The notes below the pieces were generated by a model, which was given only the letters and a program-made list of their open reading frames with translations, made no database searches and had not been told where the DNA came from. A DNA stretch of 64,000 bases from Paenibacillus sp. G2S3 (GTDB taxonomy: Bacteria; Bacillota; Bacilli; Paenibacillales; Paenibacillaceae): contig NZ_CP126095.1 of assembly GCF_030123105.1 (NCBI RefSeq), forward strand, positions 1,302,001 to 1,366,000. The letters are read 5' to 3'. Of this stretch, positions 1-64,000 are shown piece by piece. Numbering within the stretch: the stretch's first letter is position 1; each line of letters starts with the position of its first letter. The translations under genes were made by a program, and so were the position numbers.

Positions 1-3
1 CAT

Positions 4-975
4 TTATTGCGTAGCGCTAGAAGAATAAGATGTAGATCCGGATACCGATTTAGCGATCGCTTTATATCCCTCTGGCAGATACGTGGTAACAGATGCTTTT
101 GTGATCACCTGTGCGTACATTTTCCCTGGTTCAGGAGCTGTCACGTTAAAGTAAATCACAGCCGTATTGTCTTTTCCAAATTCGATTCGCTCAATCACTA
201 GCCCATATCCAGGGTTAGGTAGATTATTAACGGTCAGCGTAGCTTTGTTTACGCCTTCACCCGCTTTGGTCAGTGTAACCTCTGTTTCGTAGGTTGGAGT
301 AGTTGGGCTGTCATTTGACGTAATTACACGTTTGGCAAAAGCGGCTGCATCATAGGTCAGAGCGGCTGCTTCCGAGCGGGTAATGGCATCATTTGGCCGG
401 AAATTACCATTCTTATCGAGTGTAGCAATATGTGTATTCAACAGGATCTGGAGGCTATTTATAACCTCTGTAGAGAGTTTATCGCCATCTTTAATGTCCA
501 CATACATCAGCGTAACCGGGAAGTTACCTTTACTTTGCAGTGCTTGTGTCAATAAGTGAGCGAACTGAGCACGGGTGATGGTTCCGTTAGGGTCCACAGT
601 CCGATCGAGTGAAAGGCCATTTTGTTTGGCAGTCAGGAAGGCCGAAGCATACCAGGATTTGTCGTTCACTTTATCAAAATAATCACTGGCTTTGGAAGAA
701 CTACTACCCGCCGCTGGCTTCGGAGTCAGATTCAGACCCCCAACGATGAATTGTATCCCTTGCGCAAAGCTTACCTTAGATTTAGGAGCAAATTTATCTT
801 TGTCTACTCCGTTTATAATCCCCTCTTTATGCAAAGAGTTGATTTTTGCTTCCGCAGGATCACCTTTCAAATCTGAAAAAGCAAAAGCGGATGCCCCAAA
901 AGACACACTCGCTGCCAAAATGCCGCAGGCTATAGTCATTTTTTTAGCGTTATTTATGAATAATGTTTTTTTCAT
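4..975 (-). CDS. SLH-domain secreted protein
   Basis: Exported protein of 323 residues with a lysine-rich N-terminus, a hydrophobic core and an Ala-x-Ala-like cleavage region (about residues 1-33). S-layer-homology-type repeats follow: one near residues 35-80, one near 95-150 (with ITRAQFAHLL) and one near 160-215 (with ITRSEAAALT). The last 110 residues form a beta-rich domain I do not recognise. SLH modules bind pyruvylated secondary wall polymer, so the protein is probably held on the cell wall. The start was set at the ATG at 975 because GGAGGTGA lies just before it; an upstream in-frame ATG at 990 would place that ribosome site inside the gene. The TAA stop is at 4-6, so the gene is complete. 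Confidence 0.85.
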   Translation of the reverse strand: MKKTLFINNAKKMTIACGILAASVSFGASAFAFSDLKGDPAEAKINSLHKEGIINGVDKDKFAPKSKVSFAQGIQFIVGGLNLTPKPAAGSSSSKASDYFDKVNDKSWYASAFLTAKQNGLSLDRTVDPNGTITRAQFAHLLTQALQSKGNFPVTLMYVDIKDGDKLSTEVINSLQILLNTHIATLDKNGNFRPNDAITRSEAAALTYDAAAFAKRVITSNDSPTTPTYETEVTLTKAGEGVNKATLTVNNLPNPGYGLVIERIEFGKDNTAVIYFNVTAPEPGKMYAQVITKASVTTYLPEGYKAIAKSVSGSTSYSSSATQ

Positions 976-1060
976 TTGCGTCACCTCCATACTCTTAGAT
1001 GGTAGTTTAGACCAAAATGTTGCATAGAATTTAAAATATTATAATGATTCGAATAAAACG

Positions 1061-1852
1061 TTATCCGCGCAGGAGCGATTCGGCACCATCTACATAAATC
1101 TCAGTTCCTGTCACATGAAAAGATTCATCCGATGCGAGAAATAATACCAGATTGGCTACTTGTTCAGGTTTACCGGGCGCATTTTCCAGTGGATGATTGC
1201 CTTCCGGAAATTCTACAGGAATCTTTACTTCTTGAAGATCATCGCTCTTATCCGTATTATCCCCAATTTGAGTGTCGATCGATCCAGGACATACCGCATT
1301 TACGCGGATACCGTATTGTGCCAGCTCTAGCGCAGCCATTTTCATAAAAGCGACTTGTCCAGCCTTGGAAGAGGAGTACGCAGCAGCGCCGATGTTCGAG
1401 AACACTCGGTTGCCGTTAATGGAGCTAGTGATAATGATGCTGCCGCCATTTTCTTTCATATGGGGGATCGCATATTTTACTGTGGCAAAGGTACTGCGTA
1501 GGTTGGTATCTAGCGTCTGGTCCCAATCTTCGATTTCTAATGTTTCGATGGGAGCCCATGTACCATTAATGCCAGCATTAGCAAAAATAATATCAATCTT
1601 CTGAGCTTCATCCGCAACCTTACGGATACTTTCTTCGACCAGACCTGGATTGGAAACATCGCATTCAATAACTGTAGCTATTCCTCCAATGGATTCAATT
1701 TCACGTTTAGTTTCATAGGATTCCTCAGGTGTGCGGTCAAGCATATATACCTTAGCTCCGTGCTGAGCAAACCTTATGGCTGTAGCTTTTCCAATACCGG
1801 ACCCTGCGCCTGTGACTACTGCAACTTTATTTTGCAAACGTTGATCTAACAT
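1061..1852 (-). CDS. SDR-family NAD(P)-dependent oxidoreductase
   Basis: Classical short-chain dehydrogenase of 263 residues, a usual length. It has the cofactor-binding TGxxxGxG motif at residues 14-21, the structural NAG at 92-94, active-site serines near 143-144, and the catalytic pair Tyr159/Lys163. An acidic residue (Asp39, in MLDR) at the end of beta-strand 2 suggests NAD rather than NADP preference. Substrate cannot be told; the family includes many glucose, sugar and ketone reductases. A strong AAGGAGG site precedes the ATG. The gene diverges from the translation GTPase gene at 2029, so both promoters sit in about 90 bp of shared intergenic DNA. Confidence 0.9.
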   Translation of the reverse strand: MLDQRLQNKVAVVTGAGSGIGKATAIRFAQHGAKVYMLDRTPEESYETKREIESIGGIATVIECDVSNPGLVEESIRKVADEAQKIDIIFANAGINGTWAPIETLEIEDWDQTLDTNLRSTFATVKYAIPHMKENGGSIIITSSINGNRVFSNIGAAAYSSSKAGQVAFMKMAALELAQYGIRVNAVCPGSIDTQIGDNTDKSDDLQEVKIPVEFPEGNHPLENAPGKPEQVANLVLFLASDESFHVTGTEIYVDGAESLLRG

Positions 1853-1963
1853 GATGAATTTCCTCCTTGGCGTTAGACTTCTTACTTAGTAATTACATAC
1901 CCGGCATAGCTGAATTTAACCAATTTAGTAGGAGGGTGGAACAACAAGGAGGGATATATTACT

Positions 1964-2014
1964 ATGGAATATAAGAATGCAAATAATATAAATTTTGATC
2001 AATCTAGCTCATGA
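1964..2014 (+). CDS. putative 16-codon leader peptide
   Basis: A short frame encodes MEYKNANNINFDQSSS and stops at TGA 2012-2014, only 14 nt before the GTPase start. It has a strong ribosome site (AAGGAGGGA, 1946-1954) that is better than that of the downstream gene. Leader peptides precede several tetracycline-type ribosomal-protection genes, where stalled translation raises expression, so this could be a translation sensor. There is no terminator hairpin between leader and gene, so any control would be by translational coupling rather than tet(M)-style attenuation. That it is translated is an inference from the ribosome site. Confidence 0.45.
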   Translation: MEYKNANNINFDQSSS

Positions 2015-2028
2015 TAGGGGAACTATAG

Positions 2029-4008
2029 ATGATTCAGCAGCAGGGAGCAGAACGGATTAATGTGGGGATATTTGCCCATGTGGATGCCGGGAAGACGACT
2101 ACAACAGAGCATATTTTGTATGAAAGCGGTCGCATTCGAGCGCTCGGCAGCGTAGACAGTGGGACAGCAATGACGGATTCTATGGATGTGGAGCGGCAGC
2201 GTGGGATATCCGTGCGGGCGGCATTAGCTTCTTTTAAATGGAAAGGTGTGCAGATCAACCTCGTCGATACACCGGGACATGTCGATTTTCTGTCCGAGGT
2301 TGAGCGGTCTTTGCGAGTAATGGACTGTGCAGTGCTAATTTTGTCTGCGGTGGAGGGCGTGCAGGCTCAAAGTGAGATGATCTGGAACGCGCTGCGGAAG
2401 CTGGGAATACCGACGCTTGTTTTTATGAACAAAATGGATCGTATAGGTGCAGACCCTGACGCTGTGCTGGCGCAAGCGCGAAATTATTTATCTAGTGATA
2501 TCATTCCTGTACAGCAACCCACTGGGAAAGAGCAGGAGTACATAGGTGCAATAGATTTGTGGGGGAGCGATGCCGATCCTGCTGCACAGACTGAATTGTT
2601 GGAGGCATTGGCTGAGCGGGATGAAGATCTGCTAGAGACGTATATGTCAGGTAGTTCGATTGATCTTGCAGCTTGGAAAAAATATATGAAGACAGCTTCC
2701 GCTTCAGGACGCTTCTTTCCCATGGTTTATGGCGTTGCCGCCAAGGGGCTTGGCATTACTGCATTGCTGGACGCGATGGTTGAGTATTTTCCACGTGCTG
2801 GTGGGAATGTTGAGGGTCCGGTGTCCGGCATTGTCTACAATATTCAGCGTGATAAAAGTATGGGGCGGATGGCGTTTGTCCGTCTTTATGAAGGGACGAT
2901 CCGTAACCGCGACACGGTGCTGAACTATACGCAGGATATTCAGGGGAAAGTGACCCAGATCCGCAAGGTAGAGGGCGGACGTACTGAAGATGTAGGAGCA
3001 CTGGAAGCGGGAGATATCGCTGTTATTTATGGTCTTTCAGGGGTGCGGATCGGAGATGTGCTCGGCCATCCCGAGGCGATTCCAGAGGAAGCGAAGCTGG
3101 CTGTGCCGCTACTAACGGTACGTGTATTCTGGGAAACTGATATGGATGATCATAAGGTTATTGGCGCATTGCAGGAGCTGGCAGATGAAGATCCGCTCTT
3201 GGATGCGCAGTGGCTGCAGGATGAGCGGGAGCTGCATATCAAAGTGATGGGGCCTATCCAGCTGGAGATTCTGAACAGTGTTCTGGAGGAACGGTATGGC
3301 CTAAAGGTTACCTTTGGTCAGCCATCTGTCATTTATAAAGAAACGCCAGCCTCTGCTGGAGAAGGCTTCATCGCCTATACGATGCCGAAGCCGTGCTGGG
3401 CGATTCTGCGGTTTCAGATTGAGCCTGGACCTCCTGGCAGTGGTTTAGTCTACGATTCGGTAGTTCGGAGTTCCGATCTGCTGCCGCAATATCAGAGCGA
3501 GACCGCACGCCGTGTGCCAGAAGCCTTGCAACAGGGCTTGTACGGCTGGGAGGTTACCGATCTTAAAGTGACTTTGATCGAGGGCCAGCATCATGTATGG
3601 CATACCCATCCACTGGATTTTGCGGTAGCGACTCCAATAGGGATTATGGATGGACTCGCCCGGGTAGGCACTAAGCTGCTGGAGCCGGTTCTTCAGGTTC
3701 GCATCGTAGTCCCTGAGGAGAATGGTGGCCGTGTGATGAACGACCTCGTACAGATGCGTGGCACCTTCGAGCCACCTGTGCTGCAAGGCGAGCGGATGAT
3801 CATCGAAGGGCGTTTGCCGCTGGCAACATCGCTTGATTATCCCGTTACTTTAAGCTCCTATACGAAGGGGCGTAGTACGTTCACTTCTTTTTTTGCCGGC
3901 TATGAAGAATGTCCATCAGATGTATCGGCAGAGCGCACCCGCCGGGGTGTGAACCCACTGGATCAGGCGAAATATATATTAAGCGTGCGAAAGGCGCTGC
4001 AGGGGTGA
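2029..4008 (+). CDS. translation-factor GTPase, TetM/OtrA-like family
   Basis: EF-G-like GTPase of 659 residues, close in size to Tet(M) (639). Visible motifs are G1 AHVDAGKTT (16-24), a switch-I region with RGIS, G3 DTPGH (80-84) and G4 NKMD (134-137), followed by EF-G domains II to V. Family members bind the ribosomal A site; ribosomal-protection proteins dislodge tetracycline. The domain-IV tip loop that does this in Tet(M) (Tyr506 to Val510, with Pro509 contacting 16S rRNA) aligns with residues about 519-531 here, and its residues are replaced by HHVWH. It may therefore be a related factor with another role rather than a proven resistance determinant. It follows a leader ORF and is 6 nt upstream of a GNAT gene, probably one operon. 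Confidence 0.85.
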   Translation: MIQQQGAERINVGIFAHVDAGKTTTTEHILYESGRIRALGSVDSGTAMTDSMDVERQRGISVRAALASFKWKGVQINLVDTPGHVDFLSEVERSLRVMDCAVLILSAVEGVQAQSEMIWNALRKLGIPTLVFMNKMDRIGADPDAVLAQARNYLSSDIIPVQQPTGKEQEYIGAIDLWGSDADPAAQTELLEALAERDEDLLETYMSGSSIDLAAWKKYMKTASASGRFFPMVYGVAAKGLGITALLDAMVEYFPRAGGNVEGPVSGIVYNIQRDKSMGRMAFVRLYEGTIRNRDTVLNYTQDIQGKVTQIRKVEGGRTEDVGALEAGDIAVIYGLSGVRIGDVLGHPEAIPEEAKLAVPLLTVRVFWETDMDDHKVIGALQELADEDPLLDAQWLQDERELHIKVMGPIQLEILNSVLEERYGLKVTFGQPSVIYKETPASAGEGFIAYTMPKPCWAILRFQIEPGPPGSGLVYDSVVRSSDLLPQYQSETARRVPEALQQGLYGWEVTDLKVTLIEGQHHVWHTHPLDFAVATPIGIMDGLARVGTKLLEPVLQVRIVVPEENGGRVMNDLVQMRGTFEPPVLQGERMIIEGRLPLATSLDYPVTLSSYTKGRSTFTSFFAGYEECPSDVSAERTRRGVNPLDQAKYILSVRKALQG

Positions 4009-4014
4009 GATAAA

Positions 4015-4533
4015 ATGAAGATCAGAGAAGCAACAGCTAGTGATATAGACGGGATCGCTTTCGTCCATGCTATGAGTTGGAAAAGCACGTATAAAGGACT
4101 AATATCAGATGAGTTTCTTGATAAAATCACAGTGGAAGCTAGAAGTAAGCGCTGGATTGAGAATTTTGAAAATCCCAATAAAGACGAGGTTATGTATGTG
4201 GCTGAAGATGAGGCTGGGATGATCATTGGCTTTGCAAATGGAGGGGCGCGAAGAGAGCCGGATCTCTACGATGGGGAGCTTTACGCACTTTATTTGCTTA
4301 AGGAACACCAAGGAAAAGGTCTTGGGAAGCGGCTCATAAGAAGCGTAGCACAGAACTTATTGGAGAAAAATTATAGTTCATTCATGACTTGGGTGCTGGT
4401 GGGCAATCCTGCGATTCATTTCTACCACAGCGTTGGGGGAGAGTCTATCTCAAGTATAGAAGTTAAGATAGGGGATGAGTTATTAGAAGAAATAAAAATA
4501 GGATGGAAAGACATTCGAGTTATAGGGATTTGA
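4015..4533 (+). CDS. GNAT family N-acetyltransferase
   Basis: Acetyl-CoA-dependent N-acetyltransferase of 172 residues. The N-terminus (IREATASDIDGIAFVHAMSW) and the acetyl-CoA pyrophosphate-binding segment HQGKGLGKRL (about residues 97-106) are typical of the family, followed by the usual strand ending in a FYHSVGG motif. The acceptor substrate cannot be told. It starts 6 nt after the translation GTPase with GGGGTGAGA as ribosome site overlapping the end of that gene, so the two are probably co-transcribed. The adjoining hairpin at 4551-4596 has its T-run for the opposite strand. Confidence 0.88.
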   Translation: MKIREATASDIDGIAFVHAMSWKSTYKGLISDEFLDKITVEARSKRWIENFENPNKDEVMYVAEDEAGMIIGFANGGARREPDLYDGELYALYLLKEHQGKGLGKRLIRSVAQNLLEKNYSSFMTWVLVGNPAIHFYHSVGGESISSIEVKIGDELLEEIKIGWKDIRVIGI

Positions 4534-4550
4534 TTAATGGCTTTTTACGC

Positions 4551-4596
4551 AAAAAAAGACTCATAAGGGATACATAACGCATACCCCTTATGAGTC
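4551..4596 (-). terminator. Rho-independent terminator of rsiV
   Basis: A 12-bp perfect stem (GACTCATAAGGG with its complement, 4558-4596) is followed on the minus strand by seven T (the A-run at 4551-4557). It lies just after the rsiV stop and so ends the oatA-sigV-rsiV transcript. It may also limit read-through from the plus-strand GNAT gene. Confidence 0.88.
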
Positions 4597-4606
4597 TCAT
4601 AATGAT

Positions 4607-5485
4607 TTATTTAATGTACGTACGGCTGACCAGAGCATCTGCAATAACATCTGTTGGAATGATGAATTCTCTAACGCCCATGTAGCCTGGAGCCACATCA
4701 TATTTGTTAAAGGAAATAACCAGCTGGTACTTATCGTTGATATAGAAATCTTGATCTTTAGCTATATTTTCAAATTGATAAAAAAGGTCTTCATTGGGTT
4801 CATCTGTTGAAATCCAATAGAATATCTCCTCATCTGCTTTCATTTGGGAGCGCATCTGTTCTTTAATATTTTCACTTATGATACTGATATATCGATCATC
4901 CTTAAATAACATGGGCAGACTTAGCAGGATTTGATTCTTCTTGTCTATCGTATCGTGCTGCACTGTTGTTGACGATGAACCTACGGTATTTACCACGTAT
5001 CTGCTAATAGCAAATAACTCAGCATTGTCCGTTTTAACCTCAAAGCCTGTATCTACCCCTAAATGTCCCTCTCCGGATTGCTTTAAAGACTCCGTCTCTG
5101 CTTGAAACTCATCATATAGTTTTTTGTTTTCTTCGAGATATTTTTCATTCAGAGTCGATTCCAGCTCTTTATTCTCTAGGTTAGTAATGATGGGGACCTT
5201 TATGTCTGCGTTATAGGTCTGCTCATCCACTTTGTATTCTCTAAAAGTTAGCACTTTAACAATACTGTCTACACCAGGAATAGCGGAGAAGGCGTTGGCA
5301 ATGTTAACATTGACATTAATCCCAATCACGAAAAAGAGAGCTGCCGCACTAATTCCAGAAATCCACTGGTAACGGATTCTTCTTATCTTCCTTTTTTTTA
5401 ATGCTTTACTTACAACGAAATCTAATTCCTCAGGAATAGGGAGTTTGTTATAATCTTCTATAATTTTTTTGATTTGCTTATCCAT
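4607..5485 (-). CDS. rsiV: anti-sigma factor RsiV-like
   Basis: Membrane anti-sigma factor of 292 residues (B. subtilis RsiV is about 285). A short cytoplasmic part starting MDKQIKKIIEDYNKLPIPEE is followed by one membrane helix (about 41-60) and an extracellular DUF3298-type domain with the typical FYI..VIxFxKYxVAPGxMGxxEF pattern near the C-terminus. In B. subtilis that outer domain binds lysozyme, and the protein is then cut by signal peptidase and RasP to release SigV. It starts 1 bp after sigV, as expected for a co-expressed sigma/anti-sigma pair. The family assignment is by recognition of the pattern; lysozyme binding here is inferred. Confidence 0.88.
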   Translation of the reverse strand: MDKQIKKIIEDYNKLPIPEELDFVVSKALKKRKIRRIRYQWISGISAAALFFVIGINVNVNIANAFSAIPGVDSIVKVLTFREYKVDEQTYNADIKVPIITNLENKELESTLNEKYLEENKKLYDEFQAETESLKQSGEGHLGVDTGFEVKTDNAELFAISRYVVNTVGSSSTTVQHDTIDKKNQILLSLPMLFKDDRYISIISENIKEQMRSQMKADEEIFYWISTDEPNEDLFYQFENIAKDQDFYINDKYQLVISFNKYDVAPGYMGVREFIIPTDVIADALVSRTYIK

Positions 5486-5486
5486 T

Positions 5487-5993
5487 CTAATTGATCTCCT
5501 TTGAGGATTCTTCCTGCATGTTGACTCTTAATAACTGGAGTGCTTGATATAGCCTAGTCTTTACTGTATTGACGTTTTCATTTAATACTTCCGCAACTTC
5601 CTCGATCTTTAAATCCTCGATATATCTAAGGACGATGACATTTCGATACTTAAGGGGGAGATCATCCAGTGATCTTTCTAAATCAATATCTGGATACACG
5701 TCTTCCGCACCAGGGATAAAAAAGTCGAGTACTTCATCATCTATAGGTTGAACTCTTTTATGTTTCCTCAGAAAATCCAGAGAGGTAGTTACTACGATTC
5801 TAAACAACCAACTCTTTATGGATTCTGGGTTCTTTAGTAACCCTATAGAGGAGAGCGCTTTATAAATGGATTCCTGAACAACATCTAATGCATCCTCTTT
5901 GTTCTTCACATAGCTGTAAGCTAGACGGTATATGTTCTCCTTGTTATCTGTAATACAAAGAGTGAGTAATTTCTCTTTATTCCTCTTAAGCAT
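5487..5993 (-). CDS. sigV: ECF RNA polymerase sigma factor SigV-like
   Basis: ECF sigma factor of 168 residues with region 2 (YRLAYSYVKNKEDALDVVQE, promoter melting and -10 contact) and region 4 (about 110-160, with a helix-turn-helix around EEVAEVLNENVNTVKTRLY). It closely resembles B. subtilis SigV as I recall it, including the LLTLCITDNKE start. Region 2 is followed by KSWLFRIV and FLRKHKR as in that family. It lies between oatA (58 bp upstream) and rsiV. No ECF promoter is seen directly before it, so it is probably transcribed from the promoter before oatA, which would make a positive feedback loop. Confidence 0.92.
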   Translation of the reverse strand: MLKRNKEKLLTLCITDNKENIYRLAYSYVKNKEDALDVVQESIYKALSSIGLLKNPESIKSWLFRIVVTTSLDFLRKHKRVQPIDDEVLDFFIPGAEDVYPDIDLERSLDDLPLKYRNVIVLRYIEDLKIEEVAEVLNENVNTVKTRLYQALQLLRVNMQEESSKEIN

Positions 5994-6051
5994 ATTCGTA
6001 AAACCCTTCTCTTTTTATATTGCGTAGCTTTAGCTTGTTAGATTACTATTC

Positions 6052-7926
6052 TCATTGATTCTCCTTTTGTACGGCTTTAGCTACAAGTGCGGCATAGGAT
6101 TTAGCACCTTCTCGTTTTAGATGAACGCCATCCTCATAGAAGTAAGAATCCTTTCCTTCGCTTGAGGAATGCCAGTCTACAACCATAGCATAGGGGAATT
6201 CTAAAGCCACTTTCTTAAGCGAAGCATTCACAGTATTTTGCCATTTTTTCGGTACACGTGTATTTACCAGTACGACTTGCTGAACATCTTCAAGCGAAGT
6301 AAGTAATTTCCGTAATTGATTGGAGTTAAAAGCTCCGTTCGTGCCTAGATTAATGATCACTCGAGTGCCAAGTTTCCCCTTCGCCCTAAGTTTATCGACC
6401 ACTTCTTGTGCCTGTGACATCTGTCTGCCGACCTTACCATCGATAACAATGCCTGGCAGAAGCTCTTGTAGATAAGGAGCAGCATCGAGGATTACGGAAT
6501 CACCTATCGCAGTAACACCTTTACCTGCTTCTTCTAAGTGAGGCTGAGGTTCTGGCTTCTTCGGTGGATCTACTGGAACTGGTGCAGGCACAGGTGTTGG
6601 TACATCTTGAGGGGGCACTAGTGTGACATTATGTTCATTCTTAACGGGATTAGTAATAGTGCCTGTATTCGAATTAGCGGATAGCTTAGTATCCAAGTTG
6701 CTACTGCAGGATATGGACAATATGATTAACGGGACTGCAATAAAGATAAATAAGGGTCGAATCTTAAATCGCAGACGAGTGCTTAATTGCGCACACCATT
6801 TTCCTAGCAAACCTTGACGAATGGGTTCTTCGATATATTTCCACGAAAGTGAGGCTAATAGGAGGCTAACTCCCAGCTGAAAAAGAACACGGAAACCATC
6901 GAACCCACCTGTATCTACTGTAGGATTAGTTAGAATGATGACTGGATAATGCCATATGTAAATGCTATAGGAGCGTACGCCAATCCAACGTAAAGGCTTG
7001 CAGCCCATGATTTTAGCTAGTCGGCTCGCTGGATGTGCCAGTACTGCTATTACAATTGCGGAAAGGATCGACACGAGAACCAAGCCGCCATAATAAAGAA
7101 ATTGTCCGTACTCATTCGTTCGCCAAATCATAAGAATGAGGGTGATTAATCCGATTGCTCCACTGAAGTCAAGGATATAGCGAGATCTGCGTGAAATCTT
7201 ATCGGTCAAATTTTGACTCGGCCATGCTAGAGCGAGCGCGGCTCCAATCAGTAGAGCAAAAGCTCGAGTATCAGTACCATAATAGACTCGGCTTGGGTCA
7301 ACTCCAGGTTGATAGATTAGCGCCATAGCAAGTGCCGAGAGGAATGCCCCTGTTAGACACATCACAATGAGTTTACCTCGCTGAGGTGCAAGGCGTAACC
7401 CTACAATAATAACCAATGGCCAAATGAAGTAGAACTGTTCCTCAATGGCGAGTGACCACAAATGACCTATAGGAGAAGGAGGTCCAAAGCTCTCGAAATA
7501 AGATACATCATGAAAAATAAGCCACCAGTTATTGAAGTATAACGTTGAAGATATAAAGTCCCCTTGTAATGCTGCTAATCGTGAACGATCGAACACCAGC
7601 AGCCACATAGCAGTGACAAAAAGCATGACAAACATAGCAGGCAGTAGCCGTCGCGCTCGTCTGATCCAGAAATCTTTAAGGTCGAACCGTCGGTCTTGCT
7701 TCCACCTTTGGATGATTTGATCCGTGATCAGATATCCTGACAGAACGAAGAATATTCCGACCCCTATAAGTCCTCCTGGAGCCCAATTGATGTCGAGATG
7801 ATACGCGATAACTGCGATCACAGAGAGTGCGCGAAGTCCATCTATTCCCGGCATATAACGCCTTCTAGTCTTGGAATTGTCAGGATCTAAAGTGTTAGTC
7901 GGTTGTGTAACCTTGATTTCTTTCAT
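6052..7926 (-). CDS. oatA: peptidoglycan O-acetyltransferase OatA-like
   Basis: Membrane enzyme of 624 residues that should O-acetylate N-acetylmuramic acid in the cell wall and so protect against lysozyme. The first part (about 25-370) is an acyltransferase-3 domain with many membrane helices and the signature GIDGLRALSVIAVIAYH. A Pro/Val-rich spacer (about 440-460) leads to an extracellular SGNH/GDSL domain with GDS (about residue 474) and the catalytic DxxH as DGVH (about 599). In B. subtilis oatA (yrhL) belongs to the SigV operon; here it is first rather than third. An ECF-type promoter precedes it. The activity is inferred from family and context. Confidence 0.9.
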   Translation of the reverse strand: MKEIKVTQPTNTLDPDNSKTRRRYMPGIDGLRALSVIAVIAYHLDINWAPGGLIGVGIFFVLSGYLITDQIIQRWKQDRRFDLKDFWIRRARRLLPAMFVMLFVTAMWLLVFDRSRLAALQGDFISSTLYFNNWWLIFHDVSYFESFGPPSPIGHLWSLAIEEQFYFIWPLVIIVGLRLAPQRGKLIVMCLTGAFLSALAMALIYQPGVDPSRVYYGTDTRAFALLIGAALALAWPSQNLTDKISRRSRYILDFSGAIGLITLILMIWRTNEYGQFLYYGGLVLVSILSAIVIAVLAHPASRLAKIMGCKPLRWIGVRSYSIYIWHYPVIILTNPTVDTGGFDGFRVLFQLGVSLLLASLSWKYIEEPIRQGLLGKWCAQLSTRLRFKIRPLFIFIAVPLIILSISCSSNLDTKLSANSNTGTITNPVKNEHNVTLVPPQDVPTPVPAPVPVDPPKKPEPQPHLEEAGKGVTAIGDSVILDAAPYLQELLPGIVIDGKVGRQMSQAQEVVDKLRAKGKLGTRVIINLGTNGAFNSNQLRKLLTSLEDVQQVVLVNTRVPKKWQNTVNASLKKVALEFPYAMVVDWHSSSEGKDSYFYEDGVHLKREGAKSYAALVAKAVQKENQ

Positions 7927-7967
7927 GGTAATTCATTCCTTCGTCATGAGTTGTCTTATGTCAGCAA

Positions 7968-7996
7968 GACGTATGACTAACTAAAAAAAGTTCTTA
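7968..7996 (-). promoter_or_regulatory. ECF (SigV-type) promoter of oatA-sigV-rsiV
   Basis: Reading the minus strand: GAACTTTTTTT, then 18 nt between AAC and CGTC, then CGTCTTGCT. SigV/SigM-class promoters have an AAC-containing -35 and a CGTC -10. The same AAC-N18-CGTC element, with identical TCATACGTCTTGCT around the -10, precedes the neighbouring gene at 8117-9202. Confidence 0.75.
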
Positions 7997-8067
7997 ACTT
8001 CTCTTGGTAAATAAAGGAGTGGCCATGAATGGATCAGAAATCGGTACACACAAGTGCCTATGAATTT

Positions 8068-8106
8068 AAAAAGGCATTCTAGAACAAAAAATCATTCTGG
8101 AATGCC
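8068..8106 (-). terminator. Rho-independent terminator
   Basis: Stem GGCATTCTAGAA / TTCTGGAATGCC (8073-8106) with one G-T pair, followed on the minus strand by five T (A-run 8068-8072). It ends the transcript of the RsiV-like secreted protein before the oatA promoter, so the two genes are separate units. Confidence 0.82.
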
Positions 8107-8116
8107 ATTAGCCCAA

Positions 8117-9202
8117 TTAGCCGTTCTTAATTTCCACACGTAAAATATCGGTAACCATTTTAACCGGAACGTATATCGTATCGTTTTTTAGGATAGGAGC
8201 AGTACCTAAAGCGACAGGTGCCATTTTGGCAAAAAAGTAAGAATCTTTACCTAAGGTAACATTTGTCCACTGTGCACCTTTTTTTAACTCAGCTGAGCGT
8301 GATGTTTGATTCCACTTGATTTCATATCCTAAACGATTCGCCACATCTCGCAATGACATCATTAAAACCCCATTAGCATTCTTAAATGTAGCTATTGTGC
8401 TTAAATCGAGCTTCGGGTTGTTCGTAATATGGGTACTGAAACGAAATTCAGGAGTTCCCATGGCGCCTGGAGCGATACTATATTTAGGGAAGAGGATGAC
8501 AACCTCACCATTTTCAATATAAAAACCTTGTTCTTCGTCGATCCCTTTGAAATCCTCTACAAAATAGTTCTCAGGTTCCTCATTGATCTTCGCAAGGATA
8601 CCGGCATTCAACTTCTCCTTGAAGTCGTCCCCAAAAAAATCTGACAAGGCAATCCGCTTTGCTTGTTTCGTATTAAATACATTGTATGTATCAACACGAG
8701 GCATACCCGTTCCACCAGTTTCACCTTGAGAAGTAACGACAAGTGAGATTATTCCAGAAGAGTTATCTGATCCATTTTCTTTTAATTCATAAATAATGTA
8801 TAGCTCATATGGACGATACTCGAAACCAGCCTTTTTAGCGTCTGCTGCTGCTTCAGTTGCATCCTTTTCCCAAAGAGCAAGGTCTTTCTGCGCATTAGAG
8901 AGAATGATACTGTTGATCTCTTCCTGAGCCTTAGTGTTCAACATACCTACGATCTGAGGGACTTTAATATTTGTATTCAGGTACTCGGTTGAAGATGTAA
9001 GAATTACTTCTTTGATTTGGATCCCAGTGTTAGTGATGGTGGAAATCGGTACAGCTGAAATCGGGGCATTGATTGCAGGTTTAGTCGTGTTCACTGCATC
9101 AGCAAAAGCGTTACCATTAATTGGTAACATGCCAGCACTTATTCCCACAACCGTTAATCCGACTAGACCAAACTTCAATACGTTAAAAGGACTCTTTTTC
9201 AT
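8117..9202 (-). CDS. secreted RsiV-domain + Cu-amine-oxidase-N-like protein
   Basis: Exported protein of 361 residues with a signal peptide (about 1-34). The middle (about 60-270) resembles the DUF3298/PdaC-type outer domain of RsiV: it carries FYIENGEVVILFPKYSIAPG followed by MGTPEF, matching the end of the neighbouring RsiV. The C-terminus (about 285-361) is a copper-amine-oxidase-N-like module, with MMSLRDVANRLGYEIKW and a final YVPVKMVTDIL. It has no membrane anchor and no anti-sigma segment. A soluble relative of RsiV next to sigV, behind the same promoter motif, suggests a lysozyme-binding or wall-binding defence protein; this is inference. The start at 9202 has GGAG 8 nt upstream; the ATG at 9220 has no ribosome site. 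Confidence 0.8.
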   Translation of the reverse strand: MKKSPFNVLKFGLVGLTVVGISAGMLPINGNAFADAVNTTKPAINAPISAVPISTITNTGIQIKEVILTSSTEYLNTNIKVPQIVGMLNTKAQEEINSIILSNAQKDLALWEKDATEAAADAKKAGFEYRPYELYIIYELKENGSDNSSGIISLVVTSQGETGGTGMPRVDTYNVFNTKQAKRIALSDFFGDDFKEKLNAGILAKINEEPENYFVEDFKGIDEEQGFYIENGEVVILFPKYSIAPGAMGTPEFRFSTHITNNPKLDLSTIATFKNANGVLMMSLRDVANRLGYEIKWNQTSRSAELKKGAQWTNVTLGKDSYFFAKMAPVALGTAPILKNDTIYVPVKMVTDILRVEIKNG

Positions 9203-9260
9203 TGTTTGTTCACGCTCCATTTTGTTGTAATAAGTGTGTTATTAGCGCACTTACTAGCAA

Positions 9261-9288
9261 GACGTATGAGGAGTGTTGAAAAGTTTGG
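9261..9288 (-). promoter_or_regulatory. ECF (SigV-type) promoter
   Basis: On the minus strand AAACTTTT, 18 nt between AAC and CGTC, and TCATACGTCTTGCT. It has the same spacing and -10 context as the oatA promoter at 7968-7996. About 60 nt separate it from the start codon at 9202. Confidence 0.75.
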
Positions 9289-9314
9289 GGGAGGGGATAA
9301 AAGTTGATTGGTAG

Positions 9315-9902
9315 TTAATCCGAACCCTGTTCAGCCTTCTTCCGCGCCCGAAACCGCCGCACCTTCATGAGGTTGCCACAAGCTTTATCATCGCAGTATC
9401 GTTTAGAACGGTTGCGCGTATCATCGTAATACACCCAGAGACAATCAGGATTATCGCAAATGCGGAATCTTGAAGGTTCTTTTTCAAGTAATGCCTCCGC
9501 AAAAGACGCCGCTATCTCCGCCATCACCTGCTCCCAACCGCTATGTAGTGGCAATAATGAAATCTCCGCTTGCTCGGCACTTTTCCAGACCATTCGCCGC
9601 GTAACAGGACCCTTGTCCATATAGATATTGAGCTGCTTCAGCATTTCTCCATCCATCGATTTTCCTTGTACAATAGCCTGTACCCAGTCCCATAGTAGGG
9701 ATCGAAGCTTCTTTAGCTGTTCCAGTTCTATCGTATTCGGCAGCTGTGTTTCTAGCAGAGCATGCTTCTTCAGCCATTTCGCAATCCACTCCGGATCTTC
9801 GAGTTCATCCCGATCCTTATTTTTATCTCCTGTTCGCCAATCCCGCCAGTAACTATTAATGAAATCCTCCCACAACAAGTCCTGTTCATCCTTTCCGCAC
9901 AA
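9315..9902 (-). CDS. CGNR zinc-finger protein (ABATE domain)
   Basis: Protein of 195 residues with an N-terminal ABATE-like helical region and a C-terminal CGNR zinc finger: CDNPDC, then DDTRNRSKRYC, DDKACGN and an Arg/Lys-rich tail. CGNR proteins are predicted DNA-binding transcription regulators, often stress-related. The start is uncertain: TTG at 9902 gives the expected length but has only a weak ribosome site. It diverges from the DinB-like gene at 10047, and the intergenic region holds a perfect inverted repeat that could be its operator. Confidence 0.8.
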   Translation of the reverse strand: MCGKDEQDLLWEDFINSYWRDWRTGDKNKDRDELEDPEWIAKWLKKHALLETQLPNTIELEQLKKLRSLLWDWVQAIVQGKSMDGEMLKQLNIYMDKGPVTRRMVWKSAEQAEISLLPLHSGWEQVMAEIAASFAEALLEKEPSRFRICDNPDCLWVYYDDTRNRSKRYCDDKACGNLMKVRRFRARKKAEQGSD

Positions 9903-9974
9903 CTCTCGATTACAACGATTGTAACAGTTAAAATTGTGATTAGCTAGTTACTTGATTGAACGCTGGAAATATGC

Positions 9975-9989
9975 TACATTTCTAATGTA
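9975..9989. promoter_or_regulatory. inverted repeat, candidate operator
   Basis: Perfect palindrome TACATT-TCT-AATGTA in the 140-bp region between the CGNR regulator and the DinB-like gene. It is a plausible regulator-binding site, but no binding family is implied by the sequence alone. Confidence 0.35.
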
Positions 9990-10046
9990 ACCACTATATG
10001 ATGGTTTAAGTAGTTACATAATTTAGTTAGTATTAGGAGGTTGAAC

Positions 10047-10541
10047 ATGCAAAATAAAATCAGTGAGGTTCTGCTGCAAAATTGGGATTATTGCATGGAT
10101 ATCGAGGATTGGGCCCCGCCGTTAAGTGATGCACTGGAAGGTGTGGACAGTAAACAGGCACTTTGGAAGCCAGAGGGGAGTACAGTCAATTCCATCTGGG
10201 AGACGGTCAACCATTTAACGTTCTATAAGGTACGATTGCTTCGAAAGCTGAAAGGATTACCCAAGCAGCCTGATCCGGAGAGCAATGATGCTACTTTTAC
10301 TGTAACAACTCAAGGGGAAGAAGCATGGGCGAAAGCCGTTGCAGACCTAAAGGATGTGCATGCTGCGCTTAGAGAAATCATTGAGGCATTGGAAGAAGGC
10401 GCATATGATTGGGGTGGTTCAGGTCATGCCCCAGGGGAAGAGGTAATGAGTCTTATCCTGCATGATTCTTACCATACTGGACAAATTATTATGCTTCGTA
10501 AATTGCAAGGTTCTTGGGTTTCCAACCGTAGTTTTAATTAG
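10047..10541 (+). CDS. DinB family protein
   Basis: Protein of 164 residues with the four-helix DinB/YfiT-like pattern. Expected metal-binding histidines are present in NHLTFYKVRLL (about residue 56) and in LHDSYHTGQI near the C-terminus (two His about 4 apart). Members bind a divalent metal; some are thiol-dependent transferases, but most, including this one, have no known substrate. The ATG at 10047 was chosen because TAGGAGG lies 6 nt upstream. The gene diverges from the CGNR regulator and ends at a strong terminator. Confidence 0.85.
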   Translation: MQNKISEVLLQNWDYCMDIEDWAPPLSDALEGVDSKQALWKPEGSTVNSIWETVNHLTFYKVRLLRKLKGLPKQPDPESNDATFTVTTQGEEAWAKAVADLKDVHAALREIIEALEEGAYDWGGSGHAPGEEVMSLILHDSYHTGQIIMLRKLQGSWVSNRSFN

Positions 10542-10561
10542 AACCTCTACATTAAAAATAT

Positions 10562-10616
10562 AAGCCACACTCCACTATACTAGTTTACCTAGTGCAGCGG
10601 TCGTGTGGCTTTTTTG
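10562..10616. terminator. bidirectional terminator
   Basis: Stem AAGCCACAC...GTGTGGCTT flanked by TTTTTT on the plus strand and a weaker AT-rich run on the other side. It sits between the convergent DinB-like gene and the AraC-family gene. Confidence 0.85.
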
Positions 10617-10619
10617 ATT

Positions 10620-11513
10620 TTAACCTTTTGGGGTGCTTCGATAGTGAGTCGGCGAGCATCCCATTATTTTTTTGAACAATCTAGAGAAGTAGTAGGGGTC
10701 CTGAATCCCGATAGCACTAGAGATTTCTTTAATATGTAGATCGGTTAATGCTAGCAGTTGACTGGCGCGCTGCATTTTGAGGCGTAGATAGAATTCAATC
10801 GGAGGAACCCCGGTTTCTTGATTAAATAGATAAATTAGATGCTGCTTCGATAATCCCATATGCTTCGCTACATCCGGGAGTGAAATGGAGCTGTTGATTC
10901 GATCCGTCATGTAGCGAATGGCTTGCTCAAGATAACGTTCGTTCTTTTTATCTTGCTCAGAGTTCATGTTGCTCAATCCCACATGGCTGATCAGATGACG
11001 AATGCACTGAGACACATAGATATGATTACTCATGGCATAAGGCTTATCCGATAACAGGGCATAACATTGCTCGAAATCTTCGATCCATTGGGTATGAAGG
11101 TTCAGTGTGAAGGTTAGCGGCTCTATGTCCATGGCATAGGTTTGAATCAACGCAGCGGCATGTGTTCCTTTTAGATGTATCCAGTAGATGGTCCAGGGAT
11201 TCTCATTTGAAGCACCATATCGATGAGGCGTTCCGGCAGGAATGACAGCTAATTGTCTTGCTTTTATTTGGATCAGCTTATTGTGATGACTCTCCATCCA
11301 CCCTTCACCCTCTACACAATACATAAGAATATGCGAGTCACATCCTTGTGGACGCTCTCGATAATGGAATTTCGCGCTAGGGAAGCAGCCAATGTCACTC
11401 ACATAGAAGGAATTCGTTAACGGATTCTCCTCTAATTCCTTCATCATGAAGTCGGGCAACACAAAAAGCTTCTGCTCCTCGAAGCCATCTGGCTTTAGTG
11501 AGATGTTTGTCAT
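10620..11513 (-). CDS. AraC family transcriptional regulator
   Basis: Regulator of 297 residues: an N-terminal cupin sensor domain (about 35-130, with the PAGTPHRYG turn) and a C-terminal double helix-turn-helix (about 195-290, with LPDVAKHMGLSKQHLIYLFNQ and the DPYYFSRLFKK signature). Regulators of this shape usually sense a sugar or oligosaccharide and activate a neighbouring catabolic gene. It diverges from the DUF5107/TPR gene at 11688, the most likely target. The ribosome site AAGGAGG precedes the ATG. Confidence 0.92.
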   Translation of the reverse strand: MTNISLKPDGFEEQKLFVLPDFMMKELEENPLTNSFYVSDIGCFPSAKFHYRERPQGCDSHILMYCVEGEGWMESHHNKLIQIKARQLAVIPAGTPHRYGASNENPWTIYWIHLKGTHAAALIQTYAMDIEPLTFTLNLHTQWIEDFEQCYALLSDKPYAMSNHIYVSQCIRHLISHVGLSNMNSEQDKKNERYLEQAIRYMTDRINSSISLPDVAKHMGLSKQHLIYLFNQETGVPPIEFYLRLKMQRASQLLALTDLHIKEISSAIGIQDPYYFSRLFKKIMGCSPTHYRSTPKG

Positions 11514-11630
11514 GATAACCTCCTTTATAAGAACATAGTTTATTTGTCTAAAATAACAGCCGATTTATAAGGGGGATATTATTTTTATGATAAGAATATT
11601 GTCCATCAGTTACAGATTATCGTCAATTGT

Positions 11631-11646
11631 ATAAAAGCGCATGCAA
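11631..11646 (+). promoter_or_regulatory. possible CcpA cre site
   Basis: ATAAAAGCGCATGCAA matches the WTGNAANCGNWNNCA consensus except for one position, about 40 nt before the DUF5107 gene start. This would fit catabolite repression of a sugar-related gene, but one mismatch makes it tentative. Confidence 0.3.
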
Positions 11647-11687
11647 CGATAAATTAGAGCTATATCATGAAGGAGGAGAGAACGAAA

Positions 11688-14600
11688 ATGAGTATGAAAG
11701 AGCCTTCTACAATCTTAACGAACAGCGTCCGCATATGGGAGGAAAGGGTTGAAATTCCTACCTATGAAACCGGTGAGCCCGATAAAAATCCAATGTTCCT
11801 CGAGAAGCGAGTCTATCAAGGCAGCTCGGGGCGAGTATATCCACATCCTGTGGTTGATAAAATTATGGATGAGAAAAAAATGAAATCGTATCAGATGGTA
11901 ATGCTCGAGAATGAATATGTACGGATCGAGATCCTACCTGAAATTGGCGGCCGTATCTATCGTGCTCTGGATAAGACGAATAATTATGATTTTGTTTACT
12001 ATAATCGCGTGATTAAACCTGCGCTTGTTGGTCTGGCAGGACCATGGATTTCAGGTGGGATTGAATTTAACTGGCCACAGCATCATCGTCCGAACACGTT
12101 TGGCCCTGTGGAGCATGTGATTACGGAGAATGAAGATGGCAGTGCAACCGTATGGGTGAGTGAAATTGACCGGATGTATGGAACGAAGGTCACAACGGGC
12201 TTCACGCTGCATTCTGGAAAAGCCTATCTCGAAGTTACAGCTCAGCTATACAACCGAACTTCGGAGCCACAAACCTTCTTATGGTGGGCAAACCCTGCGG
12301 TTGCGGTCAATGACCATACGCAATCGGTGTTTCCGCCGGATGTCACAGCCGTATTCGACCATGGTAAGCGTGATGTGTCCAGATTCCCTATTGCAACAGG
12401 AACGTATTACAAGATGGACTATTCCGAAGGTGTAGATATTTCGTGCTATAAAAATATTTCTGTTCCTACGTCATACATGGCGTATAAATCCGATTATAAT
12501 TTCGTGGGTGGCTATGATCATGGGTTTAAAGCGGGTCTGCTTCACGTAGCGAATCATCATGTATCTCCGGGTAAAAAGCAGTGGACTTGGGGGAACGGCG
12601 AATTTGGTCAAGCGTGGGACCGTAATTTAACCGATGAGGATGGACCCTATATTGAATTAATGACAGGGGTATTTACGGATAATCAACCCGATTTCACTTG
12701 GCTCCAGCCGTATGAAGAGAAGTCATTTACGCAATATTTCATGCCATATAAGAACATCGGTGTTGTGAAAAATGCTTCTATTGATGCCGCCGTCAATCTT
12801 GAGGTGGATGACACTTTACAGACTGCAACTGTGATGGCCTATGGAACTTCGGTATTCGAGAATGCGGTTATTGAACTTCGAGGTCAGCATAGAACGTACG
12901 TGAAGGATACGGTTACGCTCTCTCCAGAATTAACCTATACATCCGTCATTACGTTAGATGAAGCCGATCAGCCGCATCACTTAATCGTAACGGTATTTGA
13001 TGTGAACGGAAACAGCCTCATATCTTATCGTCCAGCGAAGCCTAGTATTGAAAAGGTTCCAGATGCAGCCAAGCCACTTCCACTACCGGAAGAATTAAAA
13101 AGCACAGAGCAGTTGTATTTGGCTGGAGTTCACTTGGAGCAATACCGTCATGCCACGTTCGAGCCAGAGCATTATTATGAAGAAGGCTTAAGAAGAGATG
13201 CATCTGATATTCGACTGAATGTGGCTTATGGAACGCTGCTGCTTCGTCGAGGATTATTCAAGCAAGCGGAAAATCATTTCCGTACGGCTATACAATCGCT
13301 GACTTGGCGCAATCCGAATCCATATGATAGTGAAGCGTACTATCAGCTTGGTGTAGTACTCCGACTACAGGATCGCAAGGAAGAAGCATTTGCTGTCTTC
13401 TACAAGGCGGTATGGTCTGCAGCATTCCAAGACAGCGGATACTTTGCTTTGAGTCAAATTGCTTGTGAACGTGGGGCATATACAGAGGCGTTGGAGCTCG
13501 CAACAAGGGCTTTAGTACGTAACACAAGAAACTATAAATCAAGACATGTGAAAACAGCACTTTTACGCAAGCTTGGACGTTATTCGGAGGCGATTATATT
13601 CGCAGAGGAGACATTGAAGCTAGATATCGCGGACTTCGGGGCAGCGTATGAAAGAGTGCTCACGCTTAAATTGCTCGGGCGACAAGAGGAAGCGGCTGAG
13701 GCTCAGATGAAGCTTGCACAGTTCATGCGAAACGATGCGCATAACTATTTAAATCTGGCTTCCGATTATGCAGGCAGTGGTTTGTTCGCGGAAGCTGCAC
13801 AGGTGTTAGAGCAATTTCGTATGGCCTCGAATGAACCCACCTATCCGATGGTGCATTACACATTGGCTTATGTATACGAGAAAATGGGTCATAAGGAAGA
13901 AGCAACAGCGCAGCGTCAACTTGCTCAATCTGCATCCTCTGACTATTGCTTCCCGAACAGCTTGTTTGAGTTACAAGTATTAGAAAGCGCGATTGCCTGC
14001 AATCCGCAGGGTAGTAAAGCTCATTATTACTTAGGAAATCTATTCTATGACAAGAAACGTGCCGACGATGCCATTCGTCATTGGGAGCGGTCCGTGGCAC
14101 TTGATGATTCTTTCCCGACTGTTCATCGTAATCTTGCGCTTGGTTATTACAATAAGCGGAATGATGCTAAGGCTTCCTTGCGGTCACTTGAACAAGCTTT
14201 CCAGGGCAATACGAATGATGCGAGAGTATTCTACGAGCTGGACCAATTGCATAAGAAGATGGGTGTCTTGTCCCAGGAGCGTATGGTAAGACTACAGCAG
14301 CATATGAATCTTGTGGAGAAGCGGGATGATCTATACCTTGAATATGTGACGCTACTGAATTTGCTTAGCAAGTATGAAGAGGCTTTGTCTGTTCTATTAC
14401 GACGTCAATTCCATCCATGGGAAGGTGGAGAGGGGAAGGCCACGGGACAATATGTTTTGGCGCTTGTTGAACTGAGCAAGCAGGCGAATCAGGAAGGCCG
14501 ATATGAGGAAGCAATCGCATTCTTAACACGTGCGCTTCATTATCCAGAGAATTTAGGTGAAGGTAAGCTCGATGGTGTGCAAGAGAATAATGTGTATTAT

Positions 14601-15041
14601 GAGCTTGGTGTGGCTTATAACGGATTAGGCAAGACGGAGGAAGCTGCACATCACTGGGCGATTGCGTCACAAGGCATGGAGGAACCGGCCAGCGCCATGT
14701 ACTACAACGATCAGCCACCAGAAATGATCTTCTATCAGGGCTTAGCATGGGTACAGCTGAATCATCCTAAGGAAGCGAAACGTCGTTTTAATAAGCTGAT
14801 TGATTTCGCAGAGAGACATCTTTTTGATGATGTGAAGATTGACTATTTTGCCGTATCATTACCTGATTTCCTCGTATTCGAGGACGATCTGAACAGACGC
14901 AATCAAATTCATTGCTTGTTCATGATGGGACTAGGCTTATTAGGCTTAGGAAAAATGGTGGAGGCGAAAGAACGCTTTGAACAAGCGTTGCACTTGGAGC
15001 CGAACCATCAAGGCGCGCGAATTCACAAGGCGTTGTGCTAG
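11688..15041 (+). CDS. DUF5107 domain and TPR-repeat protein
   Basis: Large cytoplasmic protein of 1117 residues without a signal peptide. The N-terminal 350 residues form a DUF5107-type beta-sandwich with a galactose-mutarotase-like look (segments EILPEIGGRIYRALDKTNNY and WISGGIEFNWPQHHRP, with paired His). From about 480 to the end come tetratricopeptide repeats, with repeated A-x-x-x-Y/W-x-x-A-L spacing, closing with ERFEQALHLEPNHQGARIHKAL. DUF5107 proteins are thought to act on or sense carbohydrates; no reaction is established. The divergent AraC regulator supports a sugar-related role. The start follows AAGGAGGAGAG; an upstream ATG at 11667 would put that ribosome site inside the gene. 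Confidence 0.85.
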   Translation: MSMKEPSTILTNSVRIWEERVEIPTYETGEPDKNPMFLEKRVYQGSSGRVYPHPVVDKIMDEKKMKSYQMVMLENEYVRIEILPEIGGRIYRALDKTNNYDFVYYNRVIKPALVGLAGPWISGGIEFNWPQHHRPNTFGPVEHVITENEDGSATVWVSEIDRMYGTKVTTGFTLHSGKAYLEVTAQLYNRTSEPQTFLWWANPAVAVNDHTQSVFPPDVTAVFDHGKRDVSRFPIATGTYYKMDYSEGVDISCYKNISVPTSYMAYKSDYNFVGGYDHGFKAGLLHVANHHVSPGKKQWTWGNGEFGQAWDRNLTDEDGPYIELMTGVFTDNQPDFTWLQPYEEKSFTQYFMPYKNIGVVKNASIDAAVNLEVDDTLQTATVMAYGTSVFENAVIELRGQHRTYVKDTVTLSPELTYTSVITLDEADQPHHLIVTVFDVNGNSLISYRPAKPSIEKVPDAAKPLPLPEELKSTEQLYLAGVHLEQYRHATFEPEHYYEEGLRRDASDIRLNVAYGTLLLRRGLFKQAENHFRTAIQSLTWRNPNPYDSEAYYQLGVVLRLQDRKEEAFAVFYKAVWSAAFQDSGYFALSQIACERGAYTEALELATRALVRNTRNYKSRHVKTALLRKLGRYSEAIIFAEETLKLDIADFGAAYERVLTLKLLGRQEEAAEAQMKLAQFMRNDAHNYLNLASDYAGSGLFAEAAQVLEQFRMASNEPTYPMVHYTLAYVYEKMGHKEEATAQRQLAQSASSDYCFPNSLFELQVLESAIACNPQGSKAHYYLGNLFYDKKRADDAIRHWERSVALDDSFPTVHRNLALGYYNKRNDAKASLRSLEQAFQGNTNDARVFYELDQLHKKMGVLSQERMVRLQQHMNLVEKRDDLYLEYVTLLNLLSKYEEALSVLLRRQFHPWEGGEGKATGQYVLALVELSKQANQEGRYEEAIAFLTRALHYPENLGEGKLDGVQENNVYYELGVAYNGLGKTEEAAHHWAIASQGMEEPASAMYYNDQPPEMIFYQGLAWVQLNHPKEAKRRFNKLIDFAERHLFDDVKIDYFAVSLPDFLVFEDDLNRRNQIHCLFMMGLGLLGLGKMVEAKERFEQALHLEPNHQGARIHKALC

Positions 15042-15173
15042 GAATCGTAAAAAGAAATAAAGCAGCTCCATGATGCTGAACAATAACTGGTTCGATTTGG
15101 AATTTTGTTTCAACTCTAAAAGCCCCGGGTTAATGGAGACTATCTACCAGCCTTTATTCGAAAGGAGAGATTG

Positions 15174-15344
15174 ATGATGGAACCGGGCTATAAAGATAGA
15201 AGCGTTGAAGTGGAGCATACAGAGGTGCAACGAAAATCGGATTCCAGTGTTGTCGCATCTACCTTTATTAAATACGCTGCTTATATTATTATATTTTTTG
15301 GTTTTCTGTTCTTTTTGGTTAAATACGTATTCCCTAAATTCTAA
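15174..15344 (+). CDS. small single-pass membrane protein
   Basis: A 56-residue protein starting MMEPGYKDRSVEVEHTEVQR, with a charged soluble half followed by one hydrophobic helix (about residues 33-50) and a short KYVFPKF tail. The ribosome site AAAGGAGAGA lies 4-6 nt before the start, and a clear terminator follows, so this looks like a real monocistronic gene. I do not recognise the family. The predicted topology is N-terminus in the cytoplasm with a membrane anchor at the C-terminal end. Confidence 0.65.
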   Translation: MMEPGYKDRSVEVEHTEVQRKSDSSVVASTFIKYAAYIIIFFGFLFFLVKYVFPKF

Positions 15345-15356
15345 AACAGGATTAGT

Positions 15357-15395
15357 AAAAAAGGATGTGCCTTTTGTTCAGGAACATCCTTTTTT
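15357..15395 (+). terminator. Rho-independent terminator
   Basis: AAAAGGATGT with its complement ACATCCTTTT, a 15-nt loop and a T-run, directly after the small membrane protein gene. Confidence 0.85.
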
Positions 15396-15412
15396 GTGTT
15401 GTAATATGTTAG

Positions 15413-15664
15413 TGTAGATTTCATTTGGCTACAAGCTATTGGGCGAATAAAAGACCCCCAGAAAAAATTAGGCAATCGATTCAAAATTCGTTGTGTTACG
15501 GCGTTTATGATGAGGGGGAAATGATTGCATTCGCTAGATTGGTTACGGATGGAGCAACCATGTATTATCTATGCGATGTGTTTGTTTTGGACGAGTATCG
15601 TGGACAAGGCATCTCTAAAAAGCTGATAGATACCATTGTTAATGCGCAGATTACCACAAGCTAG
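15413..15664 (+). pseudogene. GNAT acetyltransferase remnant
   Basis: About 80 codons resemble the first half of a small GNAT family: SYWANKRPPEKI, then SLCYGVYDEGEMIAFARLVTDG, then FVLDEYRGQGISKKLIDTIV, the last being the acetyl-CoA-binding turn. Full-length relatives I know of are about 135-145 residues and begin some 20 residues earlier. Here a TAG at 15410-15412 blocks the frame upstream, no ribosome site precedes any start, and the frame ends right after the acetyl-CoA motif. The remaining C-terminal strands are missing, so it is most likely a decayed gene. Confidence 0.7.
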
Positions 15665-15730
15665 GAGGTGAGAGATTAAGCTGAACAAGGAATTATTGAG
15701 TCCTCTTGTATAAAAATAGCATCCTTAACA

Positions 15731-15765
15731 AAAACGGATACCGTCTTCTGAAAAGACGATATCCG
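15731..15765 (-). terminator. hairpin, probable minus-strand terminator
   Basis: Stem CGGATA-C-CGTCTT / AAGACG-A-TATCCG (15735-15765) with a 5-nt loop. On the minus strand it is followed by TTTTTGTT, so it could end the cmpA transcript. The plus-strand tail is poor in T. Confidence 0.65.
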
Positions 15766-15808
15766 CTGCTTTAAATATTCTCTAGATCTTAATAATCTGG
15801 GGTTATAA

Positions 15809-15934
15809 CTACATTTCATTACTGGATTCCGCAGAATTACGATAAAAGAACCAGCACTCGTTCAGCAGCTTGATCTGACGGCGGTCTTTTTTGTAATAAG
15901 CTTTCATCAGTTGATGGCAGAGCCACTGTGGCAA
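15809..15934 (-). CDS. cmpA: cortex morphogenetic protein CmpA
   Basis: A 41-residue protein starting MPQWLCHQLMKAYYKKDRRQ and continuing IKLLNECWFFYRN. This matches the small CmpA family as I recall it (about 37 residues; MPxWLxxQxxxAFxxKxxxQIKLLNxCWFFYR). In B. subtilis CmpA is a sporulation protein that works with SpoIVA in quality control of spore-coat and cortex assembly, acting with ClpXP. The start is TTG with AGAGGAG 8 nt upstream. It lies on the strand opposite sprT, separated from it by the gene at 16000-16362. Its presence supports a spore-forming host. Confidence 0.8.
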   Translation of the reverse strand: MPQWLCHQLMKAYYKKDRRQIKLLNECWFFYRNSAESSNEM

Positions 15935-15999
15935 GGGTATCACTCCTCTAACTGCTTACGTAAGTTAGCATATGGAGAAATGAGCCTAAAGGTGACGAT

Positions 16000-16362
16000 T
16001 TACAGAATGCTTTCTGCTTCCTCTTCGTACCACTGCTCTAATTGAGCTTGCAGCGCCCGAATCTCGGTCAGCAGGGAGATAAGTGGATAGTTCTTCTGCT
16101 CCTGTACAGAAGCAAAGGCCTGTTCCAATCTATTGATATAATCCAGACCGGACTCCAAGGAGTAGTCCTCACGCAGCAGATCCAGTGAATCACACTCAGC
16201 AATGGCTAAGGGCAGATCCGGTACATTATCGGCAGTCAGCTTGTCGATTTCTTTGTTTAGACGTAAATTGAGCGCACTTAGCTGGTACGCATATTCCTCG
16301 GGCATTTCCACGAATTGCAATTCTTGATGTTGTTGCAAAATTACATACCGCATTTTCGGCAT
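16000..16362 (-). CDS. conserved hypothetical protein, helical
   Basis: A 120-residue acidic protein, strongly helical after a short beta start (MRYVILQQHQELQFVEMP). It contains heptad-like Leu/Ile spacing (YQLSALNLRLNKEIDKL) that may form a coiled coil or helical bundle, and ends with QLEQWYEEEAESIL. Relatives in Paenibacillus are sometimes labelled hydrolase/acyltransferase, but no catalytic motif is visible and I do not assign a function. The ribosome site GGAGGGAGA precedes the ATG. It lies upstream of cmpA on the same strand, 65 bp away. Confidence 0.65.
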   Translation of the reverse strand: MPKMRYVILQQHQELQFVEMPEEYAYQLSALNLRLNKEIDKLTADNVPDLPLAIAECDSLDLLREDYSLESGLDYINRLEQAFASVQEQKNYPLISLLTEIRALQAQLEQWYEEEAESIL

Positions 16363-16473
16363 TGGTCATTCTCCCTCCGTACTTGTCTTCCTTCTTGACA
16401 GTTTAGCCTATGCACAAGTTACAATTCAAGTAGAGATCTTAATTCCCGTGGAAAGGACTTGTGATAGAACGCT

Positions 16474-16953
16474 ATGGAAACGATGAGCAACGAAGAGCTG
16501 CAGCTGTGGATTGAGCAGGTATCACGGGACAGCTTTGGCGTACCCTTTAGGCACAAGGCAAGCTTTAACAGCCGATTATCTTCAACAGGCGGTCGATATT
16601 TTACCAAGAGCCATAATATAGAGATTAATCCCCATCAGCTTGCTATGTTCGGTAGAGAAGAGACGGAGAAGATTATAAAACACGAGCTCTGCCATTATCA
16701 TCTGCATTTGGCGAAGCGAGGGTACATGCATCGTGACACTGATTTCAAAAGACTGCTGGCACAAGTCGGCGGAAGTCGCTATTGTCAGACATTGCCGGGT
16801 GCGAAAGCTCGGAAGACACTACCTTATCGGTACAAGCTGATATGTACAGCATGTGCTATGGAGTATCCGCGTAAGCGAAAAGTAGATCCAAAGCGCTACC
16901 GCTGCGGCAAATGTTCAGGTAAGCTGAAGCTGTTAGCGCTGGAAGTCCAGTAA
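16474..16953 (+). CDS. SprT family zinc-metalloprotease-like protein
   Basis: Protein of 159 residues with the zinc-binding HExxH variant HELCH (residues 70-74) and a C-terminal zinc ribbon formed by CTAC and CGKC pairs. Bacillales members (YdcK-type) have this length; a proteolytic role is presumed from the SprT/Spartan fold but not shown. The start is uncertain: no strong ribosome site is close to the ATG at 16474, and an in-frame ATG lies at 16483. It diverges from the genes at 15809-16362. Confidence 0.87.
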   Translation: METMSNEELQLWIEQVSRDSFGVPFRHKASFNSRLSSTGGRYFTKSHNIEINPHQLAMFGREETEKIIKHELCHYHLHLAKRGYMHRDTDFKRLLAQVGGSRYCQTLPGAKARKTLPYRYKLICTACAMEYPRKRKVDPKRYRCGKCSGKLKLLALEVQ

Positions 16954-16966
16954 GCAGACAAGGGCG

Positions 16967-17605
16967 TTATTTTATAACCAGTCCCATCAATCCCACAAAA
17001 GAAACAGCTTGCTGAGGCGAAATGATGCACCCTTCTAAATCTTGTATATCCACGATCAAGCCACTGAACTCGCAGTCACTAAGATCGATCCCGTTAAGCT
17101 TTGATCCTGACAATGTGGCTTGATCCATATTACACTCGCTAAAGCTGACCTTTTGGAAATTGGATTGGTAGTAATCAGAGCTCATCAATGAACTATTCTC
17201 AAAAGAAACCTGCTTCAGATTAGCCAATCGAAATGTTGCAAAATCCCCGATACAATCGACCACGCGAACATTCTGGAATCTGCCTCTTGTAAAGTCCGTA
17301 CCGATAAGCTTGCAGTTTCGGAATTCGGTTCGATGAATAATCGCATTCGTAAAATCCACATTGGACAGATCGCATCGATCAAAAACCACATCCATCAGCT
17401 CAATTCCAGTCAGAGACGACTCGGTAATCGTTACATTTTTAAAAATCACTTGATCAAAGCTGACCTTGTTAGCTTCTTGATTATCAATAACTGTATCGCT
17501 TATGCTGCAACGACTGAATTCATCTTTGGTTTGTAGCGAGTATATTTGCTCAGGGAGTAGAGCTTCTGGATCTGTTATTTTAGGTGATTCCATTTTGAAT
17601 TTCAT
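16967..17605 (-). CDS. pentapeptide repeat protein
   Basis: A 212-residue protein built mainly of A(D/N)Lxx-type pentapeptide units: examples are LSNVDFTNAIIHRTEFRNC, LIGTDFTRGRFQNVRV and SFSECNMDQATLSGSKL. Such repeats fold into a square beta-helix. Some members (Qnr, MfpA) mimic DNA and protect gyrase from quinolones, but most have no known role and this one cannot be placed. The start was set at 17605, 8 nt after GGAGGT. It is convergent with sprT and 200 bp from the glucanase gene. Confidence 0.85.
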   Translation of the reverse strand: MKFKMESPKITDPEALLPEQIYSLQTKDEFSRCSISDTVIDNQEANKVSFDQVIFKNVTITESSLTGIELMDVVFDRCDLSNVDFTNAIIHRTEFRNCKLIGTDFTRGRFQNVRVVDCIGDFATFRLANLKQVSFENSSLMSSDYYQSNFQKVSFSECNMDQATLSGSKLNGIDLSDCEFSGLIVDIQDLEGCIISPQQAVSFVGLMGLVIK

Positions 17606-17747
17606 ATGTACCTCCATTTATGAATGCTTGTTTCTAATTAAATTAACTATCATCGGGTTCAGCGGATTTGTCAATTTTCAGTAGTACTCAGGCCTATCGG
17701 GAGATCCGTACAAATACACCTTTTTATGGATAAAATCACACATCGTT

Positions 17748-17763
17748 TTGTAAGCGTTACCAA
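17748..17763 (+). promoter_or_regulatory. CcpA cre site of the glucanase gene
   Basis: TTGTAAGCGTTACCAA fits the WTGNAANCGNWNNCA catabolite-responsive-element consensus. It lies 45 nt before the start codon of the secreted glucanase, the usual position for repression by CcpA when preferred sugars are present. Confidence 0.65.
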
Positions 17764-17808
17764 CTTAAGATGGAAGGGAAGTCCATATTAGGTAGAGGGG
17801 GCACCTTT

Positions 17809-20800
17809 ATGAAACGATTCAGGTCCGCGATGGCGGGTCTGCTCGCGATGCTGCTGATTTTCTCAAGCTTGCCTGTGATGGGAATCGGTAGCGGTTCCGT
17901 AGGAGCAGAAGGGGTTGGAGGAACAGGCGCAGGGCAAATTCCATCAGGGACGGTACTCATCAAGAATAAGTGGAAAAATAATTTTTTATATGAAACGTCT
18001 GATGGTATCGTGCGTTATGGCATGACCAATCCAGCGGACACATCATCGCATTGGACAGTGGAGACGGTAAATGGTCTGTCACGAATTAAGAATGTGAAGA
18101 CGGGCCACTACATTACAATGGCTGGTAATAACGGCAAAGAGGATACGCTTAAGGTGGCAGATCTACAAGGATCAGGAAGTGTTACGGATCAATGGTTGAT
18201 CGATACTTCCAATAGAAACGGATATATGATCATCCGAAGCGCAACAGTGCCAGAGAGTAAACTGGTTATCCACGAGGAGAATCAGCTTGGTTACGCGCAA
18301 GTAAGCTCGGATATCAATATTACGTTTGAGAGTCCGCAGTGGGCTTTTATTGATCTGAATTCAGTACCAGTAGCTGTAAGGCTGGAAAGCCGGATGCGTC
18401 CCGGTCAGGTAATGTATGAGGATGAAAAAGGAAATGTTCTCTACGGCAAACAGCCTTTGAAAAATGAAGCAGCCCAGTGGTATCTTGATCAGGGAACGGA
18501 CGAAGGAACGTTGATGATTCGTAACCGTGAGACGGGTCATTATATTAAGCAGAATGAGCAGACTTGGGCTGGAGTTTTTTCACAAGAAATCGATATGAAT
18601 AATGTAAAGCTAAGTGAGTGGTTCCAAGAGAGCGCACCAGATCCAGATGGAACAGGCTTTATTACGCTTCGTAACAGTGGTTTAACTGATAGTGGGAGTC
18701 CGTTATGGCTAAATCCACAATTCAACGATGACAATAACGTGCGCTCTAACGGCTGGCCGGGATCAGCCTCTAATCCAAGTGCGCAGTGGAGCATCGTGCC
18801 GATTTCTGAATTTAAGCCGGTAAGATTGGCTACTTATACAGATGCACAAGTAGCTACAGATTTTTTATATGAAGCTGCAGACGGCGAGCTTAAGCATGGC
18901 GTTATGGCTTCAGAGGATGCAGATTCATCCGATTATCTATGGTATGTAGAGGATTATGATGGCAATAAGCGTATCCGTAATGCGGAAACTAATCATTATA
19001 TTTCATACACTGACGGCACAGCCAAGGCTGTAGAGATCAGCGAAAGTCAGCCATCGGATCAGTGGAAATTTAAAGATTCTGATGATTATGATGATTACCT
19101 GACACTAGAAAATGTTGAGAGCAAAGACATCTATATCTCTACCTTGGGTGGAGGTAATGCTGGAGCAAATGGGGATGCGACTTCCTTGAGCGCCCAGTGG
19201 CAGCTTCTAGATCCCAATACACCGACTGATGGAACCATTCCATATTATCGAATTCAAAATGGATGGAAGTCTTTTTATTGGTATGAGTCTGCTGACGGCC
19301 TCTTGAAGTATGGAAATATGCAGAAGGATGGCTCCGATCAGTGGCTCGTGGAGAAATATAATGGCCGCAAGCTATTCAAGAATAAGAAAACAGGCCATTA
19401 CATTAACACAGTGAACATGCCAGATGGCCATATTCAGGTCACTGAGCTTCCTGACAGGAATAATGTGGAGCGAGAATTTATATGGATAGGCAAAAATATT
19501 GGCGACAACACATACGTAATTAGCAGTGTTCTCGACAAGGAACCAAATAAATTCCCTGAGAAGTTCATTTCACTTCAAAATCTCACTAAATACGCCGAGT
19601 ATGGTGTGATCAATCCAGGCTGGGGCAGTCCACAGTGGAGATTCGTTACTGTCACAGAGAAAAAGCAGGACTTATTCCGCTTTAAGCTAGACACTGTAAA
19701 TGGGGAGGATCAGTATCTTAAAGATGGTCCTTTGCTGACTTCTCCAGATGTACTAGAGAAATTGCTAGAATCTAAGACTGTCACTGAAGCTGTCTATGAT
19801 TCACAGGACACTGAAGCAATGGTGCCGCAGGATAAGGTGGTGGAACCTACAATCTCTGATGCGAAAATTGCACCTCTAGCTGCTGCAAACGAGGATGTGA
19901 CAGTAGGTCAGGCTACTTATGGCCCACTTGATATTAACGACGATTCCTTTGTCTGGCAGCTGCAAGAAATAGCCGGGGCCAATGGATCTGTAAAAATTAA
20001 AAATGTAGGAACAGGACGTTATCTCTCTCTGGAGCATATTGCTGGATCTGAAGGTGAAGATGATCCGGATGTTGCCGTTCAAACTCTACAGACGGTTTAT
20101 GATGTATGGGGTAGCATTAAGTGGATTGTGGATATGCAGCCTTCGGGTCTGACCACCTTCAAAAGTGGATGGGCTGGCCACTATATGTATGGGGCTTCCG
20201 ATGAGAATGGGAATCCGATTATTAGGATCAGTAAGGCTCCCGGTGCGGTGGATAAAAGCAGTGCACATTTTACCGTCGAAGCGGTTGAAGCGATTGCACC
20301 ACCAATCCCTACTTACCCTCTAAGATTTAAGAATGCAAGCAGTGGGGAGTATTTATATGAAAATGAGCATGGAGTTGTTCTGTACGGACAGCCGTCAGCA
20401 GACAATGGATTCTCGCATTGGAATATATCTGTGCAGGATGGCAAACAGACGATCATTAACCGAGCAACCGGTCATTATTTAACAGTGAATGGGGATTATT
20501 CTTACTTGGAGAGCAGTAATGCGGAACCGGCTATAGACGGAGCATCTGCATGGGAAGTAAGCTTGGCCTCCGATTATACGAATTACACCATTCGTAGTCT
20601 CTATGGAGAGTACGACGATGAATTAATAAACATTGCGAATAAGACAGGATATGCTGAACGGGCACTCCTACTAGAGAGTGACGGCTCAGCTCAATGGAAG
20701 CTTGAAGCAGCTCCACAGGAGTTTACTACTCCGTCTGGAGAACTGCGCAACAACAATACAACAACTCCAGTTCAGAACGATACCAACATTATAACCATCG

Positions 20801-23800
20801 TACCGAAAGGGCTGACTGGCAAAGTATTGGCAGAAAAAGAAGGTGCACTCGTATATGCGGAAGCTTCCGATACGGCTGCTCACTCTCAGTGGATCGTCCA
20901 GGATATAAATGGACGTAAACGCATAATGAATGTTCAGACGAAGCAATATCTTTCTTTAAATGAAGGGGATCAAGTCGTCTTGTTATCTTCCGGGGAAACA
21001 GAACGTTCCCAGTGGACGCTGGAAGAGAAGTTAGGCTATAAGCTCTTGCTAAGTGCCGATAGAACGGGCTTTCTTACTCACAGTGCAGCGGCGGTTCAAC
21101 TTGGTTCTGCTGTGGGAACCAATAGCGTTCTTTGGAGCTTCTTGCCTATCCCTACAGATGCGATTTATGCAGGAGGGGAAGCATTTCAAGGCGATCATGT
21201 TATACGATTTGCAGTCAATGCCCAGCATGCCGGAGAATATGATGCTGTTGTTCGTTACAAGAACACTTCCAGCGCTGTTACAGATCTGTTGCTTGAGGTG
21301 AATGGCTTGAAGGAAGCGGCTAATGTTAATGTTGCTCAGTCCTCCTCTTGGAAGACTGAACAGGTAAAGCTGAAGCTGCGTCCAGGGATCAACACGGTTT
21401 CTCTAAGTAACGACAACATCGATTGGGGTAAAGTAAGCATTGATAGCCTGACAGTAAAAAATAGTGTGAACAAAGTTTACCGCGGAGCCACGGTTCCTTA
21501 CATCAGCTATGAAGCTGAGGATGCAGTGACTAACGGAACACTAATCGGTCCTTCGCGGAAATATCGCACTATGGCTTCCGAGGCTTCTGGACGACAAGCC
21601 GTCGCCTTGAAGAATACTGGGGACTATGTAGAGTTCAAGCTTGCAGAAGCAGCTAATTCTATTGTTCTTCGCTATTCCATTCCAGACAGTCCGGATGGTG
21701 CTGGTGCTGAAGAAACTTTGACTCTATATGTAGATGGAGTTAAGAAACAGCTTAAGCTGACTTCAAAATACGCTTGGGAATATGGCAGCTACCCATGGTC
21801 AAATGATCCTAAACAAGGTAGTGGACATCGCTTCTTTGATGAAATTCATGCTCTGATTGGCGATGCTCCTGCTGGAGCAACCATTCGTTTAGAGAAGGGA
21901 ACAGGAGACCAGGCCACTTCATACGTCATCGACTTGGTGGATATGGAGCAGGTAGCGCCTGAGTTAACTCGCCATGATGGATTTATTTCCGTAACGGATT
22001 TTGGAGCAGTAGCAAATGATGAGGGAGATGATACCGCAGCCTTGAAGGCAGCGCTTGTCGAAGCGAATGCTAAAGGTAAAGGTGTTTGGTTCCCGGCAGG
22101 TAACTTTAATGTTGGAGATGGTCTGCTGGATCTGGATACGGCTGAAATCCGTGGTGCCGGCATGTGGTATACCGTTCTGAATGGAGCCAAATTCTACGGC
22201 CACGGCGGCAAGGTTGGTGTATACGATCTATTGATTGAAGGTGGTATTAATGTACGGGACGATGAGGCATTCACGAATGCTTTCCATGGTGCTTTTGGCC
22301 AAGGCTCAATCATTCAAAATGTATGGATTGAACATACCAAAGCAGGCTTGTGGTTAACACAGCCTATTGGTGAGAAGGCTCGTACGAATGGTCTGTATAT
22401 GGCAGGTCTTCGAATCCGTAATCTGATGGCGGATGGAATTAACTTTGCCGTAGGTACTGGCAACAGCATGATGGAACAAAGTGACATCCGCTATCCAGGG
22501 GATGATGGTATTGCGATGTGGTCGTTCACAGATGCCAAATTGAATGATGTGAATGGTACGGAACGGACACTGAGCTATAACAATACGGCACGTTTTAATA
22601 ACGTCTCACTGCCATGGTTGGCCGATAACATTGTGGTCTTCGGTGGTAAGGATAATAAAGTTCAAGATAACGTGGTAAAAGACACTGTGACTAACGGAGC
22701 TGGGATCGCTGTATCTACCCGTTTCTCCGCAGAGCCGTTCCAAGGAACGACTATCGTTGAGCGGAATACTTTGCTTCGCACAGGTAGTTATGATTCAGGT
22801 TATGGCGTGAACCTCGGTGCGTTATGGCTGTACGCTGGTGAGAGCGACCTAAAAGGAAAAGTACTCATCCGTAACAATACGGCGCTCGACAGCACCTATT
22901 CTGGCCTGATTGCCCACGGTAATCTGAATATGGATGGCGTGGTTCTCACGAATAACGTGATTGACGGAGCGGGCACAAGCGGGATTGAGGTTACGAAGGA
23001 GCTGAAAGGAAATCTGCTCGTAGATAATCTTATCATTCGCGGTGAACGGATGAAACTGCTGTCAAACCCATCTTCCGAATTTAGTATCCTTGAAAAAAAC
23101 CAAGGAATAGCTACAGCAGTTAAGCCTTTCTCCATTAAGCTAGCAGATGGACAGAGTGGACCTGTTGTACTGGAACAAGGAAAGTCAGCTACCCTTCAGG
23201 TGTTAGACAAAGAAGGGGTGGAGATTACTTCACAAGCTACACTTGTGCTTACGAACAGTGATATTGCTACTTTTACAAACGGCAGTCTGCATGGGCTTAA
23301 AGCGGGAAGTACAGACTTTACAGTAACTGTAGGCAATGATAAAAGGGTGTATACAGTTGAGGTGGTAGCATCTAATGGTGGGACAGATCCTGTGGATCCG
23401 ACGGATCCAACGAGTACACCAAGTCCAACAACTACTCCTAGCCCAACGAGTACACCTAGCCCAACGGATTCGACTGACCCAACGAGCACACCAGCACCAA
23501 CGAGTACTATTGATCCGGCGGGGTCAGTAAATCCTGTTGCACCTGTCGCTACACCAATGCCTACACCAGCTGCTAATTATGATGCGCAGCTAAAAGCTAA
23601 GACTACTGCTGGAGTGGCTGTGATCGAGATTTCAGCTAACGGAGATGGCATAGCTCGCTTTAGCGCTGACGCCTTACGCAATGCGGCAGCACTTAGTCCA
23701 AATGCTGTGCTTGTCATTGGAAGCGGCGATATGAGCTATCGATTCCCGTTAGGACTCGTGGAGAGAGTGCTGAAAGCTGCGCAAATGCCAGCAGGCACGC

Positions 23801-24708
23801 TAGAGTTTCAGCTAAGTCCGCTAAGCGGAAAAGGATTGGAACAACTGCTTGCCAAGGCTAAGCAGCAAGGCTTTATTGTACAAGGAACTCCGGCCAGTAT
23901 CACCTTGAAGGTCACAGATGGCAAAACCACTGTACCTGCTAATGGTTTCGGTACTACGTATGTAGAGCGAACATTTATGATTAAGGAAGTACTGGATGCG
24001 AAGACGGGAGTAGTTCTTATTTACGATGAGCAGACGGGTTCCTTCCGTTATGTACCTGCATTGTTCGAGCCTGTAAATGGGATGACCAAGGTTACTGTTA
24101 AGAGCAGTAATGCGAGCGGTGTATTCGTTGCAGCACTGCACCCTGTGTCTTTTGGAGATATTTCTTCACACTGGGCAAAGAATGAGATCGAAATGCTTGC
24201 CAGTCGATTGATCTTGACCGGACAATCCACAGATAATTTTGCACCACAGAAATCTGTCAGCCGTGCCGAGTTCGCAGCTATGCTGATTCGTTCGTTGGGT
24301 CTAGTCGCTGAGAACACAACAAAGACTTTCAGTGATGTGTCCGATTTATCATGGTATGCTGCAGATGCTAGAGCCGCAGCAGCCTTAGGATTGGTTCAAG
24401 GCTATGAGGATGGAGCCTTCCGTCCGAACGCCCCTATTACACGGGAGCAAATGGCTGTTATGGCAGCTAGAGCACTGAAGCTGTTGAACCTTGGAGCTGG
24501 AGAATCTGGAGTTAACCCTGCGACAGATGCATTCACAGATTCGTCTACTATCTCTTCTTGGGCTAAAGAGGCTGTGAATGTCTTAACAGCAAAAGGAATC
24601 ATGAAAGGGCAATCTGCAGGCAGCTTTGCATCTGGCAGTGATACTAGCCGTGCAGAAGCAGCTGTGATCCTAACAAGATTACTTAAAGCCGCCGGATTAC
24701 TGAATTAA
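17809..24708 (+). CDS. S-layer-anchored GH87-type alpha-1,3-glucanase
   Basis: Secreted multidomain protein of 2299 residues. Order: signal peptide (1-35); a long array of about eight diverged beta-trefoil-like units (45-1115, each opening like FLYETSDGIVRYG and holding RIKN..TGHYI); two galactose-binding CBM6/35-like modules (about 1118-1381); a beta-helix catalytic domain (about 1387-1764); a Big2-like domain (1780-1855); a Thr/Pro/Ser linker (1858-1923); a beta-rich spacer; three SLH domains (about 2115-2299). Asp1542, Asp1565 and Asp1566 have the same spacing as the three catalytic Asp I recall for GH87 alpha-1,3-glucanases (23 and 1). It probably attacks fungal or bacterial alpha-1,3-glucan while bound to the cell wall. 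The start follows AGAGGGGG; an ATG at 17770 lacks a well-placed site. Confidence 0.85.
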   Translation: MKRFRSAMAGLLAMLLIFSSLPVMGIGSGSVGAEGVGGTGAGQIPSGTVLIKNKWKNNFLYETSDGIVRYGMTNPADTSSHWTVETVNGLSRIKNVKTGHYITMAGNNGKEDTLKVADLQGSGSVTDQWLIDTSNRNGYMIIRSATVPESKLVIHEENQLGYAQVSSDINITFESPQWAFIDLNSVPVAVRLESRMRPGQVMYEDEKGNVLYGKQPLKNEAAQWYLDQGTDEGTLMIRNRETGHYIKQNEQTWAGVFSQEIDMNNVKLSEWFQESAPDPDGTGFITLRNSGLTDSGSPLWLNPQFNDDNNVRSNGWPGSASNPSAQWSIVPISEFKPVRLATYTDAQVATDFLYEAADGELKHGVMASEDADSSDYLWYVEDYDGNKRIRNAETNHYISYTDGTAKAVEISESQPSDQWKFKDSDDYDDYLTLENVESKDIYISTLGGGNAGANGDATSLSAQWQLLDPNTPTDGTIPYYRIQNGWKSFYWYESADGLLKYGNMQKDGSDQWLVEKYNGRKLFKNKKTGHYINTVNMPDGHIQVTELPDRNNVEREFIWIGKNIGDNTYVISSVLDKEPNKFPEKFISLQNLTKYAEYGVINPGWGSPQWRFVTVTEKKQDLFRFKLDTVNGEDQYLKDGPLLTSPDVLEKLLESKTVTEAVYDSQDTEAMVPQDKVVEPTISDAKIAPLAAANEDVTVGQATYGPLDINDDSFVWQLQEIAGANGSVKIKNVGTGRYLSLEHIAGSEGEDDPDVAVQTLQTVYDVWGSIKWIVDMQPSGLTTFKSGWAGHYMYGASDENGNPIIRISKAPGAVDKSSAHFTVEAVEAIAPPIPTYPLRFKNASSGEYLYENEHGVVLYGQPSADNGFSHWNISVQDGKQTIINRATGHYLTVNGDYSYLESSNAEPAIDGASAWEVSLASDYTNYTIRSLYGEYDDELINIANKTGYAERALLLESDGSAQWKLEAAPQEFTTPSGELRNNNTTTPVQNDTNIITIVPKGLTGKVLAEKEGALVYAEASDTAAHSQWIVQDINGRKRIMNVQTKQYLSLNEGDQVVLLSSGETERSQWTLEEKLGYKLLLSADRTGFLTHSAAAVQLGSAVGTNSVLWSFLPIPTDAIYAGGEAFQGDHVIRFAVNAQHAGEYDAVVRYKNTSSAVTDLLLEVNGLKEAANVNVAQSSSWKTEQVKLKLRPGINTVSLSNDNIDWGKVSIDSLTVKNSVNKVYRGATVPYISYEAEDAVTNGTLIGPSRKYRTMASEASGRQAVALKNTGDYVEFKLAEAANSIVLRYSIPDSPDGAGAEETLTLYVDGVKKQLKLTSKYAWEYGSYPWSNDPKQGSGHRFFDEIHALIGDAPAGATIRLEKGTGDQATSYVIDLVDMEQVAPELTRHDGFISVTDFGAVANDEGDDTAALKAALVEANAKGKGVWFPAGNFNVGDGLLDLDTAEIRGAGMWYTVLNGAKFYGHGGKVGVYDLLIEGGINVRDDEAFTNAFHGAFGQGSIIQNVWIEHTKAGLWLTQPIGEKARTNGLYMAGLRIRNLMADGINFAVGTGNSMMEQSDIRYPGDDGIAMWSFTDAKLNDVNGTERTLSYNNTARFNNVSLPWLADNIVVFGGKDNKVQDNVVKDTVTNGAGIAVSTRFSAEPFQGTTIVERNTLLRTGSYDSGYGVNLGALWLYAGESDLKGKVLIRNNTALDSTYSGLIAHGNLNMDGVVLTNNVIDGAGTSGIEVTKELKGNLLVDNLIIRGERMKLLSNPSSEFSILEKNQGIATAVKPFSIKLADGQSGPVVLEQGKSATLQVLDKEGVEITSQATLVLTNSDIATFTNGSLHGLKAGSTDFTVTVGNDKRVYTVEVVASNGGTDPVDPTDPTSTPSPTTTPSPTSTPSPTDSTDPTSTPAPTSTIDPAGSVNPVAPVATPMPTPAANYDAQLKAKTTAGVAVIEISANGDGIARFSADALRNAAALSPNAVLVIGSGDMSYRFPLGLVERVLKAAQMPAGTLEFQLSPLSGKGLEQLLAKAKQQGFIVQGTPASITLKVTDGKTTVPANGFGTTYVERTFMIKEVLDAKTGVVLIYDEQTGSFRYVPALFEPVNGMTKVTVKSSNASGVFVAALHPVSFGDISSHWAKNEIEMLASRLILTGQSTDNFAPQKSVSRAEFAAMLIRSLGLVAENTTKTFSDVSDLSWYAADARAAAALGLVQGYEDGAFRPNAPITREQMAVMAARALKLLNLGAGESGVNPATDAFTDSSTISSWAKEAVNVLTAKGIMKGQSAGSFASGSDTSRAEAAVILTRLLKAAGLLN

Positions 24709-24741
24709 ATTTCGTCATAGAAGCTACAACATTCTACTAAA

Positions 24742-24790
24742 AGAGCAGCGATTCTCCGGTAATTGGAGAATCGCTGCTCTGCGTTTTTTT
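24742..24790 (+). terminator. Rho-independent terminator of the glucanase gene
   Basis: A 16-bp perfect stem (AGAGCAGCGATTCTCC and its complement, 24742-24780) with a 7-nt loop, followed by GCG and seven T. Confidence 0.92.
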
Positions 24791-25125
24791 AGGGTGCCTG
24801 CTTGCCAGAAGCGCTTATAACTAGGTGGAAGCTGATCAGCTATTAGAACGAGTCTCAACTACTGTCCACCAATTATAGCTGCAACAACTTTACCACTGAG
24901 TATCTCGTTTGCTGAGGCTTCCGGACCCAGATGACGCTAATTGCAATTTTTTAGCCTGTTGAGCAGAGTTTCGGACTCCAGTGAAGCTATTCCTTCGAAA
25001 ATGGCTCATATTTGGTGTTTTTCAAGCTAATAGAGGCTATGAGGTCCGTTTAGCATGCGAAATGAGCGATTATGCTGCGTATAAGGTCAAGTGGGTCCGA
25101 TAGCGGGCTCATAGGCGATACAGCC
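24791..25125. repeat. gene-free stretch with degenerate GGACYC/GGTCCG units
   Basis: No convincing gene. Related short blocks occur near 24923 (GGACCCAGATGACGCTA), 24973 (GGACTCCAGTGAAGCTA), 25043 (GGTCCG) and 25094 (GGTCCG), spaced about 50-70 bp. Similar imperfect units are scattered in Paenibacillus intergenic DNA as far as I remember; here they look like eroded repeats of unknown function. Confidence 0.4.
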
Positions 25126-25557
25126 TTATTTAAGCTTCCCCATCGACAAATTGACTCTGTAATTTCCGAACTTTAGCAGCTCGTCGAGAAAGATATTCAA
25201 ATCCTCTTGGCTTCCGGCACGAACGCGTATCCAATAGCAGCCTTCTCCACTGACCCGATGCATTTCTTTTACGCTGTCATGCTGCTTTGCAAATGTCTGA
25301 AAGGCTGGATGGATCGTATTTGAACCCAGAAAAACAGTGATAAAGGCATGAATAGGCTCCCCAACCTTATTTGGATTCCAGCGGACAGTGTAGCCTTCAA
25401 TCACTCCGGTGTCCTGCATTTTGCGAATACGCGCGCCCACAGCTTGACCTGTCATATGCACTTGCTGCCCAATGTCTCTGTGACTGATCGTGGAATCTTC
25501 AATAAGAAGCTGTAGGATGTGAAAATCCACATCATCTATGGAATAAGAACTCATCAT
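25126..25557 (-). CDS. Lrp/AsnC family transcriptional regulator
   Basis: Regulator of 143 residues with an N-terminal winged helix (VDFHILQLLIEDSTISHRDI, then TGQAVGARIRKMQDTGVIEGY) and a C-terminal RAM/AsnC ligand domain ending at NLSMGKLK. Such proteins sense amino acids and act as oligomers. It diverges from the metallo-hydrolase at 25684 with a 126-bp shared promoter region, so that gene is the likely target. AAAGGA lies upstream of the paired ATG codons. Confidence 0.92.
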   Translation of the reverse strand: MMSSYSIDDVDFHILQLLIEDSTISHRDIGQQVHMTGQAVGARIRKMQDTGVIEGYTVRWNPNKVGEPIHAFITVFLGSNTIHPAFQTFAKQHDSVKEMHRVSGEGCYWIRVRAGSQEDLNIFLDELLKFGNYRVNLSMGKLK

Positions 25558-25683
25558 TATCTAAAATCCTTTCTGCGTGAAAGTAGAACAGGCCAATCTC
25601 TTTCTAATCTCAATGTATTCTGTTTCAAGGTCCAACTATAATTAATTGTAGCAGAAGATATCTGAAAGAAAGAAGGGCTTACG

Positions 25684-26436
25684 ATGAAAATACAGCATAT
25701 TCGCAACGCGACCCTGTGGATGGAGTATGGGGGAAGTACATTTTTGATTGATCCTATGTTGAGTGAGCAGGGTGCTAATCCTCCTATTTTTAATACGGAA
25801 AATGACCGTCGGAATCCGCTTGTATCGTTACCGGGAACAGTAGACAAATGGCTGAATCCTAATGCAATAATAGTCACGCATCTTCATCCAGATCATTGGG
25901 ATGACGCTGCCATTTCCTTGCTGCCGCATAATCTACCGTTATTTTGTCAGGAGGGGGATAGGGATACCCTAGTAGAGCAGGGATTTGAGAATGTCTCAGA
26001 AATCACCGATAAGCTGACATTCCAAGGAGTAACTATAACACGTACTGGTGGACAGCATGGAACCGGAGAGATTGGCAAGCTTATGGGGAAGGTATCCGGG
26101 TTTGTCTTTCAGGCGGAAAATGAACCAGTTGTGTATTTGGCAGGAGACACGATTTGGTGTGATGAGGTGAAGATTGCACTCGATGCATTTAAACCTGAGG
26201 TAACGATCATTAATGCTGGTGGAGCGCAGTTTTTAACTGGAGGTCATATCACAATGAATGAGCAGGATGTCGTAGACTTATGCGAATATGCTTCTTCTAC
26301 TAAGGTGATCGCTGTACACATGGACGCCATCAACCATTGCCTTGTTACCAGGGATAAGCTAAGAGCTCACTTGGAGAAGGAGGAGCTACAGGATCGAGTA
26401 CAGCTTCCGCAAGACGCGGAATGGTGTTACGTATAA
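25684..26436 (+). CDS. MBL-fold metallo-hydrolase
   Basis: Metallo-beta-lactamase-fold protein of 250 residues with the metal-binding motif HLHPDHWDD (His66, His68, Asp70, His71), a second-sphere GDT strand (LAGDTIW) and a late HMD/HC segment (VHMDAINHC). It belongs to the UlaG/UPF0173-like side of the superfamily, which includes lactonases and phosphodiesterases; the substrate is unknown. It is divergent from the Lrp-type regulator and has AAGAAAGAAGG upstream of the ATG. Confidence 0.88.
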   Translation: MKIQHIRNATLWMEYGGSTFLIDPMLSEQGANPPIFNTENDRRNPLVSLPGTVDKWLNPNAIIVTHLHPDHWDDAAISLLPHNLPLFCQEGDRDTLVEQGFENVSEITDKLTFQGVTITRTGGQHGTGEIGKLMGKVSGFVFQAENEPVVYLAGDTIWCDEVKIALDAFKPEVTIINAGGAQFLTGGHITMNEQDVVDLCEYASSTKVIAVHMDAINHCLVTRDKLRAHLEKEELQDRVQLPQDAEWCYV

Positions 26437-26524
26437 AATAAGGGGGGGAAACCCCTCTTAAATCTACCTACAGGCAGAAATAATGCATGAATTTGAAAAC
26501 GATCACAAAAATTATTTTACCTGC

Positions 26525-26553
26525 TTGACTAGACCTTGAAATCATGATAAATT
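26525..26553 (+). promoter_or_regulatory. probable promoter of tRNA-Asn/tRNA-Ser
   Basis: TTGACT, 17 nt, TAAATT, ending about 34 nt before tRNA-Asn. The -35 is near consensus, the -10 weaker. Confidence 0.5.
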
Positions 26554-26586
26554 AATTCATGTTCACTTCTAATTTACTTCTAATGT

Positions 26587-26662
26587 TCCCTGATAGCTCA
26601 GTTGGTAGAGCACTCGACTGTTAATCGAGTTGTCACAGGTTCGAGTCCTGTTCGGGGAGCCA
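26587..26662 (+). tRNA. tRNA-Asn (anticodon GTT)
   Basis: A cloverleaf can be drawn: 7-bp acceptor TCCCTGA/TCGGGGA, anticodon stem CTCGA/TCGAG around CTGTTAA, T-loop GGTTCGAGTCC, discriminator G and an encoded CCA. It is followed 7 nt later by tRNA-Ser, probably in one transcript. Confidence 0.95.
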
Positions 26663-26669
26663 TTTTTAT

Positions 26670-26758
26670 GGAGAGATACCCAAGTGGCTATAAGGGGACC
26701 CTCTGCTAAGGGGTTAGACTGCGTAAGCGGTGCGTGGGTTCGAATCCCACTCTCTCCG
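26670..26758 (+). tRNA. tRNA-Ser (anticodon GCT)
   Basis: Class II tRNA of 89 nt: acceptor GGAGAGA/TCTCTCC, anticodon loop CTGCTAA, a long variable arm and T-loop GGTTCGAATCC. CCA is not encoded. Confidence 0.95.
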
Positions 26759-26776
26759 TTCTGAATTACATAAGAA

Positions 26777-26805
26777 GAGCTTCCATTATGGGAGCTCTTT
26801 TTTTG
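26777..26805 (+). terminator. terminator after tRNA-Ser
   Basis: Stem GAGCTTCC/GGGAGCTC with one G-T pair, followed by seven T. Confidence 0.88.
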
Positions 26806-26972
26806 TTGTGTGAATTTATTTTTCGGTTGCTATATGCGATTAGTTTGGACATATGAAAGCGAGGAAAAGAAGGGCAGTTCTGAGAAATGATCAATTCAAT
26901 ATTTTGGAAGGGGAATGGAGTGGAGGGATCGAATGTTTATTTGATAAGTGTGAAGAGTTTAAAGGAGGGAGC

Positions 26973-27419
26973 ATGAAAACTATAAATCAAATACAAACAA
27001 AACCGTCAAGCCGATATGATAGTTTTGATCCGGATCAAGAAGGGAATAAAAATACTATTTTTGCCGACGTAATAATTGATGGTAGGTCTCTTTACCAAAT
27101 GTTAAAAAAATATGATATGGTTCCTTCCCTCGGGTGGGGTAGTGAAGAGCATCAAACGAAAGTGATTAATTATTTTTTGTTAAACGAAATGCATGAATAT
27201 TTGTACTACAGATACCCAATATTAGTCTGTCCCTGGTGTGGCGATGAAGAATGTGGCTTTATATCAGTATTTATTGAGAGAGAAGAAGAGCTTATTATAT
27301 GGAGAGATTTCAAATTAGAATCCGGTAATAAAGCTATTGATATAGGCCCTTTTTGCTTTAAATGGGATGAATACGAAAAAGTTATTAGAGAGACATTTGG
27401 AACTGCGGGGATTCAATGA
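26973..27419 (+). CDS. conserved hypothetical protein with CPWCGDEECG motif
   Basis: A 148-residue protein. Features are an SLYQMLKKYDMVPSLGWG segment, a Cys cluster CPWCGDEECG near the middle that may bind zinc, and a C-terminal FKWDEYEKVI motif. I recall similar Bacillales proteins loosely labelled oxidoreductase; no cofactor site is visible. It opens an AT-rich group of small cytosolic genes, like those that accumulate as orphan immunity proteins. The start at 26973 was chosen for AAAGGAGGGAGC directly upstream; the frame is open back to 26853 without a good ribosome site. Confidence 0.65.
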   Translation: MKTINQIQTKPSSRYDSFDPDQEGNKNTIFADVIIDGRSLYQMLKKYDMVPSLGWGSEEHQTKVINYFLLNEMHEYLYYRYPILVCPWCGDEECGFISVFIEREEELIIWRDFKLESGNKAIDIGPFCFKWDEYEKVIRETFGTAGIQ

Positions 27420-27643
27420 AGTGATCTTATGTTTTTCAGGGAATTCTTTGAAAGTATATAAAGGTCTTTAGTTCATTTGAAGAATCACTGACATCTAATA
27501 ACACAGCATTCACGCTGTGGAAGCTAACGCCATTCGGTTTGCATTACCTGAAGCGAGGGACCGAAACATTATTTACAATTGGAGATAATCATTAAACAGT
27601 CTTTGATAATTTTTGTGGGAAGGACGAAAAGAGGTGTTCTTTT

Positions 27644-28114
27644 TTGGACGAACGAGAAGTTAGTTATGTAACTTATACTCAGAAACATCGAGATATCATA
27701 ATTACTGGAGCAACTGCTATCAACGATTTTTTGAATAATAAAGATATCTCTGAAAAAAGGAGTCTATTATTTTGTTTGGACATGTACTTGGATCCATATT
27801 TCGGCTATGAATTGTCTTATTTTGATGAAATTATCTTTCTCCTAGAAAAGCACCTACTCTTTGATCATTGTAAAGAAATCAAACAAGATATTCTACAATT
27901 ACTAAATGACTACTCAAAAAATAAGTTGGATTATTTAGCCGATTATATAGAAGAAATTGAATTTGAACTTCTTGCAGATGCAATATATGCATTGAGTAAT
28001 ACTTTTAATAAAGAATATATCCCGGTTTTTATTATGTTTGAAAATCACCAAAATCAAAATGTAAGTGATACTGCAAAAAATGCACTAATAGAGCTCTCAA
28101 AAAAACAACTGTGA
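27644..28114 (+). CDS. HEAT-like helical protein, possible immunity protein
   Basis: A 156-residue helical protein, cytosolic, with no recognised catalytic residues. Repeated helix pairs rich in Leu/Ile (for example ELLADAIYALSNTFNKEYIPVFIMFENH, then NVSDTAKNALIELSKK) have the look of HEAT/ARM repeats, the last ending in a typical repeat helix. Proteins of this kind next to DUF3885 genes are often immunity factors of polymorphic toxins; no toxin gene is seen here, so the role is inference. The start is TTG with AGAGGTG upstream. Base composition is clearly more AT-rich than the Tad operons. Confidence 0.55.
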   Translation: MDEREVSYVTYTQKHRDIIITGATAINDFLNNKDISEKRSLLFCLDMYLDPYFGYELSYFDEIIFLLEKHLLFDHCKEIKQDILQLLNDYSKNKLDYLADYIEEIEFELLADAIYALSNTFNKEYIPVFIMFENHQNQNVSDTAKNALIELSKKQL

Positions 28115-28168
28115 GAGTGTCTTTTGCAACTGTTGCAATGAGAATAGAGAAGAAATACCGGAGGCCAA

Positions 28169-28798
28169 ATGATACAAGGGATTTTTGAATATATTGATAA
28201 TAAATTTCCGAATTTCGAGAGTGATATACATATTAGATTTGATTTAGGTGAACCATTCCGAAATGGATCAAAACGAAGAATTAAACAAGTAAACAAAAGA
28301 GTGGTAACAATATTTGAAGAAACATTTAATCAAAATGATTTTATTTATGTCCTTATCAAAGATTGGGGTGACCAAAATGATCCTATGTTTGGAAATACAA
28401 CACCTAAATATATTTACAAGCTAATGAATGGACAGATAATTGAAGAGAGAACATTATTCGAAGTAGATGAAGATGAAGATGAGGATGATGAGGGAAAAAG
28501 ATTAGAAATTAAACATGAATATCAGGTTAAAGTATCTGCAGGGTTAGTCTCTACTTTTCCATACATAGAAATACTTGAAGGTATTAGTCACTATGAGCAA
28601 GGGAGAGAACCTTCAATAGGTCAAAGTGTATATTTTATTAGTAAAGATAAGGATATTATTTTTTATATGTATGATGATAGAGGATGTATCATTCATGCCA
28701 GTTCTAAAGATCAATTAAGACCTCTTTATTTTAAATATAATGATTGGATAGTGAATTATCATAGAGAGTATTTTGATAATTTATTCAAGGAAGTATAA
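28169..28798 (+). CDS. DUF3885 family protein
   Basis: A 209-residue acidic protein. The end, FYMYDDRGCIIHASSKDQLR followed by PLYFKYNDWIVNYHR, is the characteristic C-terminus of DUF3885 as I know it, and the start (IRFDLGEPFRNGSKRRIKQV) fits too. A run of Asp/Glu (about residues 97-108) forms a loop. The family is of unknown function and is common in Firmicute accessory clusters with immunity-like genes. It lies 55 bp after the HEAT-like gene on the same strand. Confidence 0.75.
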   Translation: MIQGIFEYIDNKFPNFESDIHIRFDLGEPFRNGSKRRIKQVNKRVVTIFEETFNQNDFIYVLIKDWGDQNDPMFGNTTPKYIYKLMNGQIIEERTLFEVDEDEDEDDEGKRLEIKHEYQVKVSAGLVSTFPYIEILEGISHYEQGREPSIGQSVYFISKDKDIIFYMYDDRGCIIHASSKDQLRPLYFKYNDWIVNYHREYFDNLFKEV

Positions 28799-28986
28799 TC
28801 ATTTGGTTAACACCATATGTTCAATGCGTTGAGGAATATCTGGACGGATCAATTACCTATAAGGGATATCTAATAATACCTATGAGTCTCCTTGAATTAC
28901 AATTAAATAGTTTGGAAAATAGAATAGAGTTTAACCACTCAGAAACGTTAGTCGAAATGTTAGAGATAAACCATCAGGAGGAACTT

Positions 28987-29412
28987 ATGTCGATTAATCC
29001 TAAGATATTTTATAGCACAAATGAAGAAACAGATTACGTCAGAAAAAAACTTATTGAATTTAACTCTAAACAAGTACCAAACGGCATTTATGAGGAGATA
29101 AATTTATGCTTGAAGGATGATAACGGAGATATTGTTGCCGGTATCAACAGTGCGATATGTTGGAATTGGATGGAAATTGGTATTTTGTGGGTGGATGATA
29201 ACTATCGTAGTCAAGGTTACGGGAAAAGATTATTGGAAGAAGCAGAGAAAATTGCCAGAGCAAAGAAATGTACTTTTATCAAATTAGATACATTCAGTTT
29301 TCAAGCGCCCGAATTTTATAAGAAATATGGATATAAAGTAATTGCAACTATCGAAGATGCTCCGCTTGGAAGTAAACACTTTTACTACAAGAAGGATCTT
29401 AGCTATGATTAA
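28987..29412 (+). CDS. GNAT family N-acetyltransferase
   Basis: A 141-residue acetyltransferase with the acetyl-CoA motif YRSQGYGKRLLEEAE and a C-terminal FYKKYGYKVIATI. The ATG at 28987 has AGGAGG 5-6 nt upstream and fits the family length. The same frame stays open back to about 28792, past an ATG at 28882; those extra residues (PYVQCVEEYLDGSITYKGYL and on) do not resemble a GNAT N-terminus and may be the tail of another, damaged gene fused in frame. Confidence 0.8.
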   Translation: MSINPKIFYSTNEETDYVRKKLIEFNSKQVPNGIYEEINLCLKDDNGDIVAGINSAICWNWMEIGILWVDDNYRSQGYGKRLLEEAEKIARAKKCTFIKLDTFSFQAPEFYKKYGYKVIATIEDAPLGSKHFYYKKDLSYD

Positions 29413-29460
29413 GGTGGCTTGAGGAAGGCATAAACCTAAAATCAAAGGAGAGAAACAACT

Positions 29461-30066
29461 GTGGAGCTTTTTAAACAAATACCCTTGTATAGATTTTTGG
29501 CATTATGTAATGAAAGTGGCATGGAAAAGACCATATTAGATTGTGGGGCAGGAGGGGATACGCCTCCACTAAGTTTGTTTGCGAATTATGGATACGCTAC
29601 ATACGGAATAGAGATGAATGTTGAGCAATTGAACAGAGCTAATCAGTTCGCAGCAGAAAGAGGGCAGAATTTAAACATACTCCAGGGCGACATGAGAGAG
29701 TTGGCAATAAGCGATGAGTCGATGAGTTTTGTGTATTCATATAACTCTATTTTTCATATGAGAAAACAGGATGTGAAAGAAGCAATAAATGAATTGAAAC
29801 GGGTGCTAAAACCTGGTGGATTATTATTTGTTAATTTTTTAACCCTTAAGGATTTTCGAGTCGGCGACGGAGTGGATTTGGGAGGAAATCAGTATGAACA
29901 AATGGAAGACGACGAATTAGTAATACACTCTTACTATGATTATCATGAAGCGGATTCTATGTTTGATGATATGCAATTAATATATAAAGAAGATCGAGTG
30001 CTTGAAAGAAAGTTTGAAGGCGAATGGATACGACAAGGATTTATCGATTACATATATAAAAAATAG
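29461..30066 (+). CDS. class I SAM-dependent methyltransferase
   Basis: A 201-residue methyltransferase of the Methyltransf_11/25 type. SAM-binding motif I is LDCGAGGDTPPLSLF (about 25-40), the acidic end of strand 2 is GIEMN, motif II GDMREL, and a post-motif RVLKPGGLLFVNFL. The substrate is unknown. It starts with GTG after AAAGGAGAG and follows the GNAT gene by 48 bp on the same strand, perhaps one unit. It overlaps its own terminator stem at the stop codon. Confidence 0.85.
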   Translation: MELFKQIPLYRFLALCNESGMEKTILDCGAGGDTPPLSLFANYGYATYGIEMNVEQLNRANQFAAERGQNLNILQGDMRELAISDESMSFVYSYNSIFHMRKQDVKEAINELKRVLKPGGLLFVNFLTLKDFRVGDGVDLGGNQYEQMEDDELVIHSYYDYHEADSMFDDMQLIYKEDRVLERKFEGEWIRQGFIDYIYKK

Positions 30067-30110
30067 TGGTATTTATGCCGCCAAAAGGAATTTGACCGTA
30101 TAAATACCAC
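30056..30110. terminator. hairpin between convergent genes
   Basis: An 11-bp stem GTGGTATTTAT/ATAAATACCAC (30066-30110, loop 23 nt). On the minus strand it is followed by TATTTTTTAT, so it mainly terminates the GyrI-like gene; the plus-strand tail is not T-rich. Confidence 0.65.
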
Positions 30111-30144
30111 TTGCCTCATTAAGTCTAGATTTTTGATAGTTGTT

Positions 30145-30636
30145 TTATAGAGTCTTCCGTTTTTGCACAGGTACCCACACTTCAACTATGGCGTCTGTTG
30201 GATTTCCATTAAGCAAAACTTCTGCAATTGGTGCTCCAGAATATTCATATTCGTAAGCCTCGGTTAAAAGTGAGCCAAACGCCTGATCTTCCAACTTATC
30301 AAATGCTAAGCGCGATAACCCACCACTGCCTGTTAAAACTAAATATTCACTTTCTGGGAAAATAACTTCATCCGCATGTTCAGGTAGAGGCTGAGAAGAT
30401 TGAACACCTGCGTAATAATAGACGTATCCGTTCTCCTCAGCTACTGCAGCGAAACCATAAGGACTTTCGGCAAGGGGACGAAGGCTAGCGATTTTTCCGT
30501 TACCAATCAGACTCTTGAAAAAAGTAGTCTTTTGGCTTGAAAACTGTGGAGAGTGAATGGTTGTCCGCTCGTCTAAAGCTGTTTTAAAACCGATAACACG
30601 AAAGGGTTGCTTCTTTTCAAGCTTAAAATTACTCAT
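30145..30636 (-). CDS. GyrI-like / AraC effector-binding domain protein
   Basis: A 163-residue stand-alone ligand-binding domain of the GyrI-like (AraC_E_bind) fold: the pattern YGFAAVAEENGYVYYYAGV and a final DAIVEVWVPVQKR is typical of its two-fold beta-alpha-beta architecture. Such domains bind small hydrophobic molecules or hydrolyse cyclopropanoids. It diverges from a truncated HTH regulator at 30734; in related genomes these two types are often paired, so the regulator probably once controlled it. Confidence 0.75.
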   Translation of the reverse strand: MSNFKLEKKQPFRVIGFKTALDERTTIHSPQFSSQKTTFFKSLIGNGKIASLRPLAESPYGFAAVAEENGYVYYYAGVQSSQPLPEHADEVIFPESEYLVLTGSGGLSRLAFDKLEDQAFGSLLTEAYEYEYSGAPIAEVLLNGNPTDAIVEVWVPVQKRKTL

Positions 30637-30733
30637 TTTTGTAATGCCTCCTAATAGGTGAATTCTGAATACGTATTAAGCATAATCTATCAACTGTGAC
30701 ATCTATATGGCATACTTGCGTGGGAGGTAGGGT

Positions 30734-31180
30734 ATGAAAATTGATCGCTTAATTACCTTGATTATGATTTTGTTGGAGCGTGAGGTGGTTAGTGCACGAG
30801 AATTGGCCGAACGTTTGGAAGTGAGCAGAAGAACTATTTATCGTGATATTGATACACTGACCTTTGCCGGGTTGCCTGTTTTTACGCATCAGGGCGCAAT
30901 GGGCGGGGTTGGATTGATGAAATCCTATAAAATGGACAAGCTGTTATTTACCCATCATGATATAGAAATATTGTTGACCAGTTTAAACAGCTACAGACAG
31001 TTATTTGGCCATAAGAGATTTGTGCATGTTGTGGAGAAGCTGAATGCTATCCCTCACGAGAGTGGTGCTGATCTTACTAAAGGGCGATTTGCAGTAGATT
31101 TATCGTTAAATCAAGGGAATGAATCGCTGCGGAATTTGCTGAGCTTTATTGAGAATTCTTTTAGTTTAAACTTTTTTTGA
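30734..31180 (+). pseudogene. C-terminally truncated YafY/WYL-type regulator
   Basis: The 148 residues start with a complete DeoR-like winged helix (MKIDRLITLIMILLEREVVS, with RRTIYRDIDTL) and continue into the helical linker normal for WYL-domain regulators (usually about 300 residues). The frame ends after LLSFIENSFSLNFF, exactly where the WYL domain should begin. Only 8 bp follow before the tRNA promoter, so the missing half is not nearby in another frame. The HTH could still bind DNA, but the ligand-binding and oligomer-forming part is lost. A promoter-proximal deletion linked to tRNA insertion is a plausible cause. Confidence 0.65.
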
Positions 31181-31188
31181 AAAAGGGC

Positions 31189-31217
31189 TTGTCAAAATTC
31201 TTGTCGTTTGATATACT
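31189..31217 (+). promoter_or_regulatory. promoter of tRNA-Glu/tRNA-Leu
   Basis: TTGTCA, 17 nt, TATACT, about 34 nt before tRNA-Glu: a strong SigA-type promoter. Confidence 0.75.
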
Positions 31218-31251
31218 CATTTTTGTTGTCACGTTAAGACAACCTTGCTAA

Positions 31252-31323
31252 GGCCCGTTGGTCAAGGGGTTAAGACACCTCCCTTTCACGGAGGTAACAT
31301 GGGTTCGAATCCCATACGGGTCA
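31252..31323 (+). tRNA. tRNA-Glu (anticodon TTC)
   Basis: Acceptor GGCCCGT/ACGGGTC, anticodon loop CTTTCAC within CCTCC/GGAGG, T-arm GGGTTCGAATCCC, discriminator A. CCA is not encoded. tRNA-Leu follows 6 nt later. Confidence 0.95.
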
Positions 31324-31329
31324 TATTAT

Positions 31330-31412
31330 GCGGTAGTGGTGGAATGGCAGACACGCTATCTTGAGGGGGTAGTGGGTGTATACCCGTGGAGGTTCGAGTC
31401 CTCTCTACCGCA
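31330..31412 (+). tRNA. tRNA-Leu (anticodon GAG), copy 1
   Basis: Class II tRNA of 83 nt: acceptor GCGGTAG/CTACCGC, anticodon stem CTATC/GGTAG with loop TTGAGGG, a variable arm with GGGTGTATACCC, and T-arm AGGTTCGAGTCCT. CCA is not encoded. An identical copy lies at 32789-32871. Confidence 0.95.
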
Positions 31413-31423
31413 TACAAAATAAA

Positions 31424-31468
31424 AAGTAAGAAATCCTTTGCTTCGCAGAGGTTTTCTTACTTTTTTTT
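31424..31468 (+). terminator. terminator after tRNA-Leu copy 1
   Basis: AAGTAAGAAA...TTTTCTTACTT hairpin with inner TTTGC/GCAGA pairing, followed by a run of T. Confidence 0.85.
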
Positions 31469-31487
31469 ATAAGGTTAGACAAGTTAA

Positions 31488-32111
31488 TTAGTTCTTAAAG
31501 GCTCTGGCATATTGGGGATAGAGCTGCCTGACACAGTCTGGGCAAATATCATGGGTGAATTGCAGAGAAAGCTGATGCTTTAAAAAATGCTCAATGGTGA
31601 TCCATTCATCCTTAGAGTTTCGAATGGACTTACAGGAAGCGCAGATAGGGATTAACGCTTGTGTTGATTGACATGTCGAACAGATGCTTGTGGGCCCTGA
31701 CAGCTGAGGTCCTTCTTTAAATGCGCCCAAATCATATAGAGAAATTATAAAAGCATTGTTTAAGTAATCATCTGAGAGAAGAGGATAGATCTCCAAACGA
31801 AAGATACGGCTCCCTTTATTGGTGGTTTGTATGGAGAACTCAGAGGTATAAATCTGATACTCTCTGCGGAGTATAATTTTCACCGAATCATAAAGCTTGG
31901 CCCATTGATCGGAATCGATGATCACATCTTGCATAAGATCCGAATAATAAGCTCCAATCCATTGTTTGTTAGGGGAGAGGCCGTATTCATGACTAAATGC
32001 CTTCCACTTTCTGTTGGTGAACTGGATAACTCCTTGGCCGTTGATGACCACCGCATTGTGCGGTAGATATTCAAGTGAATGGATAATGGAAGATGATAAG
32101 CACTTTAACAA
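31488..32111 (-). CDS. PAS-like sensor protein with CxxC zinc-ribbon-like tail
   Basis: A 207-residue cytosolic protein. The first 130 residues resemble a PAS domain (VVINGQGVIQFTNRKWKAFS opening strand, later FRLEIYPLLSDDYLNNAFII). The C-terminus has CSTC and the segment LIPICASCKSIRNSKDEW, then HDICPDCVRQLYP, a pattern common at the end of stand-alone PAS proteins. There is no kinase, GGDEF or HTH output domain, so it probably signals by protein contact. The start is TTG with AGGAGGGAG upstream. It is divergent from the XRE gene at 32340. Confidence 0.7.
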   Translation of the reverse strand: MLKCLSSSIIHSLEYLPHNAVVINGQGVIQFTNRKWKAFSHEYGLSPNKQWIGAYYSDLMQDVIIDSDQWAKLYDSVKIILRREYQIYTSEFSIQTTNKGSRIFRLEIYPLLSDDYLNNAFIISLYDLGAFKEGPQLSGPTSICSTCQSTQALIPICASCKSIRNSKDEWITIEHFLKHQLSLQFTHDICPDCVRQLYPQYARAFKN

Positions 32112-32204
32112 AAGACACCGCTCCCTCCTAGAGATCCTTCAGGATGATAAGCTTAAAGGGGGTCAGACGGCATTACATCAGACACTTGTCACCTGAGTCG
32201 CCTC

Positions 32205-32233
32205 TTATCGTCACTCTAGCCATATGATATAAT
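32205..32233 (+). promoter_or_regulatory. possible promoter of the XRE-family gene
   Basis: TTATCG, 17 nt, TATAAT. The -10 is perfect, the -35 poor. It lies about 105 nt before the start at 32340. Confidence 0.45.
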
Positions 32234-32339
32234 CGGATAATACATAGTAACACCAATTATATACTTTTTTGCGTTATTTTGCAATAGGAAATTACTTAAA
32301 TAAGTCTTTTTTTATTTTTTTGTGAAGGGCGGTTTACGG

Positions 32340-32705
32340 ATGCAGACCATATACGAACGTATAGAGTACTTAATTAAGCAAAAAGGTCTCACCAAGAAAT
32401 CATTCTGTGAGCAGTTAAATATAAGCACAGGTAATATGGGAGATTGGAAGCGGGGCAAGTCTACTCCGGGAACACATAAATTAATTGAGATCGGCGCTTT
32501 TTTTCATGTAAGTCTGGATTGGCTTATTTTAGGTAGAAATACGTCTGAAATATTGAAAGAGAGCAATGAGGACTATGATTTCGGAGATGTGAAGTTGAAT
32601 GAAGGTCGAGTGGATGAATTGCGTCCAGAGGAAAAGGAATTCATTAAAGAATACCTAGCATTCACTGAATATCGTAAGCAGAAATGGGTCGACGAAAATT
32701 CTTGA
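32340..32705 (+). CDS. XRE-family helix-turn-helix protein
   Basis: A 121-residue DNA-binding protein with an N-terminal Cro/CI-type HTH (about residues 1-65: KGLTKKSFCEQLNISTGNMG, DWKRGKSTPGTHKL, then a typical VSLDWLILGR end). The acidic helical C-terminus (RPEEKEFIKEYLAFTEYRKQ) may be for oligomerisation. The start at 32340 has GAAGGGCGG upstream; the GTG at 32322 has none. It sits between the two identical tRNA-Leu copies, next to the PAS-like gene, and the stop is 80 bp before the second tRNA. Confidence 0.85.
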   Translation: MQTIYERIEYLIKQKGLTKKSFCEQLNISTGNMGDWKRGKSTPGTHKLIEIGAFFHVSLDWLILGRNTSEILKESNEDYDFGDVKLNEGRVDELRPEEKEFIKEYLAFTEYRKQKWVDENS

Positions 32706-32788
32706 ATCAACGCCTTTACATTTTGGGGAAGTACATTTATAATAATGAATGTTGACCTCAAACAAAGTTTTATGTTTTATCTCACCGC

Positions 32789-32871
32789 GCGGTAGTGGTG
32801 GAATGGCAGACACGCTATCTTGAGGGGGTAGTGGGTGTATACCCGTGGAGGTTCGAGTCCTCTCTACCGCA
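32789..32871 (+). tRNA. tRNA-Leu (anticodon GAG), copy 2
   Basis: Identical over all 83 nt to the copy at 31330-31412, and the next bases (TACA-AAT) are also nearly the same. It stands alone, without a paired tRNA-Glu, and is followed by its own hairpin terminator. Confidence 0.95.
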
Positions 32872-32883
32872 TACAGAATGACG

Positions 32884-32917
32884 AAAGAAGCCTTGCGATG
32901 CAAGGTTTCTTTTTTTA
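32884..32917 (+). terminator. terminator after tRNA-Leu copy 2
   Basis: Stem AAAGAAGCCTTGC/GCAAGGTTTCTTT with loop GAT, followed by T. Confidence 0.85.
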
Positions 32918-32968
32918 TGCTTAACAAGTAATCGGGAAGCCCTACTTACTCGTATATTGGATAATGAC

Positions 32969-33028
32969 AAAAAGGATACTGACCGCATATCACCTAGTAG
33001 GCTGAGTGATGTGACCAGTATCCTTTTT
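32969..33028. terminator. bidirectional terminator
   Basis: AAAAAGGATACTG...CAGTATCCTTTTT with a second inner pairing (TATCAC/GTGATG). It lies 20 bp after the stop of the glutathione peroxidase gene (minus strand), and A/T runs on both sides allow termination in either direction. Confidence 0.8.
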
Positions 33029-33049
33029 CAAAATTTCTTATTGAATGGA

Positions 33050-33529
33050 TTATTTCAGAAGCTTGGAGATATAGGATTCGATCTGCTGAGGCGTAGTTTT
33101 AGGAGCAAAACGCTTAATTACACGGCCTTCTTGATCCACCAGGAACTTGGTGAAGTTCCATTTCACGCTTTTTGAGCCCAGAACACCAGGTGCTTCCTTA
33201 GATAAGTATTTGAATAATGGGTGTGCTTCATCGCCTTTTACATCAATCTTCTCGAACATTGGAAAGGTTACTCCATAATTAATTTCGCAGTATTCTGCAA
33301 TTTCATCACTTTCGCCAGGCTCCTGGCCAGCAAACTGATTGCTTGGGAAGCCAAGCACTTCGAATCCGCGATCCTTAAATTTCTCGTACACTTCCTGAAG
33401 TCCTTTATACTGAGGCGTAAACCCGCATTTGCTAGCTGTATTCACAACAAGGAGTACTTTACCTTTGTACTTGGACAATGATTCTTCTGCACCCCGAAGA
33501 GTGTTGACCTCAAAATCATAAATACTCAT
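33050..33529 (-). CDS. glutathione peroxidase (Cys type, BsaA-like)
   Basis: A 159-residue thioredoxin-fold peroxidase. The active-site Cys35 sits in [12 protein letters not shown]; the second catalytic segment FPSNQF (Gln) and the Trp of KWNFTKF complete the tetrad. Bacterial Cys-type members reduce lipid and other peroxides, usually with thioredoxin as electron donor because Firmicutes often lack glutathione. The start at 33529 has AAAGGAGGT 8 nt upstream; a GTG at 33538 would overlap that site. It is monocistronic, ending at a bidirectional terminator. Confidence 0.92.
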
Positions 33530-33868
33530 GGATGCCACCTCCTTTGTAATTCCTAATTTTAATTTATCGCAATTTAATTGTACACCATTTATGATGGGGA
33601 GCCAAATAAGAAAATTCTACAAATCATTAACGCCTATTCGGTTTATCAAATCACAGGGATTTGAATGATCATAAATTAAATGTATCTGTATATATTTTAT
33701 GGAAATAATGACTGAATAAAGGCGTTGAACATAAAAGAGCAATAAATAGCCTCCGTGTTAGGCGTCTTTGGTTGACATCACCCTCAAAATTCTTTAATAT
33801 GTCTAAGTATCTGAGAATATGTTGCGTGTGCAATTTACAACCAAAAATTTAAATAATGGGTGATGAAG
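33530..33868. other. intergenic region of 339 bp
   Basis: AT-rich, divergent region between the peroxidase and the gene at 33869. Apart from the promoter at 33772-33800 I see no gene or clear RNA structure. Confidence 0.5.
33772..33800 (+). promoter_or_regulatory. consensus SigA promoter
   Basis: TTGACA, 17 nt, TAATAT: near-perfect housekeeping promoter, about 69 nt before the start at 33869. The gene is likely well expressed in growth. Confidence 0.85.
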
Positions 33869-34147
33869 ATGTCTTACAGACCGAATATTACGAATGTGAC
33901 CAAAGCCAGCAGCAACGATAAGGAAGGATTGTACGAGTTCATTATCAAGCTTGCTGATGGAACGGAGTGCCGTGCGTTTTATAATCGGGTTCCGGAATGG
34001 AAAATGACGAACATCAGCCGCCTGCTTAAAACTCCATGTCCAATTTGCCGCAAAGATTTCATCTGTAAATGCATGGAGGCATTCACTGCTGATTTCGAAG
34101 GACAAATGATCGGCGATCAATGGATTGAAAAGGCAATTGCTGAATAA
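33869..34147 (+). CDS. small Cys-rich conserved hypothetical protein
   Basis: A 92-residue protein. A beta-rich N-terminus (YEFIIKLADGTECRAFYNRV) is followed by TPCPICRKDFICKC, in which four Cys could hold a zinc ion, and an acidic helical end. I know similar Paenibacillus proteins only as hypothetical. It has a near-perfect SigA promoter and a terminator of its own, so it is a monocistronic, probably abundant protein. The start was set at ATG 33869 (GGTGA 5 nt upstream); GTG 33860 and ATG 33863 are alternatives. Confidence 0.65.
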   Translation: MSYRPNITNVTKASSNDKEGLYEFIIKLADGTECRAFYNRVPEWKMTNISRLLKTPCPICRKDFICKCMEAFTADFEGQMIGDQWIEKAIAE

Positions 34148-34168
34148 TTAAAGAACGGTACATGTTGG

Positions 34169-34197
34169 CGCGGGATTTCTATCCCGCGTTTTTGTTT
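34169..34197 (+). terminator. Rho-independent terminator
   Basis: CGCGGGAT-TTCT-ATCCCGCG followed by TTTTTGTTT. Confidence 0.92.
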
Positions 34198-34242
34198 ACC
34201 CAAAATATGCGATACACTTAACTTTATCAGGGAGGGGGAACT

Positions 34243-34662
34243 ATGAACGAGGAGCTGAACATTATGCAAAATAAATCCATTGTGTTGATCGATGGGGTGT
34301 GTCATCTTTGCCAAGGTTTGATTCGTTTCATCATCCCGCGTGATCCCAAGGCTAAATTTCTATTCGCGCCTTTACAAAGTGAAATAGCCGCTAAGTTAAT
34401 GAGTGAGGCTGGACTTCAACCTGGGCAGTTGAACACAGTTGTATTACTGGAAAATGGTGCTTATTATACAGAGTCGGCTGCTGTACTACGAATTGCACGT
34501 AGATTGAGATGGCCTTGGCCTGCTGCGTATATCTTCATTATAGTGCCGCGCCCAATACGGAATACCCTTTACCGCTATGTTGCAAGGAATCGTTACCGTT
34601 GGTTCGGGCGTGATGAGCAGTGTCTACTCCCAACACCGGAGATCAAACAAAGATTTTTGTAA
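34243..34662 (+). CDS. DCC family thiol-disulfide oxidoreductase (DUF393)
   Basis: A 139-residue protein with the defining DGxCxxC motif at residues 17-23 (DGVCHLC) and the usual AVLRIARRL and YRWFGR segments. The CxxC pair suggests thiol redox activity; the partner is not known. Ribosome site AGGGAGGGGG precedes the ATG. A hydrophobic stretch near residues 90-105 may be a membrane-associated helix. It is followed by a secreted-protein gene 75 bp downstream. Confidence 0.88.
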   Translation: MNEELNIMQNKSIVLIDGVCHLCQGLIRFIIPRDPKAKFLFAPLQSEIAAKLMSEAGLQPGQLNTVVLLENGAYYTESAAVLRIARRLRWPWPAAYIFIIVPRPIRNTLYRYVARNRYRWFGRDEQCLLPTPEIKQRFL

Positions 34663-34737
34663 TCCGGGATTTGGCTAGATGTTATAATGTAACCATAATT
34701 TGGTATGGTTAAGGACATTGTAGCGAGGGGTGAAGGG

Positions 34738-35646
34738 ATGGCGCGAAAGGTAGGTTTTTATCTTTTAATTCTTATGCTAGTTTCTTTAGGTACAATGGGG
34801 ACGGTATCCGCAGATTCTAAGCTCAAGGTTATGGTTAATAATTCGAGTCTGAATTACGGTGTTCAAATCGTTTCCGGACAGACGATGGTTCCGCTGAAGG
34901 CTTTTGAGAGCTTCAAGAATACTTCTATTCAGTGGGAAGCCCGTACAAAGCAAGTGACGATCGTTAGAGACTCCATGAAGATTAAGCTTGCTGTGGGTTC
35001 TCGAACGGCGTGGAAGAACTCGGAATCTGTGCAACTGGATGCACCTGCTAGAATCATGGATGGAAGAGTTACGGTACCGCTGAGATTTATTGCGGAAGCT
35101 CTTGGAGCTAGAGTAACTGTAGACGCTGCTACGAATACTGTTTGGGTTCAAGAACGTGCAAATGCGAAGCTTGTGCAGAATTATAATAGTAACGACTTGG
35201 TAGTTTCCCGCATTGCTGCTTTACAATTCCCGGTTGAAGAAAGAGAACCATCTCAATTAACGGGTGATAATGAAGCGTTGTCTATGTCGTATTATTTTCC
35301 TGAAGGCAGATCTGATGGATATTTCATAATCTATGGGCATTTTGTATCGTATTATGAGATTAAAGACAACATTAGAACAGTCGTATGGGAAGCCGATTTG
35401 GATAATTCGAAAGAGGCTAATAAAACGGATTTTACCGCGATATTCGGACATCCCATTGCAAAGGAATATGGTAAAGCTCCTGTTTTAGCACCATCCTATG
35501 CCTATTATTATACGAGTGTATGGGGAAGTCAGATTATTTGCGGAATCGTTAATGTGGATGGAACGACTAAAGTTTCAGGTAAGTCGCTGAACTGGGAGGG
35601 TAACAAGCCCTTTATCGTGGCTATTCCCGGCGAGACCAAGCTTTAA
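34738..35646 (+). CDS. secreted copper-amine-oxidase-N-like protein
   Basis: A 302-residue exported protein. Signal peptide about 1-26 (ARKVGFYLLILMLVSLG ... VSADS). Residues about 30-145 form a copper-amine-oxidase-N1-like stalk module (VPLKAFESFKNTSIQWEART, VPLRFIAEALGARVTVD), a frequent surface domain in Paenibacillus that has no oxidase activity itself. The remaining 150 residues are a beta-rich region I do not recognise. The start at 34738 follows AGGGGTGAAGGG; the upstream ATG at 34705 is not well placed. A TATAAT is at 34683-34688, a possible -10. Confidence 0.75.
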   Translation: MARKVGFYLLILMLVSLGTMGTVSADSKLKVMVNNSSLNYGVQIVSGQTMVPLKAFESFKNTSIQWEARTKQVTIVRDSMKIKLAVGSRTAWKNSESVQLDAPARIMDGRVTVPLRFIAEALGARVTVDAATNTVWVQERANAKLVQNYNSNDLVVSRIAALQFPVEEREPSQLTGDNEALSMSYYFPEGRSDGYFIIYGHFVSYYEIKDNIRTVVWEADLDNSKEANKTDFTAIFGHPIAKEYGKAPVLAPSYAYYYTSVWGSQIICGIVNVDGTTKVSGKSLNWEGNKPFIVAIPGETKL

Positions 35647-35682
35647 GCGCTCTACAAGTCATATAAAATATGGAGATGAATT

Positions 35683-36117
35683 ATGAATAAAGGGAAGCCC
35701 AAGGGATTTATGCGTTTTGATTGGCCTTATCATTTTGTTACGATGCCGCTTGCGCTAATTTTGTTTGTGTGGTCGGCGATTTATGCTGTTCAAGAGATAC
35801 GTGATGATGGTGCTTTAACGGTGCCATTGCTGTTATTCGGTATGTCCTTATGCTTACTTTTTGCAATTACAAGAATTCGTATATATGCGACAAAAAATCA
35901 GGACCGCGTGGTGAGAGTGGAAGAGCAGTTCCGCTATTTCCGCCTGACAGGCGAAGCTTTGAACCCAGAGCTTGAATTATCCCAAATTATAGCGCTTCGC
36001 TATGCGGGTGATGATGAGTTTCCAGCACTGTGTCAGCGAGCGGTGAAGGAGAAGCTCAATCCTGCTGATATTCGGTCTGCCATTAAGAACTGGCGTGAAG
36101 ATAAGATGAGAGTATAG
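35683..36117 (+). CDS. DUF6526 family membrane protein
   Basis: A 144-residue protein with two membrane helices in the first half (about 19-37 and 48-65) and a charged cytosolic part with RIYATKNQDRVVRVEEQFRY and QIIALRYAGDDEFPALCQRA. This combination is what I know as DUF6526, of unknown function. It follows the secreted protein gene by 36 bp with GGAGATG as ribosome site, so the two may be co-transcribed. It is the last gene before the Tad operon promoter. Confidence 0.75.
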   Translation: MNKGKPKGFMRFDWPYHFVTMPLALILFVWSAIYAVQEIRDDGALTVPLLLFGMSLCLLFAITRIRIYATKNQDRVVRVEEQFRYFRLTGEALNPELELSQIIALRYAGDDEFPALCQRAVKEKLNPADIRSAIKNWREDKMRV

Positions 36118-36144
36118 TATCCAGCTAGTGTGCGAAAAAACTTA

Positions 36145-36173
36145 TTGCTGCCTTCATATATATATGCTACTAT
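36145..36173 (+). promoter_or_regulatory. promoter of Tad operon 1
   Basis: TTGCTG, 17 nt, TACTAT, giving an expected transcript start near 36180, about 125 nt before the TadZ gene. The leader between holds a hairpin pair described at 36194. Confidence 0.7.
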
Positions 36174-36193
36174 AGCTGTAAATTAAAGGAATA

Positions 36194-36260
36194 GTAACGG
36201 AAGCACCGTTCAATTACCGTATCCACGGTTATTGTCGGTGCTTTTTTTGCTGTCTTTTTT
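36194..36260 (+). ncRNA. leader RNA / attenuator of Tad operon 1
   Basis: A first hairpin AACGG-AAGCA-CCGTT (36196-36210) competes with a longer hairpin in which AAGCACCG (36201-36208) pairs with CGGTGCTT (36236-36243). The longer one also has CAAT/ATTG and ACCGT/ACGGT pairs and ends in seven T, so it is a Rho-independent terminator. The loop AAGCA of the first hairpin is complementary to TGCTT, so a pseudoknot is possible too. It is placed between promoter and first gene, so it should control entry into the operon. The operon-2 leader (50602) has the same plan. Not a riboswitch class I recognise. Confidence 0.55.
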
Positions 36261-36304
36261 TGAGTGAATAATGGATTTCTTCTTATCGAAAGGAGCGTGG
36301 TTTC

Positions 36305-37468
36305 ATGGCGGCAAGGATTGTGCTCGCAGTGCGTGAAAGTCAATATATCGAACCATTGCTGCACTATCTGCATCATAGCGAGTATGGAGAAATGCTGCGT
36401 ATTACGGCTTTTAGCCGGATGGATGCTTTTATCGAGTTTATGAGGGGAGAGGACATCCCGGATGCTGTTGTAGGGGACTCTTCTTTCATCGAGACTTGGC
36501 TAGTAGAGGGAAGAAACACGGTTCCATGGGCAGTCCTAAGTGAGGATGGGGGTTATCTCGGTAAGAGTGCTAAGAGTCTGGGAGGTGGAATAATGATTGC
36601 CAAATATCAGGCGCTTCCTTCCCTTCTGGGAGCATTCCTCCAGTTATGTGAAGTCCAAAGAGGTAGAGGATCTTCTGTGCTAGATGAAACGCTGTTGCTG
36701 GGGGTTGTCTCTTCTAGCGGCAACATGGGCAAAACCACGATAGCTCTGAATATGGCTAAGCAGCTTGGTGAGATGGGCCTTTCGGTGTTTTATCTGAACC
36801 TTGAAAGTGTAGACAGCAGTGGGTTGTTTCTTCGAATCCCTGCAGGTCATACGCCTGGATTAGAGCGGCTACTCTATGAAATAAAGGCCAGTCGAGGCAA
36901 GGAAGAAACAGATAAGATTGAATTAGGACAATACTTCATTAGATATGATCACCTCCGAACTGCTGCTTTCAAGCCAGTTATTAATGTGAAGGAAATGCTG
37001 CAGATGACTATGCAAGATACGCTGGATTTGTTAGAGCGGTTGGTTGCGGAGAGAAACTTTGACGTTGTTATTGTGGATACCGGAAGCATCGAGGAAGAAC
37101 GTGCGAAGGCTGTGCTGCAGAGAAGTGGGATTCTACTGTGGGTCCTGAAAAATGATGATGTAAGCATGTATAAGACTATGAGATGGCTGTCGCATTGCAT
37201 GGCTCCTAACTCAGACATGCCACCCCATGTGATGGACAAGAGTAAATTTGTAGTAAATTTTGCGGTGGATAGTTTAGAAGAGTGGGTGCCTCCTGAAGGA
37301 ATTGCCATTGAAGGCGTATGCCCCTTTATCCCATCATGGACACTGCAACACCGTGAGGAGCTCTTTTTGAATTCTCCGCAATTTCAGCGGGAAATCTTGC
37401 AGTTGTGTAAGCGGATTGTAGAGCCAGCGCTCCCATTAGTTTTTACCGGGAAGAACTTGCATGAATGA
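36305..37468 (+). CDS. TadZ/CpaE-like ATPase, Tad operon 1
   Basis: A 387-residue MinD/ParA-type protein that in Tad systems localises the pilus machine at the membrane or pole. The first 120 residues are a receiver-like domain without clear phosphorylation site. The deviant P-loop is SSSGNMGKTT (136-145), followed by conserved DVVIVDTGS in the Walker B region (about 252-260). The stop overlaps the TadA start by 8 bp. It is the first gene of a ten-gene run on one strand with little or no spacing, which indicates one operon. Confidence 0.85.
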   Translation: MAARIVLAVRESQYIEPLLHYLHHSEYGEMLRITAFSRMDAFIEFMRGEDIPDAVVGDSSFIETWLVEGRNTVPWAVLSEDGGYLGKSAKSLGGGIMIAKYQALPSLLGAFLQLCEVQRGRGSSVLDETLLLGVVSSSGNMGKTTIALNMAKQLGEMGLSVFYLNLESVDSSGLFLRIPAGHTPGLERLLYEIKASRGKEETDKIELGQYFIRYDHLRTAAFKPVINVKEMLQMTMQDTLDLLERLVAERNFDVVIVDTGSIEEERAKAVLQRSGILLWVLKNDDVSMYKTMRWLSHCMAPNSDMPPHVMDKSKFVVNFAVDSLEEWVPPEGIAIEGVCPFIPSWTLQHREELFLNSPQFQREILQLCKRIVEPALPLVFTGKNLHE

Positions 37469-38702
37469 GGAGATGTTCAGGGCTCTACGTAGTGAGATTC
37501 GTGCAGGACTTGATGTAACTTCTGCAGTAGGGAACCGTGAACTTACCGGCTATATTGAACGAACGATTTTAGGAAGTGAAAGTCTCCGTTACTTAACGGC
37601 ACAGGAAAAGCATGAGCTAGTGAAGAGGTTGTTTGATTCTTTCCGAGGATTGGATGTACTTCAGCCACTAGTGGATAATCCGGCGATCACGGAGATTATG
37701 ATCAACAGTCATACTGAGATTTTTATAGAAGAGGAGGGGCAGATTCGTCGTCTTCCTTTGGAATTCGAGTCCAGTAGCAGGCTGGAGGACATTATCCAAA
37801 CGGTTGTATCCGGTGTTAACAGGGTAGTAAATGACTCCTCTCCTATCGTTGATGCTCGGCTGAAGGATGGATCCCGTGTGAACATTGTACTTCCGCCAGT
37901 CTCGCTGAAAGGACCAGCGATGACCATACGTAAATTCCCGGAGAAGCCGATGACGATGAATGAATTGGTGAGGCGTGAAGCCTTGAGTCAGGAAGCAGCA
38001 GAGCTACTGCAAATCTTAGTAGCTGCTAAATACAACATTTTTATAAGCGGGGGAACTGGCTCGGGGAAGACCACCTTTCTAAATGCGTTATCTCAGTTTA
38101 TCCCTTCACAGGAGAGGGTCATCACGATAGAGGATTCCGCTGAGCTACAGATTATAACTGTACCTAATCTTGTTTCATTGGAGACTAGGAACGCGAATAC
38201 GGAAGGTAGAGGGGAGATTTCCATTCGAGATTTGATTCGTTCCTCACTGCGGATGAGACCCAATCGAATTGTTGTGGGTGAGGTACGGGGAGCAGAATGC
38301 CTCGATATGCTACAGGCGATGAATACTGGGCACGATGGTTCGTTATCAACGGGTCACTCCAACAGCGCGCACGATATGGTCAGTAGACTGGAGACGATGG
38401 TACTTAGCGCTGCGGATCTGCCGGTAACGGTTGTTCGTCAGCAAATCTCATCGGCGATTGATATTTTCGTACACTTGTCCAGGCTCCGTGATCGTTCTAG
38501 GCGAGTGATGGAAATTAGTGAGGTTGCGGGCCTGAAAGATGGAGAAGTGGTCTTGAACCCTCTATATGAATTTCAGGAGTCCGATGAGCGAGAGGGACGG
38601 GTACAAGGGGGGCTAGTTTCTTGTGGAAATCCGCTAATGCATACAGCAAAGCTTAGAATGGCTGGTGTAACCTCCTACCCGTTACCACAGCATGGATTCT
38701 GA
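37461..38702 (+). CDS. TadA/CpaF secretion ATPase, Tad operon 1
   Basis: A 413-residue VirB11/CpaF-type hexameric ATPase, the motor for pilus assembly. Visible motifs are Walker A GGTGSGKTT (197-205), an Asp box (VITIEDSAEL), Walker B LRMRPNRIVVGEVRG and the His box with GHDGSLSTGHSN, all standard. The N-terminal domain has the conserved ITEIMIN signature. Overlap with the TadZ end and the following TadB start shows tight operon organisation. No unusual residues, so it is probably a working motor. Confidence 0.93.
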   Translation: MNEEMFRALRSEIRAGLDVTSAVGNRELTGYIERTILGSESLRYLTAQEKHELVKRLFDSFRGLDVLQPLVDNPAITEIMINSHTEIFIEEEGQIRRLPLEFESSSRLEDIIQTVVSGVNRVVNDSSPIVDARLKDGSRVNIVLPPVSLKGPAMTIRKFPEKPMTMNELVRREALSQEAAELLQILVAAKYNIFISGGTGSGKTTFLNALSQFIPSQERVITIEDSAELQIITVPNLVSLETRNANTEGRGEISIRDLIRSSLRMRPNRIVVGEVRGAECLDMLQAMNTGHDGSLSTGHSNSAHDMVSRLETMVLSAADLPVTVVRQQISSAIDIFVHLSRLRDRSRRVMEISEVAGLKDGEVVLNPLYEFQESDEREGRVQGGLVSCGNPLMHTAKLRMAGVTSYPLPQHGF

Positions 38703-39528
38703 ATTCTTAAAGGGGGAAGAGGTAGTGTTTAAGATTAACTTTGCTGCTGAAAAGCCTAAGGAAGCTGATTCCGGAGGCCATTCATTATTGCCGGATTATA
38801 CGGTATACGAGTTGACCTTGTTACAGAAAATTCTGGCATTTACCGTAGGTAGTCTGCTGCTGTTTGGAGTGGGATATCTTTTTTATCATCATTGGATACT
38901 GTCGTTATTACTTATGCCAGGTGGAGTTTATGCACCTCGTATGCTGCGTAATTATTTGCTGAAAAGACGCCGAAGTGTGCTCAATTTACAGTTTAAACAG
39001 ACGTTATTTTCATTGTCTTCCTCGCTCTCAGCTGGGCGTTCGGTCGAGAATGCTTTTCGGGAAGCGGTTCAGGACCTATGTATGCTCGACCCTGAGGGGG
39101 GCGGCGATATGATCTCGGAGCTAAATATTATCTGTGCGCGCATGGAATACGGTCAGCCAGTGGAGGAAGCGCTTCGGGATTTCAGTGAAAGAGCCGGAAT
39201 GGAAGATATCGAGAGGTTCGCTGACGTGTTCTCTGTATGTAAACGTACAGGTGGCGATCTTGTTGAAGTAGTACGTCGTACGTCTACGATTATAGGGGAG
39301 AAGCTGGATATTCAGCAGGATATTGCTGTAAGCATTTCACAGAAGAAATTCGAAGCGAAAGCGCTGTTAATATCTCCACTAATTATGGTGATCTTTATGA
39401 GTTTGACTGCAGGAGACTATATGCAGCCTATGTACACAGGAGCGGGTATAGCGATATCAACGCTTGCACTTGTAGCTTTGTTTTTATGTTACCTCTGGAC
39501 TACTAAAATAATGGATATTCCGCTGTGA
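38692..39528 (+). CDS. TadB-like inner-membrane platform protein, operon 1
   Basis: A 278-residue T2SSF-domain protein with membrane helices near residues 45-63, 64-80, and two at the C-terminus (about 225-270). The soluble middle has the FRQTLFSLSSSLSAGRS-like helix pair and the GxxxxxxL-ERAGMED segment typical of TadB (here QTLFSLSSSLSAGRSVENAF). It would form the membrane platform together with TadC. Start is uncertain: ATG at 38692 overlaps tadA by 11 bp; a GTG at 38725 is better placed after AAAGGGGG. Confidence 0.85.
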   Translation: MDSEFLKGEEVVFKINFAAEKPKEADSGGHSLLPDYTVYELTLLQKILAFTVGSLLLFGVGYLFYHHWILSLLLMPGGVYAPRMLRNYLLKRRRSVLNLQFKQTLFSLSSSLSAGRSVENAFREAVQDLCMLDPEGGGDMISELNIICARMEYGQPVEEALRDFSERAGMEDIERFADVFSVCKRTGGDLVEVVRRTSTIIGEKLDIQQDIAVSISQKKFEAKALLISPLIMVIFMSLTAGDYMQPMYTGAGIAISTLALVALFLCYLWTTKIMDIPL

Positions 39529-39541
39529 AGGGGATGAAATC

Positions 39542-40414
39542 ATGCGATGGCTATGTGCAGTAGTCACTATATTTTTACTTGTCGTCTGGGCTCTGTTACG
39601 AATTCAATGCGGAAAAAGATATGCCGAATTAAGAGGACTTCCTATGGAAGGATTACGTCTTCGAAAGCTGGGTGAACCGCTGTTACTGCTCATTGAAAAA
39701 AGCGGCCTCGCCAGCCGTTTTCCATCGTTGATGTTCAGGATTCAGCGTTCTCTGCAGCGAAGTTATGGGATGCGTTACAGCGCAGAGCGGACCCTGCTAT
39801 TTATGGGTGAGATGCTTAGTTACAGTTGGCTGTTGCTTGTGGGTGGAAGTTTGATCACAGGGTTTAGTGGCGATCAGACAGGTCTGATTCTAGGTCTTTT
39901 CTTGGGGTTAGCTCTACCAGCTGCTATGGTCAGTGATTTACATAAAAAGGTGAGGGTGAGAGAGCAAAATATTATGCTCGAGCTACCAGAGCTCCTGAAC
40001 AGTATTGTACTGCTGGTGGGAGCAGGTGAGACCGTGCAGCGGGCGATTATCCGCTGTGTGGAGAGCCACCGAGGTGATGTTAATCACCCACTGTATAAAG
40101 AACTTAGGATCATGACCAGTGAATGGGAAGGAGGATATTCATTTCAGCAGGCATTCGAGAATTTTAGCAAGAGGTGCGCCGTGCAGGAGGTATCGTTGTT
40201 CACGACGACGGTTCTTCTGAATTACCGCAGAGGTGGAGCGGATTTTGTGTTATCGCTGCGCGACTTATCGCGGATGCTGTGGGATAAACGGAAAGCTATC
40301 AGCCGAACGCGAGGGGAGCAAGCATCCTCCAAGCTAGTCTTTCCGATGGTAGTTATCTTTCTAATAGTAATTGTACTGGTGGGATCGCCAGCATTCATGA
40401 TGTTAAAAATGTAG
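39542..40414 (+). CDS. TadC-like inner-membrane platform protein, operon 1
   Basis: A 290-residue T2SSF-type protein with an N-terminal helix (about 4-20), two helices in the middle (about 95-135) and a C-terminal one (about 265-285). The cytosolic part has LPELLNSIVLLVGAGETVQR and, later, LRDLSRMLWDKRKAISRTRG followed by EQASSKLVFPMV, the common TadC end. It pairs with the TadB-like protein. The ATG follows AAGGGGATG and begins 13 bp after tadB. Confidence 0.9.
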   Translation: MRWLCAVVTIFLLVVWALLRIQCGKRYAELRGLPMEGLRLRKLGEPLLLLIEKSGLASRFPSLMFRIQRSLQRSYGMRYSAERTLLFMGEMLSYSWLLLVGGSLITGFSGDQTGLILGLFLGLALPAAMVSDLHKKVRVREQNIMLELPELLNSIVLLVGAGETVQRAIIRCVESHRGDVNHPLYKELRIMTSEWEGGYSFQQAFENFSKRCAVQEVSLFTTTVLLNYRRGGADFVLSLRDLSRMLWDKRKAISRTRGEQASSKLVFPMVVIFLIVIVLVGSPAFMMLKM

Positions 40415-40427
40415 GAGGGTGAAGCTA

Positions 40428-40616
40428 ATGATGACGACAATGTTGGGTAGTGTGAAGAGTTTTTGGAAGGACGAGGAAGGCCTGGGGACACTGGAAATGA
40501 TTCTGATTATTGCTGTGTTGATTGCGGTCGTTCTTTTGTTTAAGGACAAAATTCAGGAGGTAGTGGAGGCTTTGATTAAAACTGCGGGAGAAAAGAGCCA
40601 GGAAGTATTCGAGTGA
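40428..40616 (+). CDS. Flp1-type pilin, operon 1
   Basis: A 62-residue major-pilin candidate. The segment DEEGLGTLEMILIIAVLIAV contains a type IV-like prepilin cleavage point after the Gly in EEG, with Glu at position +5 of the mature protein and a hydrophobic helix. This is the Flp1 (PF16982-like) form of Bacilli and Clostridia. It should be processed by the peptidase at 44642. The mature product is about 40 residues. The ATG at 40428 follows AGGAGGGTG; a GTG at 40419 would put that site too close. Confidence 0.88.
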   Translation: MMTTMLGSVKSFWKDEEGLGTLEMILIIAVLIAVVLLFKDKIQEVVEALIKTAGEKSQEVFE

Positions 40617-41287
40617 ATAAGCTTAAGGACGATCGAGGTAGCTTTACTATTGAAGCTTCAATTCTACTACCAATGGTCATGTGTATTACAATGCTTCTTC
40701 TGTTCTTCTGTTTGTATAGCTACCAGAAGTCCATGCTCCTGCAAGTGGCCTCAGGGGCTACTGAGCGTGCGGCTTACAATTGGGACAACAGTCATAAAGA
40801 GGTTACTGGCTCCTATGCTGCTGGTGAGTATGACTCCCTTTATTGGAGAATTGGAGACGATGCTTTGCTTGCCTCATTATTCGGCGGAGAAGCTGGAAGT
40901 GGTGGCGCGACAATAGAGCTACCTGGTGAAGTGCCAGATGAAAGTGATCTACCAGTGCTTAAACTCAGACATTCATCTTCTATGATTCCGAATAATATGC
41001 CGGGAAATATGAACTACGTATACACGCTTACCGGACGGAAAGTAACCGCTGAATTAAATCGTCTACTGCACTTACCTGTACTTGATGAAGTTTTGTCTGA
41101 TGAGGCAAAGCCAACTGTAAAAACTCAAGCTATCATCGCTGAGCCTGTTGAGTTTATCCGTACGGTCGACCTGATGCGTTACTTCGGGGCTAAGTTCAAG
41201 GGAGGCTCAGAGGGTACAAGTGGGTCTGGAGTCCGCATGGAGAAGAAGGATGCATCCGCGATGATGACCAAGCTTCAGGATAAGTGA
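40613..41287 (+). CDS. TadE-like pseudopilin, operon 1
   Basis: A 224-residue protein with the TadE-like start DRGSFTIEASILLPMVMCIT, where the conserved Glu lies in SFTIEAS, followed by a membrane helix and a large exposed domain. TadE/TadF-type minor pilins are cleaved by the same prepilin peptidase and initiate or cap pilus assembly. GTG start; it overlaps the pilin gene stop by 4 bp (GTGA), showing translational coupling. Confidence 0.85.
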   Translation: MNKLKDDRGSFTIEASILLPMVMCITMLLLFFCLYSYQKSMLLQVASGATERAAYNWDNSHKEVTGSYAAGEYDSLYWRIGDDALLASLFGGEAGSGGATIELPGEVPDESDLPVLKLRHSSSMIPNNMPGNMNYVYTLTGRKVTAELNRLLHLPVLDEVLSDEAKPTVKTQAIIAEPVEFIRTVDLMRYFGAKFKGGSEGTSGSGVRMEKKDASAMMTKLQDK

Positions 41288-41347
41288 ATATTTCCTTGCT
41301 AGTGGATCTTGTATCTATTGAAGGTAGGGATAAGGAGGGAGGTTTTG

Positions 41348-43606
41348 ATGAGGAGCATCTTTACCAGTTGCCTTGTTAGCGGTAAGAGTCGAAAGAAACA
41401 GAGGCAGGGTAACGGCAAAACGGAAGGTTCAGTCTCAATTTTTTTAATCATGGTACTGGCTTTCGTCTTTCTATTTACCGCTGTGCTGATTGACTATGCG
41501 CGGATTGCTGCCTTCAATGTACAGGAGGAACGTCTAGCGAGGACTAGCGTTCGCTCTGTAATGTCATCCTACGATATTGAGCTACGAGAAAAGTATGGTT
41601 TATTCGCCTTTGGAGAGAGTGACGGGGATATGCTGCTGTCTCAGGTACTCAATGATAATATGCATAAAAGTGGTAGGAGTGACGCGTTCAATCTTGTACC
41701 CTTCGCATTGGAATCGTCATCTTTGGAATGGAGCAGACCGTTGGGTAGTTATGATGTTGTGAGTCGACAAATATTGGAAGAGATGAAGTATAAGGCACCG
41801 ATAGACTTCGCTTTGGAGCTGGCAGGTAAATTCAAGCCGATTTCAGGAGTAATGGCAGAGGCCTCACGGGCTACTGAATTACTCAGTAAGCTACAGCCGT
41901 TATATGACGAGCGAGAAGAGGCTTTGGATCTTATGTTAGAGCGGAGAAGCCAGGCTGCGGAGAGTGGAAGAGGGTTACTTCAATGGATTATGAATCCGCC
42001 TGCAGAGTCCATTTCTGCCAGTTCGCTCGGAAGTATGCAATCGGCCGCGGATATTTCAGCACAGTATAGTGACTATCTTGGGAAATATTACGATGATCTT
42101 TATCGTGATAGTAAAAAGCCTGCAAAGTACACTTATCAATTGTCTCTCTACCGGAGTCGAACGAATGAGATGTTATCGAGGTATCCTGGCTTATTAACAG
42201 CTTTTCGTGAAGATCATGAAAGATCAATGGAGGGAGCGAAAGAAGCGTTAAAGAAGGCACAGCAATTGAATGACGAGATGAGAAATGTATTGGAACAGTC
42301 GCGAATGGAGGGGATGGATCTATCAAATGATCCTGCGAATGACTGGGATATTCCGGCGAGCTCAGGAGAGATAAGCTCAGAACCGCTTAAAAAGCTGCGT
42401 GAGCAGGAAGATGCACTGATTCTCTCTTCAACTGATCTAAGTCAGATGGAGGATAGTATATCCATGCAGCAAAGCGCTTGCGAGGCCATTGAACCGATCG
42501 TAGTAGGAATGTCGGGTGTGCTGTATGAAGCTTTGAGTGAGTATGGTGACTCCTATCAAATGATCTCTTCTGTTCTTGAAGCTTCGCGCGTAGTGAATAA
42601 CTATCTACAGAATTACGGTAAGAAGGGAAGTATTATCGTTAGTGATTTGGCTTTAATCGAACAGCACCGTAGCTCGGATAAAGAGCGTAAGCAATTGGAG
42701 AGAGAAGCAAAATCGAAGCTGGGTGAAGCGAAAGCATTGCTTGATAAGATTCGAACGATGGGTAACGGAGTGACAGATTCTCTGAAAAGCTATGATACAC
42801 TTCGTCAATATTACGAGGAGAATATTGCTTTTAATAAGGAATTAGTATCAGATCCACTTGTTAAATCTGAAGTCAGCACTAACCCGTATACTGCTGGGAG
42901 TTCGGCGATGGAGGATATGGACGGAATCTATGCAGCGATGGGTGGCATTATGGGAGGGGCTAGAGATAGACTTTTTCAAACGGAGTATTCTGCTCTTTAT
43001 TTTCAACATTTTGATGTTTCCAAGTTAGCTACTCTAGCACAAGGTTCTGAGGGCACAGCCGAACTTACAGACCAGCTAAATCCTCAAGCGCAAGAGCTGG
43101 AATACATTCTTTATGGATTTCATAATCCTGCTGGAAATGTTGCCGCAGCGTATGCTGAAATATTCGCCATGCGGCTGTCTATTCGAACGATGGAAGGTTT
43201 TATTGAGAAGGCAAGCTTAGGAAATCCATTGGCTGTTCTGGCTGCGGCACTATTATATGGCATTCAGCAAGCTATTCAGGATATGTTGCTACTCTGTGAG
43301 AAAGATTCCATACCACTGTCCAAATATTTGCCAGCCCAGCTGACTTATCGCGATCATTTGCGTCTGTTTATGATGATGCATGGAAGCGGTAATGTTCAGT
43401 TATCTCGGATGCTGGCTCTCATTCGATTGAACACAGGAATAAATCCAGATGAAAAAAACACGTATGTATCATCGAACATTAAGCTCGGAATGCGGCTATG
43501 GTTTCTGCCAGGTGTAGTGAAGTTGTTGGATTATAGCGCTGGGTATTCTGGAGAAGTGCAAGGCAGTACATATATGAGGGCAGTGCAGGCTGATTTTTCA
43601 TATTAG
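41348..43606 (+). CDS. large DUF5702/TadG-like pseudopilin, operon 1
   Basis: A 752-residue protein with an N-terminal SVSIFLIMVLAFVFLFTAVL membrane segment after a short basic leader, then a long extracytoplasmic region. Several parts have coiled-coil character (for example REDHERSMEGAKEALKKAQQ and the stretch with KERKQLEREAKSKLGEAKAL). The segment LARTSVRSVMSSYDIELREKYGLFAFGES is a marker of DUF5702, a family found in Firmicute Tad loci. It may be a tip or wall-spanning component. The ATG at 41348 follows ATAAGGAGGG; earlier in-frame TTG codons are less likely. Confidence 0.75.
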   Translation: MRSIFTSCLVSGKSRKKQRQGNGKTEGSVSIFLIMVLAFVFLFTAVLIDYARIAAFNVQEERLARTSVRSVMSSYDIELREKYGLFAFGESDGDMLLSQVLNDNMHKSGRSDAFNLVPFALESSSLEWSRPLGSYDVVSRQILEEMKYKAPIDFALELAGKFKPISGVMAEASRATELLSKLQPLYDEREEALDLMLERRSQAAESGRGLLQWIMNPPAESISASSLGSMQSAADISAQYSDYLGKYYDDLYRDSKKPAKYTYQLSLYRSRTNEMLSRYPGLLTAFREDHERSMEGAKEALKKAQQLNDEMRNVLEQSRMEGMDLSNDPANDWDIPASSGEISSEPLKKLREQEDALILSSTDLSQMEDSISMQQSACEAIEPIVVGMSGVLYEALSEYGDSYQMISSVLEASRVVNNYLQNYGKKGSIIVSDLALIEQHRSSDKERKQLEREAKSKLGEAKALLDKIRTMGNGVTDSLKSYDTLRQYYEENIAFNKELVSDPLVKSEVSTNPYTAGSSAMEDMDGIYAAMGGIMGGARDRLFQTEYSALYFQHFDVSKLATLAQGSEGTAELTDQLNPQAQELEYILYGFHNPAGNVAAAYAEIFAMRLSIRTMEGFIEKASLGNPLAVLAAALLYGIQQAIQDMLLLCEKDSIPLSKYLPAQLTYRDHLRLFMMMHGSGNVQLSRMLALIRLNTGINPDEKNTYVSSNIKLGMRLWFLPGVVKLLDYSAGYSGEVQGSTYMRAVQADFSY

Positions 43607-43624
43607 CAGGAGGTTGGTAAGGAT

Positions 43625-44617
43625 ATGGGGTACGGGTACTGGATTAGGGGGAAGACGAAGGAAGAAGGCAGCATGGTAGTAGAAGCGGCGATGGTTCTTC
43701 CGATCTTCTTACTGTTTGTTCTGTTCCTAATTTCTATTGTACAGATGACCTTGTATTCGACAGCCTTACAAAGCACAGCATCCGATACTGTGAAATCTAT
43801 TTCAACGCATATTTATCCGGCAGCTTTGGCGGTGCAGAAATGGGGGGCAACAATTGAAACTGGTGCAGATCCAGTGAAGGACGGAACGGATCTATCCACT
43901 GGCAATCAAGCTGAATCGAATTGGACGATTCCTCGCTTGTCACTTACAGATTGGGGCAGTAGTTATGCAATGTCATTACCTAAGCCGCTGAATGAGTGGG
44001 TCATGTCGGCTTTAGAGAAGGGCGAGGGACCTCTGCAGAAGCTACAGGCTGAGACCTCTGAAAGTGTACTGGATCTAGCCATTAAGCCCTTATTGAAGCC
44101 GTATCTATCATCAGACTTACTGGATTATGATCGAATTCATGTATCCAACATTATCGTGCCTGAGTTAAAGAAGAGTACCCGACCTTACTTTGGATTGGTT
44201 GTTAGTTATGAACTGCCGATGAAGGTGCCCTTTCTTAACCAACGCATTGTACTTGAGGCAAGTGCTGTTGAACGTCTTTGGATCGGGGATACAGGAGAGG
44301 GTACAAATAAGGGCAATGATGGCACTGGCCAACCAGAGGATTTTATTAAGATTTTGGAGAAACCGAATCCAGCTGTAGCCAATAAGCAAGGCAAAGTTCG
44401 TGCTAAAATTCCGCCGAATGCTTCCGCTAGCTTATCCGTTTTTTATAAAAGCGGGGGAAGTACTGCTAAATATTTAGGCTGGAAACAAGCGGATGCGGAC
44501 GGATATATCGAGTGGGAGTGGAAAATTGGTGTGAATACCACACCGGGCTCGTGGCCATTTGTAATTCAGCTTGATGACGGTAGATCTATTGAGGTCATGT
44601 TCACAGTAGTGAAATGA
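43625..44617 (+). CDS. TadE-like pseudopilin with beta-rich domain, operon 1
   Basis: A 330-residue protein. The N-terminal EEGSMVVEAAMVLPIFLLFV segment has the Gly-S-x-x-x-E prepilin pattern and a hydrophobic helix, as in TadE proteins. The exposed part ends with a compact domain (about 250-330, LSVFYKSGGSTAKYLGWKQA) that looks like a beta-sandwich. Role in pilus initiation is inferred. Ribosome site AGGAGG precedes the ATG; the gene follows the large one after 18 bp. Confidence 0.8.
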   Translation: MGYGYWIRGKTKEEGSMVVEAAMVLPIFLLFVLFLISIVQMTLYSTALQSTASDTVKSISTHIYPAALAVQKWGATIETGADPVKDGTDLSTGNQAESNWTIPRLSLTDWGSSYAMSLPKPLNEWVMSALEKGEGPLQKLQAETSESVLDLAIKPLLKPYLSSDLLDYDRIHVSNIIVPELKKSTRPYFGLVVSYELPMKVPFLNQRIVLEASAVERLWIGDTGEGTNKGNDGTGQPEDFIKILEKPNPAVANKQGKVRAKIPPNASASLSVFYKSGGSTAKYLGWKQADADGYIEWEWKIGVNTTPGSWPFVIQLDDGRSIEVMFTVVK

Positions 44618-44641
44618 GTGAAAGGGAAAGGAGTGTAATCC

Positions 44642-45151
44642 ATGGCGGAGTGGGCATTCTGGGGATGTCTGCCGTTTCTGGCAGCTGCATTTATTACGGA
44701 TCTAAAGTCGATGAGAATACCAAACTGGATCACTGTGTCAGGCTTGCTTGCTGGTCTGCTTGCTCAAGTGCTGATGAGTGGCTGGGATGGACTGCTGAAG
44801 GCTGGTGTGGGTGCTGCTGCAGGATTTTCAGTGCTTCTGATCATGCATTTGATAGGGGCGGTTGGCGCGGGAGATGTTAAGCTTTTTGCCGGGATCGGGG
44901 CGTGGACAGGAATAATGTTTACATTGCAGGTCGTGATGTACTCCGTTCTGTTCGGAGCTTTAATAGGCTGGCTAATTGTTATAAAGAGACGGGAGACAGG
45001 TAGGCGTACGCGTAAGGTTATTAACACAATTTCTGGATTTATATTATTGAAGAGTTCATTCCTAGTAAGAAATAAAGATAGTGAGCTGTTGAGATTTCCT
45101 TTCATGCTGGCTGTAATCCCTGGGACCATATGCGCTTATCTTTATTTTTAA
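44642..45151 (+). CDS. prepilin peptidase TadV/CpaA-like (A24 family)
   Basis: A 169-residue membrane aspartyl protease that should cleave Flp and TadE-like prepilins. Catalytic Asp20 lies in ITDLKSMRIPNW and Asp78 in the GxGD motif GAGDVKLFAGIG. It has about four to five membrane helices and lacks the methylase part of PilD, as usual for TadV. This is the only prepilin peptidase seen in the window. AAAGGAGTG precedes the ATG. Confidence 0.92.
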   Translation: MAEWAFWGCLPFLAAAFITDLKSMRIPNWITVSGLLAGLLAQVLMSGWDGLLKAGVGAAAGFSVLLIMHLIGAVGAGDVKLFAGIGAWTGIMFTLQVVMYSVLFGALIGWLIVIKRRETGRRTRKVINTISGFILLKSSFLVRNKDSELLRFPFMLAVIPGTICAYLYF

Positions 45152-45169
45152 AATAGGAGGTGGTGATGC

Positions 45170-46828
45170 TTGTTGTACGGATTAACCCGTGACTTTATGC
45201 AGCAGGACGGTATATATATGATGCTTGGCGAACCAGAAGGGATGCCGGTGGGTAAGCTTAATATGGTTCAAGCTCGTATGCTGATGAACACCGAAATTCC
45301 TCATCATTTAAGGTTATTACTTAGGGAAGTCGATTTGAAGGTTACCCTGGAATATGCTGTTCTGCGCAAAAAAATGCTCAGTCGTTTGCTCAAAAGTGAG
45401 AAGCTGAGCATGACCTCATTTTTTGGCTTACTTCTGCAAATTGCGCAGGGGATGGAAGATGGCAGGTTATTTATGCTGCGGGCGGATCAGTATGCTTTGC
45501 ATGAGGATTATATTTTTATTGAAGGCTCGTTGCAGAGTGGTAAGGTATACCTCACCTATATCCCTGTTCAGGGGAATGACCCTGCTTCTAAGCTGAGAGA
45601 GTCTCTCAGAGCGCTAATCATGGTGATGATGGCGTCTATCACAGAGCTTACTGGCAGTGGTGTTCAAAGAGTATTGCAATACTGTGGGGAAGAAGAATTT
45701 ACACCAGCGGGCTTAAAGGGTCTTCTTTCAGAGCTGTTGACAGAGGGCGACTCTATTAGAGGGCAATTCAGTAGTAACGAAGAAATGGCATCCACATCAC
45801 CTAAAATGACAGAAGCACGTCTGGTAGAACCTGAAAGACGAATGCACGAGAGAGCAAGGGAACTGTTTGTGAATGAGGCAGCTGCTCCCCAGAAAAAAAT
45901 AAGTGAGCGGAACGAGGAAAAGGGTCTGCATACGCAACAGAACTCAGCTCCGCGGTTAAGCAGCTATTCTAGTCCCAGCTATAGGATGAAAGAAGAGGAG
46001 AGTTCGCTTCGGTCTACGGACGATAATCAGTTGACGAATTCACAATCCTCAAGCTCAAGAACTTATGTAATTCTAGGGTGCTTATTGGGAGATGCATTAT
46101 TATGGAAATTCCTATATTTGAATAGTCCAAAGCCATTATGGCTAGCCGTTTGTGGAATCGCAACGATCGCATTGGCTGCCTTAAGCTGGATGGTATGGAG
46201 CGGAAGGATAAGGTTTGGAAGTAACGAAGATAAGGATCATACAAGTGAGGATTCTGCTGAAGATGCAAACTGGAGTCCGAGTCGAAGAGAATTGGAGTGG
46301 AATTTCGGTAGGAATCCTGTGAACACTGCGCGTCCTGCAGCAACGATTCCAAAGGTAGATCAGCATCCATCCGATCCATTATCTAGCATTCCATCAGCAC
46401 GATCTGAATCAAGAGCAGAAGAATCTAGTTTTGTAACACCACCAGCGCCTATAGCCCCAACCGCTTTATTATCACGGGAGGAAACACCTGAACAAGACAA
46501 ACGCAATGAGAAGCTAGCTCGAAATGTTCCTTATCTCAAAAGAAGCGATGAGGAAGAAGCAGAGTCGGAAACCATAGCGTTAAACCGAACTAGCTTTATC
46601 ATTGGCCGATCGGCAGAAGTAGCTCAGTATGTAGAAAGATCAGAAGGAGCTTCAAGAGTACATGCGGAGATATCTAGGAGCCCAAGCGGATACGTACTTA
46701 AGGATCTCGACTCCAGAAATGGAACGCTTTTTCAAGGCGAAGCCATGATCCCTTACAAAGAGTACCCGCTGTCAGAGGGGACCGTATTTAAGATTGTAAA
46801 AGGAAGTTACACATTCCACATGGGATGA
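45170..46828 (+). CDS. DUF6382 and FHA-domain protein, operon 1
   Basis: A 552-residue protein. The first 180 residues (DUF6382-like, with YGLTRDFMQQDGIYMMLGEP) are cytosolic; two hydrophobic helices lie at about 295-345; the end (about 470-552) is an FHA phosphothreonine-binding domain with IIGRSAEV, SRVHAEISRS and LDSRNGTLFQG motifs. Proteins of this type close many Firmicute Tad operons and probably connect pilus activity to Ser/Thr kinase signalling. The start is TTG with AGGAGG 9 nt upstream. Confidence 0.82.
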   Translation: MLYGLTRDFMQQDGIYMMLGEPEGMPVGKLNMVQARMLMNTEIPHHLRLLLREVDLKVTLEYAVLRKKMLSRLLKSEKLSMTSFFGLLLQIAQGMEDGRLFMLRADQYALHEDYIFIEGSLQSGKVYLTYIPVQGNDPASKLRESLRALIMVMMASITELTGSGVQRVLQYCGEEEFTPAGLKGLLSELLTEGDSIRGQFSSNEEMASTSPKMTEARLVEPERRMHERARELFVNEAAAPQKKISERNEEKGLHTQQNSAPRLSSYSSPSYRMKEEESSLRSTDDNQLTNSQSSSSRTYVILGCLLGDALLWKFLYLNSPKPLWLAVCGIATIALAALSWMVWSGRIRFGSNEDKDHTSEDSAEDANWSPSRRELEWNFGRNPVNTARPAATIPKVDQHPSDPLSSIPSARSESRAEESSFVTPPAPIAPTALLSREETPEQDKRNEKLARNVPYLKRSDEEEAESETIALNRTSFIIGRSAEVAQYVERSEGASRVHAEISRSPSGYVLKDLDSRNGTLFQGEAMIPYKEYPLSEGTVFKIVKGSYTFHMG

Positions 46829-46856
46829 AGAATACAAGCAAAGAATGTTAATTCTG

Positions 46857-47762
46857 CTATTTTTGGCTTTTCAAATCTTCTAATGCGGTTTGAAGTGTGG
46901 GGAAGGTAAAGATAAAGCCATGTTCTAATGCCGCCGATGGAAGAACGCGTTGTCCTTTGAGCAAGATATCAGACAATTCACCTACTGCTGTTTTTAACAG
47001 GATGGCGGGTAGTGGGAACCAATGCGGCCGTTTGTATACTTTGCCGATCGTTCTACCGAACTCTTCGTTCGTGACCGGATGTGGTGCAGTCGCATTAACA
47101 GGTCCGGTGATGGTGGGATTCTCAACACAAAAATCGATTAGACGGACGATATCCGTCAGGTGAATCCAGGATACCCACTGGTTTCCCGCGCCGATATTAC
47201 CACCAAAGCCCAGTAAATAGGGAAGCTTCATCTTGGGGAATGCTCCGTTTCGGTTACCGAGCACAACCCCAGTACGCAATTTGATCATACGGATATTCTT
47301 GTATGCTTCATCAGTAGCCTCTTCCCAGGTCTTAACCACTTCAGAAGGGAAGTCCATGACATGGGCTGGTGATGATTCACTAAAGGTATCTTGCAAAGAG
47401 GTTCCGTAAATAGCCACAGCGGACGCCTGAATGACTACAGAAGGTTTGTGTTTCAAACGGGCGAGTAGTTTAGCTGCTGCGGAAACGGTTGCAAGACGGG
47501 ATTGCATAATTGCTTTTTTGCCGCTTGGACTCCAACGCTGGCTAAGAGAAGCTCCAGCAAGATTGACCAAGGCATCCACATTTTCTAAGGGCGTTTGATC
47601 ATTGTTAAGGCTGTCCCATGTGTGGTAACTCAGCTTAGGATGATAAGGTGCAGCCTTAGGTAGATTGCGACCGACGATTGCAACTTCATTGCCTGCTAGT
47701 AGCCAGTATTTTGCTAGTTCGCTGCCAATAAAACCGGTGCCGCCACATATCACATATTTCAT
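46857..47762 (-). CDS. TIGR01777-family epimerase
   Basis: A 301-residue extended-SDR protein: Rossmann start YVICGGTGFIGSELAKYWL (GGTGFIG, residues 7-13), a NLAGASLSQRWSP segment and the C-terminal DUF1731-like region ending with ALEHGFIFTFPTLQTALEDL. Members such as YfhF in B. subtilis are of unproven substrate. It is convergent with Tad operon 1 and only 28 bp lie between, without a clear terminator. Confidence 0.9.
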   Translation of the reverse strand: MKYVICGGTGFIGSELAKYWLLAGNEVAIVGRNLPKAAPYHPKLSYHTWDSLNNDQTPLENVDALVNLAGASLSQRWSPSGKKAIMQSRLATVSAAAKLLARLKHKPSVVIQASAVAIYGTSLQDTFSESSPAHVMDFPSEVVKTWEEATDEAYKNIRMIKLRTGVVLGNRNGAFPKMKLPYLLGFGGNIGAGNQWVSWIHLTDIVRLIDFCVENPTITGPVNATAPHPVTNEEFGRTIGKVYKRPHWFPLPAILLKTAVGELSDILLKGQRVLPSAALEHGFIFTFPTLQTALEDLKSQK

Positions 47763-47802
47763 AAGGTGGGCCTCCGTTCTGAACGCGACATTTGATTAAC
47801 AA

Positions 47803-48267
47803 TCACTTAAACAAATGCTGGTAAGCAGAGTAGTCGATTTTATTCTTTTCGAGAAAATTGACGAGGAAACGATTGTCACGCCGCGGTGTGGCGACTATGT
47901 AACCTTTAATGCAGTGATCACGAGTAACTTCTTTTGCATTACTTTCCACAGCGATCTTACCGATCTCAGCAGCAATGGAATGTTTGGCGATATCGCGAAA
48001 AGGGCTAGGCACAGGCTGAACAAGCTGGTCTAAGAAAGCTTTTGATTCATCACTCCAGAGTGAACGGCTGCGTTCTACCCAGTAATTTTGCCAGTCCAGC
48101 TTTGATTTTCCATCGGCTTTAGGCAGCACCTTTAGGAATTTCCGGAACATAAAAAAACCGCCGATACACATAGAACCCAGCAGCATAAATGTCCAGAAAG
48201 CGATAGAGTTCATGAACCAATTGCTCGGTGTTGCGGATAATAAACCAAGTCCTGATTGGATAGACAT
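47803..48267 (-). CDS. DUF2621 family membrane protein (YneK-like)
   Basis: A 154-residue protein with one N-terminal membrane helix (about 18-42, FMNSIAFWTFMLLGSMCIGG) and a basic cytosolic part in which the segments WSDESKAFLDQLVQPVPSPF and TRDHCIKGYIVATPRRDN are typical for DUF2621, including B. subtilis YneK. The function is not known. It is upstream of the TIGR01777 gene on the same strand. The start at 48267 follows AAAAGGTGGTG; TTG 48288 is less likely. Confidence 0.8.
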   Translation of the reverse strand: MSIQSGLGLLSATPSNWFMNSIAFWTFMLLGSMCIGGFFMFRKFLKVLPKADGKSKLDWQNYWVERSRSLWSDESKAFLDQLVQPVPSPFRDIAKHSIAAEIGKIAVESNAKEVTRDHCIKGYIVATPRRDNRFLVNFLEKNKIDYSAYQHLFK

Positions 48268-48439
48268 GCATACACCACCTTTTGGCAATGAGTATTCTCA
48301 CATAATTTAATCTCATATTAAAGTATAGCTTATTTCCAAAGTTTTGCGAAGCAGAACCCAGCATATTGACCTTGTCTAGATTTATTTTTCTGATCACGGT
48401 AGAATAGGGGGTAATTCGTGAAGGAAAGAGGGAAGAAGT

Positions 48440-49549
48440 ATGCTGAAAATAGGTTCACACGTGTCTTGCTCGGACAAGGGTCTTTTGACCGCAGCAAATG
48501 AAGCAAATGAGTATGGTTCCAGCTCATTTATGATATATACAGGAGCGCCACAGAACACGCGCCGCAAGCCGATTGATGCCATGTATCCCGTTGAAGGGAA
48601 GCAAGCAATGAAAGAAAATGGTGTGGAGGAGATAGTCGTCCATGCACCTTACATTATTAATCTCGCTTCCTACAAAGAGAATACGTATCAGTTGGCCGTT
48701 GATTTCTTGCAAGAGGAAATCCGCCGTACGCATGCGCTTGAGGTCAAGCATATCGTATTACATCCAGGTGCATTTACTGATAAGGATGCTGAGTACGGTA
48801 TCCAGCGGATTGCAGATGGCCTTAATGAGGTACTTGGGGGAACCAATGAAACGGAAGTTCATATCGCCCTAGAAACTATGGCTGGTAAGGGAACAGAGAT
48901 TGGGCGTAGCTTCGAGGAGATTGCTTCTATTATTGATAAGGTTGAACATAACGAGCGTTTGTCCGTATGTCTTGATACTTGTCACATTCATGATGCTGGC
49001 TATGATATCGTTAATGATTTGGATGGCGTTCTAAACAAGTTTGATGAGATTATCGGCTTGAATCGTCTAGGTGTTATCCATATCAATGACAGCAAAAATC
49101 CATGTGGAGCAGGTAAAGACCGTCATACTCCAATTGGCTCGGGTTGGATCGGTTTTGATACAATTAACAAAATCGTCCATCATGAGAAATTGGCAGGTCT
49201 GCCTTTCATTTTGGAGACGCCATGGGTGGGCAAGGATGCTAAGAAACAGCGTCCAATGTATGAGGTGGAGATCGCTTTGCTCCGTGGTAACGTAGCTGAA
49301 CGATTTGGACCGGAGTTTATAGAGGATGTTGAAAAACTGCGTGATTTTTTTGCTAATAAGGAGATCGATTCCCGTCAATATGTGCTTAATGTCTGGGAGA
49401 TGCTGAAGAACGATGCCAAGGCTAAAAAAGCTGATCCACGTGAACCGCTGGAGCGTCTATATGATGAAGTCATCGCTGCCGAGCTGTTCCCTGGGCTGAG
49501 TGAGGAAGCCATTAATCATCGCTTGATTGCATGGTTAGCGGGCAAGTAA
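48440..49549 (+). CDS. nfo: deoxyribonuclease IV (endonuclease IV, Nfo) with C-terminal extension
   Basis: A TIM-barrel AP endonuclease that cuts DNA at abasic sites and helps base-excision repair, including in spores. Conserved metal ligands are seen: [68 protein letters not shown] and FILETPW. The protein has 369 residues, about 75-90 more than typical Nfo (279-297); the extra C-terminal part is helical and basic/acidic ([20 protein letters not shown]). GGAAGAA lies upstream of the ATG. Confidence 0.9.
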
Positions 49550-49605
49550 GTGCTCTTTCACGCATAAGTTAGACTTCAGATTGCGCATGTAGATGAGAGG
49601 ATGGG

Positions 49606-50514
49606 ATGAGGATCATGGAATTACACGTAAAAAGAAACAATTCGTCAGGTGTTGAGTCTTATTCCAACCGGGCGCGTATGCTCATTTCCTGTCCTGACGG
49701 ACCGGGAATCGTGGCGGCTGTATCACACTTTCTGTATCAGCATGGCGCGAATATTGTGCAGTCGGATCAGTACACCATGGATCCAGATGGCGGAATGTTC
49801 TTCATGAGAGTTGAGTTTGATCTTCCCGAGTTAGGAGATCGTCTGGAAGAAATCCGTTCTTTGTTCGGCGGGGTGGCTGAACGTTTCAAAATGAACTGGA
49901 AAATTTTCAATGTTCGTCATAAGAAAAGATTAGCCATCTTTGTCTCTAAAGAAGACCATTGTCTTGTGGAGCTGCTCTGGCAGTGGCAAGCTGGTGATCT
50001 AGAGGCCGACATTGCTCTCGTCGTGAGCAACCATTTGGATATGAAATCGTATGTCGAATCCTTCGGCATTCCTTTTCACCATATTCCAGTTACTGCTGAT
50101 ACTAAGGCTGAGGCGGAAAAACGTCAGCTTGAGGTCATCGGAGACGACATTGATGTTATAATTCTGGCTCGGTATATGCAGATTATCTCACCGTCGTTTA
50201 TTGAGCACTATCGTCACCAGATTATTAATATTCATCACTCCTTCCTGCCAGCCTTTATTGGTGGTAATCCTTACGCCCAAGCGTACCAACGCGGAGTGAA
50301 GATTATCGGAGCAACTGCTCACTATGTTACAGAAGAGCTTGATGGTGGTCCGATTATTGAACAGGATGTGCAGCGGGTTAGTCACAGTGATGATGTTATC
50401 GAGCTGAAGCGGATTGGACGCACCATTGAGCGGGTTGTTCTGGCTCGTGCGGTGAAATGGCATATCGAAGACCGGATCCTCGTCCATCAAAATAAGACTG
50501 TAGTATTTAAATAA
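49606..50514 (+). CDS. purU: formyltetrahydrofolate deformylase
   Basis: A 302-residue enzyme that hydrolyses 10-formyl-THF to THF and formate, balancing one-carbon units and supplying formate for purine synthesis. It has an N-terminal ACT domain (about 22-100, LISCPDGPGIVAAVSHFLYQ) and a formyltransferase-fold domain with the catalytic IINIHHSFLPAF segment and a conserved Asp in EELDGGPIIEQ. Start could be ATG 49606 or ATG 49615. A 13-bp hairpin follows. Confidence 0.94.
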   Translation: MRIMELHVKRNNSSGVESYSNRARMLISCPDGPGIVAAVSHFLYQHGANIVQSDQYTMDPDGGMFFMRVEFDLPELGDRLEEIRSLFGGVAERFKMNWKIFNVRHKKRLAIFVSKEDHCLVELLWQWQAGDLEADIALVVSNHLDMKSYVESFGIPFHHIPVTADTKAEAEKRQLEVIGDDIDVIILARYMQIISPSFIEHYRHQIINIHHSFLPAFIGGNPYAQAYQRGVKIIGATAHYVTEELDGGPIIEQDVQRVSHSDDVIELKRIGRTIERVVLARAVKWHIEDRILVHQNKTVVFK

Positions 50515-50523
50515 AAGGTTATT

Positions 50524-50568
50524 TTCCGGTGAAAGCCTACGGTATGAACCTGAACGCTTTCACCGGAA
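50524..50568 (+). terminator. long hairpin after purU
   Basis: A 13-bp perfect stem TTCCGGTGAAAGC/GCTTTCACCGGAA with a 19-nt loop. No T-run follows, so it may be an inefficient terminator or an mRNA-stabilising 3' end. Confidence 0.55.
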
Positions 50569-50571
50569 CCC

Positions 50572-50577
50572 TATAAT
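50572..50577 (+). promoter_or_regulatory. -10 box of Tad-like operon 2 (putative)
   Basis: TATAAT about 115 nt before the first gene; a good -35 at the right distance is not seen, so this could need an activator. Transcription would start near 50584 and run through the leader hairpins at 50602. Confidence 0.45.
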
Positions 50578-50601
50578 CTAATAGTTTTCTAAATCTCTAC
50601 A

Positions 50602-50660
50602 GGTAAAAAAGCATTTTACCAGCAGCTTGGCTATTTACGCCAAGGTGCTTTTTGTCGTTT
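50602..50660 (+). ncRNA. leader RNA / attenuator of Tad-like operon 2
   Basis: Hairpin GGTAAAA-AAGCA-TTTTACC (50602-50620), then a second hairpin GCAGCTTGGC/GCCAAGGTGC (50622-50648) ending in TTTTTGTCGTTTT, a Rho-independent terminator. The AAGCA loop (50609-50613) is complementary to TGCTT (50646-50650), 32 nt later; AAAAAGCA with TGCTTTTT would make an alternative 8-bp helix. The same loop, spacing (33 nt) and GGTGCTTTTT end occur before Tad operon 1, so both may be the same regulatory RNA. Class not recognised. Confidence 0.55.
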
Positions 50661-50691
50661 TCAAAATCGGATTTTTAAGGAGGTGGAAGGT

Positions 50692-51435
50692 TTGGCTTTA
50701 CAGCGCGGGCAACTGTTAAAACGCAACTATTTCTTCGCAAGTCTCATTCTGATTACTGGAGTTGGCGGACTGCTGGGCTATGATCTTTATTTCAAGCCCT
50801 ACGTGCTCTCCCGAACCGTGGTCAAAATTAAGGTGGAAGGCGGGGAGCTTCTTCCCAAAAATTATGAGCTGAAAGCAAGTGATTTGTATCTGGATTCTGT
50901 TCAGACCAAGGATATACCTTCCGGTGTAATTACAGACATTGCACAAGTGGAGCACAAAATTACGAATGTAAATCTGACTAACGGAATTATTTTGACTACA
51001 TCGCTAGTGGATGTCAGTGATTTGGAGCCACTGGAGGATGAAGGGATTTTTCCTATACCGAAGGAGGCCATCTATGCCATCAATGGTTCACTGCGCAGTC
51101 GGGATAAGGTAGACATTTATCTTGTAGAAGCTGATCAAGAGAAGCGGAGTGAATCGCTTAGCCCAAATAACAAGAAGGAAGGGCAAGAGCTGATAGAGCA
51201 AAGTCCACTTAGCGAACCGGCAAAGGAGGTGTTTTTATCTGGAGTCACCGTAAACTATGTGCGAACTGAAGACAATAATGATGTGCTGGATTCAGAAAAG
51301 GGCAACAACAATAATCGATTGACTTCGACTGGCAAGGTGGCGACACCAGAATTGAAGCTGAAGAAAAGCGATGGACAACAGCTAGGACAATTTTTAGAGC
51401 AGGGGAAGAAGCTGTGGATCGTACGGGTTGAGTAG
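50692..51435 (+). CDS. CpaB/RcpC-like SAF-domain protein, operon 2
   Basis: A 247-residue protein with one N-terminal membrane helix (about 15-30) and an exported part that opens with a SAF-like fold (KVEGGELLPKNYELKASDLY, VTNGIIL-type turn as NVNLTNGIILTTSLV), as in CpaB/RcpC proteins that line the Tad channel. In Gram-positives a short SAF protein at the head of the operon is usual. The later half is acidic and probably flexible. TTG start, AAGGAGG 9 nt upstream; GTG at 50683 is too close to that site. Confidence 0.72.
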   Translation: MALQRGQLLKRNYFFASLILITGVGGLLGYDLYFKPYVLSRTVVKIKVEGGELLPKNYELKASDLYLDSVQTKDIPSGVITDIAQVEHKITNVNLTNGIILTTSLVDVSDLEPLEDEGIFPIPKEAIYAINGSLRSRDKVDIYLVEADQEKRSESLSPNNKKEGQELIEQSPLSEPAKEVFLSGVTVNYVRTEDNNDVLDSEKGNNNNRLTSTGKVATPELKLKKSDGQQLGQFLEQGKKLWIVRVE

Positions 51436-51447
51436 GAGGGAAGAGCC

Positions 51448-52512
51448 TTGAAAATATTTAGTCTAGGCATAGATCAGTTAACCATTAATGATATCAAAAA
51501 TGCGGGGTTTATTGTTATCACACAAAGTGTACTTCCTGATCCATCTCATGCAGAGGGGCATATGCTAATGGTTACCAGTGACCAGATTCAAGCTCAGTCA
51601 CTTAGCGAACTGCGCCGGAATTATCCGAGCTCAACGATCCTATATGTATATTTGCAAAAGGGAATCAGTGGTTACCAAGCTGTACATATGCTGTGTGAAA
51701 GCTTAGGAATCTATTTTATTCCTCCTCGTTCTACCTCGTCAGCGGTGATAGAAAAAATTCGTTTTATTCTAGACGAGGACGGGGAGGAACGAAGTAATCT
51801 GGTTGGTTTTTTTGGCTCAGGGCCGGGGATTGGCTGTACTAGTGTAGCAAAACTGTTTGCAAGGCGGATTGCCGCAGCAGGCCTTCGTGTTATTGTCCTT
51901 GGACTTGATTTATATGATCCCGGCTATGACCGCAAAGCGACCATTAGTCTGGATAGGCTTCGATCAAGGCTTAAAGGGAAGATGATTCATGATGAGGATT
52001 TCGAGCAATTGATTAAGCAAGACGGCTACTCGTATCTCCCGGGCAATTACGATTACTTGAGCGCACAAGACTATCAGGAGGATGAGATTGAATATTTTTT
52101 GGCTAGAGCTGGAGCAAATGCAGATGTGGTTATTGCTGACTTTGGCTCTATTCCGGAAAGCGCTGCGTGGTATGTCGGAATGCACAAATCGTCACTGCGT
52201 ATGATCGTCACTCATCCCAAGCACGAATACAGGCTCGAACCTCTACTAGAGCTTGCTGGGCATATGGATTTACGGCCACATGATTTTCAGCTGATTATTA
52301 ACCGCAGTAATGTGGAAGAAATATCTTCTCCTAAAAATCTAGCGCTTCGCTTTGGGACTGAAATCTTACTGGAGTTACCTTATTACCAGCCCTTGCAGGA
52401 GAGCTTACCTCTAGGCAAAAAAGAGCTGCAGCATGTGGATGATAAAGTACATTCTCTGCTCGTGTCGATGAGCCTAGCGCCAGAAGCTAAAAAGAAAGGT
52501 ATATTCCTATGA
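51448..52512 (+). CDS. TadZ-like protein with degenerate P-loop, operon 2
   Basis: A 354-residue protein that follows the TadZ/CpaE plan: a receiver-like first domain, then a MinD/ParA-like domain. The P-loop region reads FGSGPGIGCTSVAK (residues 122-135), where the Lys before Thr (as in GKTT) is Cys; the later DVVIADFGSIPES still resembles the Walker B region. ATP binding is therefore doubtful and the protein may act as a static polar or membrane landmark. Its stop overlaps the next start by ATGA. Confidence 0.78.
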   Translation: MKIFSLGIDQLTINDIKNAGFIVITQSVLPDPSHAEGHMLMVTSDQIQAQSLSELRRNYPSSTILYVYLQKGISGYQAVHMLCESLGIYFIPPRSTSSAVIEKIRFILDEDGEERSNLVGFFGSGPGIGCTSVAKLFARRIAAAGLRVIVLGLDLYDPGYDRKATISLDRLRSRLKGKMIHDEDFEQLIKQDGYSYLPGNYDYLSAQDYQEDEIEYFLARAGANADVVIADFGSIPESAAWYVGMHKSSLRMIVTHPKHEYRLEPLLELAGHMDLRPHDFQLIINRSNVEEISSPKNLALRFGTEILLELPYYQPLQESLPLGKKELQHVDDKVHSLLVSMSLAPEAKKKGIFL

Positions 52513-53954
52513 ACGGAAATCAAACGAATCGACCGTTGTTCTCTCTAAAACAAAGTATCCTACGCTTGAGCAAACCGGGCAAGGAAGACTTTTATGCATT
52601 TTTGCAAAAAATGAAAAACGATATGAATGAAGGACTGGAACGGGAGGATGATGCTTACTTCGAGTTAAATGCGAAGGCACTAATTGGCGATCCGCAGGCG
52701 GTTAGCTTTTTTATGAATGAGATAGAGAAGTACTTACGAAAAACACCCTTTACCGGCAAGGTTCCCGAAGCATACCGAACGGCGGCAGAAGCGCTCTATC
52801 ACGAGTGGAAGGGCTTTGGTCCGGCGTATCGCTGGTTTACTGATCGTGCATACAGTGAGTCAACTGGGCTTCAGATGATCGGAAAGCAAATCTTTTATAA
52901 CCATAAAGGTGAGTTTGTAGCTTATCCCTATGAGATGCCATCGTTAGATCGGGTCGAACAGTTAAAGCGCTCCTTATTAAAAAGTGATCCCAATAAAAAG
53001 CTGAACAAGGACAACCCTTCAGTGGAGTTTAAAATGGATGACCCGCTCTGGCCTGGCCGATTTATTCGGCTTGCCATTTGGGTATCCCCGAGAGTGTGGG
53101 ATGGCTTCACTACAATATCGTTGCGACGACAGGTTGTAGAATTTTTGAGTCTAGAAGATCAGGCGGGGACGGAATGTATTCCAGCGGAAGCAGTTGAAAT
53201 GATTCGGGCGTTATCCTCCACCTTTCGCAATACCATTATTGCGGGTGCTGTAGGCTCGGGAAAAACAACTTTTGCAAATACGATTGTCGGCGAGCAATTG
53301 CTTGGATCTTCATCCTGTATGGGTGTAGTGATGATAGAGAAGCATCCGGAGTCGATTTTACCTTATCAGATTAAGGGGCACCGAATTATTCCAATACAGG
53401 CTACGAACGAGGAATTGATGGAGGTAGGGGTAGAGTCTCTGCGGCATGACCCGAACATTTTGTATATGACCGAGATGCGGTATAACGAATGGGAGTTTTA
53501 TTTGTGGAGTGGGGAAAAAGGGTATGACGGTATCACTGGAACCTTCCACACCGTAGATTCGGAGGATATTCCTTATCAAGGCGCTTTTGCCGTGTCGACA
53601 AGGATTGGCGGGAGCCTTAAGGGTCATTTGATCTCTGCACTGAAATCATGCGAGCTGGTCTTTATTTTGGAAAGTGTTCCGAACGGGAAGAAGCGGCTGA
53701 CGCGAATATCGGAAGTTTTTTATGACGAGGACAAGAACTCTGTATTTGCGAATGATCTGATGCGCTGGGAACCTCAGAAGATGTGTTGGTCTTACAATGA
53801 CAAGCTGACGAAGAGCCTGGTTCTGAAGATGACTAAGAAAAATGAGCAGGCGACACAGTTGCTCCAGAAAGAGCTAGGACGGCTTGCAGCAGTAAAACCA
53901 ATGGAACAGCCTATCAAGGAAAGCTTGAAATCTAAGATTGTTCTTAACGAGTGA
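52509..53954 (+). CDS. TadA/VirB11-like secretion ATPase, operon 2
   Basis: A 481-residue ATPase, much diverged from the operon-1 TadA and about 70 residues longer. Walker A is GAVGSGKTT (246-254), the Walker B-like segment RHDPNILYMTEMRYNEW, and a His box GITGTFHTVDS are all present, so it should be active. The N-terminal 100 residues are helical with no clear relative. A long C-terminal tail (about 430-481) is lysine-rich. This is the only intact NTPase in operon 2 and so its probable motor. Confidence 0.85.
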   Translation: MNGNQTNRPLFSLKQSILRLSKPGKEDFYAFLQKMKNDMNEGLEREDDAYFELNAKALIGDPQAVSFFMNEIEKYLRKTPFTGKVPEAYRTAAEALYHEWKGFGPAYRWFTDRAYSESTGLQMIGKQIFYNHKGEFVAYPYEMPSLDRVEQLKRSLLKSDPNKKLNKDNPSVEFKMDDPLWPGRFIRLAIWVSPRVWDGFTTISLRRQVVEFLSLEDQAGTECIPAEAVEMIRALSSTFRNTIIAGAVGSGKTTFANTIVGEQLLGSSSCMGVVMIEKHPESILPYQIKGHRIIPIQATNEELMEVGVESLRHDPNILYMTEMRYNEWEFYLWSGEKGYDGITGTFHTVDSEDIPYQGAFAVSTRIGGSLKGHLISALKSCELVFILESVPNGKKRLTRISEVFYDEDKNSVFANDLMRWEPQKMCWSYNDKLTKSLVLKMTKKNEQATQLLQKELGRLAAVKPMEQPIKESLKSKIVLNE

Positions 53955-53966
53955 GGAGGTGAAACC

Positions 53967-55016
53967 GTGGATTTATTATTGTATATTCTTCGTTATGTCC
54001 TTCATTTGTTGATTGTTTGGGGAATATGGTTACTTATTAAACGGCTAATCGAACGGCATTTACGACAGGTAGGTCAGAAAGTCGATTTTCGGATCAAACA
54101 TAAAATGAGTATTTTTGGCAAAAGAGTTAGCTCGGTTAAAAAAAGGCTGTGGCTCTACCGTCATCTAGATAATCTTTTATATTTCGTACACCGAAAATAT
54201 GAGCCGGGAATCAGCGTTATGCGTTTTGCCACGCGTACAGCAATAGTGTTTATTGCAGTTTTTCTATCAGGACTACTGACGCTAAGTGAGCTTCCTGGGC
54301 AATTGAGTTTTAACAATCCTTTTCTGGAGGGGATCACCTTTAATGAAGGGCGTTCGATTCAGGGGGCTTGGAGATTTCCACTTTTTATGGCTTTGATTTC
54401 TGCTACGATTCCTTATTTTCGTATGAGATACATCTATGCGCAGAGGAAGGTACATGGAAGCTATGATTTACTCGATGTGGTCAAAATCTCCACCAAATTC
54501 ACTCACTTGTCGGTAGATTCCATTCTCGATCGGACAGCGGATTTTCTTACGGATAATAATGTATTGAAGGGCCCTCTGAAGCTACTAGGAGCTGCATTTT
54601 CTAATTACAGTAATGAGAAGGAGCTTGTTGAGGAAGCCGGTAGATTTTCCAATGCGATTGGTACTACCTTCGCCCTAGAATTTATATCGGATCTGCTCTA
54701 TGCCGAGAAGGAAGGAACCCGTTATTTAAAAAGCTCGTTGATGCTGTTAAACCGTTCTATGGAGCAACAGAGAGAAACGATTTTGACTGTAAAAGCGGGA
54801 AGTAGAGATGCGATCAGCCTTGGCTTATATGGGAATCTTTTGGTGCTGGTATCTACGGTTGGAACCTTTATGTACATGCTGAAGCCGGATGTCTATTTCC
54901 AATTGCAATTTGAGACTACAGTAGGACTTTCCTTTTTGATGGTGATCGTTTCTGGACTTTTTATTTCTTTTGTGATCAGCACTATTCTCGCCAGACCTAA
55001 ACTGGACTACCACTAA
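53967..55016 (+). CDS. TadB-like T2SSF membrane protein, operon 2
   Basis: A 349-residue membrane protein with helices at about 5-23, 88-106, 133-148, and two near the C-terminus (about 285-305 and 320-340). The cytosolic part contains YDLLDVVKISTKFTHLSVDS and LKSSLMLLNRSMEQQRETIL, which fit the helix-rich T2SSF core, but the sequence is far from the operon-1 TadB. GTG start after GAGGAGGTG, 12 bp behind the ATPase gene. Assignment rests on position and topology. Confidence 0.65.
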   Translation: MDLLLYILRYVLHLLIVWGIWLLIKRLIERHLRQVGQKVDFRIKHKMSIFGKRVSSVKKRLWLYRHLDNLLYFVHRKYEPGISVMRFATRTAIVFIAVFLSGLLTLSELPGQLSFNNPFLEGITFNEGRSIQGAWRFPLFMALISATIPYFRMRYIYAQRKVHGSYDLLDVVKISTKFTHLSVDSILDRTADFLTDNNVLKGPLKLLGAAFSNYSNEKELVEEAGRFSNAIGTTFALEFISDLLYAEKEGTRYLKSSLMLLNRSMEQQRETILTVKAGSRDAISLGLYGNLLVLVSTVGTFMYMLKPDVYFQLQFETTVGLSFLMVIVSGLFISFVISTILARPKLDYH

Positions 55017-55027
55017 GGTGATGAGCT

Positions 55028-55897
55028 ATGGACAGATTGTTACTATTAATTACCGTAATCGGGATTGTATATATCGCATTACTTGTATTTGTAAGCAGCA
55101 GTAGTAAACAGGAACGATATCTTGTCCGACTAGAGCTACGGTGGAATGAGCTCGGGGAACGGGTGCAGGGGGATAGATTTCAGCAATTATTGAATGATTC
55201 TGGTTTATCGATTTCGGCCCGTAAAATTACGCTCTTCCGTTATTCAGCAGCGCTGATTTATTTAATAACTCAAGTCGTCAGCGATTTCATTCGTTCTAAT
55301 TCTTTTTCTATTTATGACCCTCTAATTGCTCTACTTATTCTCGTAATCAGCAGTCCGATGCGCTATCTTCCGTTTGGCTGGGTGCTTGCATGGCTTCATC
55401 AAAAAACGGTTATTAAAAAAGACGGTGAGCTGATCTCTTTCATCCGTCTATACGAGAATAATCGGCTACGCAAGCGCGGATATGCGCAATTTGGCACTTT
55501 TTGCGGGAGTACGGCTGGACATTTTCAATATATACGTCAGGACTTATACGAGTTGTCAGAACGAGCAGTAGATGAGGGTGTAGAGGGGGCGATTGAATGG
55601 TTTTGTGCAAAGTTTCCGGATAATCATAGTTTTATTAATGACATTCGGTCCATTTTGTTGGCTACAGAGGGTATGGATGACGACACAGAAGCGGCGAATT
55701 ACTTACGTGAACAAGGTAAGATTATCTCCAAAATCTCAAGCGATCAGTATTTGAAAAAGTGGTCTTTTATCGGAGATCTATCTACGATCATTAATGTGAT
55801 CCCATCGATTGCAACTTTTTTAATGATTGTCGCGATGGCGATGCAGTACATTTTGCTGATCAAAGGAAATTTTAATGGGGTCGGCATGTTCCAGTGA
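55028..55897 (+). CDS. TadC-like membrane protein, operon 2
   Basis: A 289-residue protein with an N-terminal helix (about 3-20), two middle helices (about 70-120) and a C-terminal one (about 258-278, IINVIPSIATFLMIVAMAMQ). A soluble middle with LYELSERAVDEGVEGAIEWF resembles the T2SSF helix pairs of TadC. It partners the gene before it, as in Tad loci. The ATG starts 11 bp after the upstream stop. Sequence support is weak; position is the stronger argument. Confidence 0.6.
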   Translation: MDRLLLLITVIGIVYIALLVFVSSSSKQERYLVRLELRWNELGERVQGDRFQQLLNDSGLSISARKITLFRYSAALIYLITQVVSDFIRSNSFSIYDPLIALLILVISSPMRYLPFGWVLAWLHQKTVIKKDGELISFIRLYENNRLRKRGYAQFGTFCGSTAGHFQYIRQDLYELSERAVDEGVEGAIEWFCAKFPDNHSFINDIRSILLATEGMDDDTEAANYLREQGKIISKISSDQYLKKWSFIGDLSTIINVIPSIATFLMIVAMAMQYILLIKGNFNGVGMFQ

Positions 55898-55953
55898 GAA
55901 ATTGTATGTTCAACATTATTTAAAAAATATAAAATAAAAGGGAGATTTTAACA

Positions 55954-56163
55954 ATGAAAAAGGACGCTATTTCTACAGGGTTGTTTATCGCTATCGGATT
56001 TTTGTGTGTGGCCATCGTAATTGCCGTTTTGATTCCAGTGGTGCGAGAAGTAATTGATGCTACGGATGATAACAAACCGACGATTCCGGGTGTAACCTTA
56101 GTTCAGCCGTTGGATTCAACCCAAACTGCAGTTGCCCGGGTCTTGAACCACACTTCGGTTTAA
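55954..56163 (+). CDS. one-helix pilin-like microprotein A, operon 2
   Basis: A 69-residue protein: MKKDAISTGLFIAIGFLCVA starts it, a short charged head and a membrane helix (about 8-30), then a Thr/Pro-containing exposed tail. It occupies the place of the Flp pilin, but no Gly-x4-Glu prepilin site is visible, so cleavage by TadV is doubtful. The gene at 56171 is a paralogue. GGGAGA precedes the ATG. Confidence 0.7.
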   Translation: MKKDAISTGLFIAIGFLCVAIVIAVLIPVVREVIDATDDNKPTIPGVTLVQPLDSTQTAVARVLNHTSV

Positions 56164-56170
56164 CTCGGCT

Positions 56171-56314
56171 ATGAAAAAAGACTCTATCTCCATTGCAATG
56201 TTTCTGGCCATTGGTTTTGTGATCGCAGGGATGTTTATCACAGTAGCTACGCATATCATTGGCAGCAGTCAGGACGATATCATCACACATACTAAGCAAG
56301 TAGAGCAATATTAG
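56171..56314 (+). CDS. one-helix pilin-like microprotein B, operon 2
   Basis: A 47-residue protein starting MKKDSISIAMFLAIGFVIAG, clearly a paralogue of the protein encoded just before it (shared MKKDxIS and AIGF) with a shorter acidic tail ending KQVEQY. It starts 7 bp after the upstream stop and has no good ribosome site of its own, so it probably depends on coupled translation. Together the pair might be major and minor subunits of a fibre, or membrane adaptors; both are inference. Confidence 0.68.
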   Translation: MKKDSISIAMFLAIGFVIAGMFITVATHIIGSSQDDIITHTKQVEQY

Positions 56315-56329
56315 AAGGAGGCGTTTCTA

Positions 56330-56710
56330 TTGAAGGAGACCGTCCTCCGGGCATTATTCATGTGGCTTGTCCTGTTTATTATCCTGCAGCCCATTTTTAC
56401 CTATATCGATTATCTGCTAGATTTACAAGTCAAAGCTAATACGTCCTACATCACACAAAAAGCTGCAACGGAGGGGATGGTCACAGCGTCTATGCGGAAC
56501 GAAGTGATTTCAAATCTGAAGGCGATTGGGTTCTCAGAGGGTTCCATCGAAATTACGAGTAGTACGGACACCGTTCAAGAGCGGAAACAACGGATTGATG
56601 TGTATGTAACTGCGCCGCGGGTAAATTTGTTTCCGTATAATTTCTCCACGGTTTCGCAGCCGACCCGATATTATGGACATGGGTCAATTATGAGTGAATA
56701 TCTCGATTGA
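56330..56710 (+). CDS. TadE/pseudopilin-like protein 1, operon 2
   Basis: A 126-residue protein with an N-terminal membrane helix (about 6-28) and an exported domain. The segment ITQKAATEGMVTASMRNEVI resembles the helix after the membrane part in TadE-type and type IV minor pilins. There is no clear Glu+5 prepilin site. TTG start with GAAGGAGGC upstream. It is followed after 20 bp by a similar-sized protein. Confidence 0.6.
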   Translation: MKETVLRALFMWLVLFIILQPIFTYIDYLLDLQVKANTSYITQKAATEGMVTASMRNEVISNLKAIGFSEGSIEITSSTDTVQERKQRIDVYVTAPRVNLFPYNFSTVSQPTRYYGHGSIMSEYLD

Positions 56711-56730
56711 TTAAGGGATGAGCCTAATTT

Positions 56731-57228
56731 ATGGATTACATTATTAAGCTGGCATTTGTCCTACTGATCTTTATCTACTCCTGGTTCTTTCAGATCCAGA
56801 ATCAGGAGTGGGACATGCTGCGCAGCATGCTAAAAGATGCAAACAATATCGCCGTTCACGACGCCGCACAGGAATTAGATGAAACTGAACTCACACGAGG
56901 TCGTCTAATTATCGATCCTGCGCTTGCTTACGATACTTTTCAGCATACCTTGCAGTTAAATCTTGGACTAGATAACGGTCTTTCTCCCAAAATGGGCAGC
57001 CGTTTTAAAAATCAAGTAAAGATTGTGAAGTTTGATATTGTTGATGATTCGGACGGAGTGACTTTTCCGCTTTTATACGAGGATAGTGAATATGGCATTA
57101 CCAAATACATAGAGGGTCCCTCGGTTATTGCCGTCATTGAGACGAAACATCCGCTGCTGATCTCCAGAGCCAAAACACAAGAGCCAATCAGAGTACCTGC
57201 AGTTCAGGAGTATAAGTTTAATAAGTAG
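56731..57228 (+). CDS. pseudopilin-like exported protein 2, operon 2
   Basis: A 165-residue protein with one N-terminal membrane helix (about 3-20, IIKLAFVLLIFIYSWFF) and an exported region with NNIAVHDAAQELDETELTRG, a helix again like those of TadE-type proteins, then a beta-rich end. No family was recognised. It lies between the other small exported proteins of operon 2 and so probably belongs to the same extracellular assembly. Confidence 0.6.
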   Translation: MDYIIKLAFVLLIFIYSWFFQIQNQEWDMLRSMLKDANNIAVHDAAQELDETELTRGRLIIDPALAYDTFQHTLQLNLGLDNGLSPKMGSRFKNQVKIVKFDIVDDSDGVTFPLLYEDSEYGITKYIEGPSVIAVIETKHPLLISRAKTQEPIRVPAVQEYKFNK

Positions 57229-57263
57229 GAAAAATCCAATTGAGACAAGGGAGAGATTTGGGG

Positions 57264-57914
57264 ATGAAGAGAGTTGTAAAGGCGACTTTAGTAGCGACAA
57301 TGTTATTTAGCGTGGTATTGGGGCAGGGAGTGGTTGCAAATGCGGAAACGGTTACACCAGTAGTTACGGCTAAGCCAACGACAACAATGGAACCAGCCAC
57401 CACCGCGAAACCTGCAGCAACACCAGTGCCTATTATGAGGGATAATCTGAGTAAATTTGGGCTGGAAAAAGAAGTGGAGTTGCCTGTGACAGTTACGGCG
57501 GGTGGGTTGAGTTATACGTTGGAGAAGATAATGATCTTTGATGCAAAGTCCAAAGATGCTCAAGCACTGATTAAGAAGTTCAAATATTCCGGAGAAGGGA
57601 AGTACTTTATTTGGACTAAAATTACAGTGGAAAATAATAGTGGTAATACAATTAAAAAAGATTATACGGATTTAAGTGAGAAATGGCGCTTAGGATTTGG
57701 TAACAAATTAGATGCGTATCCAACTATGCCAAGAAGCAAGGATACTTCTGTGAACGACAAAGAGGCACTATGGGGATGGAAATTAGCGCCGGGACAGAAA
57801 ATGACTACCTACCAAGCCTATTACTATGATGGAGATTTTAAGTCTTTTGTTATTTGGTTAGACAACAAAAAAGATTCGGCTACAAAATACATCGTAAACA
57901 CTTCAGAAGTTTAA
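57264..57914 (+). CDS. secreted DUF4352-like protein, operon 2
   Basis: A 216-residue secreted protein. Signal peptide about 1-27 (cut after VVANA), then a Thr/Pro/Ala-rich spacer (about 30-55), then an immunoglobulin-like beta-sandwich with FIWTKITVENNSGNTIKKDY and APGQKMTTYQAYYYDG, as in telomeric/DUF4352-type domains. It may be a cell-surface component of the second apparatus. The ATG at 57264 follows GGGAGAG; a TTG at 57240 is less likely. Three bp separate it from the next gene. Confidence 0.65.
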   Translation: MKRVVKATLVATMLFSVVLGQGVVANAETVTPVVTAKPTTTMEPATTAKPAATPVPIMRDNLSKFGLEKEVELPVTVTAGGLSYTLEKIMIFDAKSKDAQALIKKFKYSGEGKYFIWTKITVENNSGNTIKKDYTDLSEKWRLGFGNKLDAYPTMPRSKDTSVNDKEALWGWKLAPGQKMTTYQAYYYDGDFKSFVIWLDNKKDSATKYIVNTSEV

Positions 57915-57932
57915 GAGGTGATGAAGTTGCAG

Positions 57933-60212
57933 ATGAAGAAAAATAAAAAAATCAGGATATTCTCAATTATTCTTATAATTGGTCTATTACTTTCGCCAAA
58001 CTTGATGAATTCAGCTCAAGCAGCAGAGGTGAAATCTGGATCAGTAAGTATACCTATTACAACTGGATTAACGGGATCAGGGAATGCAGCAAAAACTTTT
58101 TACTTAGACCCGCCTAGTGGAGTAAACGTCGCTGCAATTAAAGCAGGAACTTTTAAATATTCAGGCAATAACAGCTTAGTTGGAGCAATTAGCGTAGAGA
58201 ATGGAAAAATAAAAGTTACACTCAAAGGTAATGAAAAAGTTGAAACGTTTAATGTTACAGGAATGGATGGTAACGATCCTGAAAAAGTTTTTAAAAGTAC
58301 GCCGGGTAACTCTATTTGGCGATATGCAGATGGGCGAAGATGGCAGATTAATGATTATAATCAAGATCGTGGAGTGAACACAAGCAAAAACGTAAACGCT
58401 ACAGATTTTAATACTCCATCAGACGAACCACCAAAAACAACTGTTGCCACAAAATCTGATCCAGTTAGTCCGAGTCAAGCAACATGGTTTAGAGACAATG
58501 TTAATACTATCCCATACAGTAATATTATTCAGTCTAGCATTAAGCTGGTACCCATGGCGCTTCAAGGGGACAAAGGGCAAGTTGGACAAAAAAACGGGAA
58601 ATTCATTATTACTTATCAAGTACCATCAGGGCAATATACACCCGAACAACCGTCGGATACCTTTGATAAAGGGATTTGGGTAATTGGGCGGCTATATTAT
58701 ATCATTTTGCCATACTACTTCACTGCCGAAGCAAAAATGACCTCATATAGCTATGCGGGAACTGTCAATTTTGATTATGCACTACCTGATCAAGTTATTT
58801 TGAATGCTTCAGCTACATTAATTGAACCCAACCCGAATCCTGCGAAAATGACTGGTGACAAAGTTGCTGTAAAAATTAATGTTAAAGGTGAATTACTAGC
58901 CTATACAGACACTTCTAATATTTCTGAATGGGCGTTTTATGCAAGAGAGAAAGAAATAGCTGTTGCGGATATGAAGAAAGAATATTCAAAAGTTCTTACT
59001 GCGGGTAAAGACTTTGATTTTTCAATCCCAGCGTCCAAATTGGTGGGAAAAGATAATTATAAACAAGACTATGCTATAAAGGTTGTCGTACGGTTCAAAA
59101 ATCCAGTACAAACAAAAGCAGGTCCTATTTCATCTTTAGAGGCAGGACCTGAGATATCAGCTGGAGTGTATAAGAAAGATCCTCCAGGTGATCTTTTCCC
59201 TCCTAACCCAAACCCACCAGCTAAACCTGAAGGTAAACCGCCCATCGCACGGATCAGCGCCCCTAAATATGTCAAAGCTGGAGACGACATGATGGTGTAC
59301 GGAGGCGCTTCTTCTGATCCGGATGGTTATATCACAGATTATTCCTGGGGTACTCAAGGAGCGCAGGGTGGGATCGGTAATACAGCACGAGGATACATAT
59401 GGTATACAAGAGATGATGTAGGGCAGACTTTCCCAATTGGGCTCACAGTAGTTGACAACGATGGTCAAATTGGGAGTACTAGTACTGAGGTAACAGTGAT
59501 TGAACCTAAGCCTGCTGCTATATTAAACATTTCTGGCACACTAAAACAAAATCGAAAAACAACGCTCATGAATATTAGTCAAAGTCCTACTCGTTTTCCA
59601 TTGGTCCCATCAAAAACTCAGATCTCTATCAGTGCTGTTTCTGGTGGTACGAATGCAGATATTAAATACAGTGGTACGTTAGCTGATTTTCAGAGTAAGG
59701 ATATTCTATTTAAGAGTCCAGGTAAATATAAAGCTACAATTTATGTGGAAAATACCTTGGGATATTCTGATCGTAGTGAACTGATTTTTGATATCGTTCC
59801 AGATGAATTGCCATTTGCTTACTTTGGGATGCCGGGAAAAGTATACCGCGATCCGAGTAATGGAAATAAGGCAGTGGTTTCAATAGATGATATGTCTTTT
59901 ACTAAGGATAAAGATCCACTCATTCGTCGGATTTGGGAATATCGTTACGATTCTAATAACAACGGATCTTTTGCAGATGAGAGTTGGGCTCGGTTTAACG
60001 AAGAGAATCGCACTCGTCTGAATTTGGAGCTATATGAAGTCGGAAAATATGAAATACGTCTTACAGTTCTCGAAGAATTTGGACAGCCCACGATTGAAGA
60101 ATTTGTAACTGAAGATGATAGAAAACGGATAAATTCTGATAGCACACAAAATCTCATTGAACGGATTGTAGAGGTGGAGAATCGGGCACCAGAGGTAGAT
60201 TGGGATCTATAA
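57933..60212 (+). CDS. large secreted PKD-domain protein, operon 2
   Basis: About 759 residues. Signal peptide about 1-31 (ending SAQAA), beta-rich modules, a Pro-rich hinge (PPNPNPPAKPEGKPP, about 430), a PKD domain (about 437-530 with GASSDPDGYITDYSWG and GQTFPIGLTVVDNDGQ), and more Ig-like modules to the end. It is likely an exported adhesin or fibre subunit. Start could be ATG 57933, TTG 57927 or ATG 57921; AGAGGTGA at 57913-57920 favours the later two less clearly. It forms a tandem with the longer gene after it. Confidence 0.7.
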   Translation: MKKNKKIRIFSIILIIGLLLSPNLMNSAQAAEVKSGSVSIPITTGLTGSGNAAKTFYLDPPSGVNVAAIKAGTFKYSGNNSLVGAISVENGKIKVTLKGNEKVETFNVTGMDGNDPEKVFKSTPGNSIWRYADGRRWQINDYNQDRGVNTSKNVNATDFNTPSDEPPKTTVATKSDPVSPSQATWFRDNVNTIPYSNIIQSSIKLVPMALQGDKGQVGQKNGKFIITYQVPSGQYTPEQPSDTFDKGIWVIGRLYYIILPYYFTAEAKMTSYSYAGTVNFDYALPDQVILNASATLIEPNPNPAKMTGDKVAVKINVKGELLAYTDTSNISEWAFYAREKEIAVADMKKEYSKVLTAGKDFDFSIPASKLVGKDNYKQDYAIKVVVRFKNPVQTKAGPISSLEAGPEISAGVYKKDPPGDLFPPNPNPPAKPEGKPPIARISAPKYVKAGDDMMVYGGASSDPDGYITDYSWGTQGAQGGIGNTARGYIWYTRDDVGQTFPIGLTVVDNDGQIGSTSTEVTVIEPKPAAILNISGTLKQNRKTTLMNISQSPTRFPLVPSKTQISISAVSGGTNADIKYSGTLADFQSKDILFKSPGKYKATIYVENTLGYSDRSELIFDIVPDELPFAYFGMPGKVYRDPSNGNKAVVSIDDMSFTKDKDPLIRRIWEYRYDSNNNGSFADESWARFNEENRTRLNLELYEVGKYEIRLTVLEEFGQPTIEEFVTEDDRKRINSDSTQNLIERIVEVENRAPEVDWDL

Positions 60213-60234
60213 GTGAAGAACGGAGGATGGTCTT

Positions 60235-63200
60235 GTGAAACAAAAATTCAGGATAAGCTTCATTTTATATTTCTTGTTAATTTTTACAATATTGCCAATC
60301 TTACCTCAACCATTATCAGAGAGGGTAGGAATAAGTACGACAGCTCAGGCTGCTGATGATGATAACATTATTAACTACAGGGATATTACTTTTAATAGTG
60401 GGTTTGCAACACATGCACAACCCAATACAATTAATATCCGTTTCCCAGCAATTAAAGTTACAAACATTTCTTATAACAAGATAACTAAACAATTATTTTA
60501 TGATATAGCACCTGGCGCAGCTCCTATGAATATTGATATCAACTGGAACAACAATACTCCGCCAGGGCAGTCTCATTTATGGAATCAGAAACTAACAATA
60601 GATATGTGTGGTTCTGCCTACACTGAGGCGGGGTATGAACGCGAAAAAAACCGATTATACGGGTTGGATCAAACATGGACATGTTCGGCCGGAAATTATT
60701 TTTGGGGTCAAACTCAGAACTGGAGCACTGACTATGGAACGCTCTATAATATTGGCCTTGCACATACCGGAAGAGAGATTAATCTAGATTTTGACCTTTC
60801 TACTATAAGAAGCGCCATGAAGACTACTTATCCTAATATCTTCACACAAGGGCACAATATGTTTAACCCAGCTGATGATGATAATTCAAACCCTCCCGAA
60901 CTTTTTCGAATAAGATTCCTTGCATTCTCAGGATGGTATAGAACGGATTTGGGTCCGTCAGAGGGGCCCTACCAAGCAAATTATGAACCTGGAGGTTATA
61001 CGCCCTACATGACTGAGGTTGCTAAATTGATTCCTAACCATCCTCCTTCTATTTCGGTAGGGACACCGAATGGTATAACGCTAGTAAATGCGCCTGGACT
61101 GAGTGGTATCAATATTGAAGGATATGTAAGTGATCCGGATAACGAAGATGTGACGGTTACTGCAGAGATTCCTAACGTATTTTATAAGAAGACTACAGTA
61201 TATAAGGCGCAATCGTCAAAACCATTTTACATCCCAATAGATGCGATTGATGATGCTTTATCACCTGGGTCTTACAATATGATAATTACAGCATCTGATC
61301 CTTCAGGAATGAAACAATCAAAGAATTTAACTATAAATGTCAAACAGCAGATGAGGAATAAGTCATTTATCCTTATCAATACCCCTGTTGAAACGAGAAC
61401 CAAATTCTTTGATTCTGAAGGAGATTCGAAATCCACAGAACGTTTCAGATATGATCATAATCCTTATTTCTATGATAACTCTATGGGGATTATTGGAGAT
61501 TCAGGATTATGGAGAACATCTACTTATTCTTCATTCCCCTATAGTGGGGTATATATTGCGACCTTTCAGGGTCGAGATAATCCCAAAAATGATGACCGAT
61601 TTGATGTTTACCGGAAATGGAGCCGGGATAATTTATCCTCTATGACTTTTCATGTGCATCGAAAGCCGATAGCTTTATTCAGTGCGAAGTTGATGGGAGG
61701 ATATATTCAAATCTCTGATAGCTCTTACGATCTAGATCACATTACTGCGACCAATAAAGGGCTTGTCGATAGACAATGGCAGTATAAGAAAACAGAAGCT
61801 TCGATATGGAATGATGGCCAGCCGCCTAATCCGTTGCCAAGTAATGATCAATACGATATTCGGCTAAGAGTAAGGGACATGGATGGTGAAAATGGGTTAG
61901 GCATATGGAGTGATTGGTGCCAGAGGACAGTAGGAGCAGCTGCAAATCTACCTCCTGTAGCGCTATTCACAGTTGAGCCTAATATTGTTTCCTACCGTAA
62001 GGCCACGACGATTATAGATAAATCATTTGATCCGGATAATGATCCATTGGATATTTATTATTGGACAGTAATTAAAGATGGATGGAATAAAGTATGGGAG
62101 CATTGGGGTGGAGCGACAACACCGCCGAATATCGCCGCGTTTGGACCAGGAAATTATCAAATAAATCTACAAGTACATGATAATCGTGGTTTGTGGTCGG
62201 AATGGTATAGTCAAAGCGTACAAGTCATGAATCACCCACCTGCAGCCGCTTTTAATATGCCATCTGAAGTATATCGAGATACGCTCATTACGATGCAAAA
62301 TACGACACCAGATCCAGATGAAGATGGAGATTCGCTGTCTTACGCATGGTACGCTAGACTTAATAACAGCCCTTATTATTATGCGGGTAGCAATCGTAAT
62401 CAATCCATGGCAATCAGGGATTTAATTGCAAGGAGTGGGGTTTCACCTCAACAAGCGATATCTGATGGATGGGAAATGCGACTTAATGTTTCAGATATAC
62501 CAGTAAGCTCGAATGTTTCAGCATTGACTTCGTATGCTACACGTATGTTTACTGTTAAAAACCATATTCCAACAGCAGGAATTAATGGACCAAGCAGTGT
62601 TTATCAGTTTGATACTATAACATACTATGGGGTGGATTCTGATAATGATCCATCTGATATCAGTAGTTTGCAGTATTACTGGAAAGTTACAGATAGTGAT
62701 GGTGCAACTGATATGTACCGGACTCCTAATATCAAAATTGATTTTCCTGAGTCTGGGATCTACACACTAGAACATTGGGTTGTGGACCAGATTGGTGATA
62801 AGTCCAACATAGCTACCCTGAAGTTAAATGTAGCTAAGAATCTGCCTCCAACTTTAACTCTCACTACTCCTGCTGGAACCACAACTAATCCGTCGGTAAT
62901 AGATGCGGAGTTACAAGGAGATCCACTCATTAAGTGGACGTATACAGATCCAGAAAATGATCCACAGGAAAAGTATAGACTGGAGTTTTATTCGAAGGAT
63001 GATCTCTTGGTAAAGAGTGTTGAAAATCCGGATAGCAGCGGACTACTTAGACAATATCAAATCCCAAACAACACATTTGAACGCTTCGAAAAATTTACCG
63101 TCTATGGACGAGCCTTTTCAAAATTGTCTTGGTCAGAAATATCTAATGAAAAAACATTCATCATCGATAATCCCCCTAAGCCGGGATTCACTCTGATCAC

Positions 63201-64000
63201 AGATACTGGTAAAGATGCGACTAAGGTGCCAATCTACCGGACGGACGTTCTGAACATTAAGAGTACCGCCTCTGATTTGGATGAACCAAAAGGAGATACA
63301 ATAAGTCATAAGTATTTCTTAAAACCATCAAGTGGAACAGAAGTCTTAGCAAGCACTCAAAAGTACTTCACGAAGCAGTTTAGTAGTAATGGTGTATTCA
63401 CCTTTAGACAGCTTGTAACGGATTCTCTGGGGCTGTACCGTGAAATATCCCATAGTATAACAGTTGTGAATCGAATTCCAACAGTTAATATTACGTATCC
63501 TACCAGTACGGACTCGTCAAAACCGACAATCGCAAGCACACTCACCCCGATCATTAAATGGGATTATCAAGATGAGGATGGAGATCTACAGCAACGTTAT
63601 AAGGTGCGAATTATAAATTTAGCCACGGGAACGATCAAAGTTCAATCTGGAGAACAAGTTTCAAGCGCAAAACAATGGCAAGTACCAGCTGAAGCACTGA
63701 TTGAGAATGAAAAATATGCCGTTGAAGTGGAAGTCTTTGATGGTTATAACTGGAGCAATATTTCTCCTCGAAAATATCTCATGGTGAATCTATTGAGCAT
63801 TAAAGGAGGCGTTAAGCACACCCAAGAGTGGAACAACAACCGTAAAGGCTACAATCTGAAAAAGAGTGGCAATGAGGAGAGTCCAAGAGGCTACAACGTA
63901 TTTTGGGCAGGAGAACGTTTTGTTCTACAAGGTACAGCTACAGGTCTCCCGGATACTGTGCAAGTAACCATGAACGGAGGGTTCACTACGCAGCTCAGCC
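60235..64000 (+). CDS. very large secreted PKD/Ig-repeat protein, 3' end missing
   Basis: Open frame from GTG 60235 (CGGAGGATGG upstream) to the window edge: at least 1255 residues, no stop. Signal peptide about 1-38 (ending TTAQAA). Then repeated Ig/PKD-like beta-modules, each opening with a NHPP, NLPP or NRIP motif and holding a DPDxD or DxDND turn (for example PPVALFTVEPNIVSYRKATT and DKSFDPDNDPLDIYYW). About eight to ten modules are seen. It is probably the surface adhesin or long fibre of the second Tad-like system, perhaps wall-anchored by a C-terminal part beyond the edge. Calcium-binding Asp/Asn turns are likely. Confidence 0.75.
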   Translation, partial: MKQKFRISFILYFLLIFTILPILPQPLSERVGISTTAQAADDDNIINYRDITFNSGFATHAQPNTINIRFPAIKVTNISYNKITKQLFYDIAPGAAPMNIDINWNNNTPPGQSHLWNQKLTIDMCGSAYTEAGYEREKNRLYGLDQTWTCSAGNYFWGQTQNWSTDYGTLYNIGLAHTGREINLDFDLSTIRSAMKTTYPNIFTQGHNMFNPADDDNSNPPELFRIRFLAFSGWYRTDLGPSEGPYQANYEPGGYTPYMTEVAKLIPNHPPSISVGTPNGITLVNAPGLSGINIEGYVSDPDNEDVTVTAEIPNVFYKKTTVYKAQSSKPFYIPIDAIDDALSPGSYNMIITASDPSGMKQSKNLTINVKQQMRNKSFILINTPVETRTKFFDSEGDSKSTERFRYDHNPYFYDNSMGIIGDSGLWRTSTYSSFPYSGVYIATFQGRDNPKNDDRFDVYRKWSRDNLSSMTFHVHRKPIALFSAKLMGGYIQISDSSYDLDHITATNKGLVDRQWQYKKTEASIWNDGQPPNPLPSNDQYDIRLRVRDMDGENGLGIWSDWCQRTVGAAANLPPVALFTVEPNIVSYRKATTIIDKSFDPDNDPLDIYYWTVIKDGWNKVWEHWGGATTPPNIAAFGPGNYQINLQVHDNRGLWSEWYSQSVQVMNHPPAAAFNMPSEVYRDTLITMQNTTPDPDEDGDSLSYAWYARLNNSPYYYAGSNRNQSMAIRDLIARSGVSPQQAISDGWEMRLNVSDIPVSSNVSALTSYATRMFTVKNHIPTAGINGPSSVYQFDTITYYGVDSDNDPSDISSLQYYWKVTDSDGATDMYRTPNIKIDFPESGIYTLEHWVVDQIGDKSNIATLKLNVAKNLPPTLTLTTPAGTTTNPSVIDAELQGDPLIKWTYTDPENDPQEKYRLEFYSKDDLLVKSVENPDSSGLLRQYQIPNNTFERFEKFTVYGRAFSKLSWSEISNEKTFIIDNPPKPGFTLITDTGKDATKVPIYRTDVLNIKSTASDLDEPKGDTISHKYFLKPSSGTEVLASTQKYFTKQFSSNGVFTFRQLVTDSLGLYREISHSITVVNRIPTVNITYPTSTDSSKPTIASTLTPIIKWDYQDEDGDLQQRYKVRIINLATGTIKVQSGEQVSSAKQWQVPAEALIENEKYAVEVEVFDGYNWSNISPRKYLMVNLLSIKGGVKHTQEWNNNRKGYNLKKSGNEESPRGYNVFWAGERFVLQGTATGLPDTVQVTMNGGFTTQLS

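Follow-up and report, generated by a model that had tools for sequence, protein, structure and literature searches.

Cleavage of prepilins by an A24 peptidase is regarded as a step that defines type IV filaments. The SpoIIIA apparatus of spore formers uses a T2SSF-type fold that works without pilin processing; its gene set is a different one and lacks microproteins of the kind described below. In clostridial and Desulfitobacterium tad-like loci, no protein with an apparent prepilin signal was reported, as far as the accessible sections of the source go (PMC3244431). In the conjugation systems of PAPI-1 and IncI, a type IV filament acts together with VirD4/VirB4-type proteins in mating (PMC12857230, available in part). 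On the Sulfobacillus thermotolerans plasmids pL15 and pY0017, Tad-like genes adjoin conjugation genes, and the available part of that report does not mention prepilin sites, chromosomal relatives of the kind considered here or an exchange of surface genes (PMC6803676). Beyond these Tad genes beside conjugation genes in Sulfobacillus, our literature search found nothing on the remaining features described below.

The window analyzed here is a stretch of 64,000 nucleotides from Paenibacillus sp. G2S3, and it harbors two operons of this type, all of whose genes lie on the + strand. Operon 1 (36305 to 46828) is a canonical Tad locus by its Pfam matches and is not part of operon 2. It encodes a TadZ-like protein, TadA (T2SSE, E = 1.9e-54), TadB and TadC (T2SSF, 2e-11 and 9.1e-10), Flp1 (Flp1_like, 4.9e-18), two TadE-like proteins (TadE, 1.2e-5 and 2.4e-6), a TadV peptidase (A24, 2.7e-19) and an FHA protein. 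Our sequence comparisons support the conclusion that operon 2 is a second, diverged Tad-like operon without a peptidase gene of its own. It consists of 12 tightly packed genes from 50683 to 64185, that is, to 185 bases beyond the end of the window. The operon had been recognized in a preliminary description, with limits (50692 and 64000) that needed correction at both ends. The gene order given there (SAF/CpaB-like, TadZ-like, TadA-like, two platform-like proteins, microproteins, pilin-like proteins and secreted PKD/Ig proteins) was borne out by profile searches, and so was the claimed remoteness from operon 1 (TadA, 25% identity over 300 columns, BLASTP E = 4e-14; TadZ-like protein, 24%, E = 1e-4; TadC-like protein, E = 0.55). 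By sequence reading, purU lies upstream, and GNAT, YiiX-like and transketolase genes lie downstream.

The first gene (50683 to 51435) encodes a SAF-domain/CpaB (RcpC)-like membrane protein of 250 aa, with weak matches to TIGR03177 CpaB (E = 0.0029) and the FlgA C terminus (E = 0.0017) that are both far under the curated cutoffs; its plasmid homologues are annotated "SAF domain." It is followed by a TadZ/ParA-like protein of 354 aa (51448 to 52512), assigned from its BLASTP match to the TadZ-like protein of operon 1, with homologues annotated "ParA family." The pair of a TadZ-like ParA protein and a CpaB/RcpC-like SAF protein that a Tad/Flp system requires is therefore found here, the CpaB half through the weak match just given. 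The required TadA/CpaF-family secretion ATPase is predicted at 52509 to 53954 (481 aa). Its matches to TIGR03819 (E = 1.7e-12) and PF00437 (E = 1.4e-5) stay below the cutoffs, and the family profile matches the solved chains of VirB11 (E = 1.1e-10) and CpaF (3.3e-7). In an alignment of 24 sequences including the query, the P-loop residues S250-G251-K252 as well as E322, R324, E327-W328 and H347-T348 are invariant.

Two platform-like proteins come next. The TadB-like protein (53967 to 55016, 349 aa) was assigned from its position and from the T2SSF domain in some family members (5 of 19 at E <= 0.1, best 7.9e-5); a Pfam search of the window protein itself gave no T2SSF match. No T2SSF match was obtained by Pfam search in any of 21 members of the TadC-like family (window protein at 55028 to 55897, 289 aa), some homologues of which carry the UniRef name GspF-domain. 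The AlphaFold2 model of the TadC-like protein (pLDDT 73.5) had SpoIIIAB as its first Foldseek match (E = 0.3, probability 1.00, TMt 0.67) and the PilC N-domain at rank 43 (E = 4.9, TMt 0.61). The putative identity of the two as a platform is backed by sequence for the TadB-like protein and, for the TadC-like protein, by a weak fold match of a predicted model.

Behind the platform genes lie four genes for pilin-like proteins, two of which are conserved microproteins. Microprotein A (55954 to 56163, 69 aa) is a candidate leaderless mini-pilin, with a single hydrophobic helix that by sequence reading starts within about 10 residues of the N terminus and with no G/A-x4-E motif. It is conserved across the chromosomal loci, and its location is that of flp in operon 1. 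Its conserved tandem partner, microprotein B (56171 to 56314, 47 aa), is a second candidate of this kind; it was overlooked in the preliminary description, being under the size limit of the first list of open reading frames. The other two, p126 (56330 to 56710), a pilin-like/TadE-like protein with a membrane helix at its very start, and p165 (56731 to 57228), occupy the place expected of TadE/TadF pseudopilins; a Pfam search gave no TadE match for either, nor for the p165 family. Across 19 loci, M1, P21, A45, G49, R85, S122 and E123 of p126 are invariant. The AlphaFold2 model of p165 (pLDDT 86.5) consists of a helix from residues 2 to 46 followed by a beta sheet, a pilin-like layout for which a fold search returned no solved structure as a significant match. 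In relatives, the C terminus of p165 can be formed by an M23 peptidase domain (found in 2 of 20 aligned members, and in 52 of 120 homologues among the matches listed, the search profile itself containing M23 columns).

The Gly-x4-Glu site, stated earlier to be missing from the pilin, is indeed absent by sequence reading from the window microproteins, p126 and p165. Among relatives, the prepilin motif was found in 0 of 108 micro-ORFs, 1 of 43 p126 proteins and 0 of 45 p165 proteins, vs 34 of 36 operon 1 pilins from 12 genomes used as controls (Flp, 12/12; TadE-like, 12/12 and 10/12). An Flp prepilin with a class III site (G-x4-E), seen in 12/12 Flp controls, is absent from the operon 2 family. 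The relatives came from 45 loci (L005 to L038, among them the truncated or damaged contigs L025 and L034, plus 11 plasmid loci; L064 and L076 are not included). Micro-ORFs were counted if they contained a membrane helix, and the 108 include some spurious, overlapping frames. The sole p126 match (locus L068) lies at residue 2, and the two TadE-like control misses (L084 and L091) apparently reflect a wrong choice of ORF or start. The hydrophobic stretch starts by residue 9 in 41/43 p126 proteins and by residue 11 in 44/45 p165 proteins, which leaves hardly any leader for a peptidase to cut off.

A whole-genome search for A24 peptidases gave two matches, the TadV of operon 1 and a 258-aa protein at 6158781, and hence none within or behind operon 2. 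The earlier statement that operon 2 has no peptidase of its own thus stands, and the statement that the window has none does not, as the tadV gene of operon 1 lies at 44642 to 45151. A peptidase or a normal Flp pilin just beyond position 64000, which had been named as a reason to abandon the description, was not found among the downstream ORFs that were read or, for A24, genome-wide. These results bear on the explanation that operon 2 encodes an ordinary Tad pilus that evolves fast, with its pilins processed in trans by the TadV of operon 1 or the other A24 peptidase. Such a peptidase would be at hand: TadV is present in 27/27 chromosomal loci, a TadA of operon 1 is matched in 99/100 genomes of the genus, usually 15 kb upstream, and MSH loci without their own peptidase may borrow that of another system, according to the accessible part of PMC6668835. 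We nevertheless regard maturation in trans as unlikely, given the missing substrate site, the near absence of a leader in p126 and p165, and an A24 search of the sequences of 11 related plasmids, which gave no match for 9 of them.

The operon ends in a surface cassette of three genes, p224 (57240 to 57914), a small protein with an N terminus that reads like a signal peptide; p764 (57918 to 60212), a secreted PKD-domain protein (PF18911, E = 2.4e-7); and p1316 (60235 to the window end at 64000, with its stop codon outside at 64185), a secreted Ig/PKD protein of 1316 aa (PF25788, E = 1.2e-8; PF18911, E = 1.6e-8). All three domain scores are over the cutoffs, in agreement with the huge exported Ig/PKD proteins first described at this end. 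Sequence comparison shows that the cassette moves as a unit between operon 2 and plasmid-type copies. A locus of Paenibacillus jilunlii and a plasmid of P. sonchi share a stretch of 6,548 bp that starts at p224, at 86.7%, with TadA only 64% identical, and a second pair shares 6,228 bp at 84.8% with TadA at 67%. Loci L007, L010 and L028 were left out of one of the comparisons that bear on the exchange and on constraint, and for L059 the p1316 identity is that of the larger of two pieces only. One could propose from these genes that the apparatus is not a pilus at all and is a SpoIIIA-like, peptidase-free export or channel machine that puts the PKD proteins or other cargo beyond the wall, a proposal consistent with SpoIIIAB as the top solved match of the TadC-like model, with the lack of a recognizable pilin site and with the large exported products of the final genes. 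The N termini of the PKD proteins, however, read as ordinary Sec signals, p165 has the long-helix-plus-sheet layout of a pilin, and the microproteins sit in the place of flp, so that we consider this quite improbable.

The operon 2 ATPase was matched in 63/100 genomes of the genus, all 63 of which also have a match to the operon 1 TadA (broken in a few), and 57/66 ATPase matches lie 14.0 to 15.6 kb behind it. We defined a chromosomal clade by purU and operon 1 alongside; it is monophyletic (UFBoot 100) and groups with two copies linked to a coupling protein (T4CP) (UFBoot 95), in a tree of 12 of the 27 chromosomal loci from which L064, L065 (TadA broken) and L070 were omitted. The 27 loci exclude the truncated or damaged contigs L025 and L034. 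In 26/27, all operon 2 genes, purU and the tadV of operon 1 are matched; p764 is split into two pieces in L007, and L028 is without the surface cassette. In comparison with L005, a close sister locus, dN/dS is 0.03 to 0.08 for the eight machine genes compared; against other partners it reaches, where computable, 0.24 (microprotein A) and 0.15 (p165), with seven partner loci in all and dS saturated for the majority of the distant ones. Because the gene set is kept in 26/27 chromosomal loci and dN/dS is this low, operon 2 is more than a chance arrangement. The same figures speak against the view that operon 2 was captured from a plasmid and is now in decay, which could account for the 37/100 genomes without a match at the threshold and for the absence from chromosomal loci of the plasmid-type genes described next; we judge decay to be highly unlikely.

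Relatives also occur on plasmids of Bacillaceae, Planococcaceae and Alicyclobacillaceae, mostly adjoining conjugation genes. The suggestion of an appendage or secretion system of Paenibacillaceae thus holds in part, an appendage, rather than secretion, being the likeliest output and the limit to one family being too narrow. Among loci found via the ATPase, 15 of the 18 outside the chromosomal clade have conjugation genes (a coupling protein, a VirB4-like ATPase or an annotated T4SS or relaxase gene) in the fetched flank, and 0/27 chromosomal loci do. The 18 comprise 13 plasmid loci (H1, H2, H3, H4, H5, H7, H11, H12, H13, H16, H18, H20 and H45), drawn from 106 plasmid records that the ATPase search matched (H45 by way of a second list), and five contigs whose plasmid nature is not established (L031, L032, L033, L035 and L038); L071 to L075, obtained through the coupling protein, are not in this count. 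The order T4CP, S1 protein, Replic_Relax, p508 or p513, SAF, TadZ and TadA is common to eight loci. These are from Paenibacillus, Bacillaceae and Planococcaceae, and p508 and p513 cluster separately. Neither the transfer genes nor p508/p513 had a match in the chromosomal loci.

Such neighbors, coupling proteins and VirB4-like ATPases, raise the possibility that operon 2 is itself a DNA-transfer apparatus that still moves DNA. Of the 11 related plasmids searched, 9 encode a coupling protein (PF12696, TraG-D_C), for which neither the G2S3 genome nor the 27 chromosomal loci gave a match. The genome likewise gave no match to Replic_Relax, a candidate relaxase family, or to CagE_TrbE_VirB (PF03135), a model that detects Gram-positive VirB4 poorly. 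Moreover, wider surroundings were read for three plasmids, and each has a T4SS module of its own, set apart from the gene for the coupling protein by about 10, 25 and 34 kb. We give a DNA-transfer role of operon 2 very little credence.

The family is best read as a set of type IV filament machines derived from Tad; its other members examined are mostly on plasmids of Bacilli near conjugation genes. Within it, operon 2 is, in the explanation we favor with some reservation, a branch that became fixed on the chromosome. The apparatus would be a Tad-like one for cell contact, linked to conjugation, probably leaderless and bearing exchangeable Ig/PKD adhesins. The TadA-like ATPase and the TadB/TadC platform would assemble the tiny pilins A and B, which may begin directly with their membrane helix and have no need of leader cleavage. 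Joined by p126 and p165, these would form a short filament or pseudopilus across the Gram-positive wall, with p165 presumably facing outward, where the version of relatives would bear its wall-cutting M23 domain. The Sec-exported p224, p764 and p1316 would be displayed on the outside and confer contact specificity. In the plasmid relatives, the device may serve as an accessory for mating contact alongside the separate T4SS; the lineage in the window, which is without the transfer genes, would have retained a chromosomal role in cell contact or adhesion.

A bolder version, possible though doubtful, is that this machine lineage has no prepilin processing at all, its leaderless pilins polymerizing without an A24 peptidase or the Glu5 contact, and that it was fixed on the Paenibacillus chromosome from a conjugative plasmid. 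Its Ig/PKD cassette would then recognize cells, in correspondence with the cassettes that conjugative plasmids carry, and act as a mating receptor or a device for partner choice or exclusion. A pilin-like family without a cleavage site makes the dispensability of processing directly testable in a soil genus. The conjugation link on plasmids of Bacilli and the common surface cassette provide specific candidates for how Gram-positive cells make contact in mating. They also suggest that a contact device of plasmid type became fixed on a chromosome.

Compared with the systems introduced above, operon 2 resembles SpoIIIA only through SpoIIIAB, as the fold match of the TadC-like model. The clostridial and Desulfitobacterium tad-like loci, likened here by description from the accessible part of PMC3244431, include tadV, whereas operon 2 has no peptidase gene. 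Of the type IV filament conjugation systems of Gram-negative PAPI-1 and IncI, likewise compared by description (PMC12857230, in part), the window keeps only the filament part. The Sulfobacillus plasmids pL15 and pY0017, also from Firmicutes, share by description MinD-like, TadA-like and TadB/TadC-like genes and add relaxase, TraG-like, VirB4-like and transglycosylase genes, in the available part of PMC6803676; unlike them, the window copy has no transfer genes. From the Tad/Flp (type IVc) pilus, as in operon 1, operon 2 differs in the pilin-like proteins without a Gly-x4-Glu site, the locus without TadV, the giant Ig/PKD proteins, an ATPase 25% identical and a TadC without a significant match to that of operon 1. 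What it has in common with this pilus is the TadA-family ATPase, the paired putative platform proteins (TadB/TadC-like), the TadZ-like and CpaB-like proteins and, at the position of flp, small single-helix proteins followed by further pilin-like proteins.

The G2S3 genome (G000) is a single contig of 6.70 Mb, of which the window covers bases 1302001-1366000; the strain is close to P. etheri, whose operon-2 ATPase is 98% identical. Operon 2, the diverged Tad-like cluster, is a run of 12 genes extending from 50683 to position 14185 of L003, the downstream continuation (64185 in window numbering), with few-base overlaps or gaps of at most about 60 bases. The genes encode, in order, SAF/CpaB-like, TadZ-like, TadA-like, TadB-like and TadC-like proteins, microproteins A (69 aa, sixth gene) and B (47 aa, seventh gene, missed in the preliminary description), the pilin-like p126 and p165, and the surface-cassette proteins p224, p764 (a PKD protein, eleventh gene) and p1316 (an Ig/PKD protein, last gene), which bears out the Tad-like order proposed earlier. 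The gene upstream reads as purU, and those downstream are unrelated to operon 2. The canonical Tad locus, operon 1, occupies 36305-46828 and gives matches to T2SSE, two T2SSF, Flp1, TadE and A24 (TadV). A 2312-aa ORF (17770-24708) lies outside both Tad operons.

The distance claimed between the two operons was confirmed: their TadA ATPases share 25% identity over 300 columns (E=4e-14), the TadZ-like proteins match at E=1e-4, and the TadC-like proteins give no significant match. The operon-2 ATPase scores below the Pfam and NCBIfam cut-offs. A profile built from 24 sequences nevertheless retrieves VirB11 and CpaF chains of solved structure, and all aligned sequences share the P-loop lysine, E322, R324, E327-W328 and H347-T348, which on sequence grounds makes an active motor likely. 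T2SSF was matched in 5/19 TadB-like relatives and, by Pfam, in none of 21 TadC-like relatives; some TadC homologues are named GspF-domain proteins in UniRef. In a structure search with the TadC model (pLDDT 73.5), SpoIIIAB ranked first (prob 1.00, TMt 0.67) but with E=0.3, and the PilC N-domain appeared at rank 43.

Operon 2 has no A24 peptidase, as had been noted, but the claim that none is present in the window did not stand, as operon 1's TadV lies within it. G000 encodes two A24 peptidases, this TadV and a 258-aa protein, and an A24 match was absent from 9 of 11 related plasmids. The prepilin site was searched as Gly/Ala-x4-Glu followed by a hydrophobic stretch, with operon 1 of 12 other genus genomes as control. 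The control site was present in Flp (12/12), in one TadE-like protein (12/12) and in the other (10/12, both exceptions apparently being wrongly chosen ORFs). A 765-aa operon-1 protein, with a site-like stretch without glutamate, matched in only 3/12 and at odd places, and operon 1 is thus itself not uniformly canonical. In the window itself, A, B, p126 and p165 read without the site, as claimed for the pilin, and among family members in 45 loci it was found in 0/108 micro-ORFs with a membrane helix (some being spurious overlapping ORFs), 1/43 p126 proteins (L068, at residue 2) and 0/45 p165 proteins. The hydrophobic stretch starts by residue 9 in 41/43 p126 and by residue 11 in 44/45 p165 proteins. 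Glu5 normally contacts the free N-terminal amine created by prepilin cleavage, and a joint loss of cleavage and Glu5 would make chemical sense.

The predicted p165 structure (pLDDT 86.5) combines an N-terminal helix of 45 residues with a beta sheet, a layout that appears pilin-like by eye; it gave no significant match to solved structures. An M23 peptidase domain is fused to p165 in both Planococcus plasmids (L066:16105-17001 and L069:16394-17317) and is present in 52/120 p165 homologues among the matches listed, the search profile itself having contained M23. Its presence in these relatives suggests that the p165 C-terminus lies outside the membrane.

The operon-2 ATPase was found in 63/100 genus genomes (E<=1e-40) and operon 1's TadA in 99/100 (E<=1e-60), including all 63. 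Most of the 66 operon-2 hits (57) are on the same strand as operon 1's TadA and 14.0-15.6 kb downstream of it, two lie 59 and 73 kb from it and seven are on other contigs; three genomes carry a second copy on another contig. The ATPase was present in 20/22 same-genus and 4/175 other genomes of the family sample (E<=1e-59), and in 23/398 genomes at class level (E<=1e-25), the same genus accounting for 12. All operon-2 genes, purU and tadV were matched in 26/27 chromosomal loci; L028 has a different surface cassette, and p764 is in two pieces in L007.

Operon-1 TadA matches stop at residues 292-334 in 9/100 genus genomes, although contig ends may explain some; this raises the possibility that tadA is a recurrent phage attachment site. 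In G053 it is split at about residue 297 by about 42 kb (L093:1001-3627, L094:18565-18924); the insert reads as prophage-like and a junction-adjacent ORF as a large serine recombinase. In G053, G239 and G242, the TadA match of operon 2 is intact.

Outside the chromosomal clade, the ATPase led to 18 loci (13 plasmid records chosen from hit lists and five genome-scan contigs), of which 15 carry a coupling protein (T4CP), a VirB4-like ATPase or an annotated T4SS/relaxase in the fetched flank: L032, L033, L035, L038, L059, L060, L061 (weak), L062, L064 (by annotation), L066-L070 and L076. Such genes were absent from the fetched flanks of L031, L063 and L065 and from all 27 chromosomal loci (flanks up to 10 kb), and TraG-D_C and Replic_Relax had no match in G000. 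In eight loci from Paenibacillus, Bacillaceae and Planococcaceae, homologous and collinear T4CP, S1 protein and Replic_Relax genes are followed by p508 or p513 (separate clusters) and then SAF-TadZ-TadA. The system proposed for Paenibacillaceae is present there but is not confined to that family. Conversely, when plasmids were ranked by coupling protein, 14 of the 16 at >=45% identity among the matches listed also appear in the TadA list. All three plasmids whose wider surroundings were read carry a separate T4SS module, which favours an accessory contact device over the DNA channel as the role of the Tad-like part. SAF-TadZ-TadA relatives also lie next to a MOBQ relaxase and a T4SS DNA-transfer gene on the Aeromonas plasmid pNe-1 (L064, a Gram-negative record), and Klebsiella grimontii CP079755.1 (H92) has a 41% match to the Bacilli coupling protein, perhaps through contamination. 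Lysinibacillus (L073) and Virgibacillus (L074) plasmids, fetched via the coupling protein, have annotated secretion-ATPase/SAF or CpaB-like genes nearby, so the ATPase search may understate the breadth of the operon-2 family.

A tree built from four proteins of 28 loci recovered the chromosomal clade as monophyletic (UFBoot 100) and joined it to two T4CP-linked copies (UFBoot 95). Such a topology agrees with a single capture from a plasmid-type ancestor and later loss of the transfer genes, the direction depending on tree rooting.

The surface cassette appears to be exchanged as a unit. In pairwise comparisons of 25 chromosomal loci, the window among them, identity in TadC (r 0.91), p126 (0.88) and p165 (0.82) followed that in TadA, whereas p224 (0.17, p=0.09), p764 (0.34) and p1316 (0.44; both p=0.001) did so much more weakly; p764 and p1316 correlated with each other (0.84). 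Between the window and its sister L005, TadA, TadC, p126 and p165 are 96-98% identical and p224, p764 and p1316 55-65%. The closest p764 came from outside the clade in 5/25 loci (L009 to L059, L011 to L038, L014 to L038, L015 to L059 and L029 to L031), pairs in which TadA is just 64-67% identical. L015 (P. jilunlii) and L059 (P. sonchi plasmid) share 6,548 bp at 86.7% from p224 to the fetched locus end, with TadA at 64%; L011 and L038 share 6,228 bp at 84.8% starting just inside p224, and between L029 and L031 the shared sequence is about 73% identical and in two pieces. Block exchange of the cassette between chromosomal and plasmid-type copies is the simplest account. On this view both machines use the same surface proteins, whose likeliest job is contact specificity. 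Alternative cassettes behind the same machine (L028:14782-21128, L032:15538-21426, L033:15100-21409, L035:15095-21417) encode a 305-519 aa protein, with an S-layer-homology-like stretch read in L028 and L032, together with a giant ORF 1,581 aa or more in length; three of these cassettes reach the locus end. In L059 (11893-25219), TadZ, TadB and p1316 are each in two pieces, through pseudogenization or sequencing errors.

In our literature search, no description was found of a Tad family in which site and peptidase are both missing, of the fixation of such a family on a chromosome or of surface-cassette exchange. In published work, Sulfobacillus plasmids carry Tad-like genes together with T4SS genes (PMC6803676), conjugation of PAPI-1 and IncI is assisted by a pilus and Gram-positive conjugation systems are described in review as without VirB11 homologues (PMC12857230), and MSH loci are without a peptidase (PMC6668835). 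A small number of tad-like loci from clostridia and Desulfitobacterium resemble operon 2 in having no prepilin motifs but retain tadV, which operon 2 does not (PMC3244431). As far as tested, the window copy is not a conjugation system. Although it probably operates like a Tad machine, operon 2 lacks, on testing, two of the features that define the family, the prepilin site and the peptidase, and is therefore not to be classed as a Flp/Tad pilus.
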